Shown piece after piece: positions 1 through 64,000 of a stretch of 64,000 nt of DNA. Position numbers and translations under genes: made by a program. The DNA comes from Lachnospiraceae bacterium. Lineage in GTDB: Bacteria > Bacillota > Clostridia > Lachnospirales > Lachnospiraceae. The stretch lies in assembly GCA_024403455.1 (NCBI GenBank), contig JAKSRR010000002.1:1-64000 (forward strand), given 5' to 3'. The first letter of the stretch is position 1. Each line of letters begins with the position of its first letter. The notes below the pieces were generated by a model. That model saw only the letters and a list, made by a program, of their open reading frames with translations, made no database searches and was not told where the DNA came from.

Positions 1-118
1 CTACGCTACAATCTCCATTGTGTTGTACTTAATCAAAAAGCACTCTCCTTAAAAAATATTATTTATATTTAAGCCTCTATGGCCAAAATATCTAATCCTT
101 AAAACTAATAATTTGCAA

Positions 119-448
119 TCAAATTAATGTCTCCGAAAAAACCATTTTAAGTCTCCCAAAATCGATTGCTTGATTTGCCTTTATCTGCAGCATTCCTTTG
201 GGAGTAAATTTACAGCCCTCAAAATCATTTGTATGGTTTACTAATCCTTCTGCCTCAACATTGATATGGTCTTTGAAAGGAATAATTCTTACAAATTTCT
301 CCCCATAATAATAACTTGGAATCTTTGCCCACATCTTTTCTTCAATTATAATACTCTCTATTGAATAAATTACATCTCTGATTTTCGAAAATAGCATTAC
401 AATTTCTTCTGGATATTTTCCCAAGTATTGTTCTATCTCTTGTGACAT
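119..448 (-). CDS. DUF1801 family protein
   Basis: A 109-residue soluble protein of the DUF1801 (YdhG-like) family. The family fold is small alpha/beta and its biochemical role is not settled. Visible family features are the N-terminal helix with Y-P-E-E, the K-M-W-A-K-I-P-S-Y segment near residues 38-46, and a C-terminal aromatic/basic stretch around residues 83-100. No signal peptide or membrane segment is present. The start is well supported: a strong GGAGG lies six to eight bases before the ATG on the minus strand. It is monocistronic as far as can be seen, with about 480 bp of gene-free DNA upstream. Family assignment comes from recalled sequence pattern; the function is unknown. Confidence 0.75.
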   Translation of the reverse strand: MSQEIEQYLGKYPEEIVMLFSKIRDVIYSIESIIIEEKMWAKIPSYYYGEKFVRIIPFKDHINVEAEGLVNHTNDFEGCKFTPKGMLQIKANQAIDFGRLKMVFSETLI

Positions 449-812
449 ATTTCCTCCTCACACGGAAAATCAGAATTCAATGCAATCCAATCTTATCACT
501 GCCTTTTAAGTAGAGAAAAAGAAAAGCCGCTATGCCACAACCTTGGCAGGCCGTCGCGCAGCGACTAAGTTCAATTCGAATTTTATCTATCTATAAGTGT
601 ATACCCACAGTCTCCACGATTCAACATTAATCTGTTACATAACTCATGAATATATCGAGTCACCACAAGAAATAATTTATACGTCAATTCTAAAAAATAT
701 ATGCACCCAATACCCTTTTTCTGTCCCTCTTAACCATTATCTAACGACCCTCAAAAACCCTGGGAAGCCCATAAATACTAGCAAATGCCCTATTTTAACG
801 CTTTCCAGGGCA
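449..812. other. gene-free stretch
   Basis: This stretch between the DUF1801 gene and the terminators downstream of rpsI shows no gene I can support. A plus-strand reading frame covers 597-839, but it has no ribosome binding site, composition unlike the neighbouring genes and no recognisable domain. The promoter of the DUF1801 gene must lie near 450-520, but I could not pick a convincing -35/-10 pair. Confidence 0.5.
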
Positions 813-843
813 CAAAAAAAGAGCTCCACATTTCTGTGAAGCT
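813..843 (-). terminator. intrinsic terminator with GAAA loop
   Basis: On the minus strand an eight-pair stem GCTTCACA/TGTGGAGC closed by a GAAA tetraloop is followed by CTCTTTTTTT. It lies about 85 bp beyond the rpsI terminator, so it either backs that one up or ends a short separate transcript. Confidence 0.7.
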
Positions 844-926
844 ACTGCAGCACCTCCACTGCGCGTGCATCATTCGCTACACTTCGTTTCGCTCATGTCG
901 CGCTGGCGCGCTATAATCATAAGCAA

Positions 927-968
927 ATATAAAAAGCCCTTGGAATGCAAGCATTCCAGGGCTTTGTA
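927..968 (-). terminator. terminator of rplM-rpsI operon
   Basis: On the minus strand AAAGCCCTGGAATGC and GCATTCCAAGGGCTTT form a long GC-containing stem followed by a T-run. It lies about 35 bp after the rpsI stop codon. Confidence 0.85.
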
Positions 969-1003
969 ATTTGCATATGATTGCACCGCTCGTAGTTCGC
1001 GCA

Positions 1004-1405
1004 CTATCTCTTTGAGAACTGAGGTGCACGACGAGCTGCCTTTAAGCCGTACTTCTTTCTTTCCTTCATACGAGGATCTCTGGTTAAGTAACCAGCCTTC
1101 TTAAGTACAGGTCTGAACTCGCCATCTGCCTGAAGAAGTGCTCTTGCAATACCATGACGGATTGCACCAGCCTGACCAGTATATCCACCACCCTTTACGG
1201 TGATTACTGCATCATACTTCTCAGCGCCTTCAACAGCTACGAGGGGCTGACGAACTACTACCTTTAAGGTCTCAAGTCCGAAATAATCATCAATGCTTCT
1301 TTTATTAATGGTAATCTCACCCTTACCAGGCATGAGATATACTCTAGCGATGGAACTCTTTCTTCTACCAGTTCCATAGAACTTAGCGCTTGCTTTCTTA
1401 GCCAT
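1004..1405 (-). CDS. rpsI: 30S ribosomal protein S9
   Basis: Ribosomal protein S9 of the small subunit, whose basic C-terminal tail reaches the tRNA sites. At 133 residues it has the usual length. Recognisable features are [10 protein letters not shown] near the N terminus, the [18 protein letters not shown] core around residues 72-90, and the basic tail ending P-Q-F-S-K-R, the conserved S9 terminus. It follows rplM with a 19-bp gap containing an AAGGAG ribosome binding site, so the two form the standard L13-S9 operon. The operon ends at the terminator just downstream. Confidence 0.98.
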
Positions 1406-1424
1406 TTGAATACTCTCCTTCTAA

Positions 1425-1853
1425 TTAAAACTTAAGCTCTTCAGGCTTCTGTGCTGCATGCTTGTGATCAGGACCAGCATATACGTGAAGCTTAGTGAAC
1501 ATTTCTCTTCCTAAAGGTCCCTTGGGAAGCATACCGCGAACTGCATGCTCGATAACTACTTCAGGCTTCTTAGCGATCATTTCACGAAGGGTTGCTTCCT
1601 TCATACCGCCAACATAATCAGAGTGGCTGTAGTATACCTTCTGATCAAGCTTCTTACCAGTAACCTTAATCTTCTCAGCGTTGATAACGATTACGTTGTC
1701 ACCAGTATCAATGTGAGGTGTATAAATAGCCTTGTTCTTACCACGAAGTACATTTGCAACTTCGCTTGCAAGACGGCCTAAAGTGCATCCTGCTGCGTCA
1801 ACCACATACCACTTACGCTCGATGGTTGCAGGACTTGCCATAAAAGTCTTCAT
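1425..1853 (-). CDS. rplM: 50S ribosomal protein L13
   Basis: Ribosomal protein L13 of the large subunit. The reading frame extends five codons further to 1868, but GGAGG sits eight bases before the internal ATG at 1853, giving a 142-residue protein, the usual L13 length. Family signatures visible: KWYVVDA near the N terminus, [15 protein letters not shown] around residues 23-37, [16 protein letters not shown] around residues 47-62, and [12 protein letters not shown] near residues 108-119. It is the first gene of the rplM-rpsI operon and is preceded by a perfect-looking promoter and a leader of about 140 nt. Confidence 0.97.
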
Positions 1854-1991
1854 TCGTCTTTCCTCCAAATAGTATTAAGTACAAAATGCATTTTATTTAT
1901 TACGATGTCCGGGCGTAATAAAACGGGTGCCTCCCTAACGTCAACAAATTTATCATTGACCAGCGACATGGTGGGAATCCATAGTCGCACA
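1854..1991 (-). promoter_or_regulatory. rplM leader, candidate L13 autoregulatory RNA
   Basis: The untranslated leader between the predicted start of transcription and the rplM start is about 138 nt and clearly structured. It contains GGGAGGCACCCG followed by an eight-pair hairpin TTATTACG/CGTAATAA around a CCCGGACAT loop. Firmicute L13 mRNAs are known to carry an autoregulatory leader in this place. I match it by position and structure, not by alignment to the family model, so a generic leader remains possible. Confidence 0.5.
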
Positions 1992-1998
1992 GATAAGG

Positions 1999-2027
1999 AT
2001 TATAATACACGAATCCCCGTGTGTCAA
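1999..2027 (-). promoter_or_regulatory. sigma-A promoter of rplM-rpsI
   Basis: On the minus strand TTGACA (2027-2022) and TATAAT (2004-1999) are separated by exactly 17 bp, a consensus match in both hexamers. The predicted start of transcription is near 1992. Confidence 0.9.
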
Positions 2028-2232
2028 ACAAATACTGCTATTTTATGCAATTTTTTCTTTATTTTCGGTATTTTGGTTTACATAAATTCAATTTCGACTA
2101 CAGCTTAGTTCAGGTTGGATTAAAGCTCTCCCTATGATATATCCTCTATAGTCCACCCGATTGACAGTGTCTCCAACCGGACGTCTGCATCTCCTTACGA
2201 AAGAGCACCTGCATTTATGCTAGTAACGTACG

Positions 2233-3060
2233 CTAGAGGAATTCATATTTCGCAAGGCGAAGACCTTTCGCCGGCGCAGTGGGACCAGCTTTTGCTCTAT
2301 CCCTCGCTGCAATCATTTCTCTGATATCTTCTGGCTGATATCTCCCCTTCCCTGCTTCTATCAAGGTACCAGCCATAATGCGTACCATATTATATAGGAA
2401 GCCATTGCCCGTCACTGTAATGAGGATGGTATCCTTCTCTTCCATAGTAACATCCACAGAATAAACGCATCGCACAAAGTCACTCACTTGGGCACCAACC
2501 GTACAGAAACTGGTGAAATCATGTTCCCCTTCCATCGCCTTCGCAGCGGCCTGCATCAGCGTGATATCTAATGCATAATTCGTATGGTGGGTATAGAGCC
2601 TGTTTAATGGATTTTCAAACTCTCCCAAAGAAATTCTGTATTCATAGGTCTTCTTTGTGTCACAATGCCTGGGATGAAACGCTGCATCCACCTCTCTGCC
2701 TTCCACAATGCGAATTTCGCTAGGTAGTAGTGGATGTAATGCATAGGGAAACTTTTCGCCGGGAATGCGGGACGAGGTGTCAAATACACACACATTGGAC
2801 AGCGCATGCACCCCTGCGTCGGTACGACTTCCGCCAACCACATGCACCTCTTCCTTCAGCAGCTCGGAAAGTGCCCGTTCTACCTCGCCCTGGATGGTAG
2901 GAAGTCCTTCCTGATACTGCCAGCCATGATAATTCGTTCCATCATAGGCTACCCGCAAAAGAATGCGGCGACTGCTATTTACTTGTGTAGTCTCCTGTTC
3001 TTTTTCCATCGTTCGTTCTTTAGCCTGTCTCCAGTTAAGATATCTAGCCCTGCCGAACAC
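2233..3060 (-). CDS. truA: tRNA pseudouridine(38-40) synthase
   Basis: TruA isomerises uridines 38-40 in the tRNA anticodon arm to pseudouridine. The family core begins at R-V-A-Y-D-G-T-N-Y-H-G-W-Q. The catalytic aspartate lies in GGSRTDAGVHA, and the C-terminal half has the typical G-N-G-F-L-Y-N-M-V-R-I-M-A-G-T motif. The start is uncertain. The longest frame begins with GTG at 3060, preceded by AGAGG ten bases upstream. An in-frame ATG at 3009 gives a more typical 258-residue protein but has only a distant GGAG. The gene stands alone: glgP upstream ends in its own terminator, and the rplM promoter begins about 200 bp downstream. Confidence 0.95.
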   Translation of the reverse strand: MFGRARYLNWRQAKERTMEKEQETTQVNSSRRILLRVAYDGTNYHGWQYQEGLPTIQGEVERALSELLKEEVHVVGGSRTDAGVHALSNVCVFDTSSRIPGEKFPYALHPLLPSEIRIVEGREVDAAFHPRHCDTKKTYEYRISLGEFENPLNRLYTHHTNYALDITLMQAAAKAMEGEHDFTSFCTVGAQVSDFVRCVYSVDVTMEEKDTILITVTGNGFLYNMVRIMAGTLIEAGKGRYQPEDIREMIAARDRAKAGPTAPAKGLRLAKYEFL

Positions 3061-3129
3061 CTGCCAATTACCTCTTCGCTACCAATGAACACTAGAAAAC
3101 AGACGCGGTTCCGTCAGCAGGTTTCCCTA

Positions 3130-3168
3130 GTAAAAAGGGGCCCGGCGAACCCAGGCCCCCTGTAAAAC
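3130..3168 (-). terminator. terminator of glgP
   Basis: On the minus strand GGGGCCTGG and CCGGGCCCC pair around a GTTCG-type loop and run into TTTTTA. It begins a few bases after the glgP stop codon. Confidence 0.85.
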
Positions 3169-3171
3169 ATC

Positions 3172-5685
3172 TTACTTCTTCTTAAGGTTAACTTTCTCAA
3201 GCTTCCAAATCTCTTTTGCGTACTCTTCGATGGTACGGTCAGAAGAGAACTTACCGCAGCAAGCGGTATTCAGGATAGCGCTTCTAGCCCAACCCTTTTC
3301 GTTCTTATAAGCTTCTTCAACCTTCTTCTGTGCATCCGCATAGCTTCTGAAATCCTTCAGGATGAAGTAGGTATCTGCCTTGGAGGAAGATAAAGTATTC
3401 AATAAGCTATTGTATAAAGGTCTGAATAAGTCAGGATCTTCTGGTGCATAGGTACCGTTGATTAACTGCATAAGTACGTTTCTTACATCCTGGTCATTGT
3501 TGAAGATGTCCATAGGATTGTAGCCGCCATAGTTCTCATAGTTGATAACTTCGTCAGAAGACAGACCGAAGATGAATGCGTTCTCTTCTCCAACTTCTTC
3601 AACGATCTCAACATTTGCACCATCCATGGTACCGATGGTAAGAGCACCATTTAACATAAACTTCATGTTACCGGTACCAGATGCTTCCTTAGAAGCGGTA
3701 GAAATCTGCTCAGAGACATCTGCTGCAGCAAAGATCATCTCTGCATTGGATACACGATAATCCTCAATAAATACAACCTTGATCTTACCATTGATAGAAG
3801 CATCGTTGTTGATTACATTTGCAACATTATTGATGAGCTTAATGGTAAGCTTTGCATTCATATAACCAGCTGCTGCCTTCGCACCAAAGATGAAGGTACG
3901 AGGGAAGAAATCCATTTCAGGATTTGCCTTCAACGTATTGTAGAGATACATTACATGAAGGATATTTAACAGCTGACGCTTGTACTCATGAAGTCTCTTA
4001 ACCTGAACATCAAAGATAGATCTAGGATCTACTTCAATACCATTATGAACTCTGATGTATTCAGCAAGACGAAGCTTGTTCTGATACTTAATGTTCATGA
4101 ATTCCTGCTGTGCCTTCTCGTCATCAGCATAAACCATTAACTTGCTGATCTTGGAAAGGTCAGTAATCCAATCATCACCAACGTGTGCGGTTACCCAATC
4201 TGCGAGAAGCTGGTTGCCGTGTGCAAGGAATCTACGCTGGGTAATACCATTGGTCTTATTGTTGAACTTCTCAGGGAACATTTCGTAGAAATCACGAAGT
4301 TCCTGCTTCTTTAAGATTTCAGTATGAAGTCTTGCAACACCGTTTACAGAGTAGCCAGCGCAGATTGCAAGGTTTGCCATCTTCACCTGTCCGTCATAGA
4401 TGATTGCCATCTTTCGAACCTTATCCTGGTTACCAGGATACTTCGCTTCAATATCCATGATGAAACGACGATTGATTTCTTCAACAATCTGATATACACG
4501 AGGAAGAAGTCTGGAGAATAACTCGATAGGCCACTTCTCAAGTGCTTCTGCCATGATGGTGTGGTTGGTATAAGCACAGGTCTTCGTAGTAACTTCCCAT
4601 GCCTCATCCCAAGTAAGGAAATGCTCGTCCATCAGGATACGCATAAGTTCTGCGATAGCAACGGTAGGATGGGTATCATTTAACTGGAAGGTAACCTTCT
4701 CATGGAACTTCTTGATATCATCATGATTACGCATGTACTTTGCAACTGCTTCCTGTACGGATGCAGAGATGAAGAAGTACTGCTGCTTTAATCTAAGTTC
4801 CTTACCAGCATAGTGGTTATCATTAGGATAAAGAACCTCAACGATGTTACGAGCAAGGTTTTCCTGCTCAACAGCCTTCTGATAGTCACCCTTATCAAAG
4901 GAGTCTAAACGGAATACGTCAACAGGTGCAGCATCCCAAATACGAAGAGTATTTACGATACCGTTGCCATAACCAACGATAGGCATATCATAAGGAATTG
5001 CCTTTACAGCCTGATAATTTTCCTGATAGAAGTGGTTTCTGCCATTCTCATCTACGCGAACGTTTACGTTACCACCGAAACGAACTTCCTTTGCATACTC
5101 TTTGCGACGAAGTTCGAAAGGATTGCCATTCTCAAGCCAGTTATCAGGTGCTTCAATCTGATATCCATCACGAATCTGCTGTTTGAACATACCATAGCGA
5201 TAACGAATACCGCAACCGTATGCACTATATCCTAAAGTTGCAAGGGAATCTAAGAAACATGCAGCAAGACGGCCAAGACCACCATTACCAAGTGCTGCAT
5301 CTGGTTCTTCATCTTCTACCACATCGATATCAATATCAAGCTCCTTTAAAGCCTCCTTTACAGGCTTGTAAGCTTTCATATTAATCATCATATTTCCTAA
5401 GGCACGACCCATTAAGAACTCCATGGAGAGATAATATACGGTCTTAGGATCTTTCTTTTCGTACTGCTTCTGGGTCTCAAGCCACATATCAACGACCTGA
5501 TCCTTTACAGCATAAGATACTGCCTGGAAGATCTGCTGAGGAGTAGCTTCCTCTAAAGTCTTACGATACAGTGTCTTGATATTATAAAGTACACTGCGCT
5601 TAAAAAGCTCTTTGTCGAAGCTCTCACGGATGGTTGCACCGGAAGCGCTTGTTGTAGTAGTAGCTGTTGTTGCTTTCTTAGCCAT
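3172..5685 (-). CDS. glgP: glycogen/alpha-glucan phosphorylase
   Basis: GT35 phosphorylase that releases glucose 1-phosphate from alpha-1,4-glucan with phosphate, using pyridoxal phosphate. It is 837 residues, normal for the family. Visible signatures: YYLSMEFLMGRALGNM near residues 85-100, ALGNGGLGRLAACFLDS near residues 131-147, QLNDTHPT, and the PLP-lysine region EASGTGNMKFMLNGALTIGT around residues 660-680. The N terminus is a Thr/Ala-rich tail of about 20 residues. The start has AGGGAGG upstream. It has its own terminator and no other glycogen gene beside it, so storage-glucan genes must lie elsewhere. Expected to be cytoplasmic. Confidence 0.97.
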   Translation of the reverse strand: MAKKATTATTTTSASGATIRESFDKELFKRSVLYNIKTLYRKTLEEATPQQIFQAVSYAVKDQVVDMWLETQKQYEKKDPKTVYYLSMEFLMGRALGNMMINMKAYKPVKEALKELDIDIDVVEDEEPDAALGNGGLGRLAACFLDSLATLGYSAYGCGIRYRYGMFKQQIRDGYQIEAPDNWLENGNPFELRRKEYAKEVRFGGNVNVRVDENGRNHFYQENYQAVKAIPYDMPIVGYGNGIVNTLRIWDAAPVDVFRLDSFDKGDYQKAVEQENLARNIVEVLYPNDNHYAGKELRLKQQYFFISASVQEAVAKYMRNHDDIKKFHEKVTFQLNDTHPTVAIAELMRILMDEHFLTWDEAWEVTTKTCAYTNHTIMAEALEKWPIELFSRLLPRVYQIVEEINRRFIMDIEAKYPGNQDKVRKMAIIYDGQVKMANLAICAGYSVNGVARLHTEILKKQELRDFYEMFPEKFNNKTNGITQRRFLAHGNQLLADWVTAHVGDDWITDLSKISKLMVYADDEKAQQEFMNIKYQNKLRLAEYIRVHNGIEVDPRSIFDVQVKRLHEYKRQLLNILHVMYLYNTLKANPEMDFFPRTFIFGAKAAAGYMNAKLTIKLINNVANVINNDASINGKIKVVFIEDYRVSNAEMIFAAADVSEQISTASKEASGTGNMKFMLNGALTIGTMDGANVEIVEEVGEENAFIFGLSSDEVINYENYGGYNPMDIFNNDQDVRNVLMQLINGTYAPEDPDLFRPLYNSLLNTLSSSKADTYFILKDFRSYADAQKKVEEAYKNEKGWARSAILNTACCGKFSSDRTIEEYAKEIWKLEKVNLKKK

Positions 5686-5759
5686 GCTAATACATCCTCC
5701 CTAAAATATATAAATACAATAACTAACCTATTTTACTCCAAAATGCCAAATTCTACAAG

Positions 5760-5806
5760 AAAAACAAAATGGGGGCAATACGTCTTCGTATCCACCCCCA
5801 TTGGTT
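5760..5806 (-). terminator. terminator after GlsB-like gene
   Basis: AATGGGGG and CCCCCATT form the base of a long stem on both strands. On the minus strand the stem is followed by TTTTGTTTTTC. It lies about 25 bp after the stop of the small membrane protein gene. Confidence 0.75.
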
Positions 5807-5827
5807 CTTCTTCATTTTTCTTATAGG

Positions 5828-6079
5828 CTATGCTTTCTTGACCAGTTTCACAATGACAATAACGATGACAGAACCTACAATACCAGAGATTAATGAGCCG
5901 ATAATGTTAGTTGCTCTAAAGCCAATAATAGCCAGAACTGCACCACCTACGACACCACCTACAAGACCAAGGATAATCTTAAAAAGAAGGGATCCCTGCA
6001 CGTTCATAATACTACCTGCAACCGCGCCGCAAACACCGCCGATTACAAGGGAAATCACTAAGTTGATTAAAAATTCCAT
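5828..6079 (-). CDS. GlsB/YeaQ/YmgE family membrane protein
   Basis: An 83-residue, very hydrophobic glycine-rich protein of the family usually labelled GlsB/YeaQ/YmgE (transglycosylase-associated). Three membrane helices cover nearly the whole chain (about residues 2-24, 30-52 and 56-78). Glycine-rich segments such as G-G-V-C-G-A-V-A-G-S and G-L-V-G-G-V-V-G-G-A are typical of the family. Members often rise under envelope or general stress, but the molecular function is not known. A GGAGGA ribosome binding site precedes the ATG. It has its own terminator and sits between ileS and glgP without an obvious operon partner. Confidence 0.85.
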   Translation of the reverse strand: MEFLINLVISLVIGGVCGAVAGSIMNVQGSLLFKIILGLVGGVVGGAVLAIIGFRATNIIGSLISGIVGSVIVIVIVKLVKKA

Positions 6080-6131
6080 TATTTTTCCTCCATCCTATTT
6101 TAGTCAACGCTACCCTGCGCTTCTTACTTAA

Positions 6132-6166
6132 TATCGGCTAATGCCATTTCTGACATTAGCCGACAA
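6132..6166 (-). terminator. possible terminator of ileS
   Basis: A nine-pair inverted repeat CGGCTAATG/CATTAGCCG lies immediately after the ileS stop on the minus strand. It is followed only by ATATTAAG, a poor U-run, so termination may be inefficient. Confidence 0.45.
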
Positions 6167-6169
6167 ATA

Positions 6170-9100
6170 CTACATTTTCGCTACGGAAATGGTAACTTTT
6201 TCACCATTAACATTCCACTCTTTAGAAGCATCTCCTGCTTTACCCTCAAAGGTAAATGCATCAGCTAGTACCTTGCTTCCAATGGAATCCTGGTTCTTCT
6301 TAACAATCTCTGCCAGCTTTTCATTTCCGGACAAATCTACTGCGATATGATCCGTAACTTCAAAGCCTGTATCCTTACGCATGGTCTGAATCTTACTGAT
6401 TACTTCGAAGACAAAGCCTTCTTCAATCAGTTCCTCTGTCAGATTGGTATCTAATACTGCGGTAACACCACCATCTGCTTCAGCTACATAGCCTTCCTTC
6501 TGTGCCATGGTAATGAGTAAATCTTCCTCTGCAAGAGAAATCGCTACACCATCTACCTCAAAGGTAAGTGCCCCTGCACTCTTTAAGGTATCCATCGCTT
6601 CATTGCCATCCACTGCGGCCAAATACTTTTGAATACCACCCATCTGCTTACCATACTTAGGACCAACGGTCTTTAACTGCGGCTTGAAGGTGTAAGAAGT
6701 GAACTCTCTAACATCCTCGGTAAAGGTTACATTCTTTACATTTAATTCATCTGCAATGATTGCCTTGAAAAAATCATCCAATGCATTGGCAGCCTTCACA
6801 TACATGGTTCCAATAGGCTGACGATTCTTAATATTTGCAGTGTTACGAGCGGCACGTCCAAGAACTACAATCTTCAGAAGAGCTTCCATGTCCTCTTCCA
6901 GTTTCTTGTCGATCATCTTCTCATCTACAGCAGGGAAGTCACAAAGATGAATACTTTCCGGTGCAGACTTATCAATTTCACAAACCAGATTCTGATAAAT
7001 CTCTTCTGCCATGAAAGGCACCATAGGTGCTGCTGCCTTTGCAATGGTAACAAGCGCAGTGTACAAAGTCATATAAGCATTGATCTTATCCTGCTCCATA
7101 CCCTTTGCCCAGAAACGATCACGGCAACGACGAACATACCAGTTACTCATTTCATCTACAAATTCCTGTAGTGCTCTAGCTGTTTCAGGAATTCTATAAT
7201 TTTCAAGGTTCTTATCTACTTCGCCAACCACCGTATTTAACTTGGAAAGTAACCACTTATCCATAACGGGTAATTTATCATAATCCAACGTATACTTGGT
7301 TGCGTCAAAATTATCGATATTTGCATAAAGTACGAAGAATGCATAGGTATTCCATAAGGTACCCATGAACTTACGCTGTCCTTCAACGACTGCATCATCA
7401 TGGAAACGGTTGGGAAGCCAAGGAGCGGAGTTAATGTAGAAATACCAACGAATTGCATCAGCGCCATGCTTCTCTAATGCTTCGAAGGGATCTACTGCAT
7501 TACCTTTACTCTTACTCATCTTCTGACCATTCTCATCCTGTACATGACCAAGAACGATAACATTCTGGTAGCAAGGAGAATTGAAGAGCAGTGTGCTTTC
7601 TGCAAGGAGGGAGTAGAACCATCCTCTAGTCTGGTCCACTGCTTCGGAAATGAACTGTGCAGGATACTGCTTTTCAAATACTTCTTTATTCTCAAATGGA
7701 TAATGGTGCTGTGCAAAAGGCATTGCGCCAGAGTCAAACCAGCAGTCAATAACTTCCGGTACTCTCTTCATGGTCTTTCCACACTTCGGGCAAGGGAAGG
7801 TTACTTCATCAATATAAGGTCTGTGAAGTTCTACCTTTGCATTTTCCGGATTGCCAGAAAGATCTGCAAGTTCCTGACGAGATCCTACCGCATGCTGGTA
7901 TCCACACTCGCACTCCCAGATATTTAATGGAGTACCCCAGTAACGGTTACGAGAGATTGCCCAATCCTGAAGATTCTCTAACCAATCACCAAAACGGCCC
8001 TTACCAATAGATTCAGGAATCCAGTTAATCTTGTTGTTGTTATCAATCATCTGCTGCTGTACTGCAGTCATCTTGATGTACCAAGACTCACGTGCGTAGT
8101 AAATCAGTGGTGTATCACATCTCCAGCAGTGAGGATAGCTGTGCTCAAACTTCGGTGCGTCAAAGAGAAGGCCTGCATCCTCTAATGCCTGCAGCACGGG
8201 CATATCTGCCTTCTTTACAAAGGTTCCATCCCAAGGTGTACCACCAGTCATCTCACCTTTGCCATCTACCATCTGTACAAAAGGAAGGTCATACTTTCTT
8301 CCTACCTGCGCATCATCCTCACCAAAGGCAGGTGCAATATGTACAACACCGGTACCGTCCGTTAAGGTTACATACTCATCGCAAACAACGTAGTGTGCTT
8401 TCTTGTTCTGCTTTGCAATAACGCCATCAGCATAAGGGAATAAGGGAATATAAGCCTTGTGCTCTAAATCCTTACCCTTGTAAGTTTCTAATACTTCAAC
8501 ATCATCGCCAAGAACGGTAGCAACTAATGCCTGCGCCATGTAATAGGTAAGCCCATCTTTATTATTCTTAACCTTTACATACTCATACTCGGGATGCATA
8601 CAGAGCGCCACGTTGGAAGGTAAGGTCCAAGGAGTCGTAGTCCATGCAAGAATATAAGCATCTTCATCCACGCACTTAAAACGAACAACGGCGGAACGTT
8701 CCTTCACATCTTTATATCCCTGTGCCACTTCCTGTGCAGAAAGAGGAGTACCACAACGAGGGCAATATGGAACAATTTTAAAGCCTTTGTATAATAAATC
8801 TTTATTCCAGATTTCCTTTAATGCCCACCACTCTGATTCAATGAAATTATCATCATAAGTAACATAAGGATTATCCATATCTGCCCAGAAACCAACGGTA
8901 CCAGAGAAATCTTCCCACATTCCCTTGTATTTCCATACAGACTCTTTACATTTTTCAATGAATGGCTCTAAACCATAGCCTTCAATCTGATCCTTACCAT
9001 CGAGGCCAAGCAGCTTCTCAACTTCAATTTCTACAGGAAGGCCGTGGGTATCCCAACCTGCCTTACGAGGCACCTGGTATCCCTTCATGGTTCTATATCT

Positions 9101-9307
9101 AGGAATCATATCCTTGATTACTCGGGTAAGTACATGTCCGATATGAGGCTTTCCATTAGCGGTCGGAGGGCCATCATAAAACATATAGGTAGGGCAGCCT
9201 TCACGCTGCGCAATACTCTTCTTAAAGATGTCTTTCTCTTTCCAGAATTTCTCAACTTCTTTTTCTCTTGCTACGAAATTAAGATCTGTCTCAACTTTCT
9301 TGTACAT
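6170..9307 (-). CDS. ileS: isoleucyl-tRNA synthetase (long, type 2-like)
   Basis: Class Ia synthetase that charges tRNA-Ile, with an editing domain. The HIGH motif is in P-H-I-G-H-V near residue 56, and the KMSKS loop is K-M-S-K-S-K-G-N in the middle third. CPRCGTPL and a second CPKCGKTM cluster lie in the editing/catalytic region. At 1045 residues it is about 100 longer than the E. coli type. N-terminal blocks such as Y-D-G-P-P-T-A-N-G-K-P resemble the eukaryote-like type 2 enzymes, some of which tolerate mupirocin; that property is inference here. The leader of about 105 nt has no T-box. It carries a promoter-proximal palindrome also found at the CMP-sugar synthetase gene. GAAGGAG precedes the ATG. 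Confidence 0.96.
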   Translation of the reverse strand: MYKKVETDLNFVAREKEVEKFWKEKDIFKKSIAQREGCPTYMFYDGPPTANGKPHIGHVLTRVIKDMIPRYRTMKGYQVPRKAGWDTHGLPVEIEVEKLLGLDGKDQIEGYGLEPFIEKCKESVWKYKGMWEDFSGTVGFWADMDNPYVTYDDNFIESEWWALKEIWNKDLLYKGFKIVPYCPRCGTPLSAQEVAQGYKDVKERSAVVRFKCVDEDAYILAWTTTPWTLPSNVALCMHPEYEYVKVKNNKDGLTYYMAQALVATVLGDDVEVLETYKGKDLEHKAYIPLFPYADGVIAKQNKKAHYVVCDEYVTLTDGTGVVHIAPAFGEDDAQVGRKYDLPFVQMVDGKGEMTGGTPWDGTFVKKADMPVLQALEDAGLLFDAPKFEHSYPHCWRCDTPLIYYARESWYIKMTAVQQQMIDNNNKINWIPESIGKGRFGDWLENLQDWAISRNRYWGTPLNIWECECGYQHAVGSRQELADLSGNPENAKVELHRPYIDEVTFPCPKCGKTMKRVPEVIDCWFDSGAMPFAQHHYPFENKEVFEKQYPAQFISEAVDQTRGWFYSLLAESTLLFNSPCYQNVIVLGHVQDENGQKMSKSKGNAVDPFEALEKHGADAIRWYFYINSAPWLPNRFHDDAVVEGQRKFMGTLWNTYAFFVLYANIDNFDATKYTLDYDKLPVMDKWLLSKLNTVVGEVDKNLENYRIPETARALQEFVDEMSNWYVRRCRDRFWAKGMEQDKINAYMTLYTALVTIAKAAAPMVPFMAEEIYQNLVCEIDKSAPESIHLCDFPAVDEKMIDKKLEEDMEALLKIVVLGRAARNTANIKNRQPIGTMYVKAANALDDFFKAIIADELNVKNVTFTEDVREFTSYTFKPQLKTVGPKYGKQMGGIQKYLAAVDGNEAMDTLKSAGALTFEVDGVAISLAEEDLLITMAQKEGYVAEADGGVTAVLDTNLTEELIEEGFVFEVISKIQTMRKDTGFEVTDHIAVDLSGNEKLAEIVKKNQDSIGSKVLADAFTFEGKAGDASKEWNVNGEKVTISVAKM

Positions 9308-9395
9308 GTTTGCTCCTTCGGTCTGGGACCTTTATATTATTCAATCGGTCTTTATCATAAGACCGTAAATGTTTTCTGTTTGTTCGCCAAAACAA

Positions 9396-9428
9396 TGTCA
9401 CTAAGCGACATCACCCTATAGTATAACA
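9396..9428 (-). promoter_or_regulatory. ileS extended -10 promoter with downstream palindrome
   Basis: On the minus strand TGTTATACT (9428-9420) is an extended -10 element; no good -35 is visible. Nine bases after the -10 hexamer lies the imperfect palindrome TGTCGCTTAGTGACA (9410-9396), overlapping the predicted start of transcription. The same palindrome at the same spacing occurs at the CMP-sugar synthetase promoter near 58.4 kb. Confidence 0.65.
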
Positions 9429-9467
9429 TCTTTCCCAGGATTTTTCGATGGGAATAGGAGCCTAGCG

Positions 9468-10748
9468 CTACTCTCCTCTGGTCTCCCGCAGGATTTTAGT
9501 AAACTCTGTTTCCAGTTCCTTCGCTGCCTCTTCCAAAGTCTTCACATCATAATACACTGCATTGCAGGCATCGCTAAATGCATCAATAAGCGACTGTGTC
9601 TCATGGTAAGGACTCATAATGGCAATTTCCTGATCATACTCCATCATCTTCTCATAGGCTTCATACTGAATTCCCTCCAGCATACCTTCCTCTGAAAGAA
9701 CCGTGAGGGCGCTGGTACTTAGCGGAATTCCCTTCTCAAGGCCCTGGCACTTTGCCATTTCCTCACTATTTAGCAGGAAGTCTAAAAGCATTGCCGCTTC
9801 CTTAGGATGCTCCGTGTTCTTCCCAATGGCATACATAGTCGCCGGCTTTGCATACCAACCAGTTAATGCACCACCATCCACAGTCAGATAGTCTGTCGCC
9901 ACAATGGTATATCCATTCTTCACAGCATCCGCGCTATAGCTGCCGGCATCGCTAATCCACGCAAGATATCCTAGATAGATGCCTTTGCCGATGTTACTCT
10001 TTTCATAATAATCCATTCCCGGCATAACTCTGGCATCCACTGCCCGGCAATAGAAATCCAACATATCCTCAATGTCTTTTGCATTAAATTTCAGCTCACC
10101 ATCCGCAGAAATAAACTGCTTTCCATTTTTCTGTTCTGCGTAGGCCGCACATAGCATCCACACGCTTTTCTGCGGCATTCCCAAAACAAATTTGTCTTCG
10201 GGAATTTTTGAGGCAATCGCAAACAAATCATCCCAGGTTTTAGGAAATGAAAGCTGATATTCCTCAAACAGCGTCTCATTAAAATAAAATGTTTCCGTAT
10301 TAAGCGCAATCGGAAGAGCATTCAGATGTCCCTTCTGCATGCCATAATTGATTTCTTTTTCTGTAAAATTCGATAAATCAATGTACTCTGCTAACTCACC
10401 AATATCATAATATCCCTCTCCCGTAGGGGAGTACTGGGTAATCCAAGCATAATTAATCTGCATAACATCCGATTCTGTATTGGATGCCATCTTGATATCA
10501 TTTCTGGTCTGGTAGCCACTCCATTCGGTAAAATAGTAGTCTACTTTAATCTCTGGGTGAAGCCGCTCAAACGCATCAATGGCCTCCATCGTATATTCAT
10601 TGCGCTCCTCGTTTCCCCACCAGGAAAAAGAAATGGTAGTTTGTTTCTGCTGCTCATTGACGATGGTTTTATCCGCACATCCGCAAAGCGACATCGCTGA
10701 CACCGCCAAAGAAAGAGCCGCACCAATCATTCGTTTTCTTCGCATCAT
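9468..10748 (-). CDS. extracellular sugar-type solute-binding lipoprotein
   Basis: Family 1 ABC solute-binding protein of 426 residues. The N terminus has two to four basic residues, a hydrophobic helix and the lipobox L-C-G-C with Cys24 as lipidation site, so it should be anchored outside the membrane. The mature part begins with the beta-strand T-I-S-F-S-W-W-G-N and continues with the alternating pattern of carbohydrate binders (A-F-E-R-L-H-P-E-I-K-V, then Y-W/Q-I-N-Y-A-W). The start codon overlaps the end of the upstream diguanylate cyclase gene by four bases (ATGA). No permease or ATPase gene is adjacent, so it may act as a ligand sensor for the cyclase instead of a transporter subunit; that is inference. 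Confidence 0.85.
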   Translation of the reverse strand: MMRRKRMIGAALSLAVSAMSLCGCADKTIVNEQQKQTTISFSWWGNEERNEYTMEAIDAFERLHPEIKVDYYFTEWSGYQTRNDIKMASNTESDVMQINYAWITQYSPTGEGYYDIGELAEYIDLSNFTEKEINYGMQKGHLNALPIALNTETFYFNETLFEEYQLSFPKTWDDLFAIASKIPEDKFVLGMPQKSVWMLCAAYAEQKNGKQFISADGELKFNAKDIEDMLDFYCRAVDARVMPGMDYYEKSNIGKGIYLGYLAWISDAGSYSADAVKNGYTIVATDYLTVDGGALTGWYAKPATMYAIGKNTEHPKEAAMLLDFLLNSEEMAKCQGLEKGIPLSTSALTVLSEEGMLEGIQYEAYEKMMEYDQEIAIMSPYHETQSLIDAFSDACNAVYYDVKTLEEAAKELETEFTKILRETRGE

Positions 10749-12274
10749 GATTTAGCACCTCCTTCTGCAGAACCGTCGTTCCTTTTATAAAGACGGTAGG
10801 TATCCTTTCCAGCCTGCTTTGCTCCATAAAGTGCACGGTCGGCACTCTTGTATAAGCTATCGAAATCCGCACCATGTTCTCCATAGATGGAGACACCCAT
10901 GGAAATGGAAATCTTATAATCCTTCTGATCACCTGTATAGTAATTTCTAAAGTCACTGCAAAGTGCCGAACAACGCTCATTGATAAATTCTTCGAGTGGT
11001 ATTTCACTAAAAGAGCTCAGATGCAACAACACCGCAAACTCGTCACCGCCCAATCTTCCAAGGACATCCTTCTCTCTGAACTTTGCTCGCATGATTTTTC
11101 CTACATCGGAAAGCACCTTGTCGCCATAGGCGTGTCCCAGGTTATCATTCACGCCCTTAAAGTTATCTACATCGAACAGGATAAAGATTAGTTTTCCATC
11201 CTGCAGGGACGCAATTCTCTTCGCAACCTTTTCTTCAAATGTCTTCTTGTTATAGATTCCTGTTAATGCATCAATCGACGCCTTCTTATCCAAATCCTCA
11301 ACAATATTTTGCATAGGGTTCGTCATCTTCATGACAAAGAGTACGCTGAAAAGAATGCAGACAACCACAGCTAAAATAGCAATAGTAATGGTCGCCATAG
11401 CAATGCGCTGCATCTCTTTTCCCAAGGCACTGGAAGGGAGAGTACAGATGACATGCCAGTCATTCATGCCGGTTGTTACCGCAATCAGATATTCATCACT
11501 GATAAAGTTTGCATTCTCTTTTCCATCCATTATGGTTAAAAGATCTGCTTGCAGTTTGGTTCCAATCTCTTCCTTTGTAGCAGAATACAGAATCGTATCA
11601 TCGCTATCCGTTACACGAATCTTCATCTCCGGGAAGTTTCCCGCGTGTTCAAAATTGCTGGAAAGTTCTGACGTGTAAATACTAGTTACCAGAAGTGCAT
11701 TTTCATTCACTCTCTTTACGTAGTAAATGCGTTTATAGTCACCCTGGAATCCAGTAAACCATCCATCCTGGGTACGAGGATTGGATGCATATTCCTTTGC
11801 ATTCTCATATATCTTTCCGCCAAATAAATCTCGGGTACCATTGGAATACTTTCCAACCGTATGCTCATTACTGTAGACAATAAAGTAGTCCACATAGTTA
11901 TCCATGATACAAAGGCTATAAAGAGAGTTCTTAATTGCCTTTTCTGTTTCTAAGGCCGTATATTCATCTAAATTATTATTGGTGGCATCATAGGTATAAT
12001 TTGTCTTTTCTGAGAAAACCAACGTATTAAAGTTCTCCATATTTTCCAAATAACTATCTAAGTTAATAGACATCTGGATGGATAATTCAGAAACCAAATC
12101 CCCCACTTCCTTTTGGAACGCCTTTTGTGAGAGATGAATACATACAAAAGAAATGGCTGCTGCACCAATCATAACAATTAGGGCGTAGCCCATGATAATA
12201 GAACGTTTTAATCTGCCAAACTTTTTTTCTTCCTCAGACTTAGTCGCCTTCAGTACTCTCTTTTCTTTTTCCAT
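10745..12274 (-). CDS. membrane diguanylate cyclase with extracellular Cache domain
   Basis: A 509-residue GGDEF protein predicted to make cyclic di-GMP. Order: basic cytoplasmic N terminus, membrane helix about 27-47, extracellular double-Cache-like region about 50-290, second helix about 293-318, then GGDEF domain about 335-500. The active site motif is intact (R-L-G-G-D-E-F), and an R-E-K-D inhibitory site lies exactly five residues before it, so product inhibition is likely. No EAL or HD-GYP domain follows. The gene begins 11 bp after trpF and overlaps the solute-binding protein gene by four bases, so translation of sensor candidate and cyclase is probably coupled. Confidence 0.9.
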   Translation of the reverse strand: MEKEKRVLKATKSEEEKKFGRLKRSIIMGYALIVMIGAAAISFVCIHLSQKAFQKEVGDLVSELSIQMSINLDSYLENMENFNTLVFSEKTNYTYDATNNNLDEYTALETEKAIKNSLYSLCIMDNYVDYFIVYSNEHTVGKYSNGTRDLFGGKIYENAKEYASNPRTQDGWFTGFQGDYKRIYYVKRVNENALLVTSIYTSELSSNFEHAGNFPEMKIRVTDSDDTILYSATKEEIGTKLQADLLTIMDGKENANFISDEYLIAVTTGMNDWHVICTLPSSALGKEMQRIAMATITIAILAVVVCILFSVLFVMKMTNPMQNIVEDLDKKASIDALTGIYNKKTFEEKVAKRIASLQDGKLIFILFDVDNFKGVNDNLGHAYGDKVLSDVGKIMRAKFREKDVLGRLGGDEFAVLLHLSSFSEIPLEEFINERCSALCSDFRNYYTGDQKDYKISISMGVSIYGEHGADFDSLYKSADRALYGAKQAGKDTYRLYKRNDGSAEGGAKS

Positions 12275-12285
12275 TTTCTTACTCT

Positions 12286-12900
12286 TTAGTCACAAAATGA
12301 TTTTACTTTCGCTGCAAAGGAAGCAATCTTCTCAGGGTCTTTTCCTGGTCTTCCATCGGTATACTCCACACCAGACGACACATCCACACCATCTGGCTGA
12401 ACAGTCTCCATAGCCTTCACTACATTTTCCGTGGTAAGTCCGCCAGACAGAAGAATCAGTTTGTCTGTTCTTGGAACCTGCTTAAGTACTGACCAATCAA
12501 AAGTCTTGCCACTACCAGGCTCTGCTGCATCAAACACAAAACCTATGCATTTTTTCATAGCCCCGTAAGATTCTATTTCCGCGAATGTTTCTCCATTGAA
12601 AGCGCGGATAAATGGAATCTTTAATGTTTCTACCACCTGGGACTCTACAGCGCCATGGATCTGAATCATTGCAAAACCAAGGTCTTCGATGATTCTTACC
12701 TGTTCTAAAGTAGGACTAACAACCACAGCTACAGACTGTACACTTTTAGGAAGTGCTGCTAAAATTCTGGTGGCCTGTTCTGGCTCCATATTTCGTTTAC
12801 TTTTAGGAAAGAACATTACTATGCCAGCATAATCAGCCCCAGCCTTTGCAACAAGGACTGCTTCTTCAGGCTTCGTAAGTCCACATATTTTCAATTTCAT
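12286..12900 (-). CDS. trpF: phosphoribosylanthranilate isomerase
   Basis: TrpF catalyses the Amadori rearrangement in tryptophan synthesis. The 204-residue chain starts with the signature K-I-C-G-L-T, containing the catalytic cysteine. It continues with G-A-D-Y-A-G-I-V-M-F-F-P-K-S-K-R and ends with the phosphate-binding L-L-S-G-G-L-T and G-V-D-V-S-S-G-V-E motifs. It is an orphan: no other trp gene is nearby, and a cyclase gene follows after 11 bp. The ATG directly follows a strong terminator hairpin and has no Shine-Dalgarno sequence, so its expression is unusual: leaderless, attenuated or weak. Confidence 0.95.
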   Translation of the reverse strand: MKLKICGLTKPEEAVLVAKAGADYAGIVMFFPKSKRNMEPEQATRILAALPKSVQSVAVVVSPTLEQVRIIEDLGFAMIQIHGAVESQVVETLKIPFIRAFNGETFAEIESYGAMKKCIGFVFDAAEPGSGKTFDWSVLKQVPRTDKLILLSGGLTTENVVKAMETVQPDGVDVSSGVEYTDGRPGKDPEKIASFAAKVKSFCD

Positions 12901-12904
12901 AATG

Positions 12905-12940
12905 CAAAAAGTCTGTCTCGCATATTCTACGAGACAGACA
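12905..12940 (-). terminator. terminator of CAP gene, abutting trpF
   Basis: On the minus strand GTCTGTCTCG and CGAGACAGAC form a perfect ten-pair stem followed by TTTTT. The T-run ends only a few bases before the trpF ATG, so the structure could also attenuate trpF. Confidence 0.85.
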
Positions 12941-12949
12941 TCCTATTCT

Positions 12950-13816
12950 TTATTTTGCGGAGAAGCACTGTGCCCAGTAGATTCCATAACCAGAACCGCT
13001 CTGTTTGCAGCCAATACCGATATAGTTATATGTTGGATTCATGATATTTTTTCTATGTCCATCAGAATTCATCCAAGCATTTACAACTGCCTCCGGAGAA
13101 CGCTGCCCTGCAGCTACATTTTCTGCCCATGCAGCACTAGGAACACCACACTGGGTAAAAGCAGTAAAGCATGAACTACCATCCGGTCTGGTGTGGCCAT
13201 ACCTAGTTACACACTCGGTAGCACGAAGCTGCGCGCAGTCCAAAATTGCCTGATTAAAGGAAAGGGGCTGAATGCCTGCTTTTGCTCTTTCCTGATTTAC
13301 TAACTCAAGCACCCTGTAGACAAATTCCGTTTCCGTCTGGGTTGCACCCTTACCGGTCATAGGGAACTGACACGCTGAGGTGGCATTCATTTCCTGGCAG
13401 CCCTTGGATAAATCAACGGCACCACCATATACATACCATGTAGTTCCTAATGCGGGAGATTTGTACCAGCCAGTATAGTTAAAATCAACGGTTCCCCCGA
13501 CAACCTTCCACCAACCAAAGGTAGCATCTCCATATAGATCAGTGTATGCAAAATTCACGACACCATTTGTGATGAGCCACCAGCCATACTGTGCATCAAA
13601 GTAGAATCCAGAAAACTGATTCTGCCATTTTCCATTAACATAGAGAAGAAATCTTCCCTGACCATCTGGCGCAAGACCAGTAAATGCAGCATCATAGGTA
13701 GCAGAAGTCGTTTCAACCACTACTGTTTCGTCTGCGCTCTTGTCTGCTGCAAGTGCCCCCATGGAAGGTACCATCATAGCAATCGTTAAGATCAGTGCTA
13801 ACAGTTTTTTCCTCAT
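12950..13816 (-). CDS. secreted CAP-domain protein
   Basis: A 288-residue exported protein with a signal peptide (residues 1-24, ending A-L-A-A). Residues about 45-140 form a Trp/Tyr/Gly-rich module with the recurring pattern F-T-G-L-A-P, G-W-W and V-D-F-N-Y-T-G-W. Residues about 160-288 are a CAP (SCP/PR1, YkwD-like) domain with L-V-N-Q-E-R, G-H-T-R-P-D-G, W-A-E-N-V-A and H-R-K-N-I-M-N. Bacterial CAP proteins are extracellular and of diverse or unknown function. The aromatic module is nearly the same as in the upstream SGNH gene, so both probably bind the same surface polymer; that is inference. GGGGAG precedes the ATG, and a terminator follows. Confidence 0.88.
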   Translation of the reverse strand: MRKKLLALILTIAMMVPSMGALAADKSADETVVVETTSATYDAAFTGLAPDGQGRFLLYVNGKWQNQFSGFYFDAQYGWWLITNGVVNFAYTDLYGDATFGWWKVVGGTVDFNYTGWYKSPALGTTWYVYGGAVDLSKGCQEMNATSACQFPMTGKGATQTETEFVYRVLELVNQERAKAGIQPLSFNQAILDCAQLRATECVTRYGHTRPDGSSCFTAFTQCGVPSAAWAENVAAGQRSPEAVVNAWMNSDGHRKNIMNPTYNYIGIGCKQSGSGYGIYWAQCFSAK

Positions 13817-13879
13817 ACGCTCTCCCCTTTCATTTCCAAAAAACGGAATGCATTCATATACAAATAAAACATTCCTTCG

Positions 13880-15043
13880 CTACTGCAGAATCTGCAATAA
13901 CTGTGCTGCTAAATAAGTTCCTAAAAATGTATATCCCACCTCATTTGGATGAATATTATCCATCATCCAGTTTGCGCGAATCTGTCCATCACAGCTATTC
14001 AAATATCCGCTATGAAACAAATCAATAACTGGCAAGCCATGTCTCTCCGCGAGTGCAATCATTGCCTCCGCGTATTGCTCCATGGGAACCCTGTACTGCG
14101 CAGCAAACCCTATCGTTTCACAGTGATCCAGTGGAGTACATACCACAATCTGTGCTGCTGGATAATTCACCTGCAAATTGGTAAGTACCGTATCTAAATC
14201 TCCATAGAAGCTTCCAGGTTGACAATCTTCCAAAGAACCTAAAGGTGCTCCCTGAAACCAGTCATTGACACCAGCAAACAAGATAATAACATTTGTTCTG
14301 GGCGGCAGCTTCGGATAGTTGCGCACCATAGAATCTTTTCCTACAGAACTAATGGTCCCTCCGCATATCCCGTAGTTCAACGTCTGCACTCCAGGAAGGT
14401 GACTCTGCATAACTGCTGGATAGTTTAAGCTCATCCCCCAGGTAATACTATCACCCACACAAGCAATCGTTTTGTTTTGCAACAGCCTTCTATCCACATG
14501 GCGCAGAGATTCTTCGGCCTCCACATAGGCAAGCATAGACAAGTACGCAGAAAAACTAGTAAATGCTGGTTGCATTTTGGCATACGTATAATACTCTTTG
14601 CTTGTCCAGGTATCCTTCACATCCTTAGGCAACTGTATGCCCACTCCGGAGGATGCAATGAGACTTCCGTTCTTAAAATAACAAATACCCTCTGTCTCTG
14701 ATATAAACCAACCACTATAGGAAAAATCTACTGCTCCATTTGTAATCTTAAAGCCACCGTCTCTAGGATTTCCAAATACTTCATTATAGTAAAATGCAAC
14801 CTGACCATGATCAATCATCCGCCAGCCATATGTTGCATCATTATATAGTCCTGAATAATAGGTGGCTTTTACTCCATCAATATATAGGTAAAAGTTTCCA
14901 TCTGCGTCTGGTGCTAACCCGGTAAATGCGTTTACCTCAACCGAAGTGCTTGCCCCGCCTTGTTCCTCTGCCGCGAAGACACTGGTCTTTCCACCTACTA
15001 GAAGGCACAGCAATAACAGCAATGCCATTCCTTTTATTTTCAA
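13880..15043 (-). CDS. secreted SGNH/GDSL hydrolase
   Basis: An exported SGNH-fold esterase/lipase-like protein of 387 residues. The start is a TTG at 15043 with GGAGG eight bases upstream. The frame is open to 15178, but that part is the SRP RNA gene and not coding. Residues 1-25 form the signal peptide, and about 39-135 the aromatic module shared with the neighbouring CAP protein. The catalytic domain follows, with the serine block A-C-V-G-D-S-I-T-W-G, the GxND block A-G-V-N-D-W and the Asp-His block D-N-I-H-P-N. The substrate is unknown; deacetylation of a surface polysaccharide is plausible. It likely forms an operon with the CAP gene 63 bp downstream. Confidence 0.87.
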   Translation of the reverse strand: MKIKGMALLLLLCLLVGGKTSVFAAEEQGGASTSVEVNAFTGLAPDADGNFYLYIDGVKATYYSGLYNDATYGWRMIDHGQVAFYYNEVFGNPRDGGFKITNGAVDFSYSGWFISETEGICYFKNGSLIASSGVGIQLPKDVKDTWTSKEYYTYAKMQPAFTSFSAYLSMLAYVEAEESLRHVDRRLLQNKTIACVGDSITWGMSLNYPAVMQSHLPGVQTLNYGICGGTISSVGKDSMVRNYPKLPPRTNVIILFAGVNDWFQGAPLGSLEDCQPGSFYGDLDTVLTNLQVNYPAAQIVVCTPLDHCETIGFAAQYRVPMEQYAEAMIALAERHGLPVIDLFHSGYLNSCDGQIRANWMMDNIHPNEVGYTFLGTYLAAQLLQILQ

Positions 15044-15060
15044 TGTTTTTTCCTCCAACC

Positions 15061-15189
15061 AAAAACAGTAGCCCGGATACCCAGGCACCCCTACGGCACA
15101 TGGAAAATCCATCTTAGTGCTGCTATGTTCCCATCCTGACACGATTCGAAGGCATCCATTGCGCAGGACCCGGGTCACGGACTACTGCA
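15061..15189 (-). ncRNA. ffs: SRP RNA (4.5S-like), ends approximate
   Basis: Signal recognition particle RNA, which with Ffh targets nascent membrane and secreted proteins. The universally conserved domain is readable on the minus strand at 15142-15113: GTCAGGATGGGAACATAGCA followed by GCACTAAG. It sits in a hairpin whose outer arms, ACCCGGGTCCTGC and GTAGGGGTGCCTGGGT, pair at both ends, as in small bacterial SRP RNAs. A run TGTTTTT ends the transcript at about 15061. The promoter lies directly upstream and the neighbour is tadA, the same order as in other Firmicutes. It falls inside a long open frame that could be mistaken for the SGNH N terminus. Confidence 0.9.
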
Positions 15190-15195
15190 CTAAAT

Positions 15196-15224
15196 ATTTT
15201 ACCCCATCCCCGAGTTTCTTGCAA
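15196..15224 (-). promoter_or_regulatory. promoter of SRP RNA gene
   Basis: On the minus strand TTGCAA (15224-15219) and TAAAAT (15201-15196) lie 17 bp apart. The predicted start near 15189 fits the 5' end of the SRP RNA. Confidence 0.65.
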
Positions 15225-15230
15225 ACAACT

Positions 15231-15330
15231 TTGGGGACGGTCCTTTTGGACAGAGAAGTGTCCCTCTGAGCACAGGAGTGTCCCTCTGAGCACAGGTGTG
15301 TCCCTCTGAGCACAGGAGTGTCCCTCTGAT
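15231..15330 (+). repeat. REP-like repeat with four tandem 20-bp modules
   Basis: Core GGGGACGGTCCTTTTG followed by four head-to-tail 20-bp units ending at 15269, 15289, 15309 and 15329. The unit is GCACAGGAGTGTCCCTCTGA; the third differs by one base and the first in its left half. It fills the gap between the SRP RNA promoter and the tadA stop codon. It is the longest tandem array of this family in the window. Confidence 0.9.
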
Positions 15331-15341
15331 GCAAAAATAGT

Positions 15342-15896
15342 TTATTGCGCCGTTTCCGTCTTCAATCGTTTTCGTAGTCCCTTAAAAAACTCTGTCAGCA
15401 TGTTGCTGCATTCTTCCTCTAAGATACCGCGGGTAACCTCTGCCTGGTGGTTAAACTTTGGTTCCTCCAATAAATTAAACAAGGAGCCTCCACAACCGGC
15501 CTTGGGATTCATACAGCCCATTACCACACGCGTGACTCTCGCCTGTATAATCGCACCGGCACACATCTGACATGGTTCCAACGTTACATATAGGGTGCAC
15601 TCTTCCAAACGCCAATCCCCTATTATCTTCCCAGCTTTCTTCATAGCAGTTATTTCTGCATGGGAAAGGGTGGACTTATCTGTATTCCTTCGATTATAGC
15701 CACGCCCAATGATTTTTCCTTCATATACAATAACGCAGCCAATGGGAACTTCTCCTAAAGCCGCTGCCTTTTTCGCCTGCTTAATGGCTTCCCTCATATA
15801 TTTCTCATCCAGGGCATGCTGGGCTATCGCCTCTGCCTCTAAACGTTTCCTTTTTTCTTCCTTTGCTATGGGACTTTTCATGATTGTTCCTTGCAC
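15342..15896 (-). CDS. tadA: tRNA(Arg) adenosine(34) deaminase
   Basis: TadA deaminates wobble adenosine 34 to inosine in tRNA-Arg(ACG). The zinc-dependent deaminase motifs are present: L-S-H-A-E-I with the catalytic glutamate, and E-P-C-Q-M-C-A-G-A with the two zinc cysteines. The 184-residue chain is about 20-25 residues longer at the N terminus than usual; the extra part is basic (K-R-K-R). A start at an internal Met near residue 6 or 34 cannot be excluded. It lies immediately upstream of the SRP RNA gene, as in other Firmicutes, with a repeat array in between. Confidence 0.94.
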   Translation of the reverse strand: MQGTIMKSPIAKEEKRKRLEAEAIAQHALDEKYMREAIKQAKKAAALGEVPIGCVIVYEGKIIGRGYNRRNTDKSTLSHAEITAMKKAGKIIGDWRLEECTLYVTLEPCQMCAGAIIQARVTRVVMGCMNPKAGCGGSLFNLLEEPKFNHQAEVTRGILEEECSNMLTEFFKGLRKRLKTETAQ

Positions 15897-15938
15897 TTTT
15901 CTGCTTAATATCGCTATGCCGTTTCCAAATCTTGATTT

Positions 15939-17006
15939 CTATGCTTCTCGCTCCTGCAAGAATCTCGCCACCATCATGCCAAGCTTTAATGTCATAGCAT
16001 CTTCAAACTTTCGAATGTCCAAGCCTGTATGCTTCTGCAATTTTTCCAAACGAAAAGTCAAAGTATTTCTGTGCATAAATAAATCTCTGGCCGTTTCTGA
16101 TATATTCAGGTTATTCGCAAAGAATCGTTCAATGAGGGACTGTTCTTCCTCGTCCAGATTGCATAATCTGTTTTCTCCGAATATTTCCTTCAAAAATAAA
16201 GCACATAAATCCTGTGGAAGTTCATAAATCAGTCTGCCGATTCCTAGACGACTGTAGGATGCGATTCTTCGATCCTCATAAAAGATCTTTGCCACCTCCA
16301 TAGCCATGTAGGCAGCCTTATAGGACTGATGCAGCATCTTTGTCAACGAAACGCTCATACCATAAGCAATGCGCACATCCGCGAACAGTTCCATATTTAA
16401 CATCGCCAAAGCTTCCTTTGCGAATTTCGCTAATTCCTTTTCCTCCTTTGCACCTCGCCCACAACGCAAATACGCAAGCGTATGCCCATCTAATGGGATC
16501 GCCAAATCCTTTTCCGCCTCTGGAGAGATATTCTTCAAGATTTCTCCGGCCTCCTCTGGGATATCCTCTGGAAAGCGGACCAAAAACACTGTACGAAGGG
16601 TATCGGCCTTTAATCCCTTTTCGGTTGCTTTACGAAGCAGCTGTTCTTCCGGTTCACCCGTTAACAGTTTTCTACAAATTCCCTCTATGCTACTATCCGG
16701 ATCCGCAGCTTTTGCAATATGCAAAATTCCCGACTTCGCCAGTCTTCCAAAAACTGCTGGTGTCTGGGTTGCAATCGTAAGTAAAACTGCCGATTCATCC
16801 CCCATGGGCATTCGTAAAAAATGGAACTCTTTTTGTAGTTTTTCCTCTTTTTCGCTATCATAAAATGCCTGTATTTTGTTTTCTTTAACTTCGCACTCGC
16901 TGGTTCCATATATGATTCTCCCCTGCCCATCGCAAAGCATATAGACAGCTCCCGTAATCCTACTTTGTTCTTCCAGATATTCTTTTACTTCTGCGGATAG
17001 TATCAT
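15939..17006 (-). CDS. CdaR/PucR-type helix-turn-helix regulator
   Basis: A 355-residue cytoplasmic regulator. The C-terminal about 60 residues match the PucR/CdaR-type HTH: N-L-N-I-S-E-T-A-R, then M-H-R-N-T-L-T-F-R-L-E-K-L, then the D-A-M-T-L-K-L-G-M end. The middle region (about 150-270) is the GGDEF-related CdaR domain with A-Y-G-M-S-V and Y-K-A-A-Y-M-A-M-E. The N-terminal about 110 residues look like a small sensory domain. Family members often control sugar-acid, purine or stress genes; the ligand here is unknown. The start overlaps the NrdG-like gene by four bases, so the two are co-translated. Confidence 0.82.
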   Translation of the reverse strand: MILSAEVKEYLEEQSRITGAVYMLCDGQGRIIYGTSECEVKENKIQAFYDSEKEEKLQKEFHFLRMPMGDESAVLLTIATQTPAVFGRLAKSGILHIAKAADPDSSIEGICRKLLTGEPEEQLLRKATEKGLKADTLRTVFLVRFPEDIPEEAGEILKNISPEAEKDLAIPLDGHTLAYLRCGRGAKEEKELAKFAKEALAMLNMELFADVRIAYGMSVSLTKMLHQSYKAAYMAMEVAKIFYEDRRIASYSRLGIGRLIYELPQDLCALFLKEIFGENRLCNLDEEEQSLIERFFANNLNISETARDLFMHRNTLTFRLEKLQKHTGLDIRKFEDAMTLKLGMMVARFLQEREA

Positions 17007-17701
17007 ATCTCACCTCGTAATCCCACCGAAGGAATGGATGGTTTTAATTCTTCTCTAAACTGTTCAAGTTCAGACAGCGTGAATGGCAAAAACTCTTTTT
17101 TCTTCCAAAGAACGCCGTCAGAATCTTTATAATTCTGCAAATAATATCGCTTTGCCCCTGTGAGCATCTGACCCAAATCTTCTATGTCTTCCACTGTATG
17201 AAGGCCTTTTACCAAGGTCGTTCTAAATTCGTAGTCCACACCACATTCCATAAGCATTGCAATACTTTTTGTGATTGTAAGAAGTTCACAATTTTCTTCA
17301 AAACCGCAAGCCGGTGCATATTTCATCCTACCTGCCTTTACATCCATGGCCACATAGTCAATCAGCCCCGCGTCATACAAATCCTGTACCACTTCTGGAT
17401 GACTTCCATTCGTATCTAACTTCACTAGATACCCCAGGCTTTTTAGTTTATAGCAAAACGTAGCCAAATCCTTTTGCAATGTAGGTTCTCCACCGGTAAT
17501 ACATACCCCTTCCAACACGCCTTTTCTCTTTGCCAGATATGATAAAACCTGCTGCTCCGGAATTCTTGCCTCTTTCCCAAGCACCATATTCGCATTCTGG
17601 CAGAATGGACAACGATAATTACAGCCCACCGTAAAAACAGTAGCTGCCACATGTTCTGGATAATCTAATAAAGTTGTTTGCTGAAATCCACCAATTTCCA
17701 T
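17003..17701 (-). CDS. radical SAM anaerobic NTP reductase activase (NrdG-like)
   Basis: A 232-residue radical-SAM protein of the anaerobic ribonucleoside-triphosphate reductase activating family (NrdG2-like). The iron-sulfur motif is the compact C-N-Y-R-C-P-F-C near residues 27-34, preceded by L-L-D-Y-P. C-I-T-G-G-E-P-T-L-Q around residues 68-77 is the SAM-binding motif. No NrdD gene is adjacent, so the partner enzyme is either elsewhere or a different glycyl-radical protein. It overlaps the downstream regulator gene by four bases. Its 5' end faces the divergent DUF3810 gene over only about 40 bp. Confidence 0.85.
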   Translation of the reverse strand: MEIGGFQQTTLLDYPEHVAATVFTVGCNYRCPFCQNANMVLGKEARIPEQQVLSYLAKRKGVLEGVCITGGEPTLQKDLATFCYKLKSLGYLVKLDTNGSHPEVVQDLYDAGLIDYVAMDVKAGRMKYAPACGFEENCELLTITKSIAMLMECGVDYEFRTTLVKGLHTVEDIEDLGQMLTGAKRYYLQNYKDSDGVLWKKKEFLPFTLSELEQFREELKPSIPSVGLRGEI

Positions 17702-17725
17702 AGTACCATTATACCATGGCTGGCA

Positions 17726-17740
17726 TGGTATAATATTTAT
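17726..17740 (+). promoter_or_regulatory. extended -10 promoter, probably giving a leaderless mRNA
   Basis: TGGTATAAT (17726-17734) is a consensus extended -10. Counting seven bases on from the hexamer, the predicted first transcribed base is the A of the ATG at 17741. No ribosome binding site lies in between. Confidence 0.6.
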
Positions 17741-18883
17741 ATGAAGAAGATTTCTACTTATTGGAGAATAATACTCATCTTGACTGGCGTCACCCTATTT
17801 TTTGGCGTGCTTTCTTTTATACCCTCTTTTTGTGACTGGTATACTTTACATGTTTATAAAAACGTTGCCGCTGCCTACGCACACCTTACGAACCCACTAC
17901 CTTTTCTCCTCGGCGAAATCCTATTTTATCTGGCAATTCTTTTTGTCACTGTGGTATTCGTATGCAGTCTGCTGCGCCTTCCTCTACGAAGGAAGGTTGG
18001 ATTCAAACGGTTTCATACTGGCCTGTCCAAATCCTTTCTTATGACAACATGCATCGTCCTTCTTTTATATATGTTACTTTGGCTTCTCCCCTTCCGAACG
18101 ACTCCCCTTACCTTCGGTGTAAGTCCCGAAAAGAAGTACACCTATGAAGACCTTACCGAACTTACAATCCATGTGTCAGAGCAAATTAATCAAATCACTG
18201 AAAACATCCCAAGGGACTCCGATGGTCACATCATTGTTCCAGACGATGCCATGGAATCCTTAAAAAGTGGTATGCAATCCCTGCAGGATGAATTCCCTCT
18301 CTATAATTCATTTTATCCATCTGCTAAATTCGCCCTAGCCTCTGACTTTTTGGAATGGAGCGAAATCGGCGGTTTTACAATTCCTTACACCGCAGAAATC
18401 TGCCTAAATCGTTATGAAAAGCCCTATAAACTCTATTACTACATGCTCTATGCTCACGAGGAAGCACACCATCTTGGTTATTTTCGTGAAAATGAGGGCG
18501 TCTTCTTCGGTATCCTCAGCTGTCTCCGAAGTGACTGTGAGCTTGTACAGCTCTGCGGCTACTATGAAGCCTATCATTATTTAAAGAAGCAGGCTTACCT
18601 GGATTGTCTGGAGGGATATGTGTCCAAGGAGATGTATACCGATTTTAAAAGCAAAACAAGCCTCATCCCTCTGACGCAACAGGATCAGGACTATTTCTAT
18701 GCATTAAGAACATCCCTCTATGAGGAAAATGTTAATACCTCTATGGAAAATATGTTTAAAGAATCTACAGAAAAAGTCGCCGAAGTTGGTTGGGAAACCC
18801 AGGACAAGATTTTGAAAGAGAACAATTACGATGGCGTTGTGCTGCTTCTACTGCGATACTTCCATCGGGGACGGTCCTTTTGA
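17741..18883 (+). CDS. DUF3810 membrane protein with zinc-protease-like motif
   Basis: A 380-residue protein of the DUF3810 family. Three N-terminal membrane helices lie at about residues 8-30, 55-80 and 100-120. A large C-terminal domain contains Y-A-H-E-E-A-H-H-L-G-Y, an HExxH-type motif suggesting a metallopeptidase, although activity is not established for the family. The start at 17741 is chosen because an extended -10 ends seven bases before it; a longer frame from 17678 would run over the divergent gene. The last codons (G-R-S-F and stop) come from a REP-like repeat, so the native C terminus was probably altered by its insertion. Confidence 0.82.
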   Translation: MKKISTYWRIILILTGVTLFFGVLSFIPSFCDWYTLHVYKNVAAAYAHLTNPLPFLLGEILFYLAILFVTVVFVCSLLRLPLRRKVGFKRFHTGLSKSFLMTTCIVLLLYMLLWLLPFRTTPLTFGVSPEKKYTYEDLTELTIHVSEQINQITENIPRDSDGHIIVPDDAMESLKSGMQSLQDEFPLYNSFYPSAKFALASDFLEWSEIGGFTIPYTAEICLNRYEKPYKLYYYMLYAHEEAHHLGYFRENEGVFFGILSCLRSDCELVQLCGYYEAYHYLKKQAYLDCLEGYVSKEMYTDFKSKTSLIPLTQQDQDYFYALRTSLYEENVNTSMENMFKESTEKVAEVGWETQDKILKENNYDGVVLLLLRYFHRGRSF

Positions 18884-18945
18884 GCATAGGAGTGTCACTT
18901 TGAATGATGGAGAGTCCCTCTGAACACGCCGGAGTATCACTTTGA
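18867..18945 (+). repeat. REP-like repeat overlapping DUF3810 stop codon
   Basis: Core GGGGACGGTCCTTTTG plus three degenerate modules of 20-22 bp (ending GTGTCACTTTGA, GAGTCCCTCTGA, GTATCACTTTGA). The TGA stop of the DUF3810 gene (18881-18883) is inside it. Confidence 0.85.
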
Positions 18946-19003
18946 ACGTTTGAAGATCATCCTGTCGTATAGACTGCCACAAAAGTTCATAACATCATCA
19001 CAT

Positions 19004-19037
19004 AAAAAACCCCATCCTTACGGATGGGGTCTTTATT
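19004..19037. terminator. bidirectional terminator
   Basis: CCCCATCC/GGATGGGG stem with a TTAC loop. The minus strand runs into TTTTTTATG; the plus strand runs into CTTTATTATC. It serves the ATPase gene on the minus strand and probably DUF3810 on the plus strand. Confidence 0.85.
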
Positions 19038-19054
19038 ATCATTCAAACTATAAA

Positions 19055-20167
19055 CTAGTTGGTAATGATGGTTTCAGTTTCCTTATCGAATACGTGAATC
19101 TTGTCTACATCGAATGCAAACTTAACGGTATCGCCAGGACGAGCAGTAGTTCTAGGATCAACTCGAGCGGTGATTGCGAAATCTTCAAGGTTGAAGTATA
19201 AGAATACTTCTGCACCAAGAAGCTCGTATACCTTAATGGTAGCTTCGAAGGTGGAAAGAGGAGAAGCCTCAACCATCATTTCGCTATCATATACGTCTTC
19301 AGGACGGATACCGAAGGTAACGGTCTTTCCGTCATAACCGCCATCGATCAGCTTCTTGGACTTTTCAGGAGGCAGAGGGATAGCTCTGTCAGCGATCTTA
19401 AGGTAAGCAGTTTCACCCTGTACTTCGCAAACAGCATCAAGGAAGTTCATCTGAGGAGATCCCATGAAACCTGCAACGAAGAGGTTCTGTGGCTTCTCGT
19501 AAAGGTTCTGAGGAGTATCAACCTGCTGGATAACACCATCCTTCATAACTACGATTCTTGTACCAAGTGTCATAGCTTCTGTCTGGTCATGTGTAACGTA
19601 GATGATGGTTGTACCTAATCTCTGGTGTAACTTAGCGATCTCAATTCTCATCTGTACACGGAGCTTAGCATCAAGGTTTGATAAAGGCTCGTCCATAAGG
19701 AATACCTTAGGATTACGAACGATAGCACGACCCATAGCAACACGCTGACGCTGACCACCGGAAAGAGCCTTAGGCTTTCTCTCTAAAAGGGGTACAAGGT
19801 CAAGGATCTTTGCAGCTTCCATAACCATCTTATCGATTTCATCCTTGGGAACTTTACGAAGTTTAAGACCGAAAGCCATGTTGTCCTTTACGGTCATGTG
19901 AGGATACAGAGCGTAGTTCTGGAATACCATCGCGATATCACGATCCTTAGGCTCTACATCGTTAACTAATCTGTCACCGATTCTAAGTTCACCGGAGGAG
20001 ATATCCTCAAGACCTGCGATCATACGAAGGGTGGTGGACTTACCGCATCCAGAAGGTCCTACGAAGATGATGAACTCCTGGTCAGCGATTTCAAGGTTGA
20101 AGTTCTTAACTGCTTCGAAGCCGTTAGGATAAACCTTGCAAATGTTCTTTAAACTTAAGCTTGCCAT
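19055..20167 (-). CDS. MsmX/UgpC-type sugar ABC transporter ATPase
   Basis: A 370-residue ATPase of the MalK/MsmX/UgpC group, which energises carbohydrate ABC importers; some members serve many transporters. Walker A is G-P-S-G-C-G-K-S-T near residues 38-46, Q-loop M-V-F-Q-N-Y-A, signature L-S-G-G-Q-R-Q-R, Walker B V-F-L-M-D-E-P-L-S-N, H-loop Y-V-T-H-D. A C-terminal TOBE-like regulatory domain starts at about residue 240. AAGGAG precedes the ATG. It is isolated from permease genes, which fits a shared ATPase that could also serve the solute-binding lipoprotein near 10 kb; this pairing is inference. Confidence 0.92.
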   Translation of the reverse strand: MASLSLKNICKVYPNGFEAVKNFNLEIADQEFIIFVGPSGCGKSTTLRMIAGLEDISSGELRIGDRLVNDVEPKDRDIAMVFQNYALYPHMTVKDNMAFGLKLRKVPKDEIDKMVMEAAKILDLVPLLERKPKALSGGQRQRVAMGRAIVRNPKVFLMDEPLSNLDAKLRVQMRIEIAKLHQRLGTTIIYVTHDQTEAMTLGTRIVVMKDGVIQQVDTPQNLYEKPQNLFVAGFMGSPQMNFLDAVCEVQGETAYLKIADRAIPLPPEKSKKLIDGGYDGKTVTFGIRPEDVYDSEMMVEASPLSTFEATIKVYELLGAEVFLYFNLEDFAITARVDPRTTARPGDTVKFAFDVDKIHVFDKETETIITN

Positions 20168-20526
20168 TTTATTTCTCCTTTTATTTTATTGAAAGAGAGT
20201 AACCCTCTTTACACACTATGGAATATTTTACTAAATCCCATTCGCAAATACCATCGTCAAGGTGCCAAACTTTCCCCCCGATTGTTGGCAATATGACGAA
20301 CTCATGGGGACGGTCCTTTTGCGTACAGAAGTGTCACTTTGGGTCGAAGAGTGTCCCTATGAACTGGGGAGTGTCCCTATGATACTTTTGGTGTTAAATA
20401 TCTTTACTTTCTCCAATTTATCATTAAAATAAATATATCTTAATTTTGTAGTATTTCGAGTTTCTGTTGTCTAAACTGCAGGATTTTCTTTTTTATTCCC
20501 ATGCTTTTTTCATTCACGGAGGGCTT
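20168..20526. other. intergenic stretch between ATPase and RAYT gene
   Basis: The left part (20168-20305) is the upstream region of the minus-strand ATPase gene, with the small inverted repeat AAAGAGGGTTACTCTCTTT; I found no convincing promoter pair. The repeat copy at 20306-20382 follows. The rest, up to the transposase start, is AT-rich without a recognisable signal. Confidence 0.5.
20306..20382 (+). repeat. REP-like repeat, left flank of RAYT
   Basis: Core GGGGACGGTCCTTTTG plus three modules (GTGTCACTTTGG, GAGTGTCCCTATGA, GAGTGTCCCTATGA). It has the opposite orientation to the copy beyond the transposase gene. Confidence 0.88.
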
Positions 20527-21291
20527 ATGTCTCGAGTAGCAAGAAAACTATCTTCCACAAATGTTTATCATATTGTAATACGAGGTATCGATCGGCAACG
20601 ACTGTTCCTCGAAAATAACGATTACCAAAAATACCTGGACTTGTTAAATTATTATAAATCCGAGTGTGGTTTTCACCTTTATGCATACTGCCTCATGAGT
20701 AACCATGTTCACCTACTCATTTGTACTTTGGGTATGGAACTACATGTGATTTTTCGACGTCTGGGTACGGCCTATGCCGAATGGTTTAACATGAAATACA
20801 ATCGCGTTGGTTCCTTACAACAAGGCCGTTTCTATAGCGAGCCCGTTGAAACAACTTCCTATCTCCACAATGTTGTGAGATATATACATTTTAATCCTGC
20901 AAAGGCAGGGATAGAATCTTTCCCCGGAGAAAAGTACCCATGGAGCAGTTATGATTCTTATTTCCAGAGCCCTGGGTTTGTAGATACTCAAACCATTTTA
21001 GAATCCATGGGCGGTATAAAGCACTTCAAAGAATATCATTCTTCACCATGTAACGATATTTGTCTGGACATTGACACGATCAAACGACGCATTCCAGATG
21101 ATGTTGCTGTCGAAATCATAAATACTACCTGTCACTGTCCTAACATCGTTGCTTTTCAGGAACTCCCACTGCTAACGCAGGCGGCCAACCTTCTTTTACT
21201 CCACAAAAAAGGCCTGTCAGAACGACAACTTAATCGTCTAACAGGCACTCCTCTAGGATTTATTAAGAAAACTATTGCAAAAAGCAAATAA
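20527..21291 (+). CDS. REP-associated tyrosine transposase (RAYT, Y1/HUH family)
   Basis: A 254-residue single-strand DNA transposase of the IS200-like Y1 superfamily, in the RAYT branch. The metal-binding HUH motif is N-H-V-H-L-L (His60 and His62). The probable nucleophile is Tyr119 in R-Y-I-H-F-N-P, a RAYT hallmark, followed by Y-P-W-S-S-Y near residues 140-146. A C-terminal extension of about 90 residues ends in a basic helix. The ATG at 20527 is preceded by GGAGGG; the frame is open to a TTG at 20467, but that has no ribosome site. All key residues appear intact, so it may be active. Its flanking repeats match the family scattered through the window. Confidence 0.9.
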   Translation: MSRVARKLSSTNVYHIVIRGIDRQRLFLENNDYQKYLDLLNYYKSECGFHLYAYCLMSNHVHLLICTLGMELHVIFRRLGTAYAEWFNMKYNRVGSLQQGRFYSEPVETTSYLHNVVRYIHFNPAKAGIESFPGEKYPWSSYDSYFQSPGFVDTQTILESMGGIKHFKEYHSSPCNDICLDIDTIKRRIPDDVAVEIINTTCHCPNIVAFQELPLLTQAANLLLLHKKGLSERQLNRLTGTPLGFIKKTIAKSK

Positions 21292-21336
21292 ACACCAAAG
21301 GATTTTCAAGCAACACACTGTGTTGAATTTCCCTTT

Positions 21337-23712
21337 TTATCTGTGCTGTTTCAAAGGGACACTCCTCTGCTCAAAAGGACCGTCCCCAATGAGCCGTCGC
21401 CTCTTGCTGGATACGATATACAACGGCACTGCTATTACCGCTATGACAGCACTTTGAAGGAGTGCAAATCCTATCGGGTATCTTGCCCAATTTAGGAAAT
21501 AGCAGAAAAATGGTTCTATAAGAATATTGACAGATACGGCAACACAGGCAAAACCGATATTCCACATTTTGCTGTAACTTGCATCATTCCTTATCCTGCT
21601 TCCTGCTCCAACAATAAGGAATATAATGCCAGCCAGAGCAACACCATATAGCACATGCCAGAATCTGTAATCATTAGTGGCCAACATCGCTATCCAAACT
21701 CCTACTCCATAAAAGCAAAGAAGAGATGCAACATTAGCAGCTACAAATCCTTTTCGGCGTCCTATTCTTCTTCCTTCTTTCACTGATGTTGCATTCCACA
21801 CAATGATGCCAATCAAGTAGCACAGAATCCCAACAAAGCCAAAGAACCGGATGATTACTGCCATAAGCCTACTAAATCTCCAATAGGATAATGCACTTCC
21901 TAATGAAATCATGAATATCGCAAAACCAATATTTATGAGGGCATGACAGGTTTTTCTTTTCTGTCTTCGCACAAATCCTATGAAAACAAGTAGGATGCTT
22001 AATATAAGAAATGGCCATACTGGCAGCCTCTCCCACATCCTCGATAATGTCGTGTAAACACCGTAATCAAAAAGGAGACAAGCTGTCGCTATATTCAAAG
22101 GAATAAAATATTTCTTATTTCGCTGTGGATGCACAAGCTGCCCTTGTGTGGTGCTATTCTTTCTCCAGAAGCATCCCACAAACAGAACGGGAATGGCTGC
22201 CGTAATTAATTCTACATAAGGTGTAACAAAAATATACCATAATAACCAGTACGGAAAATAACCAAGAGAAAGCACGAGAAATGCAAATCCCACATTCCAA
22301 AGTGCTATATATTTTTTTCCAATTTTACGGTTATGAGCGCCAATACCTACCAGAATAAATCCCAGTATCGCTGCCACACCAATGATTCCTAATAATGAGC
22401 CAACTCCTTGACCTGCGCCCTCCACAAAGAAGGGTGAAAACGCCATACCAAGCAGTACCACCGCCGTATTAATCAGTCTGTATTTTGCTGCGTGCTTTGT
22501 GGTTCCTTTTGCTGCTGCCTCCATAGGCTGCACTGGATATCCTGTCATGGGCATACTCATATTTCCCCCATGGTTTCCCACAAAAGGAACGCTTCCCCTG
22601 TAAGCAGCCTGCGCACCCGCCGCCATATTTCTGTTCTGCGGTGTATTCATATTATTTACAGACATCGCTGCATTACTGCGCGAAGAAGCTGCAGTGTTTT
22701 CTGATGCATTCTCTGCCGCAGAATGATTTAATATCTTTGTTCCTTTGGAAAGACGAATCTCTTTAACGTCTGTTCTTCCAAGACCTTCGGGGAACACTGC
22801 TACAGTATTCGAAACAGTTTCCTTTACGCTTTTCTCTTTTGCATTTAAAAGAGCACTTCTAAATGCTCGCATAGTCTGAAAACGATTATTGGGCTGCACC
22901 GCCATCGCCATAAGAATGACCGTTTCCAAATCTTCGCTAATAGCCACCCCTAGCTGTCTAGGTGGCACCAATTCATCCTCATCCATTCGGTCAATAGAGT
23001 CCGGCGGACGCTTTCCCGTTAATGCCACGTAAAAACAAGCACCGACCGTATAAACGTCTGTATAAGGGCCCTGTTTTCCTCTTCTGGAATACTGCTCCTT
23101 AGGCGCATATCCATGCTTCAGAATAACATCCAGACTTCGACTTTTATCCCCTAGACTATATCTTGCGGCGCCGAAGTCCAGCAGTTTTATTCTGCCATCT
23201 CTTGTAATATAAATATTGTCAGGAGTTACATCCCTGTGCACAATTCCTTGATTATGAACCTGTTCAAGAGCCTCTATAACCGGAAGTAGAATACGCTCTG
23301 CCTCTTCATAAGAAATAATTCCGCCTCGCTGCTTCAGATAAGCATCAAAACTGGTTCCTTCAATAAACTCCATTACAAAGTAGGCTGTATCATTTTCTTC
23401 AAAAAAGCTCTGGATATTGACTACCCCACTGACATCACTAAACTGTGCCAGTGTCTCCGCCTCCTGAATGAAACAGGTTTTACCATAATCAAAATAATCT
23501 TTCTTCTCACCAGAAAAAGAGGTAACGGTCGTCCCGGTTCTCGTCGCCAGAGAATCCGGGAAAAATTCTTTAATCGCTACTTCTTCCCCTGTAATATAAT
23601 TTCTTGCCTTATAGGTAATACCAAAACCACCCTGGCCAAGGACTTTATCAATAACATATTTCCCCGCCAATACCGTATTAATTGGTAAGGCTAGAGGGTA
23701 CTTTTCTTCCAT
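21337..23712 (-). CDS. membrane Ser/Thr protein kinase with repeat-built membrane domain
   Basis: A 791-residue kinase. Kinase domain about 18-290: glycine loop L-G-Q-G-G-F-G (25-31), Lys48, catalytic H-R-D (159-161), Asp179 of DFG. All catalytic residues are present, so it should be active. A Ser/Asn/Met-rich linker (about 325-405) follows. From about 411 come six repeats of about 60 residues, each beginning with an N-x-G-F-A-like hydrophobic motif (Asn415, 473, 540, 594, 660, 718) and giving roughly two membrane helices. The last about 16 residues (from Gly776) are translated from a REP-like repeat, so the original C terminus is lost or extended. Near twin of the kinase at 25.4 kb. Confidence 0.9.
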   Translation of the reverse strand: MEEKYPLALPINTVLAGKYVIDKVLGQGGFGITYKARNYITGEEVAIKEFFPDSLATRTGTTVTSFSGEKKDYFDYGKTCFIQEAETLAQFSDVSGVVNIQSFFEENDTAYFVMEFIEGTSFDAYLKQRGGIISYEEAERILLPVIEALEQVHNQGIVHRDVTPDNIYITRDGRIKLLDFGAARYSLGDKSRSLDVILKHGYAPKEQYSRRGKQGPYTDVYTVGACFYVALTGKRPPDSIDRMDEDELVPPRQLGVAISEDLETVILMAMAVQPNNRFQTMRAFRSALLNAKEKSVKETVSNTVAVFPEGLGRTDVKEIRLSKGTKILNHSAAENASENTAASSRSNAAMSVNNMNTPQNRNMAAGAQAAYRGSVPFVGNHGGNMSMPMTGYPVQPMEAAAKGTTKHAAKYRLINTAVVLLGMAFSPFFVEGAGQGVGSLLGIIGVAAILGFILVGIGAHNRKIGKKYIALWNVGFAFLVLSLGYFPYWLLWYIFVTPYVELITAAIPVLFVGCFWRKNSTTQGQLVHPQRNKKYFIPLNIATACLLFDYGVYTTLSRMWERLPVWPFLILSILLVFIGFVRRQKRKTCHALINIGFAIFMISLGSALSYWRFSRLMAVIIRFFGFVGILCYLIGIIVWNATSVKEGRRIGRRKGFVAANVASLLCFYGVGVWIAMLATNDYRFWHVLYGVALAGIIFLIVGAGSRIRNDASYSKMWNIGFACVAVSVNILIEPFFCYFLNWARYPIGFALLQSAVIAVIAVPLYIVSSKRRRLIGDGPFEQRSVPLKQHR
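21351..21389 (-). repeat. REP-like repeat, right flank of RAYT, inside kinase gene end
   Basis: Read on the minus strand: core GGGGACGGTCCTTTTG then one module ending GAGTGTCCCTTTGA. It is inverted relative to the copy at 20306-20382 and lies within the last codons of the kinase gene. Confidence 0.88.
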
Positions 23713-23827
23713 GAGACTGTCCTTCTCTTCTTGTATTATTATTTTTTAATTTTACCATATCGTAGAAAAATGATTGCATGTATTTCTCAAACATTACATT
23801 CCAAAACAACACGCATGTTTTCTTCGT

Positions 23828-23862
23828 CAAAAAGAGACAGGCGAACCTGTCTCTTCATGTTA
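23828..23862 (-). terminator. terminator of lipoprotein gene
   Basis: On the minus strand AAGAGACAGG and CCTGTCTCTT pair around TTCG and continue into TTTTTGACG. It separates the lipoprotein gene from the following kinase gene. Confidence 0.85.
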
Positions 23863-23931
23863 TACCAATAATTTCATTTTTGGGATTGCATCATGCTTTG
23901 CACGATGTATTCCATTACTTCTTTAATTACA

Positions 23932-25275
23932 TTACCATCTTACATAATATGTATACTTGTTGCCATCAATTTCAAATTCAAGAGTCACTCTGTCTTCACT
24001 CCATTTAGTAGACTCGGGAACCTCTGCCAAAAGGTGATACATACGTGTGTCTAATGGCACCAATAAATCTGAATGACCATAGTTAATTGAAGTTCTAGCA
24101 TTATTTTCTTTATAAATATTCACTTCATATTCTTTTCCACCCACTTTTACCACTGCATTTATCTTATCTAATGCGTTCGTATTGCTCTTAAAATAACTAT
24201 CAATCAAAAACACAACATCAACACAAGTCATACCATCTTTTGCCGAATAGTGTCCACTAGTTTTACTTGTATCTTTTGTCGCCCATATTTCTTTTTCGAT
24301 TTGAGACTTTTCTATCGAAAAATCAAAAAATTCAGTAATATACTTCTGCCCCTTTGCAACAGTTCCTGGTTCTGAAATCTCTCCTCTCTCCTCATCTATT
24401 GCTTTTCCATTATCAAATAATACTATGGCGTACTCCTGACCATTATCAACTTCCTCAAAATGAGCGACCAAACTTCCATTATTTTTATCGACTTTTGTCG
24501 GCAGTTCTAGAAGCCAATGATAATAGTAAGTATTTCCCACTTTGTTAACATCTTCTTCATGTATCAAAAAATCACTATGATCATCCGTTTCCACTCTTAT
24601 CGGTTTATAAATGTCAGATGAATAGTAATCATGATTTGCAAAAAACTTATACTTGTCCTGGTATACAACGCCCTCTTCGTAAAAACAGTTATTTAATTTA
24701 TAGTATTTAGTACCATCGCTAAGTAATTCCGTTGGCTCACCTTTAAAAGTTACACTAAAAAAAATATCCAGCATATACTCTTCACTACCTTTATGTTCAT
24801 CCCAAAACATACTGTCGGTAGATATATATATCGGTTGCAGATGCACCCCTCCATCATTCTCTTCGTGAGGCCACTCATCTCCCTCTTCTTGAACTTCCTT
24901 CTCTTCCTCCTCCGTGAACTTTGATGGTTTTATTGTATACTCCTCATCATTATAAAATTTATAGGACAGAATGGTTAAGTCACAATTAGATGCACAAATG
25001 GTCTCTCCAAAATCAACGTAGATTGTCTCCCCTGTGTTCTCCGGAATAGCATCCAATTCCCCCCTTACTTTCGTTTCTTCCTCTTCTCGTTCACCTTCAA
25101 TAGGTTCGACAACCGCCTCATCCTCCACAACAGGTTCTTTAACTTCCTGCTCTATCTCCTTCGAATCCGATGTTTCAGTTTCTCCGTCCCAAGCCGCCTT
25201 ACTGCATGCTGCCAGCGCACTCACACATAATACAGCTGCAAGCACAGAAGCAAGTACTCTCTTCTTCATTCCCAT
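23932..25275 (-). CDS. lipoprotein of unknown function between two kinases
   Basis: A 447-residue exported protein I do not recognise. Basic N terminus, hydrophobic helix and lipobox L-A-A-C with Cys24 as anchor, then an acidic Glu/Val-rich linker (about 30-75). The rest is a large globular region rich in Tyr, Asp and Lys with alternating beta-type segments and no enzyme motif I can name. It lies between two membrane kinases on the same strand, with its own terminator before the second kinase. A role as extracellular partner or ligand reader for those kinases is possible but only inferred from position. Confidence 0.75.
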   Translation of the reverse strand: MGMKKRVLASVLAAVLCVSALAACSKAAWDGETETSDSKEIEQEVKEPVVEDEAVVEPIEGEREEEETKVRGELDAIPENTGETIYVDFGETICASNCDLTILSYKFYNDEEYTIKPSKFTEEEEKEVQEEGDEWPHEENDGGVHLQPIYISTDSMFWDEHKGSEEYMLDIFFSVTFKGEPTELLSDGTKYYKLNNCFYEEGVVYQDKYKFFANHDYYSSDIYKPIRVETDDHSDFLIHEEDVNKVGNTYYYHWLLELPTKVDKNNGSLVAHFEEVDNGQEYAIVLFDNGKAIDEERGEISEPGTVAKGQKYITEFFDFSIEKSQIEKEIWATKDTSKTSGHYSAKDGMTCVDVVFLIDSYFKSNTNALDKINAVVKVGGKEYEVNIYKENNARTSINYGHSDLLVPLDTRMYHLLAEVPESTKWSEDRVTLEFEIDGNKYTYYVRW

Positions 25276-25377
25276 CTTCTCCTTAAAATAGCAATTTTAT
25301 AATTTCTGTCAGTTTACCTCTCGCTCAGAAGAAATAATCCACACAGTAACTATCATATCATCCCAAACGTACTATCT

Positions 25378-26760
25378 CTATACATTTTTCTTTCTTCCTC
25401 GTACTATATGCATGATTAAGCACACAATGGCCGCAATCAAACAGGCAACTACTAGGTATGTACTATGATATCCGGCAGTTCCAATCAAAATAATCGATAA
25501 CATAATACTTGCTGCCGCAAATCCTGCATTTAAAAGAAATGCAAACTTTCGTCCTTTTGCTCGCATATTAAATCCAATAATTAATAACGGAATGAATACC
25601 ACCGCCAATATCGGCGCAATAAATTCTAATGCATACACACTTGAGCGTCTCATTACAACATCACCAAGAAGATAAATCACAAAAAACATTCCATAGGTTA
25701 ATGCTGGACTGCTTAACCCAATACTTGCATTAAGCAGGCCATACTTTTTCTTCTCTACATTTACCGGTTCTGTTTCCTGCTGAGGCTGTGTCTTTTCTTT
25801 CTTTACTAAAATAATTTCTTTAACATCAGTTTTTCCTAAGCCTTCCGGCAACACCTGATTCTGAACTTCACTAGTAGCCATGGGATCATCCTTTAAGAGC
25901 GCATCCCTAAATTCTCCCATCGATTGGAAACGATCCGCAGGCTGAATCGCTAGCGCCTTAAGGATAGCATTTTCCTGCGCCTGCCCTATCTCGACTCCCA
26001 ATTCACTAAGGGGCTTCAGCTCATCCTCATCCATTCGATCAATAGAATCCGGAGGACGTTTTCCTGTAAGTGCCACATTAAAACATGCGCCAACCGAATA
26101 TACATCTGTATAGGGTCCCTGTTTTCCTCTTCGAGAATACTGTTCTTTCGGAGCATAACCATGTTTTAAGATTACATCCAAACTCTTACTTTTGTCTCCC
26201 AAACTGTATCTAGCTGCTCCAAAATCTAACAGCTTAATATCACCACTTTTGGTGATATAGATATTATCTGGTGTCACATCACGGTGTACAATACCCTCCG
26301 CATGTACTTGAGCCAAGGCTTCCATCACCGGCACCAAAATATCTCTTGCCTTCGCATACGGAACCTTTCCACCATTTTCCTTTAAGAGAACATCAAAGCT
26401 TGTTCCTTCAATGAATTCCATTACGAAGTAGGCTGTATCATTTTCTTCAAAAAAGCTATGCACATTAACAACGCCTTTTACATCGCTAAACTGTGCCAAA
26501 GTTTCTGCCTCTTCCAAAAAGCAACTCTTACCATACTCAAAATTTTCCTTTCGCTCTCCCGAAAAGGAATTTACCGTAGTCCCTGTTCTTGCTGCTAGTG
26601 AATCCGGAAAATACTCCTTTATCGCAACAGGCTCACCCGTTTCATAATTCTTAGCTTTGTAAGTAATACCAAATCCGCCTTGTCCAAGCACCTTCTCAAT
26701 TACATATTTACCAGCTAATACTGTGTTTACCGGCAGCGCCAGTGGAAATTTTTCATTCAT
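25378..26760 (-). CDS. membrane Ser/Thr protein kinase
   Basis: A 460-residue kinase whose first about 290 residues closely match the kinase at 21.3-23.7 kb, with identical placement of glycine loop (25-31), Lys48, H-R-D at 159-161 and Asp179. Both share V-A-I-K-E-(F/Y)-F-P-D-S-L-A and the unusual catalytic loop H-R-D-V-T-P-D-N. A conserved P-E-G-L-G-(K/R)-T-D-V-K-E-I segment follows the kinase domain in both. The membrane part (about 347-455) has about four helices and only two copies of the Asn-containing repeat found six times in the twin. No PASTA or other extracellular sensor domain is present. It looks like a duplication that diverged by repeat number. Confidence 0.9.
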   Translation of the reverse strand: MNEKFPLALPVNTVLAGKYVIEKVLGQGGFGITYKAKNYETGEPVAIKEYFPDSLAARTGTTVNSFSGERKENFEYGKSCFLEEAETLAQFSDVKGVVNVHSFFEENDTAYFVMEFIEGTSFDVLLKENGGKVPYAKARDILVPVMEALAQVHAEGIVHRDVTPDNIYITKSGDIKLLDFGAARYSLGDKSKSLDVILKHGYAPKEQYSRRGKQGPYTDVYSVGACFNVALTGKRPPDSIDRMDEDELKPLSELGVEIGQAQENAILKALAIQPADRFQSMGEFRDALLKDDPMATSEVQNQVLPEGLGKTDVKEIILVKKEKTQPQQETEPVNVEKKKYGLLNASIGLSSPALTYGMFFVIYLLGDVVMRRSSVYALEFIAPILAVVFIPLLIIGFNMRAKGRKFAFLLNAGFAAASIMLSIILIGTAGYHSTYLVVACLIAAIVCLIMHIVRGRKKNV

Positions 26761-26875
26761 AATAACTCCTATTACCTTTTCATGTTTTTTGAATCAAAAC
26801 CCTTTGTCAAACACTTATGAGCAAACGCGCTGCGTTCTAAATACTTTTGGTCTCTGTATCATTATATTAACCAAA

Positions 26876-27826
26876 TTATTCTCCCAGGCACAGTCCTGTA
26901 GTAGGCTCTAGGCCTAGCGCAATGTTCATGCACTCTACAGCCGCTGCAGATGCACCCTTTCCAAGATTATCGAAACGCACATTCACAAGGATTCTCTCCT
27001 CATTACCTGTAATAAAGATTTCAAGGTCATCTCGTCCAGAGAGGGTATTTCCTGACAAGAATGAACTAGAAGCTTCTTCAGCGCCAAATTCTCTCACCTT
27101 AATGAAGGGTTCTCCCTTAAAGTAATCAGCAAAATAATCTCTCATCTCGGAGGGAGTCATCTTCTTCGTCAGTAAATCCGCATATAAGGGAACCGTAACT
27201 AACATGCCGCTGTAATAATCCGCCACAATGGGTGAAAACAAGGGGTCTCTGGTAAGACCACATACCATCTTCATTTCCTTTAAGTGTTTATGCTTCTGGC
27301 TCAACGCATAAGCCCTAGGAGCATCTAATTCTGCCTCCCTATCCTCACCCTCATACTGAGCAATCATCTTCTTTCCACCGCCAGAGTACCCGGTTAATGA
27401 AAAGGCAGATACAGGATAGTCTGCCGGCATGATGCCGCCCTTTACTAAAGGATATACCGCTGTAATGAATCCAGTTGCATGGCAGCCAGGATTTGCAATA
27501 CGATTGCAGGTTGCTACGGCTTCTCTGTGTTCCTTAGAAAGTTCCGGATATCCATATGCCCAGCCTTCCGCGGTACGATGTGCCGTAGATGCATCAATAA
27601 TCTTTGTATGATCGTTTGTGCATAAGGAAGCCGCCTCCATTGCCGCTGCATCTGGTAAGCATAAGAAAGTAATATCAGATGCATTAATCAGCCTTGCTCG
27701 TTCAGCAGGATCCTTTCTAAGTTCATCTGAGATAGTAAGAAGCTCGATATCCTTCCGACCTTCCATTCTTTCCATAATACGAAGGCCTGTTGTACCTTCT
27801 CGTCCATCAATAAATACTTTTGTCAT
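26876..27826 (-). CDS. argC: N-acetyl-gamma-glutamyl-phosphate reductase
   Basis: ArgC reduces N-acetylglutamyl phosphate to the semialdehyde in arginine synthesis, with NADPH. The 316-residue length and the N terminus V-F-I-D-G-R-E-G-T-T-G place it in the shorter type 2 form. The catalytic cysteine lies in A-N-P-G-C-H-A-T-G-F, and S-L-T-G-Y-S-G-G-G-K-K follows. No other arg gene is in the window, so it is transcribed alone or with unrelated genes. The start has a clear Met before T-K-V-F-I-D. Confidence 0.95.
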   Translation of the reverse strand: MTKVFIDGREGTTGLRIMERMEGRKDIELLTISDELRKDPAERARLINASDITFLCLPDAAAMEAASLCTNDHTKIIDASTAHRTAEGWAYGYPELSKEHREAVATCNRIANPGCHATGFITAVYPLVKGGIMPADYPVSAFSLTGYSGGGKKMIAQYEGEDREAELDAPRAYALSQKHKHLKEMKMVCGLTRDPLFSPIVADYYSGMLVTVPLYADLLTKKMTPSEMRDYFADYFKGEPFIKVREFGAEEASSSFLSGNTLSGRDDLEIFITGNEERILVNVRFDNLGKGASAAAVECMNIALGLEPTTGLCLGE

Positions 27827-27958
27827 AATCTCTTATCCTCGCTATTTTCAGGACTTCCTAAAGGCAACTATACTACACCTTAATAGGGACTGTCCCCTTA
27901 ATTCTTTTCAAAATTCAATACTGTAACAGCCATTTGCGACTAATACTGCATCCGCGTG

Positions 27959-28058
27959 TCAAAGGGACACTCCTCTGCTCGGGTCAACTCTGTTGACCCT
28001 AAGGACACGTCCCCGAAATCAAAGGGACACTCCTTATCCCAAAAGGACCGTCCCCGAA
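27959..28058 (-). repeat. two REP-like units in tandem with internal hairpin
   Basis: Read on the minus strand, unit one is GGGGACGGTCCTTTTG plus a GAGTGTCCCTTTGA module. Unit two is a diverged GGGGACGTGTCCTTAG core, an inserted hairpin GGGTCAAC/GTTGACCC and another module. It starts directly after the exporter gene stop codon at 28061. A stray related GGGACTGTCCCC lies at 27886. Confidence 0.88.
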
Positions 28059-28060
28059 GT

Positions 28061-29992
28061 CTAGTGGAAGGTACCAGTGTATAAGTTATAGTATCTTCCC
28101 TTCTGTGCCATGAGTTCTTCATGGTTACCGCGCTCAATGATACGTCCCTGCTCTAATACCATAATGCAGTCCGCATTTTGGATGGTAGACAAACGGTGCG
28201 CAATAACGAAGGTGGTACGTCCTTTCATGATTTCATCCATACCGGCTTGGACTAACTTCTCTGTACGTGTATCAATAGAGGAGGTTGCCTCGTCCAAAAT
28301 CAATGCCGGGGGATCTGCAATGGCTGCTCTAGCAATGGATAATAGCTGTCTCTGTCCCTGGGAAAGAGAACCGCCATCTCCCTTAATCTCCGTATCATAG
28401 CCATCAGGAAGCTTGCGAATGAAACTGTCCGCATTGGCAAGTTTCGCTGCCGCATAAACTTCTTCATCCGTAGCATCCAATCGTCCATAGCGGATGTTCT
28501 CCTTTATGGTTCCCGAGAATAGTTCAACATCCTGCAGCACCATACCCAGACTTCTTCGAAGATCATCCTTCTTTATCTTATTGATATTGATGCCATCATA
28601 ACGAATCTTTCCATCCTGGATGTCATAGTAACGGTTAATCAAATTCGTAATGGTTGTTTTTCCTGCACCGGTAGAACCAACAAATGCAATCTTCTGCCCT
28701 GGTGTCGCATACAAATCTATGTTATGAAGAACGGTCTTCTCCGGGATATATCCAAAATCTACATCATTGAATACCACATCACCCTTCAGTTCCACATAGG
28801 TTGTAGTACCCTCATCCTTATGATAGTGCTTCCATGCCCACAAACCAGTACGCTCCGCTGACTCCGTAAGCACACCATCAACATACTTCGCATTTACTAA
28901 GGTCACATATCCATCATCAACTTCCGGTGTTTCATCAATCAGTTTAAAAATTCTGTCCGCACCTGCAAGCGCCATAGCAATACTGTTAAACTGCTGGCTA
29001 ATCTGTCCAATAGGATTATTAAAACTCTTATTCATCTGCAGAAAACTTGCTAATGCACCTAAAGTAAATCCTCCAACACCATTTACCGCTAAGGCTGCAC
29101 CCACCATTACGCAGAGAACAAAACTTAAATTACCAAGCTGTCCATTTAACGGTCCCATCACACCGCCAAGACGATTTGCTTTTTCTGCACAGAAGCATAG
29201 ATCCTCATTTAATTCATTGAACTGTGCCATACTTTCTTCTTCATGGCAGAATACCTTTACAACCTTCTGGCCTTCCATCATCTCTTCAATATGGCCATTT
29301 ACTTTACCCAAATTCCTCTGCTGCTCCGCAAAATACCGACCAGAACGGGACATGATACGACCACTGGTAAAGAACATAATGGTAACCATACCTACCGAGA
29401 TTCCCGCTAACGGAATACTGAGTCTAATCATGTTCACTAGAACACCCGTCACCGTAACAATACTTTCCAAAAGGCTTGGGAAAGACTGTGATATCATCTG
29501 CCTGAGAGCATCCACATCATTGGTATACATAGACATGATGTCACCATGACTGTGGGTGTCAAAGTAACGAAGGGGAAGTCGTTCCATCTTCGCAAACATT
29601 TCGTTTCGGAGATTTCGAAGCGTTCCTTGTCCCACGTAAATCATGAGTTTTCCATAGAGGAAGGTCACAAAAATACCAACAAGGAAAATCACTCCCATCT
29701 GAATGACGGCATGTAAGAATGGTGAAAAATCTGCCACACCACCTTCCGCTGTCACATTTGCCATTGGAATAATGTAATCATCAATCATGGACATAATGAA
29801 CATCATTCCCTTCAGCTGCACCAATACACCGATGACAACAGAAGCGATCACGATAATAATATGGATCGGATAATGGCGCATTACCATTCCAAACACCCTG
29901 GCTAAAACCTTCCAGGGATGCTCAATCTTTGGTCTGTCGTTTTTCTTCTCATCCATGGGTTCCCCTGGCTTTGTCTGCTTTTCTTCTGCCAT
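28061..29992 (-). CDS. heterodimeric ABC exporter subunit, catalytic half
   Basis: A 643-residue fused membrane-ATPase protein, six membrane helices (about 35-340) then an ATPase domain (about 405-640). Walker A is G-S-T-G-A-G-K-T-T, signature L-S-Q-G-Q-R-Q-L, and Walker B ends L-D-E-A-T-S-S-I-D with the catalytic glutamate intact. Partner of the gene just upstream, with which it overlaps by one base (TAATG). Together they resemble BmrCD/LmrCD or TM287/288-type exporters for drugs, lipids or peptides; the substrate is unknown. An extra segment of about 40 residues between the membrane and ATPase parts is typical of this subunit type. Confidence 0.92.
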   Translation of the reverse strand: MAEEKQTKPGEPMDEKKNDRPKIEHPWKVLARVFGMVMRHYPIHIIIVIASVVIGVLVQLKGMMFIMSMIDDYIIPMANVTAEGGVADFSPFLHAVIQMGVIFLVGIFVTFLYGKLMIYVGQGTLRNLRNEMFAKMERLPLRYFDTHSHGDIMSMYTNDVDALRQMISQSFPSLLESIVTVTGVLVNMIRLSIPLAGISVGMVTIMFFTSGRIMSRSGRYFAEQQRNLGKVNGHIEEMMEGQKVVKVFCHEEESMAQFNELNEDLCFCAEKANRLGGVMGPLNGQLGNLSFVLCVMVGAALAVNGVGGFTLGALASFLQMNKSFNNPIGQISQQFNSIAMALAGADRIFKLIDETPEVDDGYVTLVNAKYVDGVLTESAERTGLWAWKHYHKDEGTTTYVELKGDVVFNDVDFGYIPEKTVLHNIDLYATPGQKIAFVGSTGAGKTTITNLINRYYDIQDGKIRYDGININKIKKDDLRRSLGMVLQDVELFSGTIKENIRYGRLDATDEEVYAAAKLANADSFIRKLPDGYDTEIKGDGGSLSQGQRQLLSIARAAIADPPALILDEATSSIDTRTEKLVQAGMDEIMKGRTTFVIAHRLSTIQNADCIMVLEQGRIIERGNHEELMAQKGRYYNLYTGTFH

Positions 29993-31755
29993 TAGTTGCC
30001 ACCTCCCACTTCGTCAAAGTCGGCATTTGCCCCTGTCTGGGATTCATAAACGTCTTTATAAATCGCATTGGTCTCCAAAAGTTCTTCGTGGGTGCCAATA
30101 CCACTAATCACGCCATCATCCATGACAATAATGCGATCCGCGTGCTCCACAGAGGAAATACGCTGCGCAATAATAATCTTGGTTGTATCGGGAATTTCAT
30201 CTGCAAACGCGGCACGAATTTTTGCATCCGTAGCCGTATCCACTGCACTGGTGGAATCATCCAAAATCAGTACCTTCGGATTGGCAAGAAGAGCTCTTGC
30301 TATACAGAGACGCTGTCTCTGTCCCCCGGAAACATTGGTGCCTCCCTGCTCAATATGGGTCTCATACTTTTCAGGAAGTTGTTCAATAAACTCATCTGCA
30401 CAGGCTAGTCTGCATGCTCTCTTGCAATCCTCTAAAGTGGCATCCTTGTTTCCCCAACGAAGGTTTTCTAGTACACTTCCGCTAAAGAGCACATTTTTCT
30501 GCAGAACCATGGATACATTCTTTCGAAGGGTTGTAAGATCATATTCCTTAACATCTCTGCCGCCTACCTTGACGCAGCCTTCTGTCACATCATAGAGACG
30601 AGGAATCATCATTACCAAAGTAGACTTTGCACTACCCGTACCACCAATAATACCGATGGTTTCTCCAGACTTAATCTCTAAATCGATATTCCGAAGTACA
30701 TTTTCACCGTTTCCCTCTTTATGATAAGTAAAAGAAGCATTTTCAAAGGAAATGGATCCATCCTGCATCTCATACGCAGGGTTCTCCGGATTTGTAATAT
30801 CAGGCTCTTCCCCTAATACCTCAGCAATACGTCCCGCACTGGCAATACTCATACTGAGCATAACAAATACTAGGGAGAGCATAATCAAACTCATTAGAAT
30901 GGATAAACAATAGATGAGCATACCCATCAGCGTACCGGTTGAAAGGGTGTGCTGCACAATGAACTTTGCACCTAACCAGGAAACCCCCACCATACTTCCG
31001 TAGATGGTAAACATCATTACGGGAGAATAGACAATAACCACACCTTCTGCCTTCTTTGCCAAGTTATAGATCTTACTGGATGCTTTATTCATGCGGTTTT
31101 CTTCATAACCCTCACGAACAAAAGATTTTACAACACGGATGCCCTTTACGTTCTCCTGAATAGTAGCATTTAGTCCATCATATTGTTTAAACATTTCGTT
31201 AAAGTATTTCATACCGAATTTCACAATGAATACCATAACGATTCCCAAAATAAGAACTGCCACCAAGTACACAACGGCTAGCCTTGCACTCTTAATAAAT
31301 GCCGCCACCATAGCAAAAATCAGGGTAATCGGTGCCCTGAATCCCATTCGAAGAGCTGTCATATATGCATTTTGTACGTTGGTTACATCAGTGGTTAGTC
31401 TGGTAACAAGACCAGCGGTAGAAAACTTATCGATATTGCTGAAAGAGAATGTCTGAATTTTATCGTTCATCGCTTTACGAAGATTCTTTGCAAGACCGGT
31501 AGAAGCCTTTGCCCCAAATACAGCACCGCCTATACCGCTTAAGAATGCCATAATGGCTAGGCCTATCATAAGGCCGCCTAATTTATAAATAAGACCTAAG
31601 TCTGGATCTCCGCCCTCGTTGATACCTCGATCAATAATGTCGGTCATAACAAACGGAATCAACGTTTCAAAAATAACTTCCAACACCATACAAATGGGCG
31701 TCAGTATAGATACTTTCTTATACTCTTTTACTTCCCCAAGAAGACGTTTTAACAT
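29992..31755 (-). CDS. heterodimeric ABC exporter subunit, degenerate half
   Basis: A 587-residue exporter half: six membrane helices (about 15-310) and an ATPase domain. Start at ATG 31755 with AGGAG upstream; the frame extends to 31794 without a good ribosome site. Walker A is G-G-T-G-S-A-K-S-T, with Ala in place of the last glycine. The Walker B end is L-D-D-S-T-S-A-V-D, with Asp in place of the catalytic Glu. This is the expected non-hydrolysing site of asymmetric exporters, and the other subunit carries the canonical one. The signature V-S-G-G-Q-R-Q-R is intact. Confidence 0.92.
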   Translation of the reverse strand: MLKRLLGEVKEYKKVSILTPICMVLEVIFETLIPFVMTDIIDRGINEGGDPDLGLIYKLGGLMIGLAIMAFLSGIGGAVFGAKASTGLAKNLRKAMNDKIQTFSFSNIDKFSTAGLVTRLTTDVTNVQNAYMTALRMGFRAPITLIFAMVAAFIKSARLAVVYLVAVLILGIVMVFIVKFGMKYFNEMFKQYDGLNATIQENVKGIRVVKSFVREGYEENRMNKASSKIYNLAKKAEGVVIVYSPVMMFTIYGSMVGVSWLGAKFIVQHTLSTGTLMGMLIYCLSILMSLIMLSLVFVMLSMSIASAGRIAEVLGEEPDITNPENPAYEMQDGSISFENASFTYHKEGNGENVLRNIDLEIKSGETIGIIGGTGSAKSTLVMMIPRLYDVTEGCVKVGGRDVKEYDLTTLRKNVSMVLQKNVLFSGSVLENLRWGNKDATLEDCKRACRLACADEFIEQLPEKYETHIEQGGTNVSGGQRQRLCIARALLANPKVLILDDSTSAVDTATDAKIRAAFADEIPDTTKIIIAQRISSVEHADRIIVMDDGVISGIGTHEELLETNAIYKDVYESQTGANADFDEVGGGN

Positions 31756-31852
31756 TTTGGTTCTCCTACTTTTGAAGCAACTTTCTGCCCGCAAAGCGAG
31801 ATCCGTCTCACCATAGGGGCGTTCTATCCGTTCTATACGGATGTATTAATAT

Positions 31853-32971
31853 TTACTGCACCAGGCAGAAATCCACAATCTGCCAGCCTGCACCATCACT
31901 GTATGTGAAAATCCAGTCATAGGTTAATGTCTCATCATATGTCACACCACGATATACTCTATGTACATCATAGGAGGTACGGCATACTCGCATCGTATCT
32001 GAATATTCTTTAACGGAAATCATCTTTTCAGAAAGGATTTCAAATTCTTCCGGCTTTCCCGCCCAGGTAAGCCCTGACTGCATAGACTGAATATTATTGT
32101 ATGCATCCGAACCTACCACTAAGAAGGGAGATAGTTCACCAAAGGAAGCCATATTGTTTGCATTGCACACATACAGTTTGCCGCCCTTTACGGCGCCTCT
32201 CTCCATTCGCTCCCAGACTTCCTCATTCACTGCAAGGGGCTGCTGGAACACAAACCCGTTGCCTTCCATTTCTTCCTTCAGCGTAAACTCCTGATCTCCA
32301 TTTTTTACAACCACCGTGGGAAGTTCAAATAGTCCCTGCAATGCATACTCTTTCACACCAAGATCATTCCCAGAAAGTTCTGCTGCCTTCTTTTCTGCCT
32401 GGCTGCCTTCCTCTCTGGTATATCCATCCGCATTCTGCTCTGTCAGAAGCGTTCCATTGACGTAAACATCCTGGTTTCCTTCCACCCTAATAACACAGTC
32501 TAATAATTCCGGTGTCTCCATTACAACATCCATGCTTTTTACGCTGAACCTATGAAAACCATATTCAATACTTTCCGTATTCATAGAAAGTACCACCTTA
32601 CCAACCAGCGTTTCCTCCGCATAAATATCATAGACAGGTTTTCGTTCTGTGGATGCCTCGTTTTTGGAAAAGACAACGTCCTTTCCAGCCACCAGACTCT
32701 TCAGGTAAGCTTCCTTTTCCTCCGTTGTCACAAAGGCACTCATAGAGTCAAAAGAATCTTCTCTTACAATCTGGCAAATATTATCTTCCGCGTACATAGG
32801 AAGCAACTGGGCCACAAATAAATCCGGGTCCGCTGTCTTTTTTGCCATATCATAACCATTCTGATAGATTTTGCACTTATTCCAAAGAACGATACAAACA
32901 ACAGCCGTGAGCACCAGCCATAAAGCGATATAACAAAGTAATGCTTTCTTAAAGGAGAATTTCTTTTTCAT
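31853..32971 (-). CDS. membrane-anchored protein of unknown function
   Basis: A 372-residue protein I do not recognise. A short cytoplasmic Lys/Phe-rich N terminus is followed by one membrane helix (about 12-30). The rest is predicted outside the cell and has no clear enzyme motif. It ends in an aromatic segment (Y-D-W-I-F-T-Y-S-D-G-A-G-W) reminiscent of small beta-rich domains. It overlaps the upstream glycosidase gene by one base (TAATG), so the two are co-translated and probably act together at the cell surface. Confidence 0.7.
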   Translation of the reverse strand: MKKKFSFKKALLCYIALWLVLTAVVCIVLWNKCKIYQNGYDMAKKTADPDLFVAQLLPMYAEDNICQIVREDSFDSMSAFVTTEEKEAYLKSLVAGKDVVFSKNEASTERKPVYDIYAEETLVGKVVLSMNTESIEYGFHRFSVKSMDVVMETPELLDCVIRVEGNQDVYVNGTLLTEQNADGYTREEGSQAEKKAAELSGNDLGVKEYALQGLFELPTVVVKNGDQEFTLKEEMEGNGFVFQQPLAVNEEVWERMERGAVKGGKLYVCNANNMASFGELSPFLVVGSDAYNNIQSMQSGLTWAGKPEEFEILSEKMISVKEYSDTMRVCRTSYDVHRVYRGVTYDETLTYDWIFTYSDGAGWQIVDFCLVQ

Positions 32972-34356
32972 TACTTCTCCTCCTTTCGAACGCAGAATGC
33001 ATCCGGAACACCTCTGGTTCCATAGATACTCATTACCACATTCATAACCGTCTTATCGTAATAGCAAACGGTAGATCCGCCGCCGTCTAAATTTCCTGCA
33101 TTCACAGCACCGAAAGCAAGCATTACATCCACCATATCAGACATAGTTGCGCCTAAGCTGGACGCCTGTCTTCCATCAATGGTAAGTAAAAGAACCGCAC
33201 CATCTGCACGCTGTCCTAAGGCCGTTCGAGGGTTTAATCCACCGCCACTGCCGGCTACATTCATTCCTTCTCCGTTAATAACAAGGAACGGATTACAGGT
33301 TACACCATCACGAATGCCCTTATCTACCGCTTCCTGACCGGACATCTTCCCACAAATTAGGACGCCATCCTCGTTAAATCCCATCATATTGAAGGTCTCA
33401 CCCAGACCACCATACAAACGATTTCCTTCAGAGAAAACAAAACCTAGCGGAGTTCCGCCATCTCCAACTCCATTGGTGTCCACAAAGAAGGCTCCATTGA
33501 TGGCTGCAATAGCACCATATCGTTCACAAATGGTTGGTACGTCTAGTCCCGGTCTTCCATCATAGGCTTCATAAGGCGTTCCTACAAACACCCTGTCTGG
33601 ATCTGCCACCACCATCATAATGCCAGTAAAGGTCGGGCCCTGGATACGATGAAATTCAATACCATTTTCTTCATATACTTCTACGTCAAAGTTTGTCTTC
33701 ACGATAAAGGAAGGCTCGCTTCCTTCTTCCTGCTCCGGCTTTTCCTCTTTTACTGCAATCGTAACAATAGAGGTATCTGTGGTATCATCCGTTTCAATAA
33801 CGGTATTCTTTGCTTCAATCTCTGCAATTTCCTCTTTGCTAAGATACATGCTGGCTAAAAATCCGCCGGCACTACTCTCCCGCACAGAGAGAACGAAAAG
33901 GTCTCTCATTTCCTTAGAGGGACCATGGGTTAATACGAGCATAACAAAATAAAGGCAGACCACCGCCATACCAATGGTAACACCCAGAACAGCAAAAATG
34001 CGTCCCACAACTTTCAAAACTTTGCGGGACTTCTTCTGTTTCTTGGGAGATTCTGCTTCAGATGTGTTTTCTTCCGATACAGTTTCTGCGGCTGTAACTT
34101 CTTCGGACACCGTTTCTTCCGATGTGGCTTCTTCTGCTACCTGTTCGGACTCTGCATTTTCTGCTTCACTGAGCTTTTCTTCTTCAGCAATTTCATCTGT
34201 CGATTCCGTTCTCTCCACAGCAGTAGAATCTGATACAGATTCCTCCTTAGTCTCCGAAGTCACCGCTTCCGGTTCCTTCGTTACCTCTTCCGGCTCCTCG
34301 AATGTTTTTTCCTCTACCTCTTTTATTTCGTTTTCCGTCTTCTGCTCGTCTGCCAT
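32971..34356 (-). CDS. membrane-anchored phosphodiester glycosidase domain protein
   Basis: A 461-residue protein with three parts. A very acidic, Glu/Thr/Ser-rich cytoplasmic tail (1-108) precedes a membrane helix (about 116-142). An extracellular NAGPA-type phosphodiester glycosidase domain (about 225-458) follows, with V-F-V-G-T-P-Y, A-I-N-G-A-F-F-V-D-T-N-G, L-T-I-D-G-R-Q and N-L-D-G-G-G-S. Such domains cleave sugar-1-phosphodiester links or act in cell-wall polymer metabolism. The tail is unusual and could bind a cytoplasmic partner. A secreted paralogue lies 900 bp upstream. Start codon supported by reading-frame length and position after a short gap. Confidence 0.87.
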   Translation of the reverse strand: MADEQKTENEIKEVEEKTFEEPEEVTKEPEAVTSETKEESVSDSTAVERTESTDEIAEEEKLSEAENAESEQVAEEATSEETVSEEVTAAETVSEENTSEAESPKKQKKSRKVLKVVGRIFAVLGVTIGMAVVCLYFVMLVLTHGPSKEMRDLFVLSVRESSAGGFLASMYLSKEEIAEIEAKNTVIETDDTTDTSIVTIAVKEEKPEQEEGSEPSFIVKTNFDVEVYEENGIEFHRIQGPTFTGIMMVVADPDRVFVGTPYEAYDGRPGLDVPTICERYGAIAAINGAFFVDTNGVGDGGTPLGFVFSEGNRLYGGLGETFNMMGFNEDGVLICGKMSGQEAVDKGIRDGVTCNPFLVINGEGMNVAGSGGGLNPRTALGQRADGAVLLLTIDGRQASSLGATMSDMVDVMLAFGAVNAGNLDGGGSTVCYYDKTVMNVVMSIYGTRGVPDAFCVRKEEK

Positions 34357-34416
34357 CTTTTATCCTTAGTTCATGGTGTCAGGGTCAAAAATAGATTCCC
34401 ATCATTATGCCCTGTA

Positions 34417-35136
34417 TTAGTTCATATAAGTAAGATTGGTTACTTTATAGGTTGCTCCCGTCTTGTGGAACATCATTGCAATCGTATAGTTGTCTGCAAA
34501 ATAAGTTCCACCGCTTACGGTTGCCCTTGCCACAAAATCATTAGGCGTATAGAAATATACATCCCACACAATGGCATTTTTAATTGCTAAGTTGTTGTAG
34601 AATGCGCCCCATTTACGACCACTATCCGAAGCTACTGCATTATTGTAAGCTGGTGATCCCTGCTGGAAATATTTTGCAAAATCAGCATCTGACATACGAC
34701 CGCTTACTCTCTCATGATAAGCAACCGCTGCTGCCGTCACAGTGCCATTTACAGATGCAGCCACTTGTGGGTTTGTTCCAGAATAATCAATAAAGCCGAT
34801 TCTGCAGTTCGTCATAGCAAGGGCACCATAGGATGCATCCAATGCTGTCAACTGATTAAAATCTTCAAAATCCCAAATAGCATACTCCTTATAGAAGAAC
34901 GCATTTCCCGTTGCCATGAATGCAATCTGGTGAATTCTTCCATTAACAACACCTACTGAAACCAACTGACTTTCAGGAACCAGCTGTCCGTGATTGAGCA
35001 AATATCCATCATAAGGAATACGGACCACTATAGCGCAAGCTGCTTCCGCCTTTTCTGGGCGACTTCCTAAAAACACACCTACTGCAAGAGAAAGGCAGGC
35101 AACAATGAGTAAAATTCTTTTTGCTATTTTCTTCAT
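34417..35136 (-). CDS. secreted protein of unknown function
   Basis: A 239-residue exported protein I do not recognise. Residues 1-32 form a signal peptide with a basic start and A-E-A-A-C end. The mature part has short beta-type segments with many aromatic and Ser/Thr residues and no catalytic motif I can name. It lies between two phosphodiester glycosidase genes on the same strand. Its ribosome site AAGGAG directly abuts the end of a REP-like repeat, so the native upstream region has been replaced or pushed away by the repeat. Confidence 0.72.
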   Translation of the reverse strand: MKKIAKRILLIVACLSLAVGVFLGSRPEKAEAACAIVVRIPYDGYLLNHGQLVPESQLVSVGVVNGRIHQIAFMATGNAFFYKEYAIWDFEDFNQLTALDASYGALAMTNCRIGFIDYSGTNPQVAASVNGTVTAAAVAYHERVSGRMSDADFAKYFQQGSPAYNNAVASDSGRKWGAFYNNLAIKNAIVWDVYFYTPNDFVARATVSGGTYFADNYTIAMMFHKTGATYKVTNLTYMN

Positions 35137-35147
35137 ATACTCTCCTT

Positions 35148-35280
35148 GGGGACGGTCCTTTTGAGCACTGGTATGTCCTCATGACATGAGGAGTGTCCCT
35201 CTGATTTTTATCATTTTCTCAAAATTCACAGGGACACTCCTCTACCCGGGTCAACTTTGTTGACCCTAAGGACCGTCCCC
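35148..35280. repeat. inverted pair of REP-like repeats (REPIN-like)
   Basis: Two complete repeats face each other. A plus-strand core GGGGACGGTCCTTTTG with modules starts at 35148, and a minus-strand copy ends with GGACCGTCCCC at 35280. The minus copy contains the hairpin GGGTCAAC/GTTGACCC, also seen in the array near 28.0 kb. About 20 bp of AT-rich sequence separates the halves. Confidence 0.88.
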
Positions 35281-35287
35281 ACGTATG

Positions 35288-36145
35288 CTATGGCATAACA
35301 CAAATACTATTCGGAACAGCACGACCACCGCGGGTATTTATAAGATTAATCGGAGTCTGTCCACCATAGTAGAGGCCGCAGGAGCCACCACCATCTAAGT
35401 TTCCTGCACAGATTGCACCGAAGGCTAGGAAACATTCTGCTTCCATCTGGGTTGTTGCACCAGTAGAGTGGGCATTTCTTCCATCGATGGAAAGAATTAA
35501 TGTACTTCCGTCTGCTCTAAATCCTACTGCGGTACGAGCATCAATTAAGGTTCTGCTCTGTCCAGCCAGATTCGTCATCTGTCCGTTCTGCACTAAGATA
35601 GGGCTACATGCAACGGCATCCCTTACTCCTAAAGATACCGCCTGGCTACCTGTATAGGTACCACATACCGGTATGTTATTTGCAGTAAGTCCAATAATCG
35701 TAGAGGCTGTATTTGCTCCGGCAGTACAGCGGCCCTGAGAAATCACGACACCTAGAGGCTGTCCACCATTTCCCTTATAATTCGTATCTACAAAAAATGC
35801 TCCATTCACAGCAAGAAGGGCGTGATATCTAGCTGCCTGACTATAAGCACTCGCACCAGGTCCCTTGTCATAATTCAGCTTTGGCATACCAACAAATACT
35901 CTGGAGGAATCAGGAATAATCATCATCATTCCTTGCCAGGTATCGCCTGCCACATAGTGAAATTCAATTCCATTTTCCACATATACCTGCTGATCATAGG
36001 GAGTCTGTACGATAAATCCGTTCGCCCAAGGGCTGTTAGGACTCACACCACCAGACGCACTGGCATTTTCTCCCATCAAAAAGACGCCGGCAAATACAGC
36101 CAAAACTAGAAAAGAAGTTATGATACGTTTTGTTAAATTTTTCAT
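35288..36145 (-). CDS. secreted phosphodiester glycosidase domain protein
   Basis: A 285-residue exported paralogue of the membrane-anchored protein near 33 kb. Residues 1-31 form a signal peptide. Nearly all the rest is one NAGPA-type domain with V-F-V-G-M-P, L-A-V-N-G-A-F-F-V-D-T-N, R-D-A-V-A-C-S-P-I-L-V, L-S-I-D-G-R-N and N-L-D-G-G-G-S-C. The order of these blocks is the same in both proteins. It lacks the acidic tail and membrane helix and is thus probably released. Substrate unknown; cell-wall glycopolymers are plausible. Confidence 0.87.
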   Translation of the reverse strand: MKNLTKRIITSFLVLAVFAGVFLMGENASASGGVSPNSPWANGFIVQTPYDQQVYVENGIEFHYVAGDTWQGMMMIIPDSSRVFVGMPKLNYDKGPGASAYSQAARYHALLAVNGAFFVDTNYKGNGGQPLGVVISQGRCTAGANTASTIIGLTANNIPVCGTYTGSQAVSLGVRDAVACSPILVQNGQMTNLAGQSRTLIDARTAVGFRADGSTLILSIDGRNAHSTGATTQMEAECFLAFGAICAGNLDGGGSCGLYYGGQTPINLINTRGGRAVPNSICVMP

Positions 36146-36297
36146 GAATATTTTCCTTTGTTGACTATGCTAAATGATTCAATAAAATGAACCAAGTTCA
36201 CTATCACTGCATAATATTTATAATACAGAATGCACCAACTTAATATTTTATCGAAAAATACGGATTCTGTCGACTTCTCATTGCTAAAACCAATAAA

Positions 36298-36330
36298 AAA
36301 GGGTGCTACCGCTCTTGCAACACCCTTGTC
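36298..36330 (-). terminator. terminator of LacI-family gene
   Basis: On the minus strand GGGTGTTGC and GTAGCACCC pair with one wobble around AAGAGCG and are followed by TTTTTTATT. It lies directly after the regulator stop codon. Confidence 0.8.
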
Positions 36331-36336
36331 TACCTC

Positions 36337-37344
36337 TTATTTTCTTTTTTTCACGGAATCTCTATAGACAATGGAGCCACCCACGACCTTACGTCCAATC
36401 TTATAGTCTGGATTCTTAATCTTTTTAAGAATTGCATCCACCGTTGTTTCACTAAGGGTTTCTAACGCGACTTTGTAAGTCGTAAGTTTTGGTTCACACA
36501 CCGTAGCAAAGATATAGTCATCAAAGCCAACGACGGATACATCCTCCGGCACCTTCACTCCCATTGCCTTTAACTGGTTCACTAAGGAGAAAGCAACTTC
36601 ATCGCAGTTGCAGAAAAATGCTTTCGGCAGCTGTTTAGGCAGAGAAAGCTCCGTATAGGTTCCGTTCTGCTCGTCACGATCCCCTATGATCCAGGAAGGA
36701 CGAATCTCTCTCTTCGTTTCCAAAAGAGCACGATAATATCCCAGATATCTATCCATAATAGAACTGGTAGCATAAATATTCCCTACGAAAGCAATACTGT
36801 CATGTCCCTGTTCCAACAGATATTTGGTTAACAGATAGGCACCATAAACATTGTCACTTACAATCGCATCCTCGCCAACCTTCTCATCGTAGAAATCCTG
36901 CAGTACATGAGGCATTCCCGTCTCTACAATGTGTGACACATAGTGACTCTTCATCTGGCCTAATACGATAACACCATCCACCTTATTATTCACAATCATC
37001 GCTGGCAAAATGTCTTTGTGCTCATCCTCCTTGGAGACAATCTCCAAAATACAGGAATAGTTCTGCTTAGACAATTCCACAACATTGCGCTGATACAAAT
37101 TGGCATAAAAAGCGTTATCCGAGAAGTATCTTTCGGAAACAATAACGCCTATATTCCCACTGACCCCATCCTTAATGGATTTTGCCAATGAATTGTAGCG
37201 GTACCCCATAGCCTCCGCTTTCTTTTTGATTTCACGGCGCACTTCTTCGCTGACACCGTCTTTATCCCCCAGGGCTTTGGATACCGTTACAGTACTAACC
37301 CCCATCTCTTTTGCAATGTCGCTCATGGTGACATTTTTATTCAT
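36337..37344 (-). CDS. LacI family transcriptional regulator
   Basis: A 335-residue repressor-type regulator. The N-terminal HTH reads T-M-S-D-I-A-K-E-M-G-V-S-T-V-T-V-S-K-A-L, followed by the hinge region. The remainder is a periplasmic-binding-protein-like sugar sensor with G-V-I-V-L-G-Q, S-I-A-F-V-G-N and V-S-V-V-G-F-D-D. The start at 37344 has AGGGG upstream; the frame extends to 37386 without support. It follows the cellobiose 2-epimerase gene on the same strand but has its own extended -10 promoter, so it may control that gene. A palindromic site upstream of the epimerase is a candidate operator, though its sequence also fits another regulator. Confidence 0.88.
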   Translation of the reverse strand: MNKNVTMSDIAKEMGVSTVTVSKALGDKDGVSEEVRREIKKKAEAMGYRYNSLAKSIKDGVSGNIGVIVSERYFSDNAFYANLYQRNVVELSKQNYSCILEIVSKEDEHKDILPAMIVNNKVDGVIVLGQMKSHYVSHIVETGMPHVLQDFYDEKVGEDAIVSDNVYGAYLLTKYLLEQGHDSIAFVGNIYATSSIMDRYLGYYRALLETKREIRPSWIIGDRDEQNGTYTELSLPKQLPKAFFCNCDEVAFSLVNQLKAMGVKVPEDVSVVGFDDYIFATVCEPKLTTYKVALETLSETTVDAILKKIKNPDYKIGRKVVGGSIVYRDSVKKRK

Positions 37345-37397
37345 ATCATTTCTACCCCTGTATATACTTTCTCCGTGCAGATGCAAAACCTGCCATA

Positions 37398-37406
37398 ATT
37401 ATACCA
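37398..37406 (-). promoter_or_regulatory. extended -10 promoter of LacI-family gene
   Basis: On the minus strand TGGTATAAT (37406-37398) is a consensus extended -10. No good -35 lies 16-18 bp upstream. The predicted leader is about 47 nt. Confidence 0.55.
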
Positions 37407-37473
37407 ATCATGCAGTTTCTTATTAAACAATGTGAATTTCGAAATATCTCCCTGCTTCGCATTGTCAGAATTC

Positions 37474-38661
37474 TTACAACGCTGCAATCTTCTCACACTG
37501 CGCCGCACGCTTGATGGCTTCTATACACATACGTCCATTGTGATAAGGACACTTCCAAGGTTCTGCAATGTCCTTTTCCGTATTGGGCTGACCAGCTTCT
37601 GATACCTCATAGAACCACTCACTGCCTTCTCTCTTATCAATCTGATAGTCGCGAATGAAGTTCCATTCTGCTTTTGCAGCCTCCAAATAGTCCTCGCGGC
37701 TGTTATCCTTCTGGTAACCATTTAGGAATCCAACCAAAGTCTCTGCCTGCACCCACCAAATGCGAGCCGTATTCACTACGCCACGCTCACACTCGTTAGC
37801 AAGAGAACTGCCATTAAATGCAACTTTTTTTACATTATTAGTAAGGTCCTTCGTAATAGGAGAAAGCTTTGTTGTATATGCTGCATCTCCCAAAACCTCT
37901 AAGCCCCTATCTACTAACCATGCTGTCTCAATGTCATGGCCATAGGAGTAAAGATCGATTAAAGTATTGTACTCTCTGTCAAAGAAGACTTCCTGTCTGT
38001 GCTCGGCAGGATTGTAAATCTTATCTGCAATCACATCCATCATCCACTTAATTCGCTCTGCCACCTTTTCATTGTGATCCACACGATATAATTCCGTGTA
38101 GGCCTCAAAAACATGGAGCAGAGTGTTCATGGTCTTATCAGCCATAACACCATTTTCGGAAAGTTTATCATTATCGACTTTTTCAAATTTCGCGTTAAAG
38201 GCTTCCATATAGCCTAAATCATCGGTGCATTTTGTCTCCACAATATCCTTTAGCTCATAAGCAAGCGCAAGCGCTTCCTTATCTCCTGTTGCTGCATAAT
38301 AGGAGCTCAGGGCGTAAATCGTAAATGCCTGGTTATAGGTATGCTTTGTGGTATCCTCAGGCTTTCCATCATAGGTCATGGACCAGAATACACCACCATT
38401 TTCCTTATCCACACAATAATCTTTTAGGAACGCATAGCCATGCTTTGCCTCTTCCAAAAGACTCTCATCCTTTAAAAGCATATATGCATTGGAGAAGAAC
38501 CAGGTAATGCGGCTATTTAAAATGCAGCCTTTTACTGCCTTTTTATCTAAGGTAAGATCGTGGGTTAAGAGTCCATAGTACCCACCAAATTCGTTATCTC
38601 TAAGATTTTTCCAAAAGGGAATAATGTGCTCTGTTAGTTCTTTTTTGATTTCAGAAATCAT
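37474..38661 (-). CDS. AGE-family epimerase, probable cellobiose 2-epimerase
   Basis: A 395-residue (alpha/alpha)6-barrel epimerase. The N terminus I-P-F-W-K-N-L-R-D-N-E-F-G-G-Y and motifs S-R-I-T-W-F-F-S, G-H-D-I-E-T-A-W-L and W-V-Q-A-E are those of cellobiose 2-epimerases more than of N-acylglucosamine 2-epimerases. The expected reaction converts cellobiose to glucosyl-mannose, feeding the mannan/cellobiose phosphorolysis route of gut and rumen Clostridia. The protein should be cytoplasmic. It is followed by a LacI regulator and preceded by a divergent intergenic region with several palindromic half-sites. The exact disaccharide specificity cannot be read from sequence. Confidence 0.87.
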   Translation of the reverse strand: MISEIKKELTEHIIPFWKNLRDNEFGGYYGLLTHDLTLDKKAVKGCILNSRITWFFSNAYMLLKDESLLEEAKHGYAFLKDYCVDKENGGVFWSMTYDGKPEDTTKHTYNQAFTIYALSSYYAATGDKEALALAYELKDIVETKCTDDLGYMEAFNAKFEKVDNDKLSENGVMADKTMNTLLHVFEAYTELYRVDHNEKVAERIKWMMDVIADKIYNPAEHRQEVFFDREYNTLIDLYSYGHDIETAWLVDRGLEVLGDAAYTTKLSPITKDLTNNVKKVAFNGSSLANECERGVVNTARIWWVQAETLVGFLNGYQKDNSREDYLEAAKAEWNFIRDYQIDKREGSEWFYEVSEAGQPNTEKDIAEPWKCPYHNGRMCIEAIKRAAQCEKIAAL

Positions 38662-38775
38662 AGTTTGCTCCTGTTCTTTGTGAGGATAAAGCCTCTAGTC
38701 ATTTTTTGAAAACACTGGAATCATTGCCCTACGGCTACGATGGGTTCTGTTATCTAAGCAAAACCCTCTACCCCT

Positions 38776-38803
38776 ACTTTATCATGTTTAAGTAAATTGT
38801 AAA
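38776..38803 (-). promoter_or_regulatory. possible epimerase promoter
   Basis: On the minus strand TTTACA (38803-38798) and TAAAGT (38781-38776) lie 16 bp apart. The spacer contains the half-site AATTTACTTAAA, so a bound regulator would cover it. The hexamers are only moderate matches. Confidence 0.4.
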
Positions 38804-38829
38804 TATGCATTTAGGTAAATTTACTTAAA
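38787..38829. promoter_or_regulatory. three-half-site operator candidate between epimerase and mntP
   Basis: TTTAGGTAAATTTACTTAAA (38810-38829) is a 20-bp inverted repeat with a single mismatched pair. A third half-site TTTAAGTAAA lies at 38787-38796. The form resembles DtxR/MntR-type boxes, and it lies about 35 bp above the mntP -35, a position suited to activation. A LacI-type operator for the epimerase gene is the alternative. Confidence 0.55.
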
Positions 38830-38863
38830 TTTTATAGTGTCCGTTTTAGGTTTGTTGTTTGCA

Positions 38864-38893
38864 TTGACTAACCACCTGTTTCTCAAATAAAAT
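38864..38893 (+). promoter_or_regulatory. promoter of mntP
   Basis: TTGACT (38864-38869) and TAAAAT (38888-38893) lie 18 bp apart, giving a leader of about 20 nt with AAGGAG before the ATG. Confidence 0.7.
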
Positions 38894-38920
38894 CATAATT
38901 AATAAAGAAGGAGTTTCATC

Positions 38921-39481
38921 ATGGATCTGATATCAATTATTATTCTTGCTGTAGGGCTTTCTATGGACGCATTTGCAGTATCTATCTGCAAGGGGCTAGC
39001 ATTAAAGAAAATCCGTGTCAAAGAAATGGCCATCGTTGGTCTTTGGTTTGGCGTTTTTCAGGCCCTGATGCCCACCATCGGTTATTTTTTAGGAACCACT
39101 TTTGCAAAATATATCAATAAATTTTCTCATTGGATTGCTTTTGCGTTACTACTTCTTATTGGTGGCAACATGATTCGCGAAGCCTTCTCCAAAGAGGAGG
39201 ACGAACAGACGAACTCCCTTGGTTTTAAGACCATGCTTCTAATGGCAATCGCTACATCCATTGACGCTTTGGCCGTAGGTGTAACCTTCGCCTTAGATAA
39301 AACTAATGTTCCAGTAGCCGTATCCATCATCGGTGTTACCACCTTCTTACTCTCTGCCGTTGCAGTAAAACTCGGCTCCCTGTTCGGCGCTAAATATAAA
39401 AATAAGGCCGAGTTCGTGGGCGGCCTTATTCTTATTCTGCTAGGTGTAAAAATTCTCCTCAGCGGACTGGGGGTATTCTAA
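38921..39481 (+). CDS. mntP: manganese efflux pump MntP
   Basis: A 186-residue polytopic membrane protein of the MntP family, which exports excess manganese. Six membrane helices cover the chain. The two internal repeats each carry the acidic signature: G-L-S-M-D-A-F-A-V-S near residues 13-22 and A-T-S-I-D-A-L-A-V-G near residues 111-120, whose aspartates are needed in known members. AAGGAG lies before the ATG. No yybP-ykoY riboswitch is visible in the short leader; the DtxR/MntR-like box upstream suggests control by a manganese-sensing protein. The stop codon is followed directly by a REP-like repeat. Confidence 0.94.
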   Translation: MDLISIIILAVGLSMDAFAVSICKGLALKKIRVKEMAIVGLWFGVFQALMPTIGYFLGTTFAKYINKFSHWIAFALLLLIGGNMIREAFSKEEDEQTNSLGFKTMLLMAIATSIDALAVGVTFALDKTNVPVAVSIIGVTTFLLSAVAVKLGSLFGAKYKNKAEFVGGLILILLGVKILLSGLGVF

Positions 39482-39483
39482 TC

Positions 39484-39520
39484 GGGGACGGTCCTTTTGG
39501 GATAAGGAGTGTCCCTTTGG
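39484..39520 (+). repeat. REP-like repeat after mntP
   Basis: Single unit: core GGGGACGGTCCTTTTG and one module GAGTGTCCCTTTGG, starting three bases after the mntP stop codon. Its first about 35 bases equal unit one of the array near 28.0 kb. Confidence 0.85.
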
Positions 39521-39521
39521 A

Positions 39522-39627
39522 CCCTCCCCGTCAGCTAGCGCTGACAGCTCCCCTAAAAGGGGAGCCTTTTTCTTTTGAACTCTCCGTCGGTTGTTGCTGA
39601 CAGCTCCCCTAAAAGGGAGCTTTTTTA
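39522..39627. repeat. two copies of a second repeat family
   Basis: Tandem copies (39522-39576 and 39580-39627) with a CTCCGTC...GCTGACAGCTCCCC arm and a CTAAAAG loop joining GGGGAGC or GGGAGC, each ending in a T-run. They are unrelated to the GGGGACGG family. The first copy has a symmetrical GTCAGC/GCTGAC hairpin around TAGC. Confidence 0.8.
39547..39576 (+). terminator. terminator of mntP, part of repeat
   Basis: GCTCCCC/GGGGAGC stem with TAAAA loop followed by CTTTTTCTTTT on the plus strand. Confidence 0.75.
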
Positions 39628-40710
39628 CTACTTCACTGCCAAGTCCACCTGCTGCACAGTTCCAACTTCTCCACGTTCAAAAAGGAAGAAGCCCGTGGAA
39701 CGAATTAATCCATTCATTTCTCCAGACACCTGGTTATTTAATGAAAACTTCGTTGCAGCCTTAGAAAGGCATATTGCTCCCACACCGATTTCCTTTAGTG
39801 AAAGCAGCTTATCTTTTCCCTGACTATCTTTCGTCCACACCTTCAATTTCTGAAAGATGTCATCCGCTTCATCAATCCAGCCATTGCCATCCTGATCATA
39901 TTTTGCAAGATCAGAAAAACCATCGCCGGATTTAGCACCAAATAGTTCTGAACCATCGTTAATGATGCCATCCCCATTTTGATCAAAGGCTAAGAACCCA
40001 CTGCCTGACCCAAGACTAGAAATTTCTTCCTTCTTGCCATCAGCATCAAGATCAAATAAAAACTTTTGGTCTGTGACCTCTGCTGCCGGTCCATTAAAAT
40101 TGATAACCAACGGGTCGAGTAGCGTTCGCACTGCTGGTTCCACCGGATGGGTGCTGTAATAGTATTCTTCAAAGGAACGGGTCATAGAAAGTTCCATCGC
40201 AAAAGAAATCTCTCTTCCATCAGCGGTTTTCACATAGCCCTTCGTCGCAAAGGTTGTCTCCTCCGACTCCTTATAGTAGGAAAAGCTTTCTCCATAGTTT
40301 GATAACCCGTTCTGCCCAGGTTCCTGCGAAACATCTGGCGCTGGCTCTGCCCCTTGTCCATTCATACCATTTCTAAAAAATCTGCTTCGCCCTGCCATAA
40401 TCTGATGCAGATGCCGCATAAGATACAGAAGACTCTGTCTTCGCAGTACGGTAGATAAATCTTCTGTCCGCACTTCACTCTGCACACCTTTCAATTCCCC
40501 CCGTCGCCCTAGCATGGATCGCTCCATATCTTTCGTGACCTGGTCTGTCATCCCTGCTTTCATTGTTTCCGCATAATACTGGAAGGTTCCCTCATGGGTT
40601 GCCGCAGTCCTTGCAGCGCCGCTAGCTACAGCAAATCTTTCTCCCGATCCGCTGGTGCTGCGGTAGCTTCTTGCTGATCCCATGGTTAACCCCATAGAAT
40701 CAATAATCAT
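39628..40710 (-). CDS. protein with EF-hand-like calcium loops
   Basis: A 360-residue protein without signal peptide or membrane helix. The N-terminal 60% is Ser/Arg/Met-rich, probably helical, and not recognised. Residues about 218-290 carry three acidic loops of the EF-hand/dockerin type: D-L-D-A-D-G-K-K-E-E, D-Q-N-G-D-G-I-I-N-D-G-S-E and D-Q-D-G-N-G-W-I-D-E-A-D. The C-terminal part is beta-rich and ends F-F-L-F-E-R-G-E. Similar proteins are common and uncharacterised in Lachnospiraceae. It stands alone, and its 3' end abuts two repeats of a second family. A role in calcium-dependent assembly is possible but unsupported by context. Confidence 0.72.
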   Translation of the reverse strand: MIIDSMGLTMGSARSYRSTSGSGERFAVASGAARTAATHEGTFQYYAETMKAGMTDQVTKDMERSMLGRRGELKGVQSEVRTEDLSTVLRRQSLLYLMRHLHQIMAGRSRFFRNGMNGQGAEPAPDVSQEPGQNGLSNYGESFSYYKESEETTFATKGYVKTADGREISFAMELSMTRSFEEYYYSTHPVEPAVRTLLDPLVINFNGPAAEVTDQKFLFDLDADGKKEEISSLGSGSGFLAFDQNGDGIINDGSELFGAKSGDGFSDLAKYDQDGNGWIDEADDIFQKLKVWTKDSQGKDKLLSLKEIGVGAICLSKAATKFSLNNQVSGEMNGLIRSTGFFLFERGEVGTVQQVDLAVK

Positions 40711-40891
40711 TTATTCTTCTCCTTTCTCTACTAACGAATGACTTAGGGATGCTTTCCACCCCCGTCCATTCAAAAATTGGCAAACAAAAAAGAGCCTGCC
40801 CCGGAATTCATTTCCACATCGGCAATGAGATCGGGCGGCTCCTTCCGCTTATTTGTTTTATCGGAGAATTCGCTGGAAAAATTAACAGCAA

Positions 40892-40948
40892 TCAGAGGGA
40901 CACTCCTTGAATCAGAGGGCACTCCTATACCCAAAAGGACCGTCCCCA
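40892..40948 (-). repeat. REP-like repeat after the split membrane protein genes
   Basis: On the minus strand: core GGGGACGGTCCTTTTG, a module with one base missing (GAGTGCCCTCTGA), then GAGTGTCCCTCTGA. It begins eight bases after the stop of the upstream gene. Confidence 0.85.
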
Positions 40949-40956
40949 AAGTGAAG

Positions 40957-41706
40957 TTACTTCTCAAAATGGAATATCTCGTAGGTCCCCGTATTGGTAA
41001 GAAGCGTAAAACCATATTCTCCCGGATGATTTAGGTAACGAAGGCCTGCAGGGAAGACGATATACTCTGTATCGGTAATCATGCAGCTAATCTGCAGTGC
41101 TTCGAAGTCAGGGGTTGCACTCATCATCTGTTCAAAGAAAGGACTAATAACTTCATCATAGCCATGCCAGGAGGGGTCTAGCTGTTCCCGTCCAAAGGCC
41201 AAAATGATATCCTCGTCATACTGTCTAATATCTTCTAGCAAGGCGGGACAAACTGCGGCAAATACCTGCTCCTCTTCAACCTCTTCCAGGAAGTCAGCCA
41301 CTTCTATCACTTCCTGCGGAAGCTTATATGGATTCTCTGCTGGTTTAAAATTCCACTGCGTAGTATAAACAAACCTTCCTCCCAAAATCAGTACAACAAG
41401 AGAAAGGATTAGTCCCGTTTCCCTGTGTTTTTCAAAAAGAAGGGCTCCTACATAGGATAGTCCGATGGCAATGGGTACCGTCCACCAAAATCTCCAATAG
41501 GTCGTGGGATCTACATGCTTCACATAAAAACCATGCACAAAGGGAACCATGATGAGTAGCACCAGCGCAATACTTCCAAAAAATAGCATAGAAACATTAC
41601 TGCGATTCTTATCCTTCAGCCCCACATAAATGATGCTTACAAAGAATAGAATCATCAGGATGCCACTTCCTGTATATTTTGAATACACACTAAAAACTTC
41701 GCTCAA
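40957..41706 (-). CDS. membrane protein, second part of split DUF6077-like pair
   Basis: A 249-residue protein with four membrane helices in its first about 125 residues and a soluble C-terminal domain of about 120 residues containing D-P-S-W-H-G-Y and Y-L-N-H-P-G-E-Y-G. The start is a TTG overlapping the stop of the upstream gene (TTGA), with AAGGAG eight bases before it. The two proteins together resemble one longer DUF6077-type membrane protein of about 600 residues, so this may be a gene split by a frameshift or a coupled pair. The mannose nucleotide gene upstream suggests a role in glycan export or transfer; inference only. Confidence 0.65.
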   Translation of the reverse strand: MSEVFSVYSKYTGSGILMILFFVSIIYVGLKDKNRSNVSMLFFGSIALVLLIMVPFVHGFYVKHVDPTTYWRFWWTVPIAIGLSYVGALLFEKHRETGLILSLVVLILGGRFVYTTQWNFKPAENPYKLPQEVIEVADFLEEVEEEQVFAAVCPALLEDIRQYDEDIILAFGREQLDPSWHGYDEVISPFFEQMMSATPDFEALQISCMITDTEYIVFPAGLRYLNHPGEYGFTLLTNTGTYEIFHFEK

Positions 41707-42797
41707 AAGCCTTTCTCCTTAATATATAAGAGAATATAAATGAGACTGGGAATCTGGCAAAGGCCAGTAAAAATAAGCACCGAAATACGGCGATTTCTGA
41801 TGGCAATCACAACTGCCATAACCATTTCGAAAAATGCCAGGAGTAGCAGTCCAAGGCTGGATGCCAGTGCTCCCACCAGGTTCATCGCAATAAGCAGAAT
41901 GTATATACCAAAATTCTTTTTTCGAACCTCATCATCTACTCGCTTCTTCTGCCAAGTCTTTCCCGAAAGCAAAAGCATACATAAAAATGCACCAGGAATA
42001 GCAAGATTGGCAAGAATAGATTTTCCTTGCCAGGTACGGGTTAAGAAGAACACTTCACTGGTATATATGCTGGTTCCGCCAAAAATTTTAATGCCCGCCA
42101 TAATCACCATAAAGATGGAGATACGATTCATGTTTCCATCAAATAGCGCCCAAGCGATTTTATAGTAGAGCATATAGGATACAAGGATGAGTACGGGCGG
42201 AAGAACAGTGTGCGCAATGATCGTTGCATGCAGACCACTTTCTCTTGCAAGAAGTCCTACATACATGGGGAGCGGTGCTAGCACGTGGCGGTACTGCAAA
42301 GCCGTACTGGCCCCTGTATAAGGGTCAATGGTATACATGGCATCCTTACTATCAGCCAGAAGTGCAAGTCCAACATAATAGGCATCATCACCATTTGGCA
42401 TCATATAAACCACTGCCATAATCATCTGATATAACAGGATTGCAAAAAACAGGATATAGGTAAGCAGATTGGACCTTTTTAGTTTCTTCGGTTCCGGAAA
42501 GCACAAAAATGTACTGCCTCCCTTTCGAATAATCTGCGTTATTAACACCAGAAAGCCAACAGAAGACAAGCTCAGAACCAGGATTTTAAATAGTTTCACA
42601 AATTGGGAAAAGGTGTGAAATGTCAAAATATAAGGCACTGCCACAATCTGTAGCAGTGCCAAAATCATAATAAATCCATACAAATAAACACTTCCAAAGC
42701 GAAGGGAAGATTTACGAAATGCAAATGCGGGCAATACCCCTATGAGCATAGGGAATACCACAAACCATAACGATAAGCTGAGAATTGCCTGCGTCAT
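41703..42797 (-). CDS. polytopic membrane protein, first part of split DUF6077-like pair
   Basis: A 364-residue protein with about nine membrane helices. The ATG at 42797 has AGGA eight bases upstream and lies just after the manC stop; the frame reaches 42824. A loop with N-G-D-D-A-Y-Y-V-G resembles the acidic loop of membrane glycosyltransferases of the GT-C type, and G-A-S-T-A-L-Q-Y-R-H follows. I place it with DUF6077 by overall look, with limited confidence. It ends at TGA inside the start of the next gene. Confidence 0.68.
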   Translation of the reverse strand: MTQAILSLSLWFVVFPMLIGVLPAFAFRKSSLRFGSVYLYGFIMILALLQIVAVPYILTFHTFSQFVKLFKILVLSLSSVGFLVLITQIIRKGGSTFLCFPEPKKLKRSNLLTYILFFAILLYQMIMAVVYMMPNGDDAYYVGLALLADSKDAMYTIDPYTGASTALQYRHVLAPLPMYVGLLARESGLHATIIAHTVLPPVLILVSYMLYYKIAWALFDGNMNRISIFMVIMAGIKIFGGTSIYTSEVFFLTRTWQGKSILANLAIPGAFLCMLLLSGKTWQKKRVDDEVRKKNFGIYILLIAMNLVGALASSLGLLLLAFFEMVMAVVIAIRNRRISVLIFTGLCQIPSLIYILLYIKEKGF

Positions 42798-42807
42798 AAC
42801 CAAATTC

Positions 42808-43878
42808 CTATAAATACTTATCACGATTGCAGATCTTTAAATTCTCTACAATCTTCTTAATATCTGCTGCGCTTTCCTTGGCGCAGATAAGGGTCGCATC
42901 TTCGGTATCAACAATGATTAAATCACGAAGTCCAACCGCTGCAATTAACTTCTCCTGACCGGAAATAATGCAGTTCTTTACATCTACCGTCATGGCATTA
43001 CCATCTACAATATTTCCAGAGTCATTTACCGGACGAAGTCTTTCTACGGCAAGCCAGCTTCCCACATCATCCCATCCAAAGGTTCCAGGAATAACAAAGA
43101 TTCCCTCTTCTTTCTCCATAACACCATAATCGATGGACTCAGAAGGGAAGTTCTCAAATACCCCATTTAATACATCCTTCTCATCCTCTGTACCGAAAGA
43201 TTCCTTGATGCGCATAAGTCCTGCATAAATCGCAGGCAGATGTTCTTCCATAGAATGTAAAATGGTGGATACCTTCCACGCAAACATACCAGAGTTCCAA
43301 AGGTATTCTTCAGACTCTACATACTTCTTCGCAGTTGCTAAATCCGGTTTTTCAACGAAACGCTCCACTTCAAAAGCTCTGCCAAGACTCTTATCCGGTG
43401 CAAACTTAATATAACCATATCCTACTTCCGGTGCTGTCGGTGTAATACCGATGGTCACTAAATTCTCTCCATCCTCTGCTACCTTTGCAGCATCCTCCAG
43501 GATATTCACATACATTCCCTTATATTTAATCAAATGGTCTGAGGGAAGCACATACATAATGGCATCCTCATACTTCTTCTGAATATGAATTGCTCCAAGA
43601 CCGATACAAGGCGCTGTGTTACGTCCTACGGGCTCGCATAAGATGTTCTCCTCTGGAAGCTCCGGGAGCTGCTGTCTAACCAGTTCCTTGTAATCCTTAT
43701 TGGTTGCTATATAGATATCCTCCATGGAAACAACCGGAAGAATTCTCTCTACCGTCTGCTGAATCATGGTCTTTCCATCACCAGTCAGACACAAGAACTG
43801 CTTGGGCATATTCTTACGGCTTCTGGGCCAGAATCTTTCTCCCTTACCGCCTGCCATAATGAGTGCTGTTTTCTTCAT
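42808..43878 (-). CDS. manC: mannose-1-phosphate guanylyltransferase
   Basis: Makes GDP-mannose from mannose 1-phosphate and GTP. The 356-residue chain has the nucleotide-binding start A-L-I-M-A-G-G-K-G-E-R-F-W-P-R-S, V-L-P-S-D-H as metal-site motif, R-F-V-E-K-P, and F-G-W-D-D-V-G-S-W. It lacks the extra isomerase domain of bifunctional enzymes. GDP-mannose can feed GDP-fucose, which fits the alpha-1,2-fucosyltransferase gene at 61 kb, though the intermediate enzymes are not in the window. Transcribed from a strong promoter with a palindromic spacer, probably with the two membrane protein genes downstream. Confidence 0.92.
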   Translation of the reverse strand: MKKTALIMAGGKGERFWPRSRKNMPKQFLCLTGDGKTMIQQTVERILPVVSMEDIYIATNKDYKELVRQQLPELPEENILCEPVGRNTAPCIGLGAIHIQKKYEDAIMYVLPSDHLIKYKGMYVNILEDAAKVAEDGENLVTIGITPTAPEVGYGYIKFAPDKSLGRAFEVERFVEKPDLATAKKYVESEEYLWNSGMFAWKVSTILHSMEEHLPAIYAGLMRIKESFGTEDEKDVLNGVFENFPSESIDYGVMEKEEGIFVIPGTFGWDDVGSWLAVERLRPVNDSGNIVDGNAMTVDVKNCIISGQEKLIAAVGLRDLIIVDTEDATLICAKESAADIKKIVENLKICNRDKYL

Positions 43879-43958
43879 AATGGAATCTCTCCTTAAAATT
43901 CATCCCCTCATAAAAGGAATCATAAAATATGCAGCAATCAATGCTGCCACTTTTTAAA

Positions 43959-43988
43959 ATTATACCCCCTATAAATAGGGGGTGTCAA
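43959..43988 (-). promoter_or_regulatory. manC promoter with palindromic spacer
   Basis: On the minus strand TTGACA (43988-43983) and TATAAT (43964-43959), both consensus, are separated by 18 bp. The whole spacer is the near-perfect palindrome CCCCCTATTTATAGGGGG, 16 of 18 positions symmetric. Confidence 0.85.
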
Positions 43989-44015
43989 AAAAGGGGCCCT
44001 CACGAGCCCCTTTTC
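43987..44015 (-). terminator. terminator of type VII secretion operon
   Basis: On the minus strand AGGGGCTC and GAGGGCCCCT pair around GT, followed by TTTTTTG. The T-run overlaps the manC -35 box. Confidence 0.8.
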
Positions 44016-44020
44016 TATTT

Positions 44021-44347
44021 TTATCGCTGTGCAATTGCATTCCAGAAATTCTCACCAAGTGCATCAGCATGTTCACGTCGACTTACTATATCTCTAGAAA
44101 TCTTCGCCTGTGCTTCTTCCACCTCTTCGAAAATCTTCCTGGTAGCTCTCGACAAGTTATTTAGGGTATCCGATATTCTATCAGCCTCACGGATTAGACT
44201 CCTATACTCCTGTTCTAATCCACTATTTGATAGACGAAGTGACTTCTTCAATACATTTACAATATCCGTTGCCACATCTCGCTCACGCGCATATGCATCT
44301 GCAAGCTCATCTAATTTATTCGCATTAAATGCTATTTCACCCTTCAT
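44021..44347 (-). CDS. small helical protein of T7SS operon
   Basis: A 108-residue, charged, probably all-helical protein I do not recognise. It has no signal peptide. A short break near N-S-G-L-E could be the turn of a helical hairpin, which gives the size and shape of ESX-type secreted proteins, but no WxG or LxG motif is present. It is the last gene of the operon, six bases after the previous one, and is followed by a terminator. It could be a substrate, a chaperone or a structural part. Confidence 0.72.
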   Translation of the reverse strand: MKGEIAFNANKLDELADAYARERDVATDIVNVLKKSLRLSNSGLEQEYRSLIREADRISDTLNNLSRATRKIFEEVEEAQAKISRDIVSRREHADALGENFWNAIAQR

Positions 44348-44352
44348 AATGC

Positions 44353-44721
44353 CTAGTTAACCAACTTCATTGCATCGAATGCAGTCTTAGCAGACGTCTT
44401 TGCAGCTTCAGCGCCCTCAGTAACAAGTTTTCCAACTTTTTCACCAAATTCATCCATCTGCTTCAAAGTTTCCTGCAACATCTTTAAGCTTGCTTCAGTC
44501 ATTCTCTTAGACTTTCTAACCTGCTCAATGTTATCTTCGATAGACTGCTTGGTTGCTTCATAGTTCTGGTCACTACCATCCATGAATGTGTCAAGCTCAG
44601 TCTTTCTAGTCTGATAATCGGTCATTGCAGCATCAAGATCTGTAATCAAATTCTGTAATTTTGCAATTTTCTGCTCATAGGAGCTTTTTGATACCTTTAA
44701 TCTTATTTCAACGTTTGCCAT
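44353..44721 (-). CDS. WXG100-like small helical protein
   Basis: A 122-residue helical protein. Two long helices are separated at F-M-D-G-S, in the place where WXG100 proteins have the W-x-G turn, so it looks like a variant of that family with Phe for Trp. A basic/acidic C-terminal helix ends A-F-D-A-M-K-L. It has no signal peptide, as expected for type VII substrates. Its gene lies 20 bp after a second small helical protein gene, both behind essC. Whether it is secreted or forms a pair with its neighbour is not shown. Confidence 0.75.
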   Translation of the reverse strand: MANVEIRLKVSKSSYEQKIAKLQNLITDLDAAMTDYQTRKTELDTFMDGSDQNYEATKQSIEDNIEQVRKSKRMTEASLKMLQETLKQMDEFGEKVGKLVTEGAEAAKTSAKTAFDAMKLVN

Positions 44722-44741
44722 TTTCTATGCCCCTCCTCAAC

Positions 44742-45056
44742 TTAGTCAAATCCTAATGCCTGCTTAACCAGGTTCTTTCCTGCATCAAGAACACTGTTCA
44801 AAGCACTAAGAATACCATCTACAACGGAAAGAATCTGATTCATTCCTTCGAATACCTTGGTTGCACCTTCAACAATTCGGGTACCATAATCGTAGATTTC
44901 ATCAACGAAGGAGCTGTCTGCATCATCCTTTACCTGCTGTAAAGCCTGACCAACTTCCTGAAGGAGTCTCTTGGTCTGTTCATTCAGACGGCTTACTTCA
45001 CGCTGCCATACTTTTGCTGCATCAGCGCTTTTAATACTTAAATTTCCTGCTGCCAT
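44742..45056 (-). CDS. WXG100/ESX-like small helical protein
   Basis: A 104-residue helical protein of ESX size. Helix one covers about residues 8-45. At the point where W-x-G would sit there is D-S-S-F, so the canonical motif is missing. Helix two continues with repeated V-x-x-G/A-x-x-V/L spacing to a Phe-Asp end. GGAGG is placed well before the ATG, suggesting high expression. Its operon position behind essC and the esaB-like gene supports an ESX-type role. Confidence 0.75.
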   Translation of the reverse strand: MAAGNLSIKSADAAKVWQREVSRLNEQTKRLLQEVGQALQQVKDDADSSFVDEIYDYGTRIVEGATKVFEGMNQILSVVDGILSALNSVLDAGKNLVKQALGFD

Positions 45057-45113
45057 TTTGTTTTATACCTCCATTATAGTTTTTTTGTATTGCTACTGAT
45101 TTATTTTAACACA

Positions 45114-45338
45114 CTACATACCATTACTCAAAGATTTTTCTTGGTCTAGCATGTTTTTTAAACGCTCTTTTAGTTTTTTCAATTTACTAAGAGTCTTCTC
45201 TTCACCTGAGATATAAAGTCTCATCAAATCGCCTCCAAGTGCTTCCTCAATAATTTCCTCATTATTCTCGCATCTTCTTATCAGATCCTCACACCGTCTG
45301 ATAGCCTCCTGCAGGCTGTTAACCAATTCATAATTCAT
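45114..45338 (-). CDS. small coiled-coil protein of T7SS operon
   Basis: A 74-residue, strongly charged protein, almost entirely predicted coiled coil (I-R-R-C-E-D-L-I-R-R-C-E repeats, two cysteines, then a Lys-rich helix). I do not recognise a family. It starts 13 bases after the esaB-like gene and belongs to the same operon. Size and charge suggest a chaperone or assembly factor; that is a guess from context. Confidence 0.72.
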   Translation of the reverse strand: MNYELVNSLQEAIRRCEDLIRRCENNEEIIEEALGGDLMRLYISGEEKTLSKLKKLKERLKNMLDQEKSLSNGM

Positions 45339-45351
45339 ATACTGCTCCTAC

Positions 45352-45603
45352 CTATATCATCATCATGTGTTCACCATCTAAGACGCCATAATCCTTCAAT
45401 CTCTTCTGCGGATTTAACAATTCCTCTGGATTTAACTTCATAAGCATTTCACTTCCTGATATTAAATACTTTCCTCCACAGATATCAAACACACCTTGTG
45501 CAACAATCTTTGTCAGCGATTCAATAACTACATCATCCGGCACAAACATATCATACTTTTCCCCAATCACTGGGACACTTAGCGAAATCAACACTTTAGC
45601 CAC
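45352..45603 (-). CDS. EsaB/YukD-like ubiquitin-fold protein
   Basis: An 83-residue protein with the ubiquitin-like pattern of EsaB/YukD: beta-strand V-L-I-S-L-S-V near the start, Y-D-M-F-V-P-D-D-V, a central helix, then L-K-D-Y-G-V-L-D-G-E-H at the C terminus. EsaB is a conserved cytoplasmic component of Firmicute type VII secretion, which makes the operon assignment secure. It starts 15 bases after the essC stop. GAGGTG lies before the ATG. Symbol left open because the family name differs by genus. Confidence 0.88.
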   Translation of the reverse strand: MAKVLISLSVPVIGEKYDMFVPDDVVIESLTKIVAQGVFDICGGKYLISGSEMLMKLNPEELLNPQKRLKDYGVLDGEHMMMI

Positions 45604-45617
45604 AATATCACCTCTTT

Positions 45618-48600
45618 CTAAATAATAGGATTCTCATCAGGATCACCATTATCTGTTAACAATTCTCCACAAGGCATACGAAGAGAATACAGACTATCTC
45701 GATAGTTCATGATGAAACGATTATACTTCATTTCCACCTTTGCCCTACTATATAATTCTGTTCTTGCAGTCATAATAATCTGTTTATCATAGCAACCACC
45801 AAACAGTAGTCCAAACTGATTACTACAATAGCTATCTACCAACGACTGATTCCGTAATTCATAATCCTCCGGATAGAATCCTGCCATAAAGTATATGTTG
45901 TACCCTTTTAATCGCTTAAAGAATACATTCTCATAATTGCCCATAAGAATCTGCTTGTCTTCAGTATCCTCAATACGACAAACGTCTCCCAGACTTTCAA
46001 ACACAACCAACAATGGCTTCGTCCGTTCCTTTATGTACTTATAAGCCTTTTGTACTCTATTCTTATCCGTCGCGGGAATACCATTATTTTGACAGAACTC
46101 ATCGCGGAATACATTGCGATCCGTAATTTCTTTAATGATTCTCTCATGAAGCATCTCAATAGTTTCCTGACTTGTATCATATATCGACGCATTATTCACA
46201 TGAATGGCTTTCTTATCCCCATAAGATGCAAATACACTGTCAGAATTCTTCTTCAGAACAATCACTTCCATATTGTTCTGTTCAGCCATATACATCATAT
46301 TTTCGAAAACAGGACGAATTCCCAAAGGATTTCCAAAATACATTGCCATACAAGTCAACTGCTGCAACGGCATAGCAACCTTCTTCATATCCTTCAACTG
46401 ATATCCTAACGGGATTCTGTCAGTCTTGAATCCGTTGACAAAGACATCATATGGTTCATCTTCTCCAGTCATCGGCAAGGTCAATGCACGGGTGACTCCC
46501 TGGTTCTTCTCAATAATTGCATCAAGACGTTCTTTAAGAAGTTTGCTTCTAACCTGCTCCTCCTCATGCGCATCGGGCATAGCCACATGATATTCTAATG
46601 GTGTTCCCTTGTGAATACATACACCTCGACCAGCAGTAGCAGCTATCTCAATATGTACTTTTGCATCCAAGATATCAGCATACTCATACTTATCTTTTGC
46701 TTGAAGTGCAATCTTATAATCGATTTCCTGACGTGCTCTACTGTGTAACTCATTAAGATGATTAATAGCTACAATATAGCGAATACCATAAGCACCTGCT
46801 TCTCTAATATATTCGTACAAAGAAGCATTGATTGACTGTCCGTTATTTAGAGAGCCAATATTTGCATAACCATCAATGACCATAAAAATCAGCGGTAATT
46901 TTGCGATTTTAACATACGCCTCGTAAGTAGATACATCAGCCTGTGCAAACAATTCCTTTCTCTTTGCAATGATGTCCTTTAGCATATCCAAGAGACGATC
47001 AAAATCAGCGCCATTATCCTCTGTCAAGTATGCACCGCAATGTGGCAATGCGGAGAAAGGTCTAAGAACTCCGCCTGACATATCAAGAATATAGTAGTTG
47101 AATTCCTCCGGAGAATGGTTCTCGGCCATAGAGTATAACATCGTTCGAATAAGATTACTCTTACCACTACCACTATTACCCGCGATTAGCATGCTACGTA
47201 TAGTAAGCATATCAATCATGAACGGGAACTGTTCCTGATGTACCGGATCATCAATCTTTCCTACCAACGCTGAGTAGTCAGAATAGCCCTCTAAAGCAGG
47301 ATGATTGTTTGCTTCCTGCTTTATGTCATCATATTCCATCTGTGCAGGAAGTGGTTCACACCACAGCTGTCCCGGCACAATTCCCATCTCCTTTGCAAGA
47401 TCAGAGAGATACTTAACAATAGATACAATCTGTTTTCCTTCAGAAAGATTCGTATCTTTCTTAGGCTTTGCCTCGATAATGGTCTGTCCCATATTATCGA
47501 TGAAATTAACAGAATTATCCTTTTCAACAACCACTTCATCCTTAGGAATATAATCTGCACCGCACCATGCAGATTGTCCCATGGAGAACAGTTCATTATA
47601 TCCAACCTGCAGATAAAAACGACCTGTATTTCTAATCTCTGCTGCTTCCGGACGCTTCAGCATTTCCTCACTATCATTTCTAGTTGCAACACGAAGACAG
47701 ATTCTAAATTTACTATTACTCCAAATCTGATCATTAACAACACCCGCAGGACGCTGGGTCGCAAGAATCAAGTGTACACCAAGGCTTCGTCCAATACGTG
47801 CAATACTAATCAGTTTCTCCATGAACTCCGGCTGCTGACTCTTTAACTCCGCAAACTCATCGGAGATAATAAACAGATGCGGCATAGGCTCGCTAACCTG
47901 TCCATTTCGATATAGTTTCTGATAATCATAGATATCCATCGTACTCTCATCAGAATTACCCTTTGCTTTCTGGAACACCGCCTGTCTTCGCTTAAGCTCA
48001 CTATCAATAGAAAGTAACGATCTTGAAATCGCTGCTCCATCCAAGTTCGTAATAGTACCTATAACATGAGGTAAATGGATTCCCTTCTTCTCACTTACAA
48101 ATGCGTCAGTAAGACCACCACCCTTATAGTCAACAAGAACAAAAGCCACCTCATCCGGGCTGAAGTTTACTGCCAAAGAAAGAATATACGTAATGATAAA
48201 TTCAGACTTACCGGAACCCGTACCACCTGCAATCAGACCGTGAGGACCATGATACTTTTCATGAAGATCCAGCATAAAGTACTTGCCATCTGTTCCCAAA
48301 CCAATAGGAACAGCAAGACTTTTGATAGGATTATTATCCTTCCATCTGCTGAGTGGATTCAGATGTTCGACACGGCCAGCCTCAAACAAATCCATAAAGG
48401 TAATCATATTGGGCAAAGCAAACTTTGCTCCCTCCATGTTTAACTTTGTATGGCACAATTCCTGCAAACCAGTAAATGCTAACTGCTGGTTAAATATATC
48501 TAAGGAGAATGGCTGAACCTGATTCTTTGCTGCATACAATGTGATTAACTGATTACCGTTATTTTCATGACAAGCAATCACTTTTTTGCATTCTTTCGGC

Positions 48601-50282
48601 ATTCCTTCAAAAGCTGCAATGATAGAGAAATTGTTGTATTCGTCACCCTCTTGAATCTTCTTCAAGCATTCAATACTCTCATATACTTCCTTATCTGTGG
48701 CAACAATTACGTAAGACTTGAATCCCTTATCTGTCTTTCCATACTGTTTCTTCTGATACTCTAGTTCTTCAATCTGCTTGATAAGATACTTATTAAGTTG
48801 CTGCGCATCTGTTGCATTCTCGCAATAGAAACGAATCGTCTTTTTATCATCCCAGTTATGGGGAAGATATTTAACATATTCATACTGACTACGATCGTCC
48901 TCTCCTGCAATCATAATGAGCTTAGCTTCGTCATAACTATGCGTCATAACAAGTTGCATAATGATATGGTGAATCATTTCATGACACTTGGATTCCGGAC
49001 CTGCTACACCAACAACAAAGTCATCTTTTAAGTCTAAAAGAACTGGACCATTCTTGATTCGATAATCTGCTTCTGCCAATTTATACATTGCTGTCAGCAA
49101 ATCATCCTCGTCCATAACCAGTCTTTTCATAGGAGCTTTCACCTTAGCAAGGATAGGCACATCTCCGGAACCAATACGAAGTCGTAGAAAATCTGTATCA
49201 TATTTCCTTCTTTCCCATAAACGATTCTTATTAACCGGGAACTGAAGAACTTCTCCTAAGGACGGATAAACTCTGTTCAGGATTTTGGACTCTCTATCTA
49301 TCTCCTGTGCAATCTTTTCAGCTGCTTTTTGAAGGTATTCTGTATAAAATTCTTTTCGCTTACTTTCGTACTCTTTTCTATCTTTTTCCGAAAATCCCTG
49401 CATAATAGAGGGCATAACCAAAGAAGAAGCTATAGAAAGCAAATTCCCCGACATAAGTGATTGACCACTCATAACAAGCTGATTGCTCATTCTGAGGGCT
49501 AACGGAACTTTTTCTCCCATCATCTTCATCGGAGGGCCTTCTAGCTCAATTTCCTCGGTGGACAAATCTTCGCACAGTCTGATTACTCGATCAAAATTCT
49601 CTTCTTCTTTTACTTCATATTTTTTTGAAAAGAATACATCTGTCGTATCCTTAATCTGTCTGAGTTTTGGGTTTGTAATGGTTGCTCTTCCATCCCCATT
49701 GTTCATAGCAATGAAGCCAACACCAACAATAATGTATAAACCAAGGATATAAACAATATCACCAATTGCCAGTTCTTTCGCGCCTCGAACCCGCATATCA
49801 TTAACAAATACACCATTCGTACTATTCATATCCGTGATGTACCACTTATCATTCTCCCACTGCAAGCTCATATGAGGCGAGGAAACCATCTGGTTTGGAT
49901 AGCAGACATCACATTCATTCTCTTTTCTACCAAATGTAATGGTGTTGTGAGGTTCAAGGTAGTAAGGCACAAACTTATTGTTGTTATAAACCATCTCTAC
50001 ATAAAGAAGATATTCATTGTCTGCTGCAACAACTCTTGCTAGCGTATTCTCCGTTATTTCAATGGTACTACCGCTACCAGCCTGAGATTCAAAATGCCCT
50101 CCTCTTACGCAATTTGCTACCCACTTTTCGCCAATACCATCAATTTTAACAATTGTATCTTTCTTTCCATTCACTTTCTTTACAAATGAATAGTGACCCT
50201 CCTTTTTTGCAGGAAGGCTAATGGTTTGAAGATCTGCTCCCTTTTCCAGAAGCACCACTTTTAGTGTTGTCATTTCTTCCAT
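45618..50282 (-). CDS. essC: type VII secretion ATPase EssC
   Basis: The 1554-residue motor of type VII secretion. A first N-terminal region (about 1-90) is followed by an FHA domain with G-R-K-E-N-E-C-D, S-S-P-H-M-S-L and N-S-T-N-G-V-F-V-N-D (about 95-185). Two membrane helices lie near 175-200 and 260-310. Three FtsK/SpoIIIE-type domains come next. Domain 1 has Walker A G-G-T-G-S-G-K-S and Walker B L-F-I-I-S-D-E-F. Domain 2 has G-N-S-G-S-G-K-S and F-M-V-I-D-G-Y. Domain 3 has lost the P-loop (F-G-N-P-L-G-I-R). It is the first gene of the operon. No EsaA, EssA or EssB gene is present in the operon or the window. Confidence 0.95.
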   Translation of the reverse strand: MEEMTTLKVVLLEKGADLQTISLPAKKEGHYSFVKKVNGKKDTIVKIDGIGEKWVANCVRGGHFESQAGSGSTIEITENTLARVVAADNEYLLYVEMVYNNNKFVPYYLEPHNTITFGRKENECDVCYPNQMVSSPHMSLQWENDKWYITDMNSTNGVFVNDMRVRGAKELAIGDIVYILGLYIIVGVGFIAMNNGDGRATITNPKLRQIKDTTDVFFSKKYEVKEEENFDRVIRLCEDLSTEEIELEGPPMKMMGEKVPLALRMSNQLVMSGQSLMSGNLLSIASSLVMPSIMQGFSEKDRKEYESKRKEFYTEYLQKAAEKIAQEIDRESKILNRVYPSLGEVLQFPVNKNRLWERRKYDTDFLRLRIGSGDVPILAKVKAPMKRLVMDEDDLLTAMYKLAEADYRIKNGPVLLDLKDDFVVGVAGPESKCHEMIHHIIMQLVMTHSYDEAKLIMIAGEDDRSQYEYVKYLPHNWDDKKTIRFYCENATDAQQLNKYLIKQIEELEYQKKQYGKTDKGFKSYVIVATDKEVYESIECLKKIQEGDEYNNFSIIAAFEGMPKECKKVIACHENNGNQLITLYAAKNQVQPFSLDIFNQQLAFTGLQELCHTKLNMEGAKFALPNMITFMDLFEAGRVEHLNPLSRWKDNNPIKSLAVPIGLGTDGKYFMLDLHEKYHGPHGLIAGGTGSGKSEFIITYILSLAVNFSPDEVAFVLVDYKGGGLTDAFVSEKKGIHLPHVIGTITNLDGAAISRSLLSIDSELKRRQAVFQKAKGNSDESTMDIYDYQKLYRNGQVSEPMPHLFIISDEFAELKSQQPEFMEKLISIARIGRSLGVHLILATQRPAGVVNDQIWSNSKFRICLRVATRNDSEEMLKRPEAAEIRNTGRFYLQVGYNELFSMGQSAWCGADYIPKDEVVVEKDNSVNFIDNMGQTIIEAKPKKDTNLSEGKQIVSIVKYLSDLAKEMGIVPGQLWCEPLPAQMEYDDIKQEANNHPALEGYSDYSALVGKIDDPVHQEQFPFMIDMLTIRSMLIAGNSGSGKSNLIRTMLYSMAENHSPEEFNYYILDMSGGVLRPFSALPHCGAYLTEDNGADFDRLLDMLKDIIAKRKELFAQADVSTYEAYVKIAKLPLIFMVIDGYANIGSLNNGQSINASLYEYIREAGAYGIRYIVAINHLNELHSRARQEIDYKIALQAKDKYEYADILDAKVHIEIAATAGRGVCIHKGTPLEYHVAMPDAHEEEQVRSKLLKERLDAIIEKNQGVTRALTLPMTGEDEPYDVFVNGFKTDRIPLGYQLKDMKKVAMPLQQLTCMAMYFGNPLGIRPVFENMMYMAEQNNMEVIVLKKNSDSVFASYGDKKAIHVNNASIYDTSQETIEMLHERIIKEITDRNVFRDEFCQNNGIPATDKNRVQKAYKYIKERTKPLLVVFESLGDVCRIEDTEDKQILMGNYENVFFKRLKGYNIYFMAGFYPEDYELRNQSLVDSYCSNQFGLLFGGCYDKQIIMTARTELYSRAKVEMKYNRFIMNYRDSLYSLRMPCGELLTDNGDPDENPII

Positions 50283-50353
50283 GTTTTTACCCCATACCTT
50301 TGTTTATTATTTTTTATTTAATTCGCATATTTTTTCGTAAATTTCCACAATAA

Positions 50354-50383
50354 ATTATACTCTACGAGCCAAAAACTTGTCAA
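50354..50383 (-). promoter_or_regulatory. promoter of essC operon
   Basis: On the minus strand TTGACA (50383-50378) and TATAAT (50359-50354) lie 18 bp apart. The -35 overlaps the -35 of the divergent promoter. Confidence 0.8.
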
Positions 50384-50404
50384 AAAAAACGGGGGTGTTA
50401 TAAT
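50377..50404 (+). promoter_or_regulatory. divergent promoter of GT2 gene
   Basis: TTGTCA (50377-50382) and TATAAT (50399-50404) lie 16 bp apart, with an extended TG before the -10. It shares five of six -35 positions with the essC promoter. Confidence 0.75.
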
Positions 50405-50491
50405 TTATTTATTGGGCTATTTTTACGGCCCATACGAGACTGTTTACCTCATCGAAGTCTTCGCTTATTGAAAGCTACAAGGGAGAGTTTT

Positions 50492-51247
50492 ATGTTATCA
50501 ATCGTAATTCCTACATTTAATGAAAAAGACAATATTTATCCTTTGGTAGAGCAGATTCATGCCGCTCTTCCCAAGGTGAAGCACGAGATTATTTTTGTAG
50601 ATGATAGTAAGGATGAAACACCAGAAATCATTCAGAAATTGGCTGAAACAGATTCTTCCGTCGTCCTTCATCACAGAGAAAACGAGAAGGGCCTGGCTAC
50701 TGCGGTAGTAAAGGGCTTTTCTTTAGCAACTGGTGACTACGTGGCTGTCATGGATGCAGATCTTCAGCATCCCCCCGCAGTCCTTATGGACATGTACGCT
50801 TCCATGAGCACCCATGCGGATATGGCCATCCCCAGTCGTTTCATTCCCGGCGGTAGCGATGGTGGATTAAATCTATACAGAAAGATTGTCTCTGGCACCG
50901 CTAGATATATCGGAAAGATTATCCTTCCCTGTCTACGTAAGATTACCGACCCTACCAGTGGACTATTCATGATTAAAAGAGAACTGCTAGAAGGTGTTGA
51001 GTTAAATCCCATCGGTTGGAAGATTATGATTGAAGTTATTGCTATGTGCAAAGTTAAGCGTGTTATTGAAACACCTTATACCTTCCAGGATAGAACCGCC
51101 GGCGAAAGTAAGCTTTCCACCAAGGTTACCCTGCAGTACTTAAAGCAGGTTTGGAATTTAAGATTCCATGCAGCCAATAAAGGCAAGGGCATGAAGGTTG
51201 CCAAGTGGAGTCAGAAGAAGTTGAAGGAAGTGAAAGAGAGATATTAA
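50492..51247 (+). CDS. GT2 glycosyltransferase, polyprenyl-phosphate type
   Basis: A 251-residue family 2 glycosyltransferase similar to dolichyl/polyprenyl-phosphate hexose synthases. N-terminal I-V-I-P-T-F-N-E, F-V-D-D-S-K-D-E, the metal motif V-M-D-A-D-L-Q-H-P and the acceptor segment D-P-T-S-G-L-F-M-I-K are visible. F-Q-D-R-T-A-G-E-S-K-L follows near the end. No C-terminal membrane helix is present. It would load a sugar onto a membrane lipid for later GT-C enzymes. The ATG at 50492 has GGGAG upstream; a longer frame begins at 50468 without support. It is the only plus-strand gene of this glycan region and has its own terminator. Confidence 0.88.
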   Translation: MLSIVIPTFNEKDNIYPLVEQIHAALPKVKHEIIFVDDSKDETPEIIQKLAETDSSVVLHHRENEKGLATAVVKGFSLATGDYVAVMDADLQHPPAVLMDMYASMSTHADMAIPSRFIPGGSDGGLNLYRKIVSGTARYIGKIILPCLRKITDPTSGLFMIKRELLEGVELNPIGWKIMIEVIAMCKVKRVIETPYTFQDRTAGESKLSTKVTLQYLKQVWNLRFHAANKGKGMKVAKWSQKKLKEVKERY

Positions 51248-51276
51248 AAACTGCACTGTAAGGCGCAGGATGTGAA

Positions 51277-51306
51277 AAGGCCGATGAAACATCGGCCTTT
51301 TTAATT
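51277..51306 (+). terminator. terminator of GT2 gene
   Basis: GGCCGAT/ATCGGCC stem with GAAAC loop followed by TTTTTAATTT. Confidence 0.88.
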
Positions 51307-51470
51307 TGACATATTCCTTCAACAATTACTGCAAATTCTATATTCTTTTAGCATACTACTAGTCAAACACAAAGTTATTATAAATATCCTCTATCGTTTT
51401 CAATACTCTAAGGCTAATTTTCTTAGGGAAATTTTAATCTTCAACGAGCCATAAAGTTTTCATGATGTAC

Positions 51471-52472
51471 CTACCAGTAACAGCTTTCCTCTACTACATC
51501 GGATTTCTGAACTTTCTCATTTTCTGCGGGTCTAACCCAGGCATCATTGTAAAGTTCGGATACTGGTTCAAAGTTATCCCATCTCCGCCCCTTTATGCCA
51601 AACAGTAGTTGCAATGCACCGCCCATATGTACAGCCTGTTTTCCGGCTGCCTTTATCTTCGCCGCCAAGGGGAATCCGTAGGCACCGCAGCCAATCAGAG
51701 CGATATCAAAATCCTGCTCCATAGCCTGTGCATACATATCTTCAAGTGCTTCGAACCAGGTCGCATACCGCTCATCTTTTTGGCCTGCGATTGTCTGAAC
51801 CGCCTTCACTGTCCTTAGTTCAAATTCTGGCAAGATGTCTTTATTGGCAAATAATACTTCTCTCTTTTGATACTGCTTCTCTATAGTCTCCGCAAAGGGA
51901 TGAATCACTAATACTTTTTTATGTAGTAATGCCCTGCTCCACGGCTTCTCATAATAATATGGCTCCATGGTTTCCAACACCGAATATGCCGCATCCGGCA
52001 GAAATCTCTTGTTAATTTCATCCTGCAGAAAGATCTCCCATACGCCGATCAAATCTACCTGACTGCAACAATCCACAAATAATTCCTGAAATCTATATAA
52101 CTGCTCCCTATCATCCGGGAAAAAACCAGCTTGATTGGTTATTTTAAATCTGACTTCATCAGACAAACCACCAAATTTACCGCCAGCCTTCTCATACAAC
52201 ACATCTGCAATTACTCGAATCTCGTTGGAGCCAAAACGCCCCGCCATAAAAGGCTTACCCTGGGTAATCATCTCATAAACCTTATCATTCCCATCTTCGC
52301 CATTTAAAACAGGCTTGGAATAAGACTGTTTAAAAATATTTTTCTTAAACAATTTCCTACCTATGCCATTGAAAGCATTTTTCATTCGCTGGCGCTCATA
52401 CTTCCGGCAAAAAGCTCGATTCGACTTTTTCATTTGTTTGCTAGTATTTTCTTGCATATATCTTATACTCAT
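51471..52472 (-). CDS. GT-D-like glycosyltransferase family protein, copy 1
   Basis: A 333-residue protein without signal peptide. Motifs M-A-G-R-F-G-S-N-E near residue 76, D-E-R-Y-A-T-W-F-E-A-L and L-I-G-C-G-A-Y-G-F-P-L-A, then H-M-G-G-A-L-Q-L-L-F-G-I, are shared with the next gene. They resemble GT-D-fold sugar transferases, in which an F-G-x-x-E motif near the N terminus binds metal. I assign GT-D by pattern only. It begins a run of surface-glycan genes. The N-terminal 45 residues are very basic. The start codon lacks a strong ribosome site; a start further in is possible. Confidence 0.6.
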   Translation of the reverse strand: MSIRYMQENTSKQMKKSNRAFCRKYERQRMKNAFNGIGRKLFKKNIFKQSYSKPVLNGEDGNDKVYEMITQGKPFMAGRFGSNEIRVIADVLYEKAGGKFGGLSDEVRFKITNQAGFFPDDREQLYRFQELFVDCCSQVDLIGVWEIFLQDEINKRFLPDAAYSVLETMEPYYYEKPWSRALLHKKVLVIHPFAETIEKQYQKREVLFANKDILPEFELRTVKAVQTIAGQKDERYATWFEALEDMYAQAMEQDFDIALIGCGAYGFPLAAKIKAAGKQAVHMGGALQLLFGIKGRRWDNFEPVSELYNDAWVRPAENEKVQKSDVVEESCYW

Positions 52473-52517
52473 CCATTCTTATTTATGCGAGAATTTCATT
52501 TTTTGATACACTTAGCT

Positions 52518-53474
52518 TTATTTCCAATATGGTCCATATTCCACTTTTGATGCCTCTGTGGGCTTTTCTTCAATAGGGTAGGTCCAGTTTTCGTTATAGT
52601 AAGGTGCAATATCCTCCCGGATGTGAAGTTCACCACCTTCACGGGTGCCATCCCACCGTTTCCCCATAATGCCAAACAAAATCTGTAGGGAACCTCCCAT
52701 ATGGATAGCCTGGCGACCTGCTTTTTTAATTTCTGCTGCCAGTGGAAAACCATAGGCACCACAGCCTAGTAAGCACACATCAAAATCCCTTGCTAGGATT
52801 TCTCTTTTCATAAAATCTAGGGCTTCAAACCAAGTAGCGAACCGCTCATCTCGTAAATCCCCCACCGTCATCAGCGCTTGATACGTTTCCAAAGATGCAA
52901 ATTCTGGCAGGATATCCGTTCCCACAAATAACTTTTCTCGTTTTACATATTGCTGCTCTACGGACTTTGGAAATGATGTCACAACTAATACTTTTTTACC
53001 AGCAAGAGCGTGGGACCAAGAATGTTTTATCATACACACATCAAACAACCCCAGATTCTCCGCAACGACCAAATCTGGTGCACCACAAGTATTGATAAAA
53101 TAGTTCTCACAAAGCTGCTTATTTGCAGCTAAAATATCCATCTGGGAAAGGGCATCTTTCGTCACACGGTTGAATTCATCACCAAGATCTATATCATTAG
53201 GAAAAAATCCTGCACAATTGTATAAGTTGTCCATAGTAAGGGCATACTTATTTTTCTTTTTAAACTCATACATTCGCATGACTGCAGCTTCAAATAATCC
53301 CATACGCCCAGCCGCAAATGGCTTATCTCCACATAATAAAGAGGCAAGTCTTTCACTCGCCTCATCATTACTTACATTTATACGCTTCGTATATGTTTTT
53401 TTTCTATAAGGACCACATTTCTGCCTAAGGACATAATCCGCGGCATAACGGGTCCAAGTCAATTTGGATGCCAT
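52518..53474 (-). CDS. GT-D-like glycosyltransferase family protein, copy 2
   Basis: A 318-residue tandem paralogue of the following gene. The same blocks are visible: A-A-G-R-M-G-L-F-E-A near residue 55, D-E-R-F-A-T-W-F-E-A-L, L-L-G-C-G-A-Y-G-F-P-L-A and H-M-G-G-S-L-Q-I-L-F-G-I-M-G-K-R-W-D. In the metal-site region it has G-R-M-G where copy 1 has G-R-F-G, so the two may differ in substrate. Same orientation, 45 bp apart. A role in adding sugars to a surface polymer follows from the neighbourhood. Confidence 0.6.
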   Translation of the reverse strand: MASKLTWTRYAADYVLRQKCGPYRKKTYTKRINVSNDEASERLASLLCGDKPFAAGRMGLFEAAVMRMYEFKKKNKYALTMDNLYNCAGFFPNDIDLGDEFNRVTKDALSQMDILAANKQLCENYFINTCGAPDLVVAENLGLFDVCMIKHSWSHALAGKKVLVVTSFPKSVEQQYVKREKLFVGTDILPEFASLETYQALMTVGDLRDERFATWFEALDFMKREILARDFDVCLLGCGAYGFPLAAEIKKAGRQAIHMGGSLQILFGIMGKRWDGTREGGELHIREDIAPYYNENWTYPIEEKPTEASKVEYGPYWK

Positions 53475-53575
53475 GTGCTATCTAATTAGTTTTAAATCTT
53501 AACTTTCAAATCCTGACCTTTATTCTTAGGAATTGTTTTTTATCCACAGTATTTTCTCGAAAGGTTTTTCTTTTT

Positions 53576-54640
53576 TTATTTTACATATCCCTTATACCAC
53601 TGCGCAAATTTCCTTAATCCCTCCCGCAGCGGTGTTCGGGGTTTATACCCAAAATCTCTCTCTAAATCACTGGTATCCGCATAGGTAATTGGCACATCCC
53701 CCGGCTGCATGGGTACCAGTTCCTGATGAGCCGCAAAATCATAATCTGCCGGAAGCACGCCTGCTGCCACCAATTCTTCCTGCAGAATCTGCACAAATGA
53801 CAACAACTCCACTGGACTACTATTTCCAATATTATAAATACGATATGCAGGTACCGGCAGTCCGTCTGCACCAGTCTGTTTTGCAGGTGCCTTCTGCATG
53901 ACTCTCACCACGCCCTCAATAATATCATCAATATAGGTAAAGTCTCTTTTGCAATTTCCGTAGTTAAATATCTTTATTGTCTCGCCCTTACGAAGTTTCT
54001 CCGCAAACCCAAAATACGCCATATCTGGTCGTCCGCATGGACCATACACCGTAAAGAATCTAAGACCTGTGCAGGGAATTTCGTAGAGCTTACTGTATGC
54101 ATGAGCCATCAATTCATTACTCTTTTTGGTTGCAGCATATAAGGATACTGGTTCATCCACCTTATCCTTTGCAGAATAGGGTATCTTAGAGTTGGTTCCA
54201 TATACAGAAGAGCTAGAGGCATATACTAAATGTTCTACTGGGTACGCTCTACATGCCTCTAAAATATTATAGAAGCCCATCATGTTAGAGGCCATGTAAG
54301 AATCTGGATTTTCTATAGAATATCTAACACCGGCCTGCGCCGCTAAGTTCACAACAATATCCGGATGGTATTTTTCAAAGATAGACTGCACAAACTCTTT
54401 GTCAGCTATGGTGCCCTGACAGAAGTCATAAACAATATTTGATTTTCCTGAAACCATCTCTTTTATTTCTGTAAGTCGTTCTTCTTTAAGGCGTACATCA
54501 TAGTAGTCCGACATGTTATCAATGCCAACTAAGGTGAGCTTTTCACCATCAGAAATAAGGCGCTTCGCAAGATTGGAACCGATAAAACCGGCAATACCTG
54601 TGATTAATATAGTTTTATCCTGAAAATAATTATTCATCAT
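53576..54640 (-). CDS. NAD-dependent UDP-sugar 4-epimerase (glucuronate-type)
   Basis: A 354-residue extended SDR epimerase. Rossmann motif T-G-I-A-G-F-I-G-S-N near residues 14-23, A-S-S-S-S-V-Y-G, and active site Y-A-A-T-K-K-S. The closest subfamily by look is UDP-glucuronate 4-epimerase (CapI-like): D-N-M-S-D-Y-Y-D after the first helix and R-F-F-T-V-Y-G-P-x-G-R-P-D-M-A are typical. It would supply UDP-galacturonate for the surface polymer. It lies 84 bp downstream of the NeuB-like gene in the same direction. Confidence 0.87.
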   Translation of the reverse strand: MMNNYFQDKTILITGIAGFIGSNLAKRLISDGEKLTLVGIDNMSDYYDVRLKEERLTEIKEMVSGKSNIVYDFCQGTIADKEFVQSIFEKYHPDIVVNLAAQAGVRYSIENPDSYMASNMMGFYNILEACRAYPVEHLVYASSSSVYGTNSKIPYSAKDKVDEPVSLYAATKKSNELMAHAYSKLYEIPCTGLRFFTVYGPCGRPDMAYFGFAEKLRKGETIKIFNYGNCKRDFTYIDDIIEGVVRVMQKAPAKQTGADGLPVPAYRIYNIGNSSPVELLSFVQILQEELVAAGVLPADYDFAAHQELVPMQPGDVPITYADTSDLERDFGYKPRTPLREGLRKFAQWYKGYVK

Positions 54641-54724
54641 TAATCAAATATCTCAAAACATATTCTCTGACTAATAACTATCATTCCAGAGACTTTATCT
54701 TTCTTAGTTCTCTCCGACAGTTTC

Positions 54725-55606
54725 CTAGTCATGCTTTCTATACTTTAACTTATCTCTCTGCACCTGCTCAATGGGGAGAATCTCCTCGCTCTTATAAGAT
54801 AATGCATCGTACGTCTGGGCAAGATTTCTTTTTAATCTTCGTAGACCATCTGGCTCTAGTGATGCGGCATGATCCGTGCCCTTCCAAGTGCGGTCCAAAG
54901 TATAATGTCTCTCAAACACTTCTGCCCCTAAAGTAAGCGCAGCCACATCAATGGCGATACCATTATGGTGTCCCGAGAAGCCGATTCGTTTTACGCGAGA
55001 GCCATAAGTTTCACGAAGTCGAGTAATCTCTAAAAGGCAAACGTCTTTCATGGGTACGGGATAGCCTGAGGTACAGCAGTATACTGTTAAGTCCTTTGCT
55101 CTCCCCTCTTCCTCAAATAACTTTACAATCGCTTCTTCTTCAGCGTGGGTTGTCATGCCAAAGGAAATCTGAATCTCTCCATTATAATTCTGGCACAGCC
55201 AACGAAGCATCTCATAATGATTATTGCAGGCAGAGGGTATCTTTATAAATTCCGGTTTTAAAGATGCAATCTCCTTAGCAGAAGTTAAATCCCAGACAGA
55301 GGTGCTATAGACAATCCCTTTTTCTTCACAGAACGCCTTCAGTTCTGCATGCTGCTCCACTGTGAACTCCAAAAATTCCCTGTGTTCTCCATAGGTTGAA
55401 CCATAGGAGTTGGCGGGATTAGGATGGGGTGCATCGTACTGCTCCTTTGTAAGCAACTCTCTATTACAACGCTTCTGAAACTTTACCGCATCTACCTTGC
55501 AAAAGGTAGCCGCTGTTTCTATTAATTCCTTTGCTATATCCATTTGTCCCATATGGTTACAGCCGATCTCCGCAATCACATAGGGTTCTTTATAATCTAT
55601 ACTCAT
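54725..55606 (-). CDS. NeuB-family nonulosonate synthase without SAF domain
   Basis: A 293-residue PEP-condensing synthase. It covers the NeuB barrel: I-A-E-I-G-C-N-H near residues 11-18, V-K-F-Q-K-R near 40, K-I-P-S-A, C-C-T-S-G-Y-P near residue 180, and G-F-S-G-H-H-N-G then E-R-H-Y-T-L-D. The usual C-terminal antifreeze-like (SAF) domain that caps the active site in NeuB is missing. With a KdsC-like phosphatase in the locus and no NeuC, a phosphorylated hexose acceptor, as in KDN-9-phosphate synthase, is a sensible guess. The product is then activated by the CMP-transferase nearby. Confidence 0.88.
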   Translation of the reverse strand: MSIDYKEPYVIAEIGCNHMGQMDIAKELIETAATFCKVDAVKFQKRCNRELLTKEQYDAPHPNPANSYGSTYGEHREFLEFTVEQHAELKAFCEEKGIVYSTSVWDLTSAKEIASLKPEFIKIPSACNNHYEMLRWLCQNYNGEIQISFGMTTHAEEEAIVKLFEEEGRAKDLTVYCCTSGYPVPMKDVCLLEITRLRETYGSRVKRIGFSGHHNGIAIDVAALTLGAEVFERHYTLDRTWKGTDHAASLEPDGLRRLKRNLAQTYDALSYKSEEILPIEQVQRDKLKYRKHD

Positions 55607-55672
55607 AACTCTCCATACTCAGGATTCTTCCCCTGATGTGAAAAATCCTACTATACTATCACGTTTCAAATC

Positions 55673-56512
55673 CTACCAACTGGTTCTTCCACCATCCAGC
55701 ACGACCGTAGCACCAGTCATATAAGAACTTGCACCAGATAACATGTAAAGCACTGTTCCTACATATTCATCCGGATTGGACATGCGTCCCATGGGAATGA
55801 GATTGGATAATTTTCTCACAAATTCTTCATCCTGCCCATTAGCAAGACTAGCAGGACAAAGCGTATTTACGCGAATCCCCTTCTGTGCCCAATATACCGC
55901 AAGATATTTTGTAAGGCCAATAATACCATGTTTTACAACAGAGTAGGATACTGGTTTGACAATCTGCTCTTCTTCTGGGATTCCTTCCTTTCGGTATACC
56001 CTCTGATCAGGAGAAATAAGGCCATAATCCGAAGAAATATTAATGATTACGCCTGCCTCCTGCTTCTCCATGACGCCACCAAACACCTGAGCGCAGAGCA
56101 TTGCTCCCGTAAGTCCAACTGCCACATCTGCATTCCATATATCCACGGGAAAATCAGGAAACTTTGTTGCTGCAAGATTCTTTGAACCACCTTCCACTTT
56201 GGGATTATTTGCCGCATTATTAATCAGTGCATCAATATGACCATACTTCGTCAGAAGCTCATCTCGTACCTTTTCCAGTTCCTCTCTCTTGGTAATATCC
56301 ACAACAAAGGTCTCAACAGTCCCTTCACCATACTCCTCCAAAAGACTGGACTTCACTCTTTGCATACCAGCATCTACAATATCTAAAAGTACAGGAATCC
56401 CTTCCCCTTCCATAACCGCTTCTGCATGTTTCATACCGATGAGTCCGCCACCACCTGTAATAATGACTACCTTATCTTTAATCAAGAATTGGTCCATGTA
56501 ATTTTTCTTCAT
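55673..56512 (-). CDS. SDR oxidoreductase of nonulosonate cluster
   Basis: A 279-residue classical short-chain dehydrogenase. Cofactor motif T-G-G-G-G-L-I-G-M near residues 19-27, N-N-A-A-N at 90-95, I-S-S-D-Y-G, and Y-S-V-V-K catalytic pair near 197-201. The catalytic serine region has an inserted loop (R-V-Y-R-K-E-G-I-P-E-E-E) between strand five and Tyr, as in oxidoreductases found in sialic-acid-like gene clusters. It begins one base before the stop of the Gfo/Idh gene (TAATG), so the two are co-translated. Substrate not determined; a sugar or sugar phosphate is likely. Confidence 0.85.
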   Translation of the reverse strand: MKKNYMDQFLIKDKVVIITGGGGLIGMKHAEAVMEGEGIPVLLDIVDAGMQRVKSSLLEEYGEGTVETFVVDITKREELEKVRDELLTKYGHIDALINNAANNPKVEGGSKNLAATKFPDFPVDIWNADVAVGLTGAMLCAQVFGGVMEKQEAGVIINISSDYGLISPDQRVYRKEGIPEEEQIVKPVSYSVVKHGIIGLTKYLAVYWAQKGIRVNTLCPASLANGQDEEFVRKLSNLIPMGRMSNPDEYVGTVLYMLSGASSYMTGATVVLDGGRTSW

Positions 56513-57546
56513 TACACATATCCTCCCGCTTTCTTTGCCATAAGCACTAACTGGAGTCCTTTGATTCCCTCTGTAAGTGGAATCTCTTCTTCTGTATTGT
56601 TCTCTATGCTACTGAGAAAGCTTCTGAGCTCCGTGATAAACATATCGTTTCGCTGAAAGTTCGAAAAATTCTCCGTATGCGCCTCTCCATCTTCCTGGTA
56701 GAGTGTTATCTCTGCTTTGTTAAAATCTAGAATAATCCTTCCCTCGTCACCAATTACCTCACAGATATGCTTAGGAGGATAAGATAAGAAATTGGAGCAA
56801 GAGGTAACACTAATCGTTTTTCCCTGATAGGTAGTCTTATAGGAAATTACAGCATGATCTTCCACATCAATCTTTAATCGACTATTCTTTCCCATAACTG
56901 CTGTCACTTCTGTCGGCATACCAAAAATCCACTGCAAATAATCCAAATCATGAATTTGCAGATTCAACACTGGCCCCCCACCCATTTCTGCGAGAGCCAT
57001 ATACGTAGTACTGTAATCTTCATAGGTATGCATCGTCGTCAGGCGTTCTTCAAAAGTCGCTTCTACCTGTACAACCTGCCCTATGGCATTCGCATCTAAT
57101 AATTCTCTGAGTCTTGCTACGCACGGATGATATCTATTTTGATATCCTAAAAAGATATGGATTCCTTTTTCTTTCTGCAGCATCTGCAGTTCTTCCACAC
57201 CTTCCCAAGTATGTGAAAGAGGCTTTTCAAGAAAAAGGTTACATCCTGCCTTTGCCGCCTCCAACGCGCACTCCATATGCTTGCTAGTGATATTGGTTAC
57301 AAATACAATATCCGGCTTTTCCTTTAATGCGGACTCCATGTTATCAAAAACTCTGATGGCGTACTCTTCTTCCAAATTAATGCCGTCCCGAATCTGCATC
57401 GTATCAGAGAAGGTCTGCTGCAAGCGTCTTACACGATAAGCCAGAAACTCGACTTGATTGCCTAATACCCTCTTTAGGTTACGTACATGTCTCTGACCAA
57501 TGCTTCCCAGACCTATCATTAATATCTTATATTTTCTATCACTCAT
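56512..57546 (-). CDS. Gfo/Idh/MocA family oxidoreductase
   Basis: A 344-residue NAD(P)-dependent sugar oxidoreductase. N-terminal M-I-G-L-G-S-I-G-Q-R-H binds the cofactor. The E-K-P-L-S-H motif near residue 98 contains the catalytic lysine. G-G-G-P-V-L-N-L-Q-I-H-D-L-D-Y-L-Q-W is typical of the C-terminal domain. It overlaps the CMP-transferase gene by four bases and the SDR gene by one. A tight operon of CMP-transferase, Gfo/Idh, SDR and NeuB-like synthase points to a modified nonulosonic acid whose precursor is altered by two redox steps. Confidence 0.87.
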   Translation of the reverse strand: MSDRKYKILMIGLGSIGQRHVRNLKRVLGNQVEFLAYRVRRLQQTFSDTMQIRDGINLEEEYAIRVFDNMESALKEKPDIVFVTNITSKHMECALEAAKAGCNLFLEKPLSHTWEGVEELQMLQKEKGIHIFLGYQNRYHPCVARLRELLDANAIGQVVQVEATFEERLTTMHTYEDYSTTYMALAEMGGGPVLNLQIHDLDYLQWIFGMPTEVTAVMGKNSRLKIDVEDHAVISYKTTYQGKTISVTSCSNFLSYPPKHICEVIGDEGRIILDFNKAEITLYQEDGEAHTENFSNFQRNDMFITELRSFLSSIENNTEEEIPLTEGIKGLQLVLMAKKAGGYV

Positions 57547-58331
57547 GATCGCCAGTCTTCCAATTTCTTATAGTTTTCCTGTAGATACTTCACCACTTCA
57601 CAGGAATGTCCCGCAATATAGTACTCCAAATACTCCAAATCCTTCATAGCATCAACATCTACACCACCAGGGACCACATAGCCAATCATTTTATCGCCAT
57701 GCATTAAATCATTATTTACAATGAAACTAGTACGTAAAACATCTACGTAACCATCCGGAATATACACGTCTTCAAAAGCCTGCCGAGGGTTATTGGCTTC
57801 ATCTAATGTAAGGTCATCACGGATGCTCTTATAATATCCGTCTTCCCGAAGATTAAACCACTTATAAGGAGTATTTGACGCCAGATGGGCCGAACGAAGA
57901 GAAGTTGCTGATGCATCTGCCTTCATACGAACAATCGCTTCTTCTACCACGTTAACTTCACGCATAGGATAGGTAGGGCGCATATGAAGAAAATACTCCG
58001 GTACCTTTCCCTCATTCTGATATAGCCAGTTTATGGCATGTTCCATGAACTCAATATCTGTGGAATTGTCCCCGGCAATCTCTGCAGGACGAAGAAAAGG
58101 CGTCTCTGCACCGTAATATCTTGCAATCTCAGCATACCCCTCGGAGTCTGTGGAAACGATAATTCTGTCCACACCTTTCGCCATTTTAGATGCTGCAATA
58201 GCATAGGCAATCATAGGATAGCCTAGAAGCGTTCTGATATTTTTATTTTTTACGCCCTTAGATCCTGCTCGAGCAGGAATAATGGCGCAAACCTTGTCTT
58301 TCTCTATTGCGTTTAAAATTGATGCATCCAT
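57543..58331 (-). CDS. CMP-nonulosonate cytidylyltransferase (NeuA-like)
   Basis: A 262-residue enzyme that would couple CMP to a nonulosonic or similar acid. The family signature A-I-I-P-A-R-A-G-S-K-G-V-K-N-K-N is at residues about 13-28. L-H-M-R-P-T-Y-P-M-R and a following C-terminal region with D-G-Y-V-D-V-L-R fit acylneuraminate cytidylyltransferases. Start at ATG 58331 with AAGGA seven bases before; the frame reaches 58373 without a ribosome site. Its promoter carries the palindrome also seen at ileS. First gene of the nonulosonate operon. Confidence 0.9.
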   Translation of the reverse strand: MDASILNAIEKDKVCAIIPARAGSKGVKNKNIRTLLGYPMIAYAIAASKMAKGVDRIIVSTDSEGYAEIARYYGAETPFLRPAEIAGDNSTDIEFMEHAINWLYQNEGKVPEYFLHMRPTYPMREVNVVEEAIVRMKADASATSLRSAHLASNTPYKWFNLREDGYYKSIRDDLTLDEANNPRQAFEDVYIPDGYVDVLRTSFIVNNDLMHGDKMIGYVVPGGVDVDAMKDLEYLEYYIAGHSCEVVKYLQENYKKLEDWRS

Positions 58332-58407
58332 AACGAATTCCTTCTTTGACTGATGACTGCGCTTGTTGTTCATCTGTAGACTCGCAAACGCTTCGCTCTT
58401 TGCTCGT

Positions 58408-58448
58408 TAAACAAATGTCACATAGTGACATTTGTTTACATTATACCA
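58408..58448 (-). promoter_or_regulatory. neuA-like gene promoter with 31-bp palindrome
   Basis: On the minus strand TGGTATAAT (58448-58440) is an extended -10. Nine bases later begins TGTCACTATGTGACA (58430-58416), the centre of a 31-bp palindrome (58438-58408) with 14-bp perfect arms TAAACAAATGTCAC/GTGACATTTGTTTA. It spans the predicted start of transcription. Confidence 0.75.
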
Positions 58449-58466
58449 TTCTTATATGTATAGACA

Positions 58467-58958
58467 CTACTCTGCCAGTATCATTCTAGCCACTTCGCGG
58501 AAGACACCTTCTCCGCCTTTTGCTTCAGTGACATAATCTACAACGCTGCGAGCTTCAATCTGTCCGTCTGCTGGTGCGATGCTAAAGCCAACCGCTTTCA
58601 AGAGTTCTACATCGCCAATGTCATCCCCAATATAGGCAACCTGTTCCATGGTGATCCCATACTTTTCACAAAGGCTCTGCATAATAGGAAGCTTGTCCTT
58701 TGCTCCAGGGAAATATTCATCAACCTTTAACTTTGCAAAACGACGCTCATTTAAGGTCACATCTTCTCCTGTAATGACTGCGGTGATAATGCCTGCCTCT
58801 TTAAGCAGATTAAAACCTACTCCATCGCGGGTACAGAACTTCTTTAATTCATCTCCATTTTCGGAGTAGTACATGCCAGCATCGGTAAGACAGCCATCGC
58901 AGTCGGTGGCAACCAGTTTGATATTGGATGGTATTTTATAATTGTTGTTTATAAACAT
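58467..58958 (-). CDS. KdsC-like HAD phosphatase
   Basis: A 163-residue HAD-superfamily phosphatase of the KdsC/C0 type. Nucleophile motif A-T-D-C-D-G-C-L-T near residues 17-25, A-V-I-T-G-E motif II, and Y-I-G-D-D-I-G-D with the metal aspartates near 113-120. The size and lack of a large cap domain fit enzymes that remove phosphate from 8-phospho-KDO or 9-phospho-KDN/Neu. It stands in the nonulosonate locus, consistent with a phosphorylated NeuB product. A fragment of a second copy of this gene remains near 60.95 kb. Confidence 0.9.
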   Translation of the reverse strand: MFINNNYKIPSNIKLVATDCDGCLTDAGMYYSENGDELKKFCTRDGVGFNLLKEAGIITAVITGEDVTLNERRFAKLKVDEYFPGAKDKLPIMQSLCEKYGITMEQVAYIGDDIGDVELLKAVGFSIAPADGQIEARSVVDYVTEAKGGEGVFREVARMILAE

Positions 58959-58991
58959 ATGATTTCTTTCCTTGCATAATGTTGTAACAAG

Positions 58992-60065
58992 TCATCTAAG
59001 TCTCTTGGTACATTTTGTAAAAACATCCTCTATAACTCTCTTCATGTTCGAAAGCACAATTGCAGATCCTAATGATATGATGGTTAACCACATAAAAATC
59101 GCCAGAGAATATTTAGGCCAAATCACCATTCCTGTACACCAATAGTAAAGATACACGGGATGAGCAAGCCACAGATAAGTACCATACTTCCCAAAATATT
59201 CGCCGACTGAATTAAGGATTCGTAAATCAAGAACTTTTTTCAAAACAATCACTGCATACACAAAAATAGGTACAATGATAATATCTACCCACTCATAACC
59301 CTTATTATATACATAATAGATACGGCAAACATAAGAAATTACAACCAAAAATATAGACAATAATATCTGAATTATTTTGTTTGAAAAACATGAATATATT
59401 TTTTCATAAATCCGATTTTTCTCAATAATGACTGCCATTATTGATATCCACAAGTAAATACTTACATACCTGTTAACTTTAGCCATTATAAATCTTGTAT
59501 ACGGACAAATAATCAATCCAATTATTAGTGTTAGCGCCGCAATAATAATTATTCTTTTATATCTATACTTCTCAAGATGATTATATATACATAAAAACAA
59601 ACTTACACCAACCAATATTATTATATATTGTTCAACATACCACCATTCTCCATATATTTGGTTGGGCTGATAAAAAAAACTCCTTAATAACACTCCAACG
59701 CTTGTAATCTTTATTCCAAAAAAAGCAACTCCTAATGGAACATACAATAGAAACGCAAACCAGTACATTTTCATAAAAGAAAGATACTGCCTGAATCCAA
59801 CATTGAGAATACTCTTTATTGACTTTCGTTCCGATGTCTTGACTGATAAACCATAGCCACTTATAAATGCAAATATACCTACACATATTCTGCCAAATAC
59901 AGCAACATTAAGTTCCCATGACCTATTAAGTGCAATGTGTTCAAAGTGGCAATACTGATTAAATAAATGGTGGTAAATCAACAATAGTGCCGCCACTCCA
60001 TGTAACCACTTTGAATCTTTTTTAGAAAAAAACGTTTCTCGCATCTTAATCAGGCTCCACATCAT
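58992..60065 (-). CDS. acyltransferase 3 family membrane protein
   Basis: A 357-residue polytopic membrane protein with about ten helices. Near the N terminus L-H-G-V-A-A-L-L-L-I-Y-H-H-L-F and F-I-S-G-Y-G-L-S fit acyltransferase-3 (OafA-type) proteins that add acetyl or related groups to surface sugars. W-W-Y-V-E-Q-Y near residues 145-151 is also typical. Base composition is noticeably richer in A+T than in the housekeeping part. It overlaps the following glycosyltransferase gene by about 20 bases, so the two are translationally linked. Confidence 0.85.
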   Translation of the reverse strand: MMWSLIKMRETFFSKKDSKWLHGVAALLLIYHHLFNQYCHFEHIALNRSWELNVAVFGRICVGIFAFISGYGLSVKTSERKSIKSILNVGFRQYLSFMKMYWFAFLLYVPLGVAFFGIKITSVGVLLRSFFYQPNQIYGEWWYVEQYIIILVGVSLFLCIYNHLEKYRYKRIIIIAALTLIIGLIICPYTRFIMAKVNRYVSIYLWISIMAVIIEKNRIYEKIYSCFSNKIIQILLSIFLVVISYVCRIYYVYNKGYEWVDIIIVPIFVYAVIVLKKVLDLRILNSVGEYFGKYGTYLWLAHPVYLYYWCTGMVIWPKYSLAIFMWLTIISLGSAIVLSNMKRVIEDVFTKCTKRLR

Positions 60066-60915
60066 TCGCTTCTATTAAAGCAAATGCTCTTTTAAGTTTT
60101 TCATCAAAATTTTCACTTTTCGCCCAGTTACTTCCTCCAATGATATGCATCCATGTATCATCAAATATTTGTACTAGATTTTTTTGATTATCATTTTCTA
60201 ACGCTTTCTCTCCAGGCATTATTCTCAAATTTTTACGATCCGAAAACGCCAACTCTGACTTATTAAGTTTACAAAAGATTGTTTCATAATTCATCGATCC
60301 TGTATCCCCATATAGCTGGGATGACATAAAGTCAAAATGCACTTTACTCTCAAACTGTGTACAATCAATAGCAAACAGTCCTGGCCAAAGATACCACCCT
60401 TTCTTTTGGGGTTCATGCCGGCAGGAATAACCCCATACTTTCTGCCCTCCATGAAAAATACTTTCAAATTCTATTTTTTTCATCAAGAAAATGTCGTGAT
60501 CCAAGAAAACAATTTTCAGATTATTGATATGGACTTTTTCCAGAATCTGGTAACACGCCCAATTCAATGCCACTGAATGATCATACGCTCCCAGTTTCAT
60601 TGCACTAGGTTGTCTAACGTATACAACATGTGAATGCATATTACATACGTCTTCTATTTCACCATCCATTTTTTTATTTGAATTATCCACAATCAAATGA
60701 AGGTATGTACCCTCGCAGTTTTCCAATAAATTTTCAATTTGTCTTTTTATTAATTCGGCATTATTAAATGCAATTGTCACAAAAACACACGAGGATAATT
60801 CTATTTTCTTTAATACTTCATCATTTGCTTTTCTTTTTAAATAGCGGGGTACAAGAATCTTATTGATAAAAGTACTCTTTAATACCTTCCACTTATGTAT
60901 TATCCATTTTTTCAT
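60046..60915 (-). CDS. glycosyltransferase, GT-A type
   Basis: A 289-residue protein with GT2-like architecture. After a basic start comes V-F-V-T-I-A-F-N-N-A-E-L-I, H-L-I-V-D-N-S, and a DxD-type motif I-V-F-L-D-H-D-I-F near residues 140-150. G-W-Y-L-W-P-G-L-F-A-I and a C-terminal W-M-H-I-I-G-G-S-N-W follow. The ATG at 60915 has AAGGA five bases upstream. That ribosome site and the bases before it come from a remnant of the KdsC-like gene, so the 5' end was created by recombination. Acceptor and donor sugars unknown. Confidence 0.8.
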   Translation of the reverse strand: MKKWIIHKWKVLKSTFINKILVPRYLKRKANDEVLKKIELSSCVFVTIAFNNAELIKRQIENLLENCEGTYLHLIVDNSNKKMDGEIEDVCNMHSHVVYVRQPSAMKLGAYDHSVALNWACYQILEKVHINNLKIVFLDHDIFLMKKIEFESIFHGGQKVWGYSCRHEPQKKGWYLWPGLFAIDCTQFESKVHFDFMSSQLYGDTGSMNYETIFCKLNKSELAFSDRKNLRIMPGEKALENDNQKNLVQIFDDTWMHIIGGSNWAKSENFDEKLKRAFALIEANDVEPD

Positions 60916-60924
60916 TATTTTCCT

Positions 60925-60990
60925 TCCCCATGGTGATTCCATATTTCTCACAAAGTCTCTGTGTAATTAGGAAGCATTTCATTTCCTTTT
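60925..60990 (-). pseudogene. remnant of KdsC-like phosphatase gene
   Basis: About 60 bp match the central part of the intact phosphatase gene near 58640-58710, mostly with third-position changes, then diverge after a frameshift. On the minus strand it still encodes the segment R-L-C-E-K-Y-G-I-T-M. It now forms the upstream border of the glycosyltransferase gene and shows where a gene cassette was joined. Confidence 0.75.
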
Positions 60991-60998
60991 TCGGAACA

Positions 60999-61877
60999 TC
61001 ATTTCACTTTAATTTTTATCCAGTTTTCCGGGTAAAATTCTCCAGACCACACCGAGTACTCTGGGCATATGACCACTTGTTCCTTATTACCATTCAAATA
61101 AGCCGCCCACCAACTATACGTACTGTTTGCTATGATATTATTCTTGCACTTACTCATTAAATAAATATCATCAACAGAATAATTTTCTGATTCATATTCG
61201 GCAGCTATAAACTCAATGTCATCTGTCTGCATCTTAGAAAAGTAATTTATGGCATACTCTTTATCATCCGAAAATATGTAAACTTTGATAGTACAATCAA
61301 GTTCATTTCTTAATCTCTCTAATGCCTGGTCATAATAGTGCATGGGAATATTCCATTTAGCATCTAAATAATCCCCCCTTCTAACATGAAGCGCAACACT
61401 ATTACTTTGAGACATACTTAAAATCATATCTTCTGCGCTTTTTGAAAGCGCCCTCTGAGGAACAAACATTTCTTTTAAGTCATTCTTATACGCATCAAAA
61501 TATCTGAAACACTGCCAATATCCTTCAAAATATGTATTACAACGAATATCAAATACCTCAGAATCATATTCCATATGTTTCTTTTCTCTATATTGACGGG
61601 TTCCAAATCCCATATGCAGTTTTCTTATAAGAGTATCTAGCTTAAGTTTTCTATAAAGAGGGTTGAAAATATATTTATACTTTATTCGATCGTCGTACTT
61701 TAAATTAAAAGATGAGATTTCTATCTTTCTTCCCTTAATTTTCCCAGAATCAAGTTTACTCGTATCCAATATTAATTTACAGTTCTTTTTTTTCGATACT
61801 GCGTATCCAAGAGCATAACAAAATAGCTGATTTCCAAGACCGTCTGTGATTGCAACATATATTTTTTTTACTCCCAT
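60999..61877 (-). CDS. alpha-1,2-fucosyltransferase (GT11)
   Basis: A 292-residue family 11 fucosyltransferase using GDP-fucose. N-terminal T-D-G-L-G-N-Q-L-F matches the conserved G-x-G-N-Q-L/M-F block. H-V-R-R-G-D-Y near residue 160 binds the nucleotide, and I-A-N-S-T-Y-S-W-W-A-A-Y-L near residue 250 is the third block. Such enzymes cap surface glycans with host-like fucose structures. GDP-fucose needs GDP-mannose, which manC at 43 kb could supply together with enzymes outside the window. A+T-rich, in line with the rest of the right end. Confidence 0.92.
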   Translation of the reverse strand: MGVKKIYVAITDGLGNQLFCYALGYAVSKKKNCKLILDTSKLDSGKIKGRKIEISSFNLKYDDRIKYKYIFNPLYRKLKLDTLIRKLHMGFGTRQYREKKHMEYDSEVFDIRCNTYFEGYWQCFRYFDAYKNDLKEMFVPQRALSKSAEDMILSMSQSNSVALHVRRGDYLDAKWNIPMHYYDQALERLRNELDCTIKVYIFSDDKEYAINYFSKMQTDDIEFIAAEYESENYSVDDIYLMSKCKNNIIANSTYSWWAAYLNGNKEQVVICPEYSVWSGEFYPENWIKIKVK

Positions 61878-61884
61878 AATTATG

Positions 61885-62844
61885 TTACATCTCCCAATTT
61901 TTCTTTCCTTTCAAGTGCGTTATATGCCACTTTACCCACTGGAATATTTTTTTCAAATATAATGCAAAAAACTCAACACCAGTGAAACTATCACCCCGGC
62001 CAATAAAGGTTTTTATTTCCGATTTTTGTGTAATGTATGCCTCTGTTTGCCCCTCATACACCTCGGCTTTCATTTTCCGCTGCGTAAGATGGATATACAT
62101 TCTCTCTGTTTTTTTCTTATTCATTCGATTAATATGGAACATTTTTCCATCTTTCCACTGCCATACCTGGAAAAGACTATTCATCCCTACATTTTTATCA
62201 AAAACTCTCTTGTAATTTGCCGGCTGATATATATTGGAGAAATTCTCTCTTTCCCAAAATATTCTTTTATTATTTTCTTTAATCAGTTGTGGCGCACCTG
62301 TCCATTCGTCAAAACCATAATGCTTCTCATCCTGGCTAACCTTTTGCCATGTATAGTCCCTATATTTTGAATCTTCAGGTCTTTCTAGACGAAAAAAATT
62401 ATTGACTTCTTCTGTATTGCGATATAGCTGCGTATGTCCTAAAATCATCAATTTGTCATATTGGGACAACAATTCATCGGTAAAATAATGGCGCATATCA
62501 CCATAAATTAAATCACAATCATAAAATCCCCAAAAATCGCTATTCCCTATCCATTGCTCAAAAATAATGCCATACGCAGGTCTGTAATCGCATAATTTGT
62601 ATGGCGTACTGATTTTTACATCCCCTAACTGTGTCTTTATTAATTCAACACACTCATCAAATGTCATGTATACGATATGAATATTAGGCACTTCCTCCCA
62701 TTTGGAAATGGATGTGTCATCCGTAAAAATATAAAAATCTATCGTATCATTTGCTTTACATGAGGCCATATGCCAATCAATATAACTGGGCCATTCCCCT
62801 TTCCCGCACAAAAAATACGGTAGAATCATACTAATTGTCTGCAA
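61885..62844 (-). CDS. DUF6625-like putative glycosyltransferase
   Basis: A 319-residue protein I place with DUF6625 by pattern. N-terminal I-L-P-Y-F, F-Y-I-F-T-D-D and the metal-type motif W-G-F-Y-D-C-D-L-I-Y-G-D near residues 104-115 suggest a GT-A sugar transferase. The C-terminal part is basic. The start is TTG at 62844 with GAGG eight bases upstream, overlapping the end of the previous gene by 14 bases; an ATG at 62829 is the alternative but has no ribosome site. It lies in the glycan cluster seven bases before the fucosyltransferase gene. Confidence 0.72.
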   Translation of the reverse strand: MQTISMILPYFLCGKGEWPSYIDWHMASCKANDTIDFYIFTDDTSISKWEEVPNIHIVYMTFDECVELIKTQLGDVKISTPYKLCDYRPAYGIIFEQWIGNSDFWGFYDCDLIYGDMRHYFTDELLSQYDKLMILGHTQLYRNTEEVNNFFRLERPEDSKYRDYTWQKVSQDEKHYGFDEWTGAPQLIKENNKRIFWERENFSNIYQPANYKRVFDKNVGMNSLFQVWQWKDGKMFHINRMNKKKTERMYIHLTQRKMKAEVYEGQTEAYITQKSEIKTFIGRGDSFTGVEFFALYLKKIFQWVKWHITHLKGKKNWEM

Positions 62845-64000
62845 ACTGGTAACCTCTCTTAAAATACTCTACTTCCTTCATGTTATGTGATTGATAGTAT
62901 TCTGTGATATTTTTCAAAATATCATCATTATAAGTTTTTGTCTCACTATTATCCTTAAAGTATGATAATGCTATCTCATCAAACATCTGATTATATTGCT
63001 TCTGTATCATCCGCGCAAAATCATCTTTAAACAGCAATTCATTTTCACTCGGATGATTTTGCAGATAAAATACATATTTTGCTTTATTCGTTTGATCTTC
63101 ACTTAAATGTTCTATATTACGTACATTCGTTAGTAGATTTTGGTATTCTTCATATGTTTTTGGTTCATACGTATAACCAAAACCTGCATAATAAGGTCTG
63201 CCCACAATAATAGAAGGAATTCCAAAACACGCATATTCTGCCCCTGCATTTCCTCCTATCGTTACAATTACATCTGCAATGTTTTTTATACTTTCACTAC
63301 TGACATCGTCAGATAATATATACATATTCTCCTTATGATAATGTTCAAACATGTCTTCGATAGAGTCTGTTGATTCATTGTATGACTTTCTCGTTGGATG
63401 TGGTTTCAATATCCAATTTACATTATCAACTTCACATGCGATTTTTAATGTATTTTCCAGCCAATCATAGTAATCCCTAAAGTAATAAAAGCCATAATTA
63501 TAAATTGCATCCGTAAAAGTATGCGCCATTATTACAACAGTCTTTTTTTCTCTATCAGAGCCTATGAGATCATGCATTTCTTCTTTGTTAAGAATCTTTT
63601 TACCTGCAAATGCTCCACGATCAATTGCCCGTCCATTTTTCCCCTGAAAACGCTCATTTAAATAATTATTTGTCCATTCCATGGCTATTTCCAGATCAGA
63701 AGCTGATATCAAACCATTTCCCATAGGATGTAGCTTTTCATTAGCCATCTGGGGACGCCTTTTTACAGTTCCATCCTCTCTCAATTGAATGAAAGTTTCC
63801 GATTCATGTTCACATGCTACAACTTTTGCACCTGATTTAAGGAACAATCTTACAAGCATTTCTTCATGATATGCCAAATCGTCCATCACGGCATATTGTA
63901 AAGGATTCTTTTTTATAAAATTTTGTAGGCAGTACACAACCCACAAAATATGAAACGTCTTTTTAAACGCGATTTTATTTCTACTAGTTTTTAAGGTTGA
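62831..64000 (-). CDS. capsule-type polysaccharide synthesis/export protein, 5' end missing
   Basis: A partial gene: the frame stays open through the right edge of the window (at least 390 codons), so the N terminus is not included. Visible motifs W-I-L-K-P-H-P-T-R near the middle and G-G-N-A-G-A-E-Y-A-C-F-G-I-P-S-I further on are typical of GT-B type enzymes such as KpsS/KpsC-like or CDP-glycerol glycerophosphotransferase-like proteins. No membrane helix is present in the visible part. It overlaps the next gene by 14 bases and belongs to the same operon. Exact activity is undecided. Confidence 0.75.
   Translation of the reverse strand, partial: STLKTSRNKIAFKKTFHILWVVYCLQNFIKKNPLQYAVMDDLAYHEEMLVRLFLKSGAKVVACEHESETFIQLREDGTVKRRPQMANEKLHPMGNGLISASDLEIAMEWTNNYLNERFQGKNGRAIDRGAFAGKKILNKEEMHDLIGSDREKKTVVIMAHTFTDAIYNYGFYYFRDYYDWLENTLKIACEVDNVNWILKPHPTRKSYNESTDSIEDMFEHYHKENMYILSDDVSSESIKNIADVIVTIGGNAGAEYACFGIPSIIVGRPYYAGFGYTYEPKTYEEYQNLLTNVRNIEHLSEDQTNKAKYVFYLQNHPSENELLFKDDFARMIQKQYNQMFDEIALSYFKDNSETKTYNDDILKNITEYYQSHNMKEVEYFKRGYQFADN

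Follow-up and report, generated by a model that had tools for sequence, protein, structure and literature searches.

Inverted pairs of repeats, the REPINs, are the likely unit of spread in Pseudomonas, as Bertels and Rainey reportedly described in 2011. Their tag and RAYT group are said to differ from those of the system analysed here, whose repeat family also has tandem arrays and 20-bp modules. The window, i.e. the whole 64-kb stretch of DNA analysed, contains a putative RAYT system that resembles E. coli REP/RAYT (group 2) in its mismatched hairpin stem, inverted pairs and protein fold (PMC8266576; PDB 4er8). Unlike the E. coli system, as far as the available part of its description goes, it lacks GTAG at the hairpin's 5′ foot, carries its tag in stem or loop and encodes a longer protein (PMC8266576). 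RAYT subclass 2.1 (TIRYT) was published with terminal repeats GGGGWSAS, and in the TIRtron, as in the window, a RAYT-like gene lies between inverted repeats that share a G-rich motif (PMC3733652). In the available text of that paper some TIR families are likewise moderately abundant, occur as dimers and clusters and have partly self-complementary tracts. The window motif GGGGACGG agrees with GGGGWSAS at 7 of 8 positions and differs by A to G at position 7. An exact fit, GGGGTCAG, was found near the gene in five of nine plasmid or phage relatives fetched. The available TIRtron description contains no rule of a tag in the loop with lineage-specific stems, and its text, the species list of figure 9 aside, mentions neither Firmicutes nor Clostrid (PMC3733652).

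Subclass 2.1 of TnpA-Y1 corresponds to RAYT group 1, and the window RAYT appears to resemble it in NHVH, a Y motif of the Y-I-H-x-N-P kind, a conserved SS and its length of 254 aa; several relatives of the window RAYT have the HTH-type tail as well. The available part of the source describes SS after the core, an HTH-like C-terminal tail and a median length of 238 aa, and enters REP as 'no' for this subclass, none having been found by automatic searches for hairpins with a GT[AG]G foot or by manual searches (PMC6006769). This differs from our observation of hairpins at many related RAYTs. In the literature this large RAYT group has had no hairpin to go with it, and its role was open; a conserved tag with swappable stems would account for these repeats having escaped searches aimed at GTAG-foot hairpins.

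The RAYT and its class

The features found in the window are as follows.

20306 to 20381, plus strand: left terminal repeat, 16-nt head GGGGACGGTCCTTTTG and three 20-bp modules
20527 to 21291, plus strand: RAYT gene, single-strand HUH (Y1) transposase, 254 aa, C-terminal helical tail
21350 to 21387, minus strand: right terminal repeat, head and one module, inverted; overlaps the 3′ end of a 791-aa kinase-like ORF
15233 to 15328, plus strand: dispersed copy, head and four 20-bp modules
18867 to 18904, plus strand: dispersed copy, in which a 401-aa ORF ends
27958 to 28014, minus strand: copy adjoining the next one; sub-type with extra loop palindrome GGGTCAAC-GTTGACCC
28018 to 28055, minus strand: dispersed copy
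35148 to 35185, plus strand: left half of an inverted pair; an RBS-like AAGGAG adjoins it on the opposite strand
35225 to 35280, minus strand: right half of the inverted pair; loop-palindrome sub-type
39484 to 39521, plus strand: dispersed copy
40910 to 40947, minus strand: dispersed copy

The RAYT ORF runs from ATG at 20527 to a stop at 21289-21291, and TTG at 20467 is a possible alternative start. The HUH motif is N59-H60-V61-H62 and the Y motif R118-Y119-I-H-F-N-P124; ORF reading and alignment bore out the sequence-only reading of a Y1 transposase with both motifs intact. S140-S141 is invariant in the alignment, and GSLQQ stands where most aligned relatives have GHLFQ. The tail is predicted to be helical; no HTH family was matched in the window RAYT itself, and HTH_23 was found in 6 of 18 aligned members. 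The gene is the only RAYT match in its own genome. Its nearest named relatives among the records listed were Lachnospiraceae, in keeping with the Clostridia setting proposed earlier, and the best relative among the matches listed was 53% identical. The window RAYT, L077 and L078 form one clade (support 100/99), and the repeat layout of this clade also occurs in the genome of L078. The best fold match was the REP-bound RAYT 4er8 (E 9.6e-7, TM 0.77 of target). By sequence the window RAYT is remote from the E. coli type of the Gammaproteobacteria (4er8, 13 bits, E 0.57).

The window RAYT appears to fit the subclass 2.1/TIRYT group best. NHVH agrees with the HUH motif of subclass 2.1 (NHVH or NH[YF]H), a motif that the available part of PMC6006769 also gives for class 3 and permits in 2.4, 2.6 and 2.7. 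The Y motif is YIHFNP, as against YIELNP or Y[IV]HLNP in subclass 2.1; relatives have YIHQNP, YIHLNP and others, and YIHQNP matches the motif of 2.6. H60/H62 are 57-59 residues from Y119, within the usual subclass spacing, for which the same source gives medians of 58-67 in most subclasses and 110, 88 and 82 in 2.3, 2.4 and 2.6 (PMC6006769). Such a distance speaks against subclasses 2.3, 2.4 and 2.6 without being specific to 2.1. The NCBIfam equivalog NF047646 (REP_Tyr_transpos) scored 55.2 bits, below its cut-off of 80, and none of the 33 flanks listed for the window's genome (G000) ended in GTAG or GTGG, the 5′-foot tag of canonical REPs. The earlier RAYT/REP assignment stood in that the RAYT has its own repeat; it shifted in that the type is not that of E. 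coli but nearer to subclass 2.1/TIRYT, with repeats lacking a GTAG tag. The system is a variant of the RAYT/REP kind.

Repeat copies in the window and in the genus

As first read, the RAYT lies between two oppositely oriented repeats, GGGGACGGTCCTTTTG at 20306-20321 (plus) and 21372-21387 (minus), and the six further exact copies claimed elsewhere in the window were all counted. These eight exact copies and one with two mismatches (35265-35280) compare with a chance level of 0.31 on average and 2 at most in 100 shuffles. Within 18000-24000, the stretch with ORFs listed, two copies meet ORF ends: the copy at 18867 supplies the stop TGA of the 401-aa ORF, and the 791-aa kinase-like ORF passes through the right-hand copy of the RAYT element and stops at 21337. 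The proposal that all copies are intergenic or at gene ends was examined against ORFs in this stretch; for copies elsewhere the flanking sequence was read.

The whole genome has 20 exact copies of GGGGACGGTCCTTTTG, compared with none of a reversed control, and about 33 copies by profile search (35 matches of at least 31 bits, 19 of them the model's training copies), in roughly 26 site clusters. The 3′ part varies between copies. The variable number of 20-bp modules, and with it the modular architecture suggested earlier, was recovered: among 28 copies with intact head, 16 had one module, six had two to four and six had none by the strict pattern, which miscounts worn modules. An inverted partner lay at most 140 bp away in 7 of the 28. 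The family forms REPINs as defined, i.e. inverted pairs within about 100 bp that fold as one long hairpin, and one 80-nt inverted pair folds at -34.3 kcal/mol (z -11).

A profile search of 35 congeneric genomes gave nothing above 30.5 bits for the window-type repeat in the other 34. The restriction of the window family to one of 35 genomes makes its spread look recent. Where its RAYT is present, in five genomes (in one of them truncated at a contig end), a congener's repeat family reached 20-36 copies; the remaining 30 genomes had 0-10, the ten being those of G001, in which no matching RAYT was seen. We did not accept a bare count of the GGGGACGGTCCTTTTG 16-mer as evidence that the families match, because congeners mostly carry it in TGAGGACAC-GGGGACGGTCCTTTTG-TCCTCA or other stems (26 loci read). 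Local clustering p-values were also discarded; site clusters had been grouped by hand, the 25-kb radius was picked after the data were seen, and G024 and G029 were uncounted.

Of the 83 genomes that gave no RAYT match, six held at least ten tag copies (12 to 154), and five of these six had no PF01797 match either. Genomes without a Y1 match carried 154 (G032), 81 (G006), 55 (G042), 19 (G021) and 12 (G030) copies, and G027 had 35 copies with Y1 pieces only, one with a stop. Fewer than ten copies were found in 19 of 33 RAYT-positive genomes. Repeats can therefore stay abundant after the loss, or in the absence, of any RAYT that can be detected. The idea that copy number follows the RAYT lineage was supported by the window type and by the peak of the congener type with its RAYT, but as a strict rule that abundance needs a RAYT it was not supported, in view of the six tag-rich genomes.

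GGGGAC tags beside related RAYTs

The tag GGGGAC(G) was inverted on both flanks in 53 of 83 RAYT clusters. A k-mer count at RAYT flanks without prior motif ranked GGGACG first and GGGGAC second, inverted on both sides at 63 and 59 of 103 loci, respectively; GGGGAC was in direct order at 23 of 103. With distance from the RAYT, GGGACG fell from 61/99 within 500 bp to 3/96, 2/90, 0/58 and 0/57. The tag lies in the loop of a hairpin in about half of the tagged clusters, and the stem differs by lineage. Stems of at least 6 bp surrounded the tag at 40% of 203 sites, compared with 2.6% (maximum 5.6%) when arms were swapped between loci. Counting one site per side per 60%-identity RAYT cluster, stems of at least 5 bp were found in 28/62 and 34/62 (comparison means 8% and 7%, maxima 20% and 18%). 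Tags more than 800 bp from the RAYT had stems of at least 6 bp at 26% of 73 sites and may be read as dispersed copies. Many Bacillota relatives of the window RAYT have GGGGAC-tagged hairpins of their own, often with the tag placed differently from that of known REPs. The conserved tag with swappable stems is a ready substrate for biochemistry, and the many RAYT/repeat pairs allow co-evolution to be traced in gut and rumen Bacillota.

The window clade has a variant layout, with the tag in the 5′ stem and tandem 20-bp modules. Its hairpin is mismatched (GGGACG-G-TCCT ... AGGA-G-TGTCCC), and some copies repeat its 3′ part in the form of 20-bp modules. The hairpin shows no covariation, none of its 10 pairs having changes in both arms; the 5′ arm is invariant partly because copies were picked by exact head. 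The left terminal copy breaks two pairs, and the fold of L078's stretch is no more stable than that of shuffled sequence (z -1.15, 25/200 as good).

Explanations, proposed mechanism and insertion sites

We consider it likely that an autonomous RAYT element (20306-21387) is accompanied by a family of non-autonomous repeats. This reading is based on the gene, its inverted ends, genome-wide copies, the match of family and lineage, flank tags, stems, the pyrimidine at position -1 and the insertion in a congener. A possible, though doubtful, alternative is a decaying relic, in which the RAYT once spread the repeat and is now inactive or domesticated, and copies are retained because they serve the host at gene ends, in mRNA stability or termination. 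The single RAYT match, GSLQQ in place of GHLFQ, the varying 3′ parts, abundant repeats in genomes without a Y1 match and the two ORFs ending within repeats are consistent with it, whereas the intact HUH and Tyr, a head exact in 20 copies and a family confined to one genome of 35 argue against it. The terminator role was weakly supported: a scan of 15000-29000 found 16 against 9.9 expected, and the two matches inside repeats (28040-28024, 20365-20379) had 3 G-C pairs each.

It is improbable that another enzyme mobilises the repeats in trans with the RAYT as a mere passenger flanked by them. The five tag-rich genomes without PF01797 match would suit such an enzyme, but RAYT loss or draft-assembly gaps would yield the same exceptions, the both-side tag in 53 of 83 clusters is rare farther off, and stem type tracks RAYT lineage. 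An ordinary IS200/IS605 insertion sequence with subterminal hairpins shares the Y1 fold and repeats at both ends; it is highly improbable here, since the Y motif ends in NP where the IS class has Q, the NCBIfam IS200 model scored 13.7 bits against a cut-off of 55, one transposase faces tens of repeat copies, and the best listed relative is only 53% identical. Carriage by a plasmid or phage was likewise rejected; matches numbered 16 among 72,556 plasmid records and 1 among 50,697 phage records, all below 60% identity.

For the autonomous element and its repeats, we infer the chemistry of transposition, i.e. binding, cleavage, the moving strand and present activity of the RAYT. IS200/IS605 enzymes act on folded single strands at the replication fork. 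The RAYT probably binds its repeat in the same way, in folded single-stranded form; Tyr119 would cut beside the G-rich tag, and single repeats or inverted pairs (REPINs) would be moved to new sites next to a pyrimidine. Base -1 is a pyrimidine in 32 of 33 G000 copies and 17 of 17 G117 copies. At the orthologous position four sister species lack one REPIN of the congener family, a pattern that points to insertion; six stretches were fetched, and G013 (right flank unmatched) and G030 (right side only) were left out. The empty sites looked for in relatives were thus seen for the congener's family and not for the window's own, for which two queries in the genus gave single conserved genes, never a shared neighbourhood.

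A joint reading, which we regard as less likely than not, would have subclass 2.1, one of the largest RAYT groups, generally accompanied by hairpins tagged in the loop, and the repeat selecting its insertion sites by base pairing. The conserved GGGG[AT]C[AG]G would occupy the loop, and the stem would be specific to the lineage: its 3′ arm, within the element, would act as guide, and its 5′ arm would be the target side; in other lineages the target arm may have been taken into the element. For the congener family the target-arm model was ruled out by its empty site, which lacks TGAGGAC, so that the arm came along with the element. In the genome of L078, the target CTCCTT (antisense Shine-Dalgarno) would pair with an internal AAGGAG, and this lineage would therefore home to ribosome-binding sites. 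A CTCCTT target rule was unsupported in G000 (3/33 copies, 1.9 expected). The rule held only in G117, where CTCCTT was present at 8 of 17 copies, with 1.6 expected and a maximum of 6 in 1000 shuffles.

The window RAYT and its modular repeat

The sequence-only reading placed a RAYT (REP-associated Y1 (HUH) transposase) between oppositely oriented repeats, and the positions confirm this arrangement:

20306, + strand: GGGGACGGTCCTTTTG, left flank of the RAYT gene
20527-21291, + strand: Y1 transposase ORF (254 aa) with a PF01797 match
21387, - strand: GGGGACGGTCCTTTTG, right flank of the RAYT gene

The protein, the single RAYT match in G000 (the genome carrying the window), scored 47 bits against PF01797 (cut-off 23) and 55 bits against the NCBIfam REP-associated model, below its cut-off of 80. 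The HUH, Tyr119 and NP motifs are all present in the alignment. The best match of its AlphaFold model (pLDDT 89.6, pTM 0.70) among the solved structures searched was 4er8 (E 9.6e-7, TM 0.77 of target), in which the RAYT of E. coli is in complex with a REP hairpin. The window RAYT probably moves the repeats.

The window has eight exact copies of GGGGACGGTCCTTTTG and one with two mismatches, compared with 0.31 expected. In the G000 assembly (2.23 Mb, 82% complete), 20 exact copies were counted and none of the reversed control. The unit consists of a 16-nt head and a 20-nt module close to NNCANAGGAGTGTCCCTNTG (19 aligned copies). A profile trained on those 19 G000 copies matched G000 44 times (E up to 0.1), 35 times with at least 31 bits; in 34 congeners no match exceeded 30.5 bits. 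Two to four modules occur in 6 of 28 intact-head copies, and 7 of 28 lie no more than 140 bp from a partner in inverted orientation. A pyrimidine precedes the element, at position -1, in 32 of 33 copies read in G000 and in all 17 read in G117, the genome of the related RAYT locus L078. Two ORFs run into repeats (window 18867-18883 and 21337-21387) and take their stop codon or final residues from them.

Three unit sequences folded as DNA at -8.3 to -9.4 kcal/mol (z -2.6 to -4.6), with a G-G mismatch interrupting a stem in which GGGACG and TCCT pair with AGGA and TGTCCC, and an 80-nt inverted pair on contig C6 reached -34.3 kcal/mol (z -11). No pair of the outer stem of this hairpin was changed on both sides. 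Six places showed a sub-type whose hairpin loop holds an extra GGGTCAAC-GTTGACCC palindrome:

window 27958-28014
window 35225-35280
G000, contigs C2, C3, C23 and C32

One of these copies is compensatorily changed (GGGGCAAC...GTTGCCCC) and one other is decayed. That the palindrome was inserted in the loop is consistent with the outer stem.

A GGGGAC(G) tag at RAYT flanks

RAYT matches at E up to 1e-10 were found in 33 of 116 genomes, G000 included. A contig scan added 80 loci, the best of 564 stretches that passed, mostly from Bacillota with some from Bacteroidota, Spirochaetota and others. In all, 109 loci were pooled, the window's own among them, 103 of them usable for 6-mers; the counts that follow refer to this pool with the best 80 of 564. 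Counting, without a prior motif, 6-mers present upstream and inverted downstream of the RAYT ranked GGGACG (63/103) and GGGGAC (59/103) first and second; GGGGAC occurred in direct order at 23 of the same loci. The signal did not extend beyond 500 bp: GGGACG was found at 61/99 loci within that distance, and then at 3/96, 2/90, 0/58 and 0/57 further out. Taking one locus per cluster of RAYTs more than 60% identical, the tag was on both sides in 53 and on at least one side in 73 of 83 clusters.

Complementary arms around the tag close a loop (consensus GGGGACGGTTCTTTTG). Stems of at least 6 bp were present at 40% of 203 tag sites from 87 loci, the window left out, and at 2.6% when arms were swapped between loci. 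With one locus per cluster, stems of at least 5 bp occurred in 28/62 upstream and 34/62 downstream flanks (control means 8% and 7%, maxima 20% and 18%). At tags more than 800 bp from a RAYT, 19 of 73 sites (26%) had stems of at least 6 bp, and these are taken for dispersed copies. Examples are TGAGGACA-C-GGGGACGGTCCTTC-TGTCCTCA and TAAAGTAT-GGGGACGGTTCTT-ATACTTTA; two loop-tag examples folded as DNA had z -2.2 and -4.2. Among nine fetched plasmid or phage relatives, GGGGTCAG lies near the gene in five (L377, L378, L379, L380 and L383), in L379 inside a 5-bp loop-tag stem; L382 has AGGGACGG inside such a 5-bp stem, and L381, L384 and L385 have neither.

The window RAYT forms one clade with the RAYTs of loci L077 and L078 (support 100/99, bootstrap not settled). 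G117 has 15 matches to the repeat pattern, and the copies read share the layout of the window-type repeat, one with a second 20-bp module; the genome of L077 has one match. The modular form with the tag in the stem therefore seems to be a variant of this clade, a reading based mainly on two genomes. A 61-nt stretch of L078 folded no better than shuffles (z -1.15). In G117, 8 of 17 repeats have a CTCCTT-like sequence (antisense to a Shine-Dalgarno site) immediately 5' of them and contain AAGGAG or a near form inside (L333, L345, L354, L360, L361, L078).

Quentin et al. 2018 (PMC6006769) characterise TnpA-Y1 subclass 2.1 by NHVH or NH[YF]H, SS and an HTH tail, list no REP for it, and state that it is probably the same as the RAYT-like TIRYTs of Di Nocera, whose terminal repeats share GGGGWSAS (Di Nocera et al. 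2013, PMC3733652). The window RAYT resembles subclass 2.1 in its HUH motif, in spacing and in length. Its Y motif is intermediate, and no HTH family was detected in it. No earlier report of clostridial RAYT hairpins was found in the part of the open-access literature surveyed. With the loop-tag rule, a RAYT group for which no hairpin partner was known becomes open to testing.

Repeat abundance and RAYT presence

The proposal that repeat number follows the RAYT lineage held in part. The TGAGGAC type, the repeat family of a congener, peaks in five congeneric genomes with the matching RAYT (G017 36, G029 28, G019 28, G025 26, G024 20), which is whole in the first four and cut by a contig end in G024. 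It is rarer in G001 (10), G032 (4), G031 (4), G030 (2) and G021 (1), and was not found in the other 25 congeneric genomes, G000 among them. At least ten copies of GGGGACGGTYCT occurred in 14/33 RAYT-positive compared with 6/83 RAYT-negative genomes (Fisher p 2.4e-5, uncorrected for kinship), RAYT-negative meaning no match at E up to 1e-10 in the 116-genome search.

The six RAYT-negative genomes rich in GGGGACGGTYCT (G032 154, G006 81, G042 55, G027 35, G021 19, G030 12) are strong exceptions to this proposal. The RAYT could have been lost after the repeats spread, gaps in the draft genomes could hide it, or help could come in trans. A Y1 family search of 13 genomes found pieces in three RAYT-negative ones (G010, G016 and G027) and none in the other five tag-rich genomes (G032, G006, G042, G021, G030). 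G006, G032 and G042 have many loop-tag hairpins, whose stems fall into at least three types in G032 and two in G042.

Insertion sites and local clustering

The polymorphic insertion sites expected from the sequence-only reading were found for the congener's type. G025 carries a TGAGGAC-type REPIN (inverted pair of repeats) that G002, G029, G017 and G001 lack at the corresponding site, where their sequences align on either side of it; G030 could be aligned only to the right of the site, and G013 did not align. A derived insertion is the best reading of this REPIN. An imperfect 26-bp direct duplication surrounds it (L219 11370-11495, G025:C36), unexpected for IS200/IS605-type chemistry. G025 and G017 share a second pair that G029 lacks, and no such duplication was seen there; the G029 site retains TGAGGAC-like letters, so its lack of the pair may be due to a deletion. 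A tandem array differs by one unit between G025 (two) and G019 (three).

Of 26 non-flanking site clusters in G000, six are no more than 25 kb from the RAYT, compared with 0.54 expected, the clusters being hand-grouped and the radius set afterwards. Under the same grouping and radius, the related genomes gave 6/17 (G025), 3/13 (G019) and 3/24 (G017). Two repeat clusters of G000 are:

window 15233-40947: repeat cluster near the window RAYT
G000:C4:49006-53711: second cluster, where five successive intergenic gaps, between different genes, hold five inverted pairs in a span of 4.7 kb
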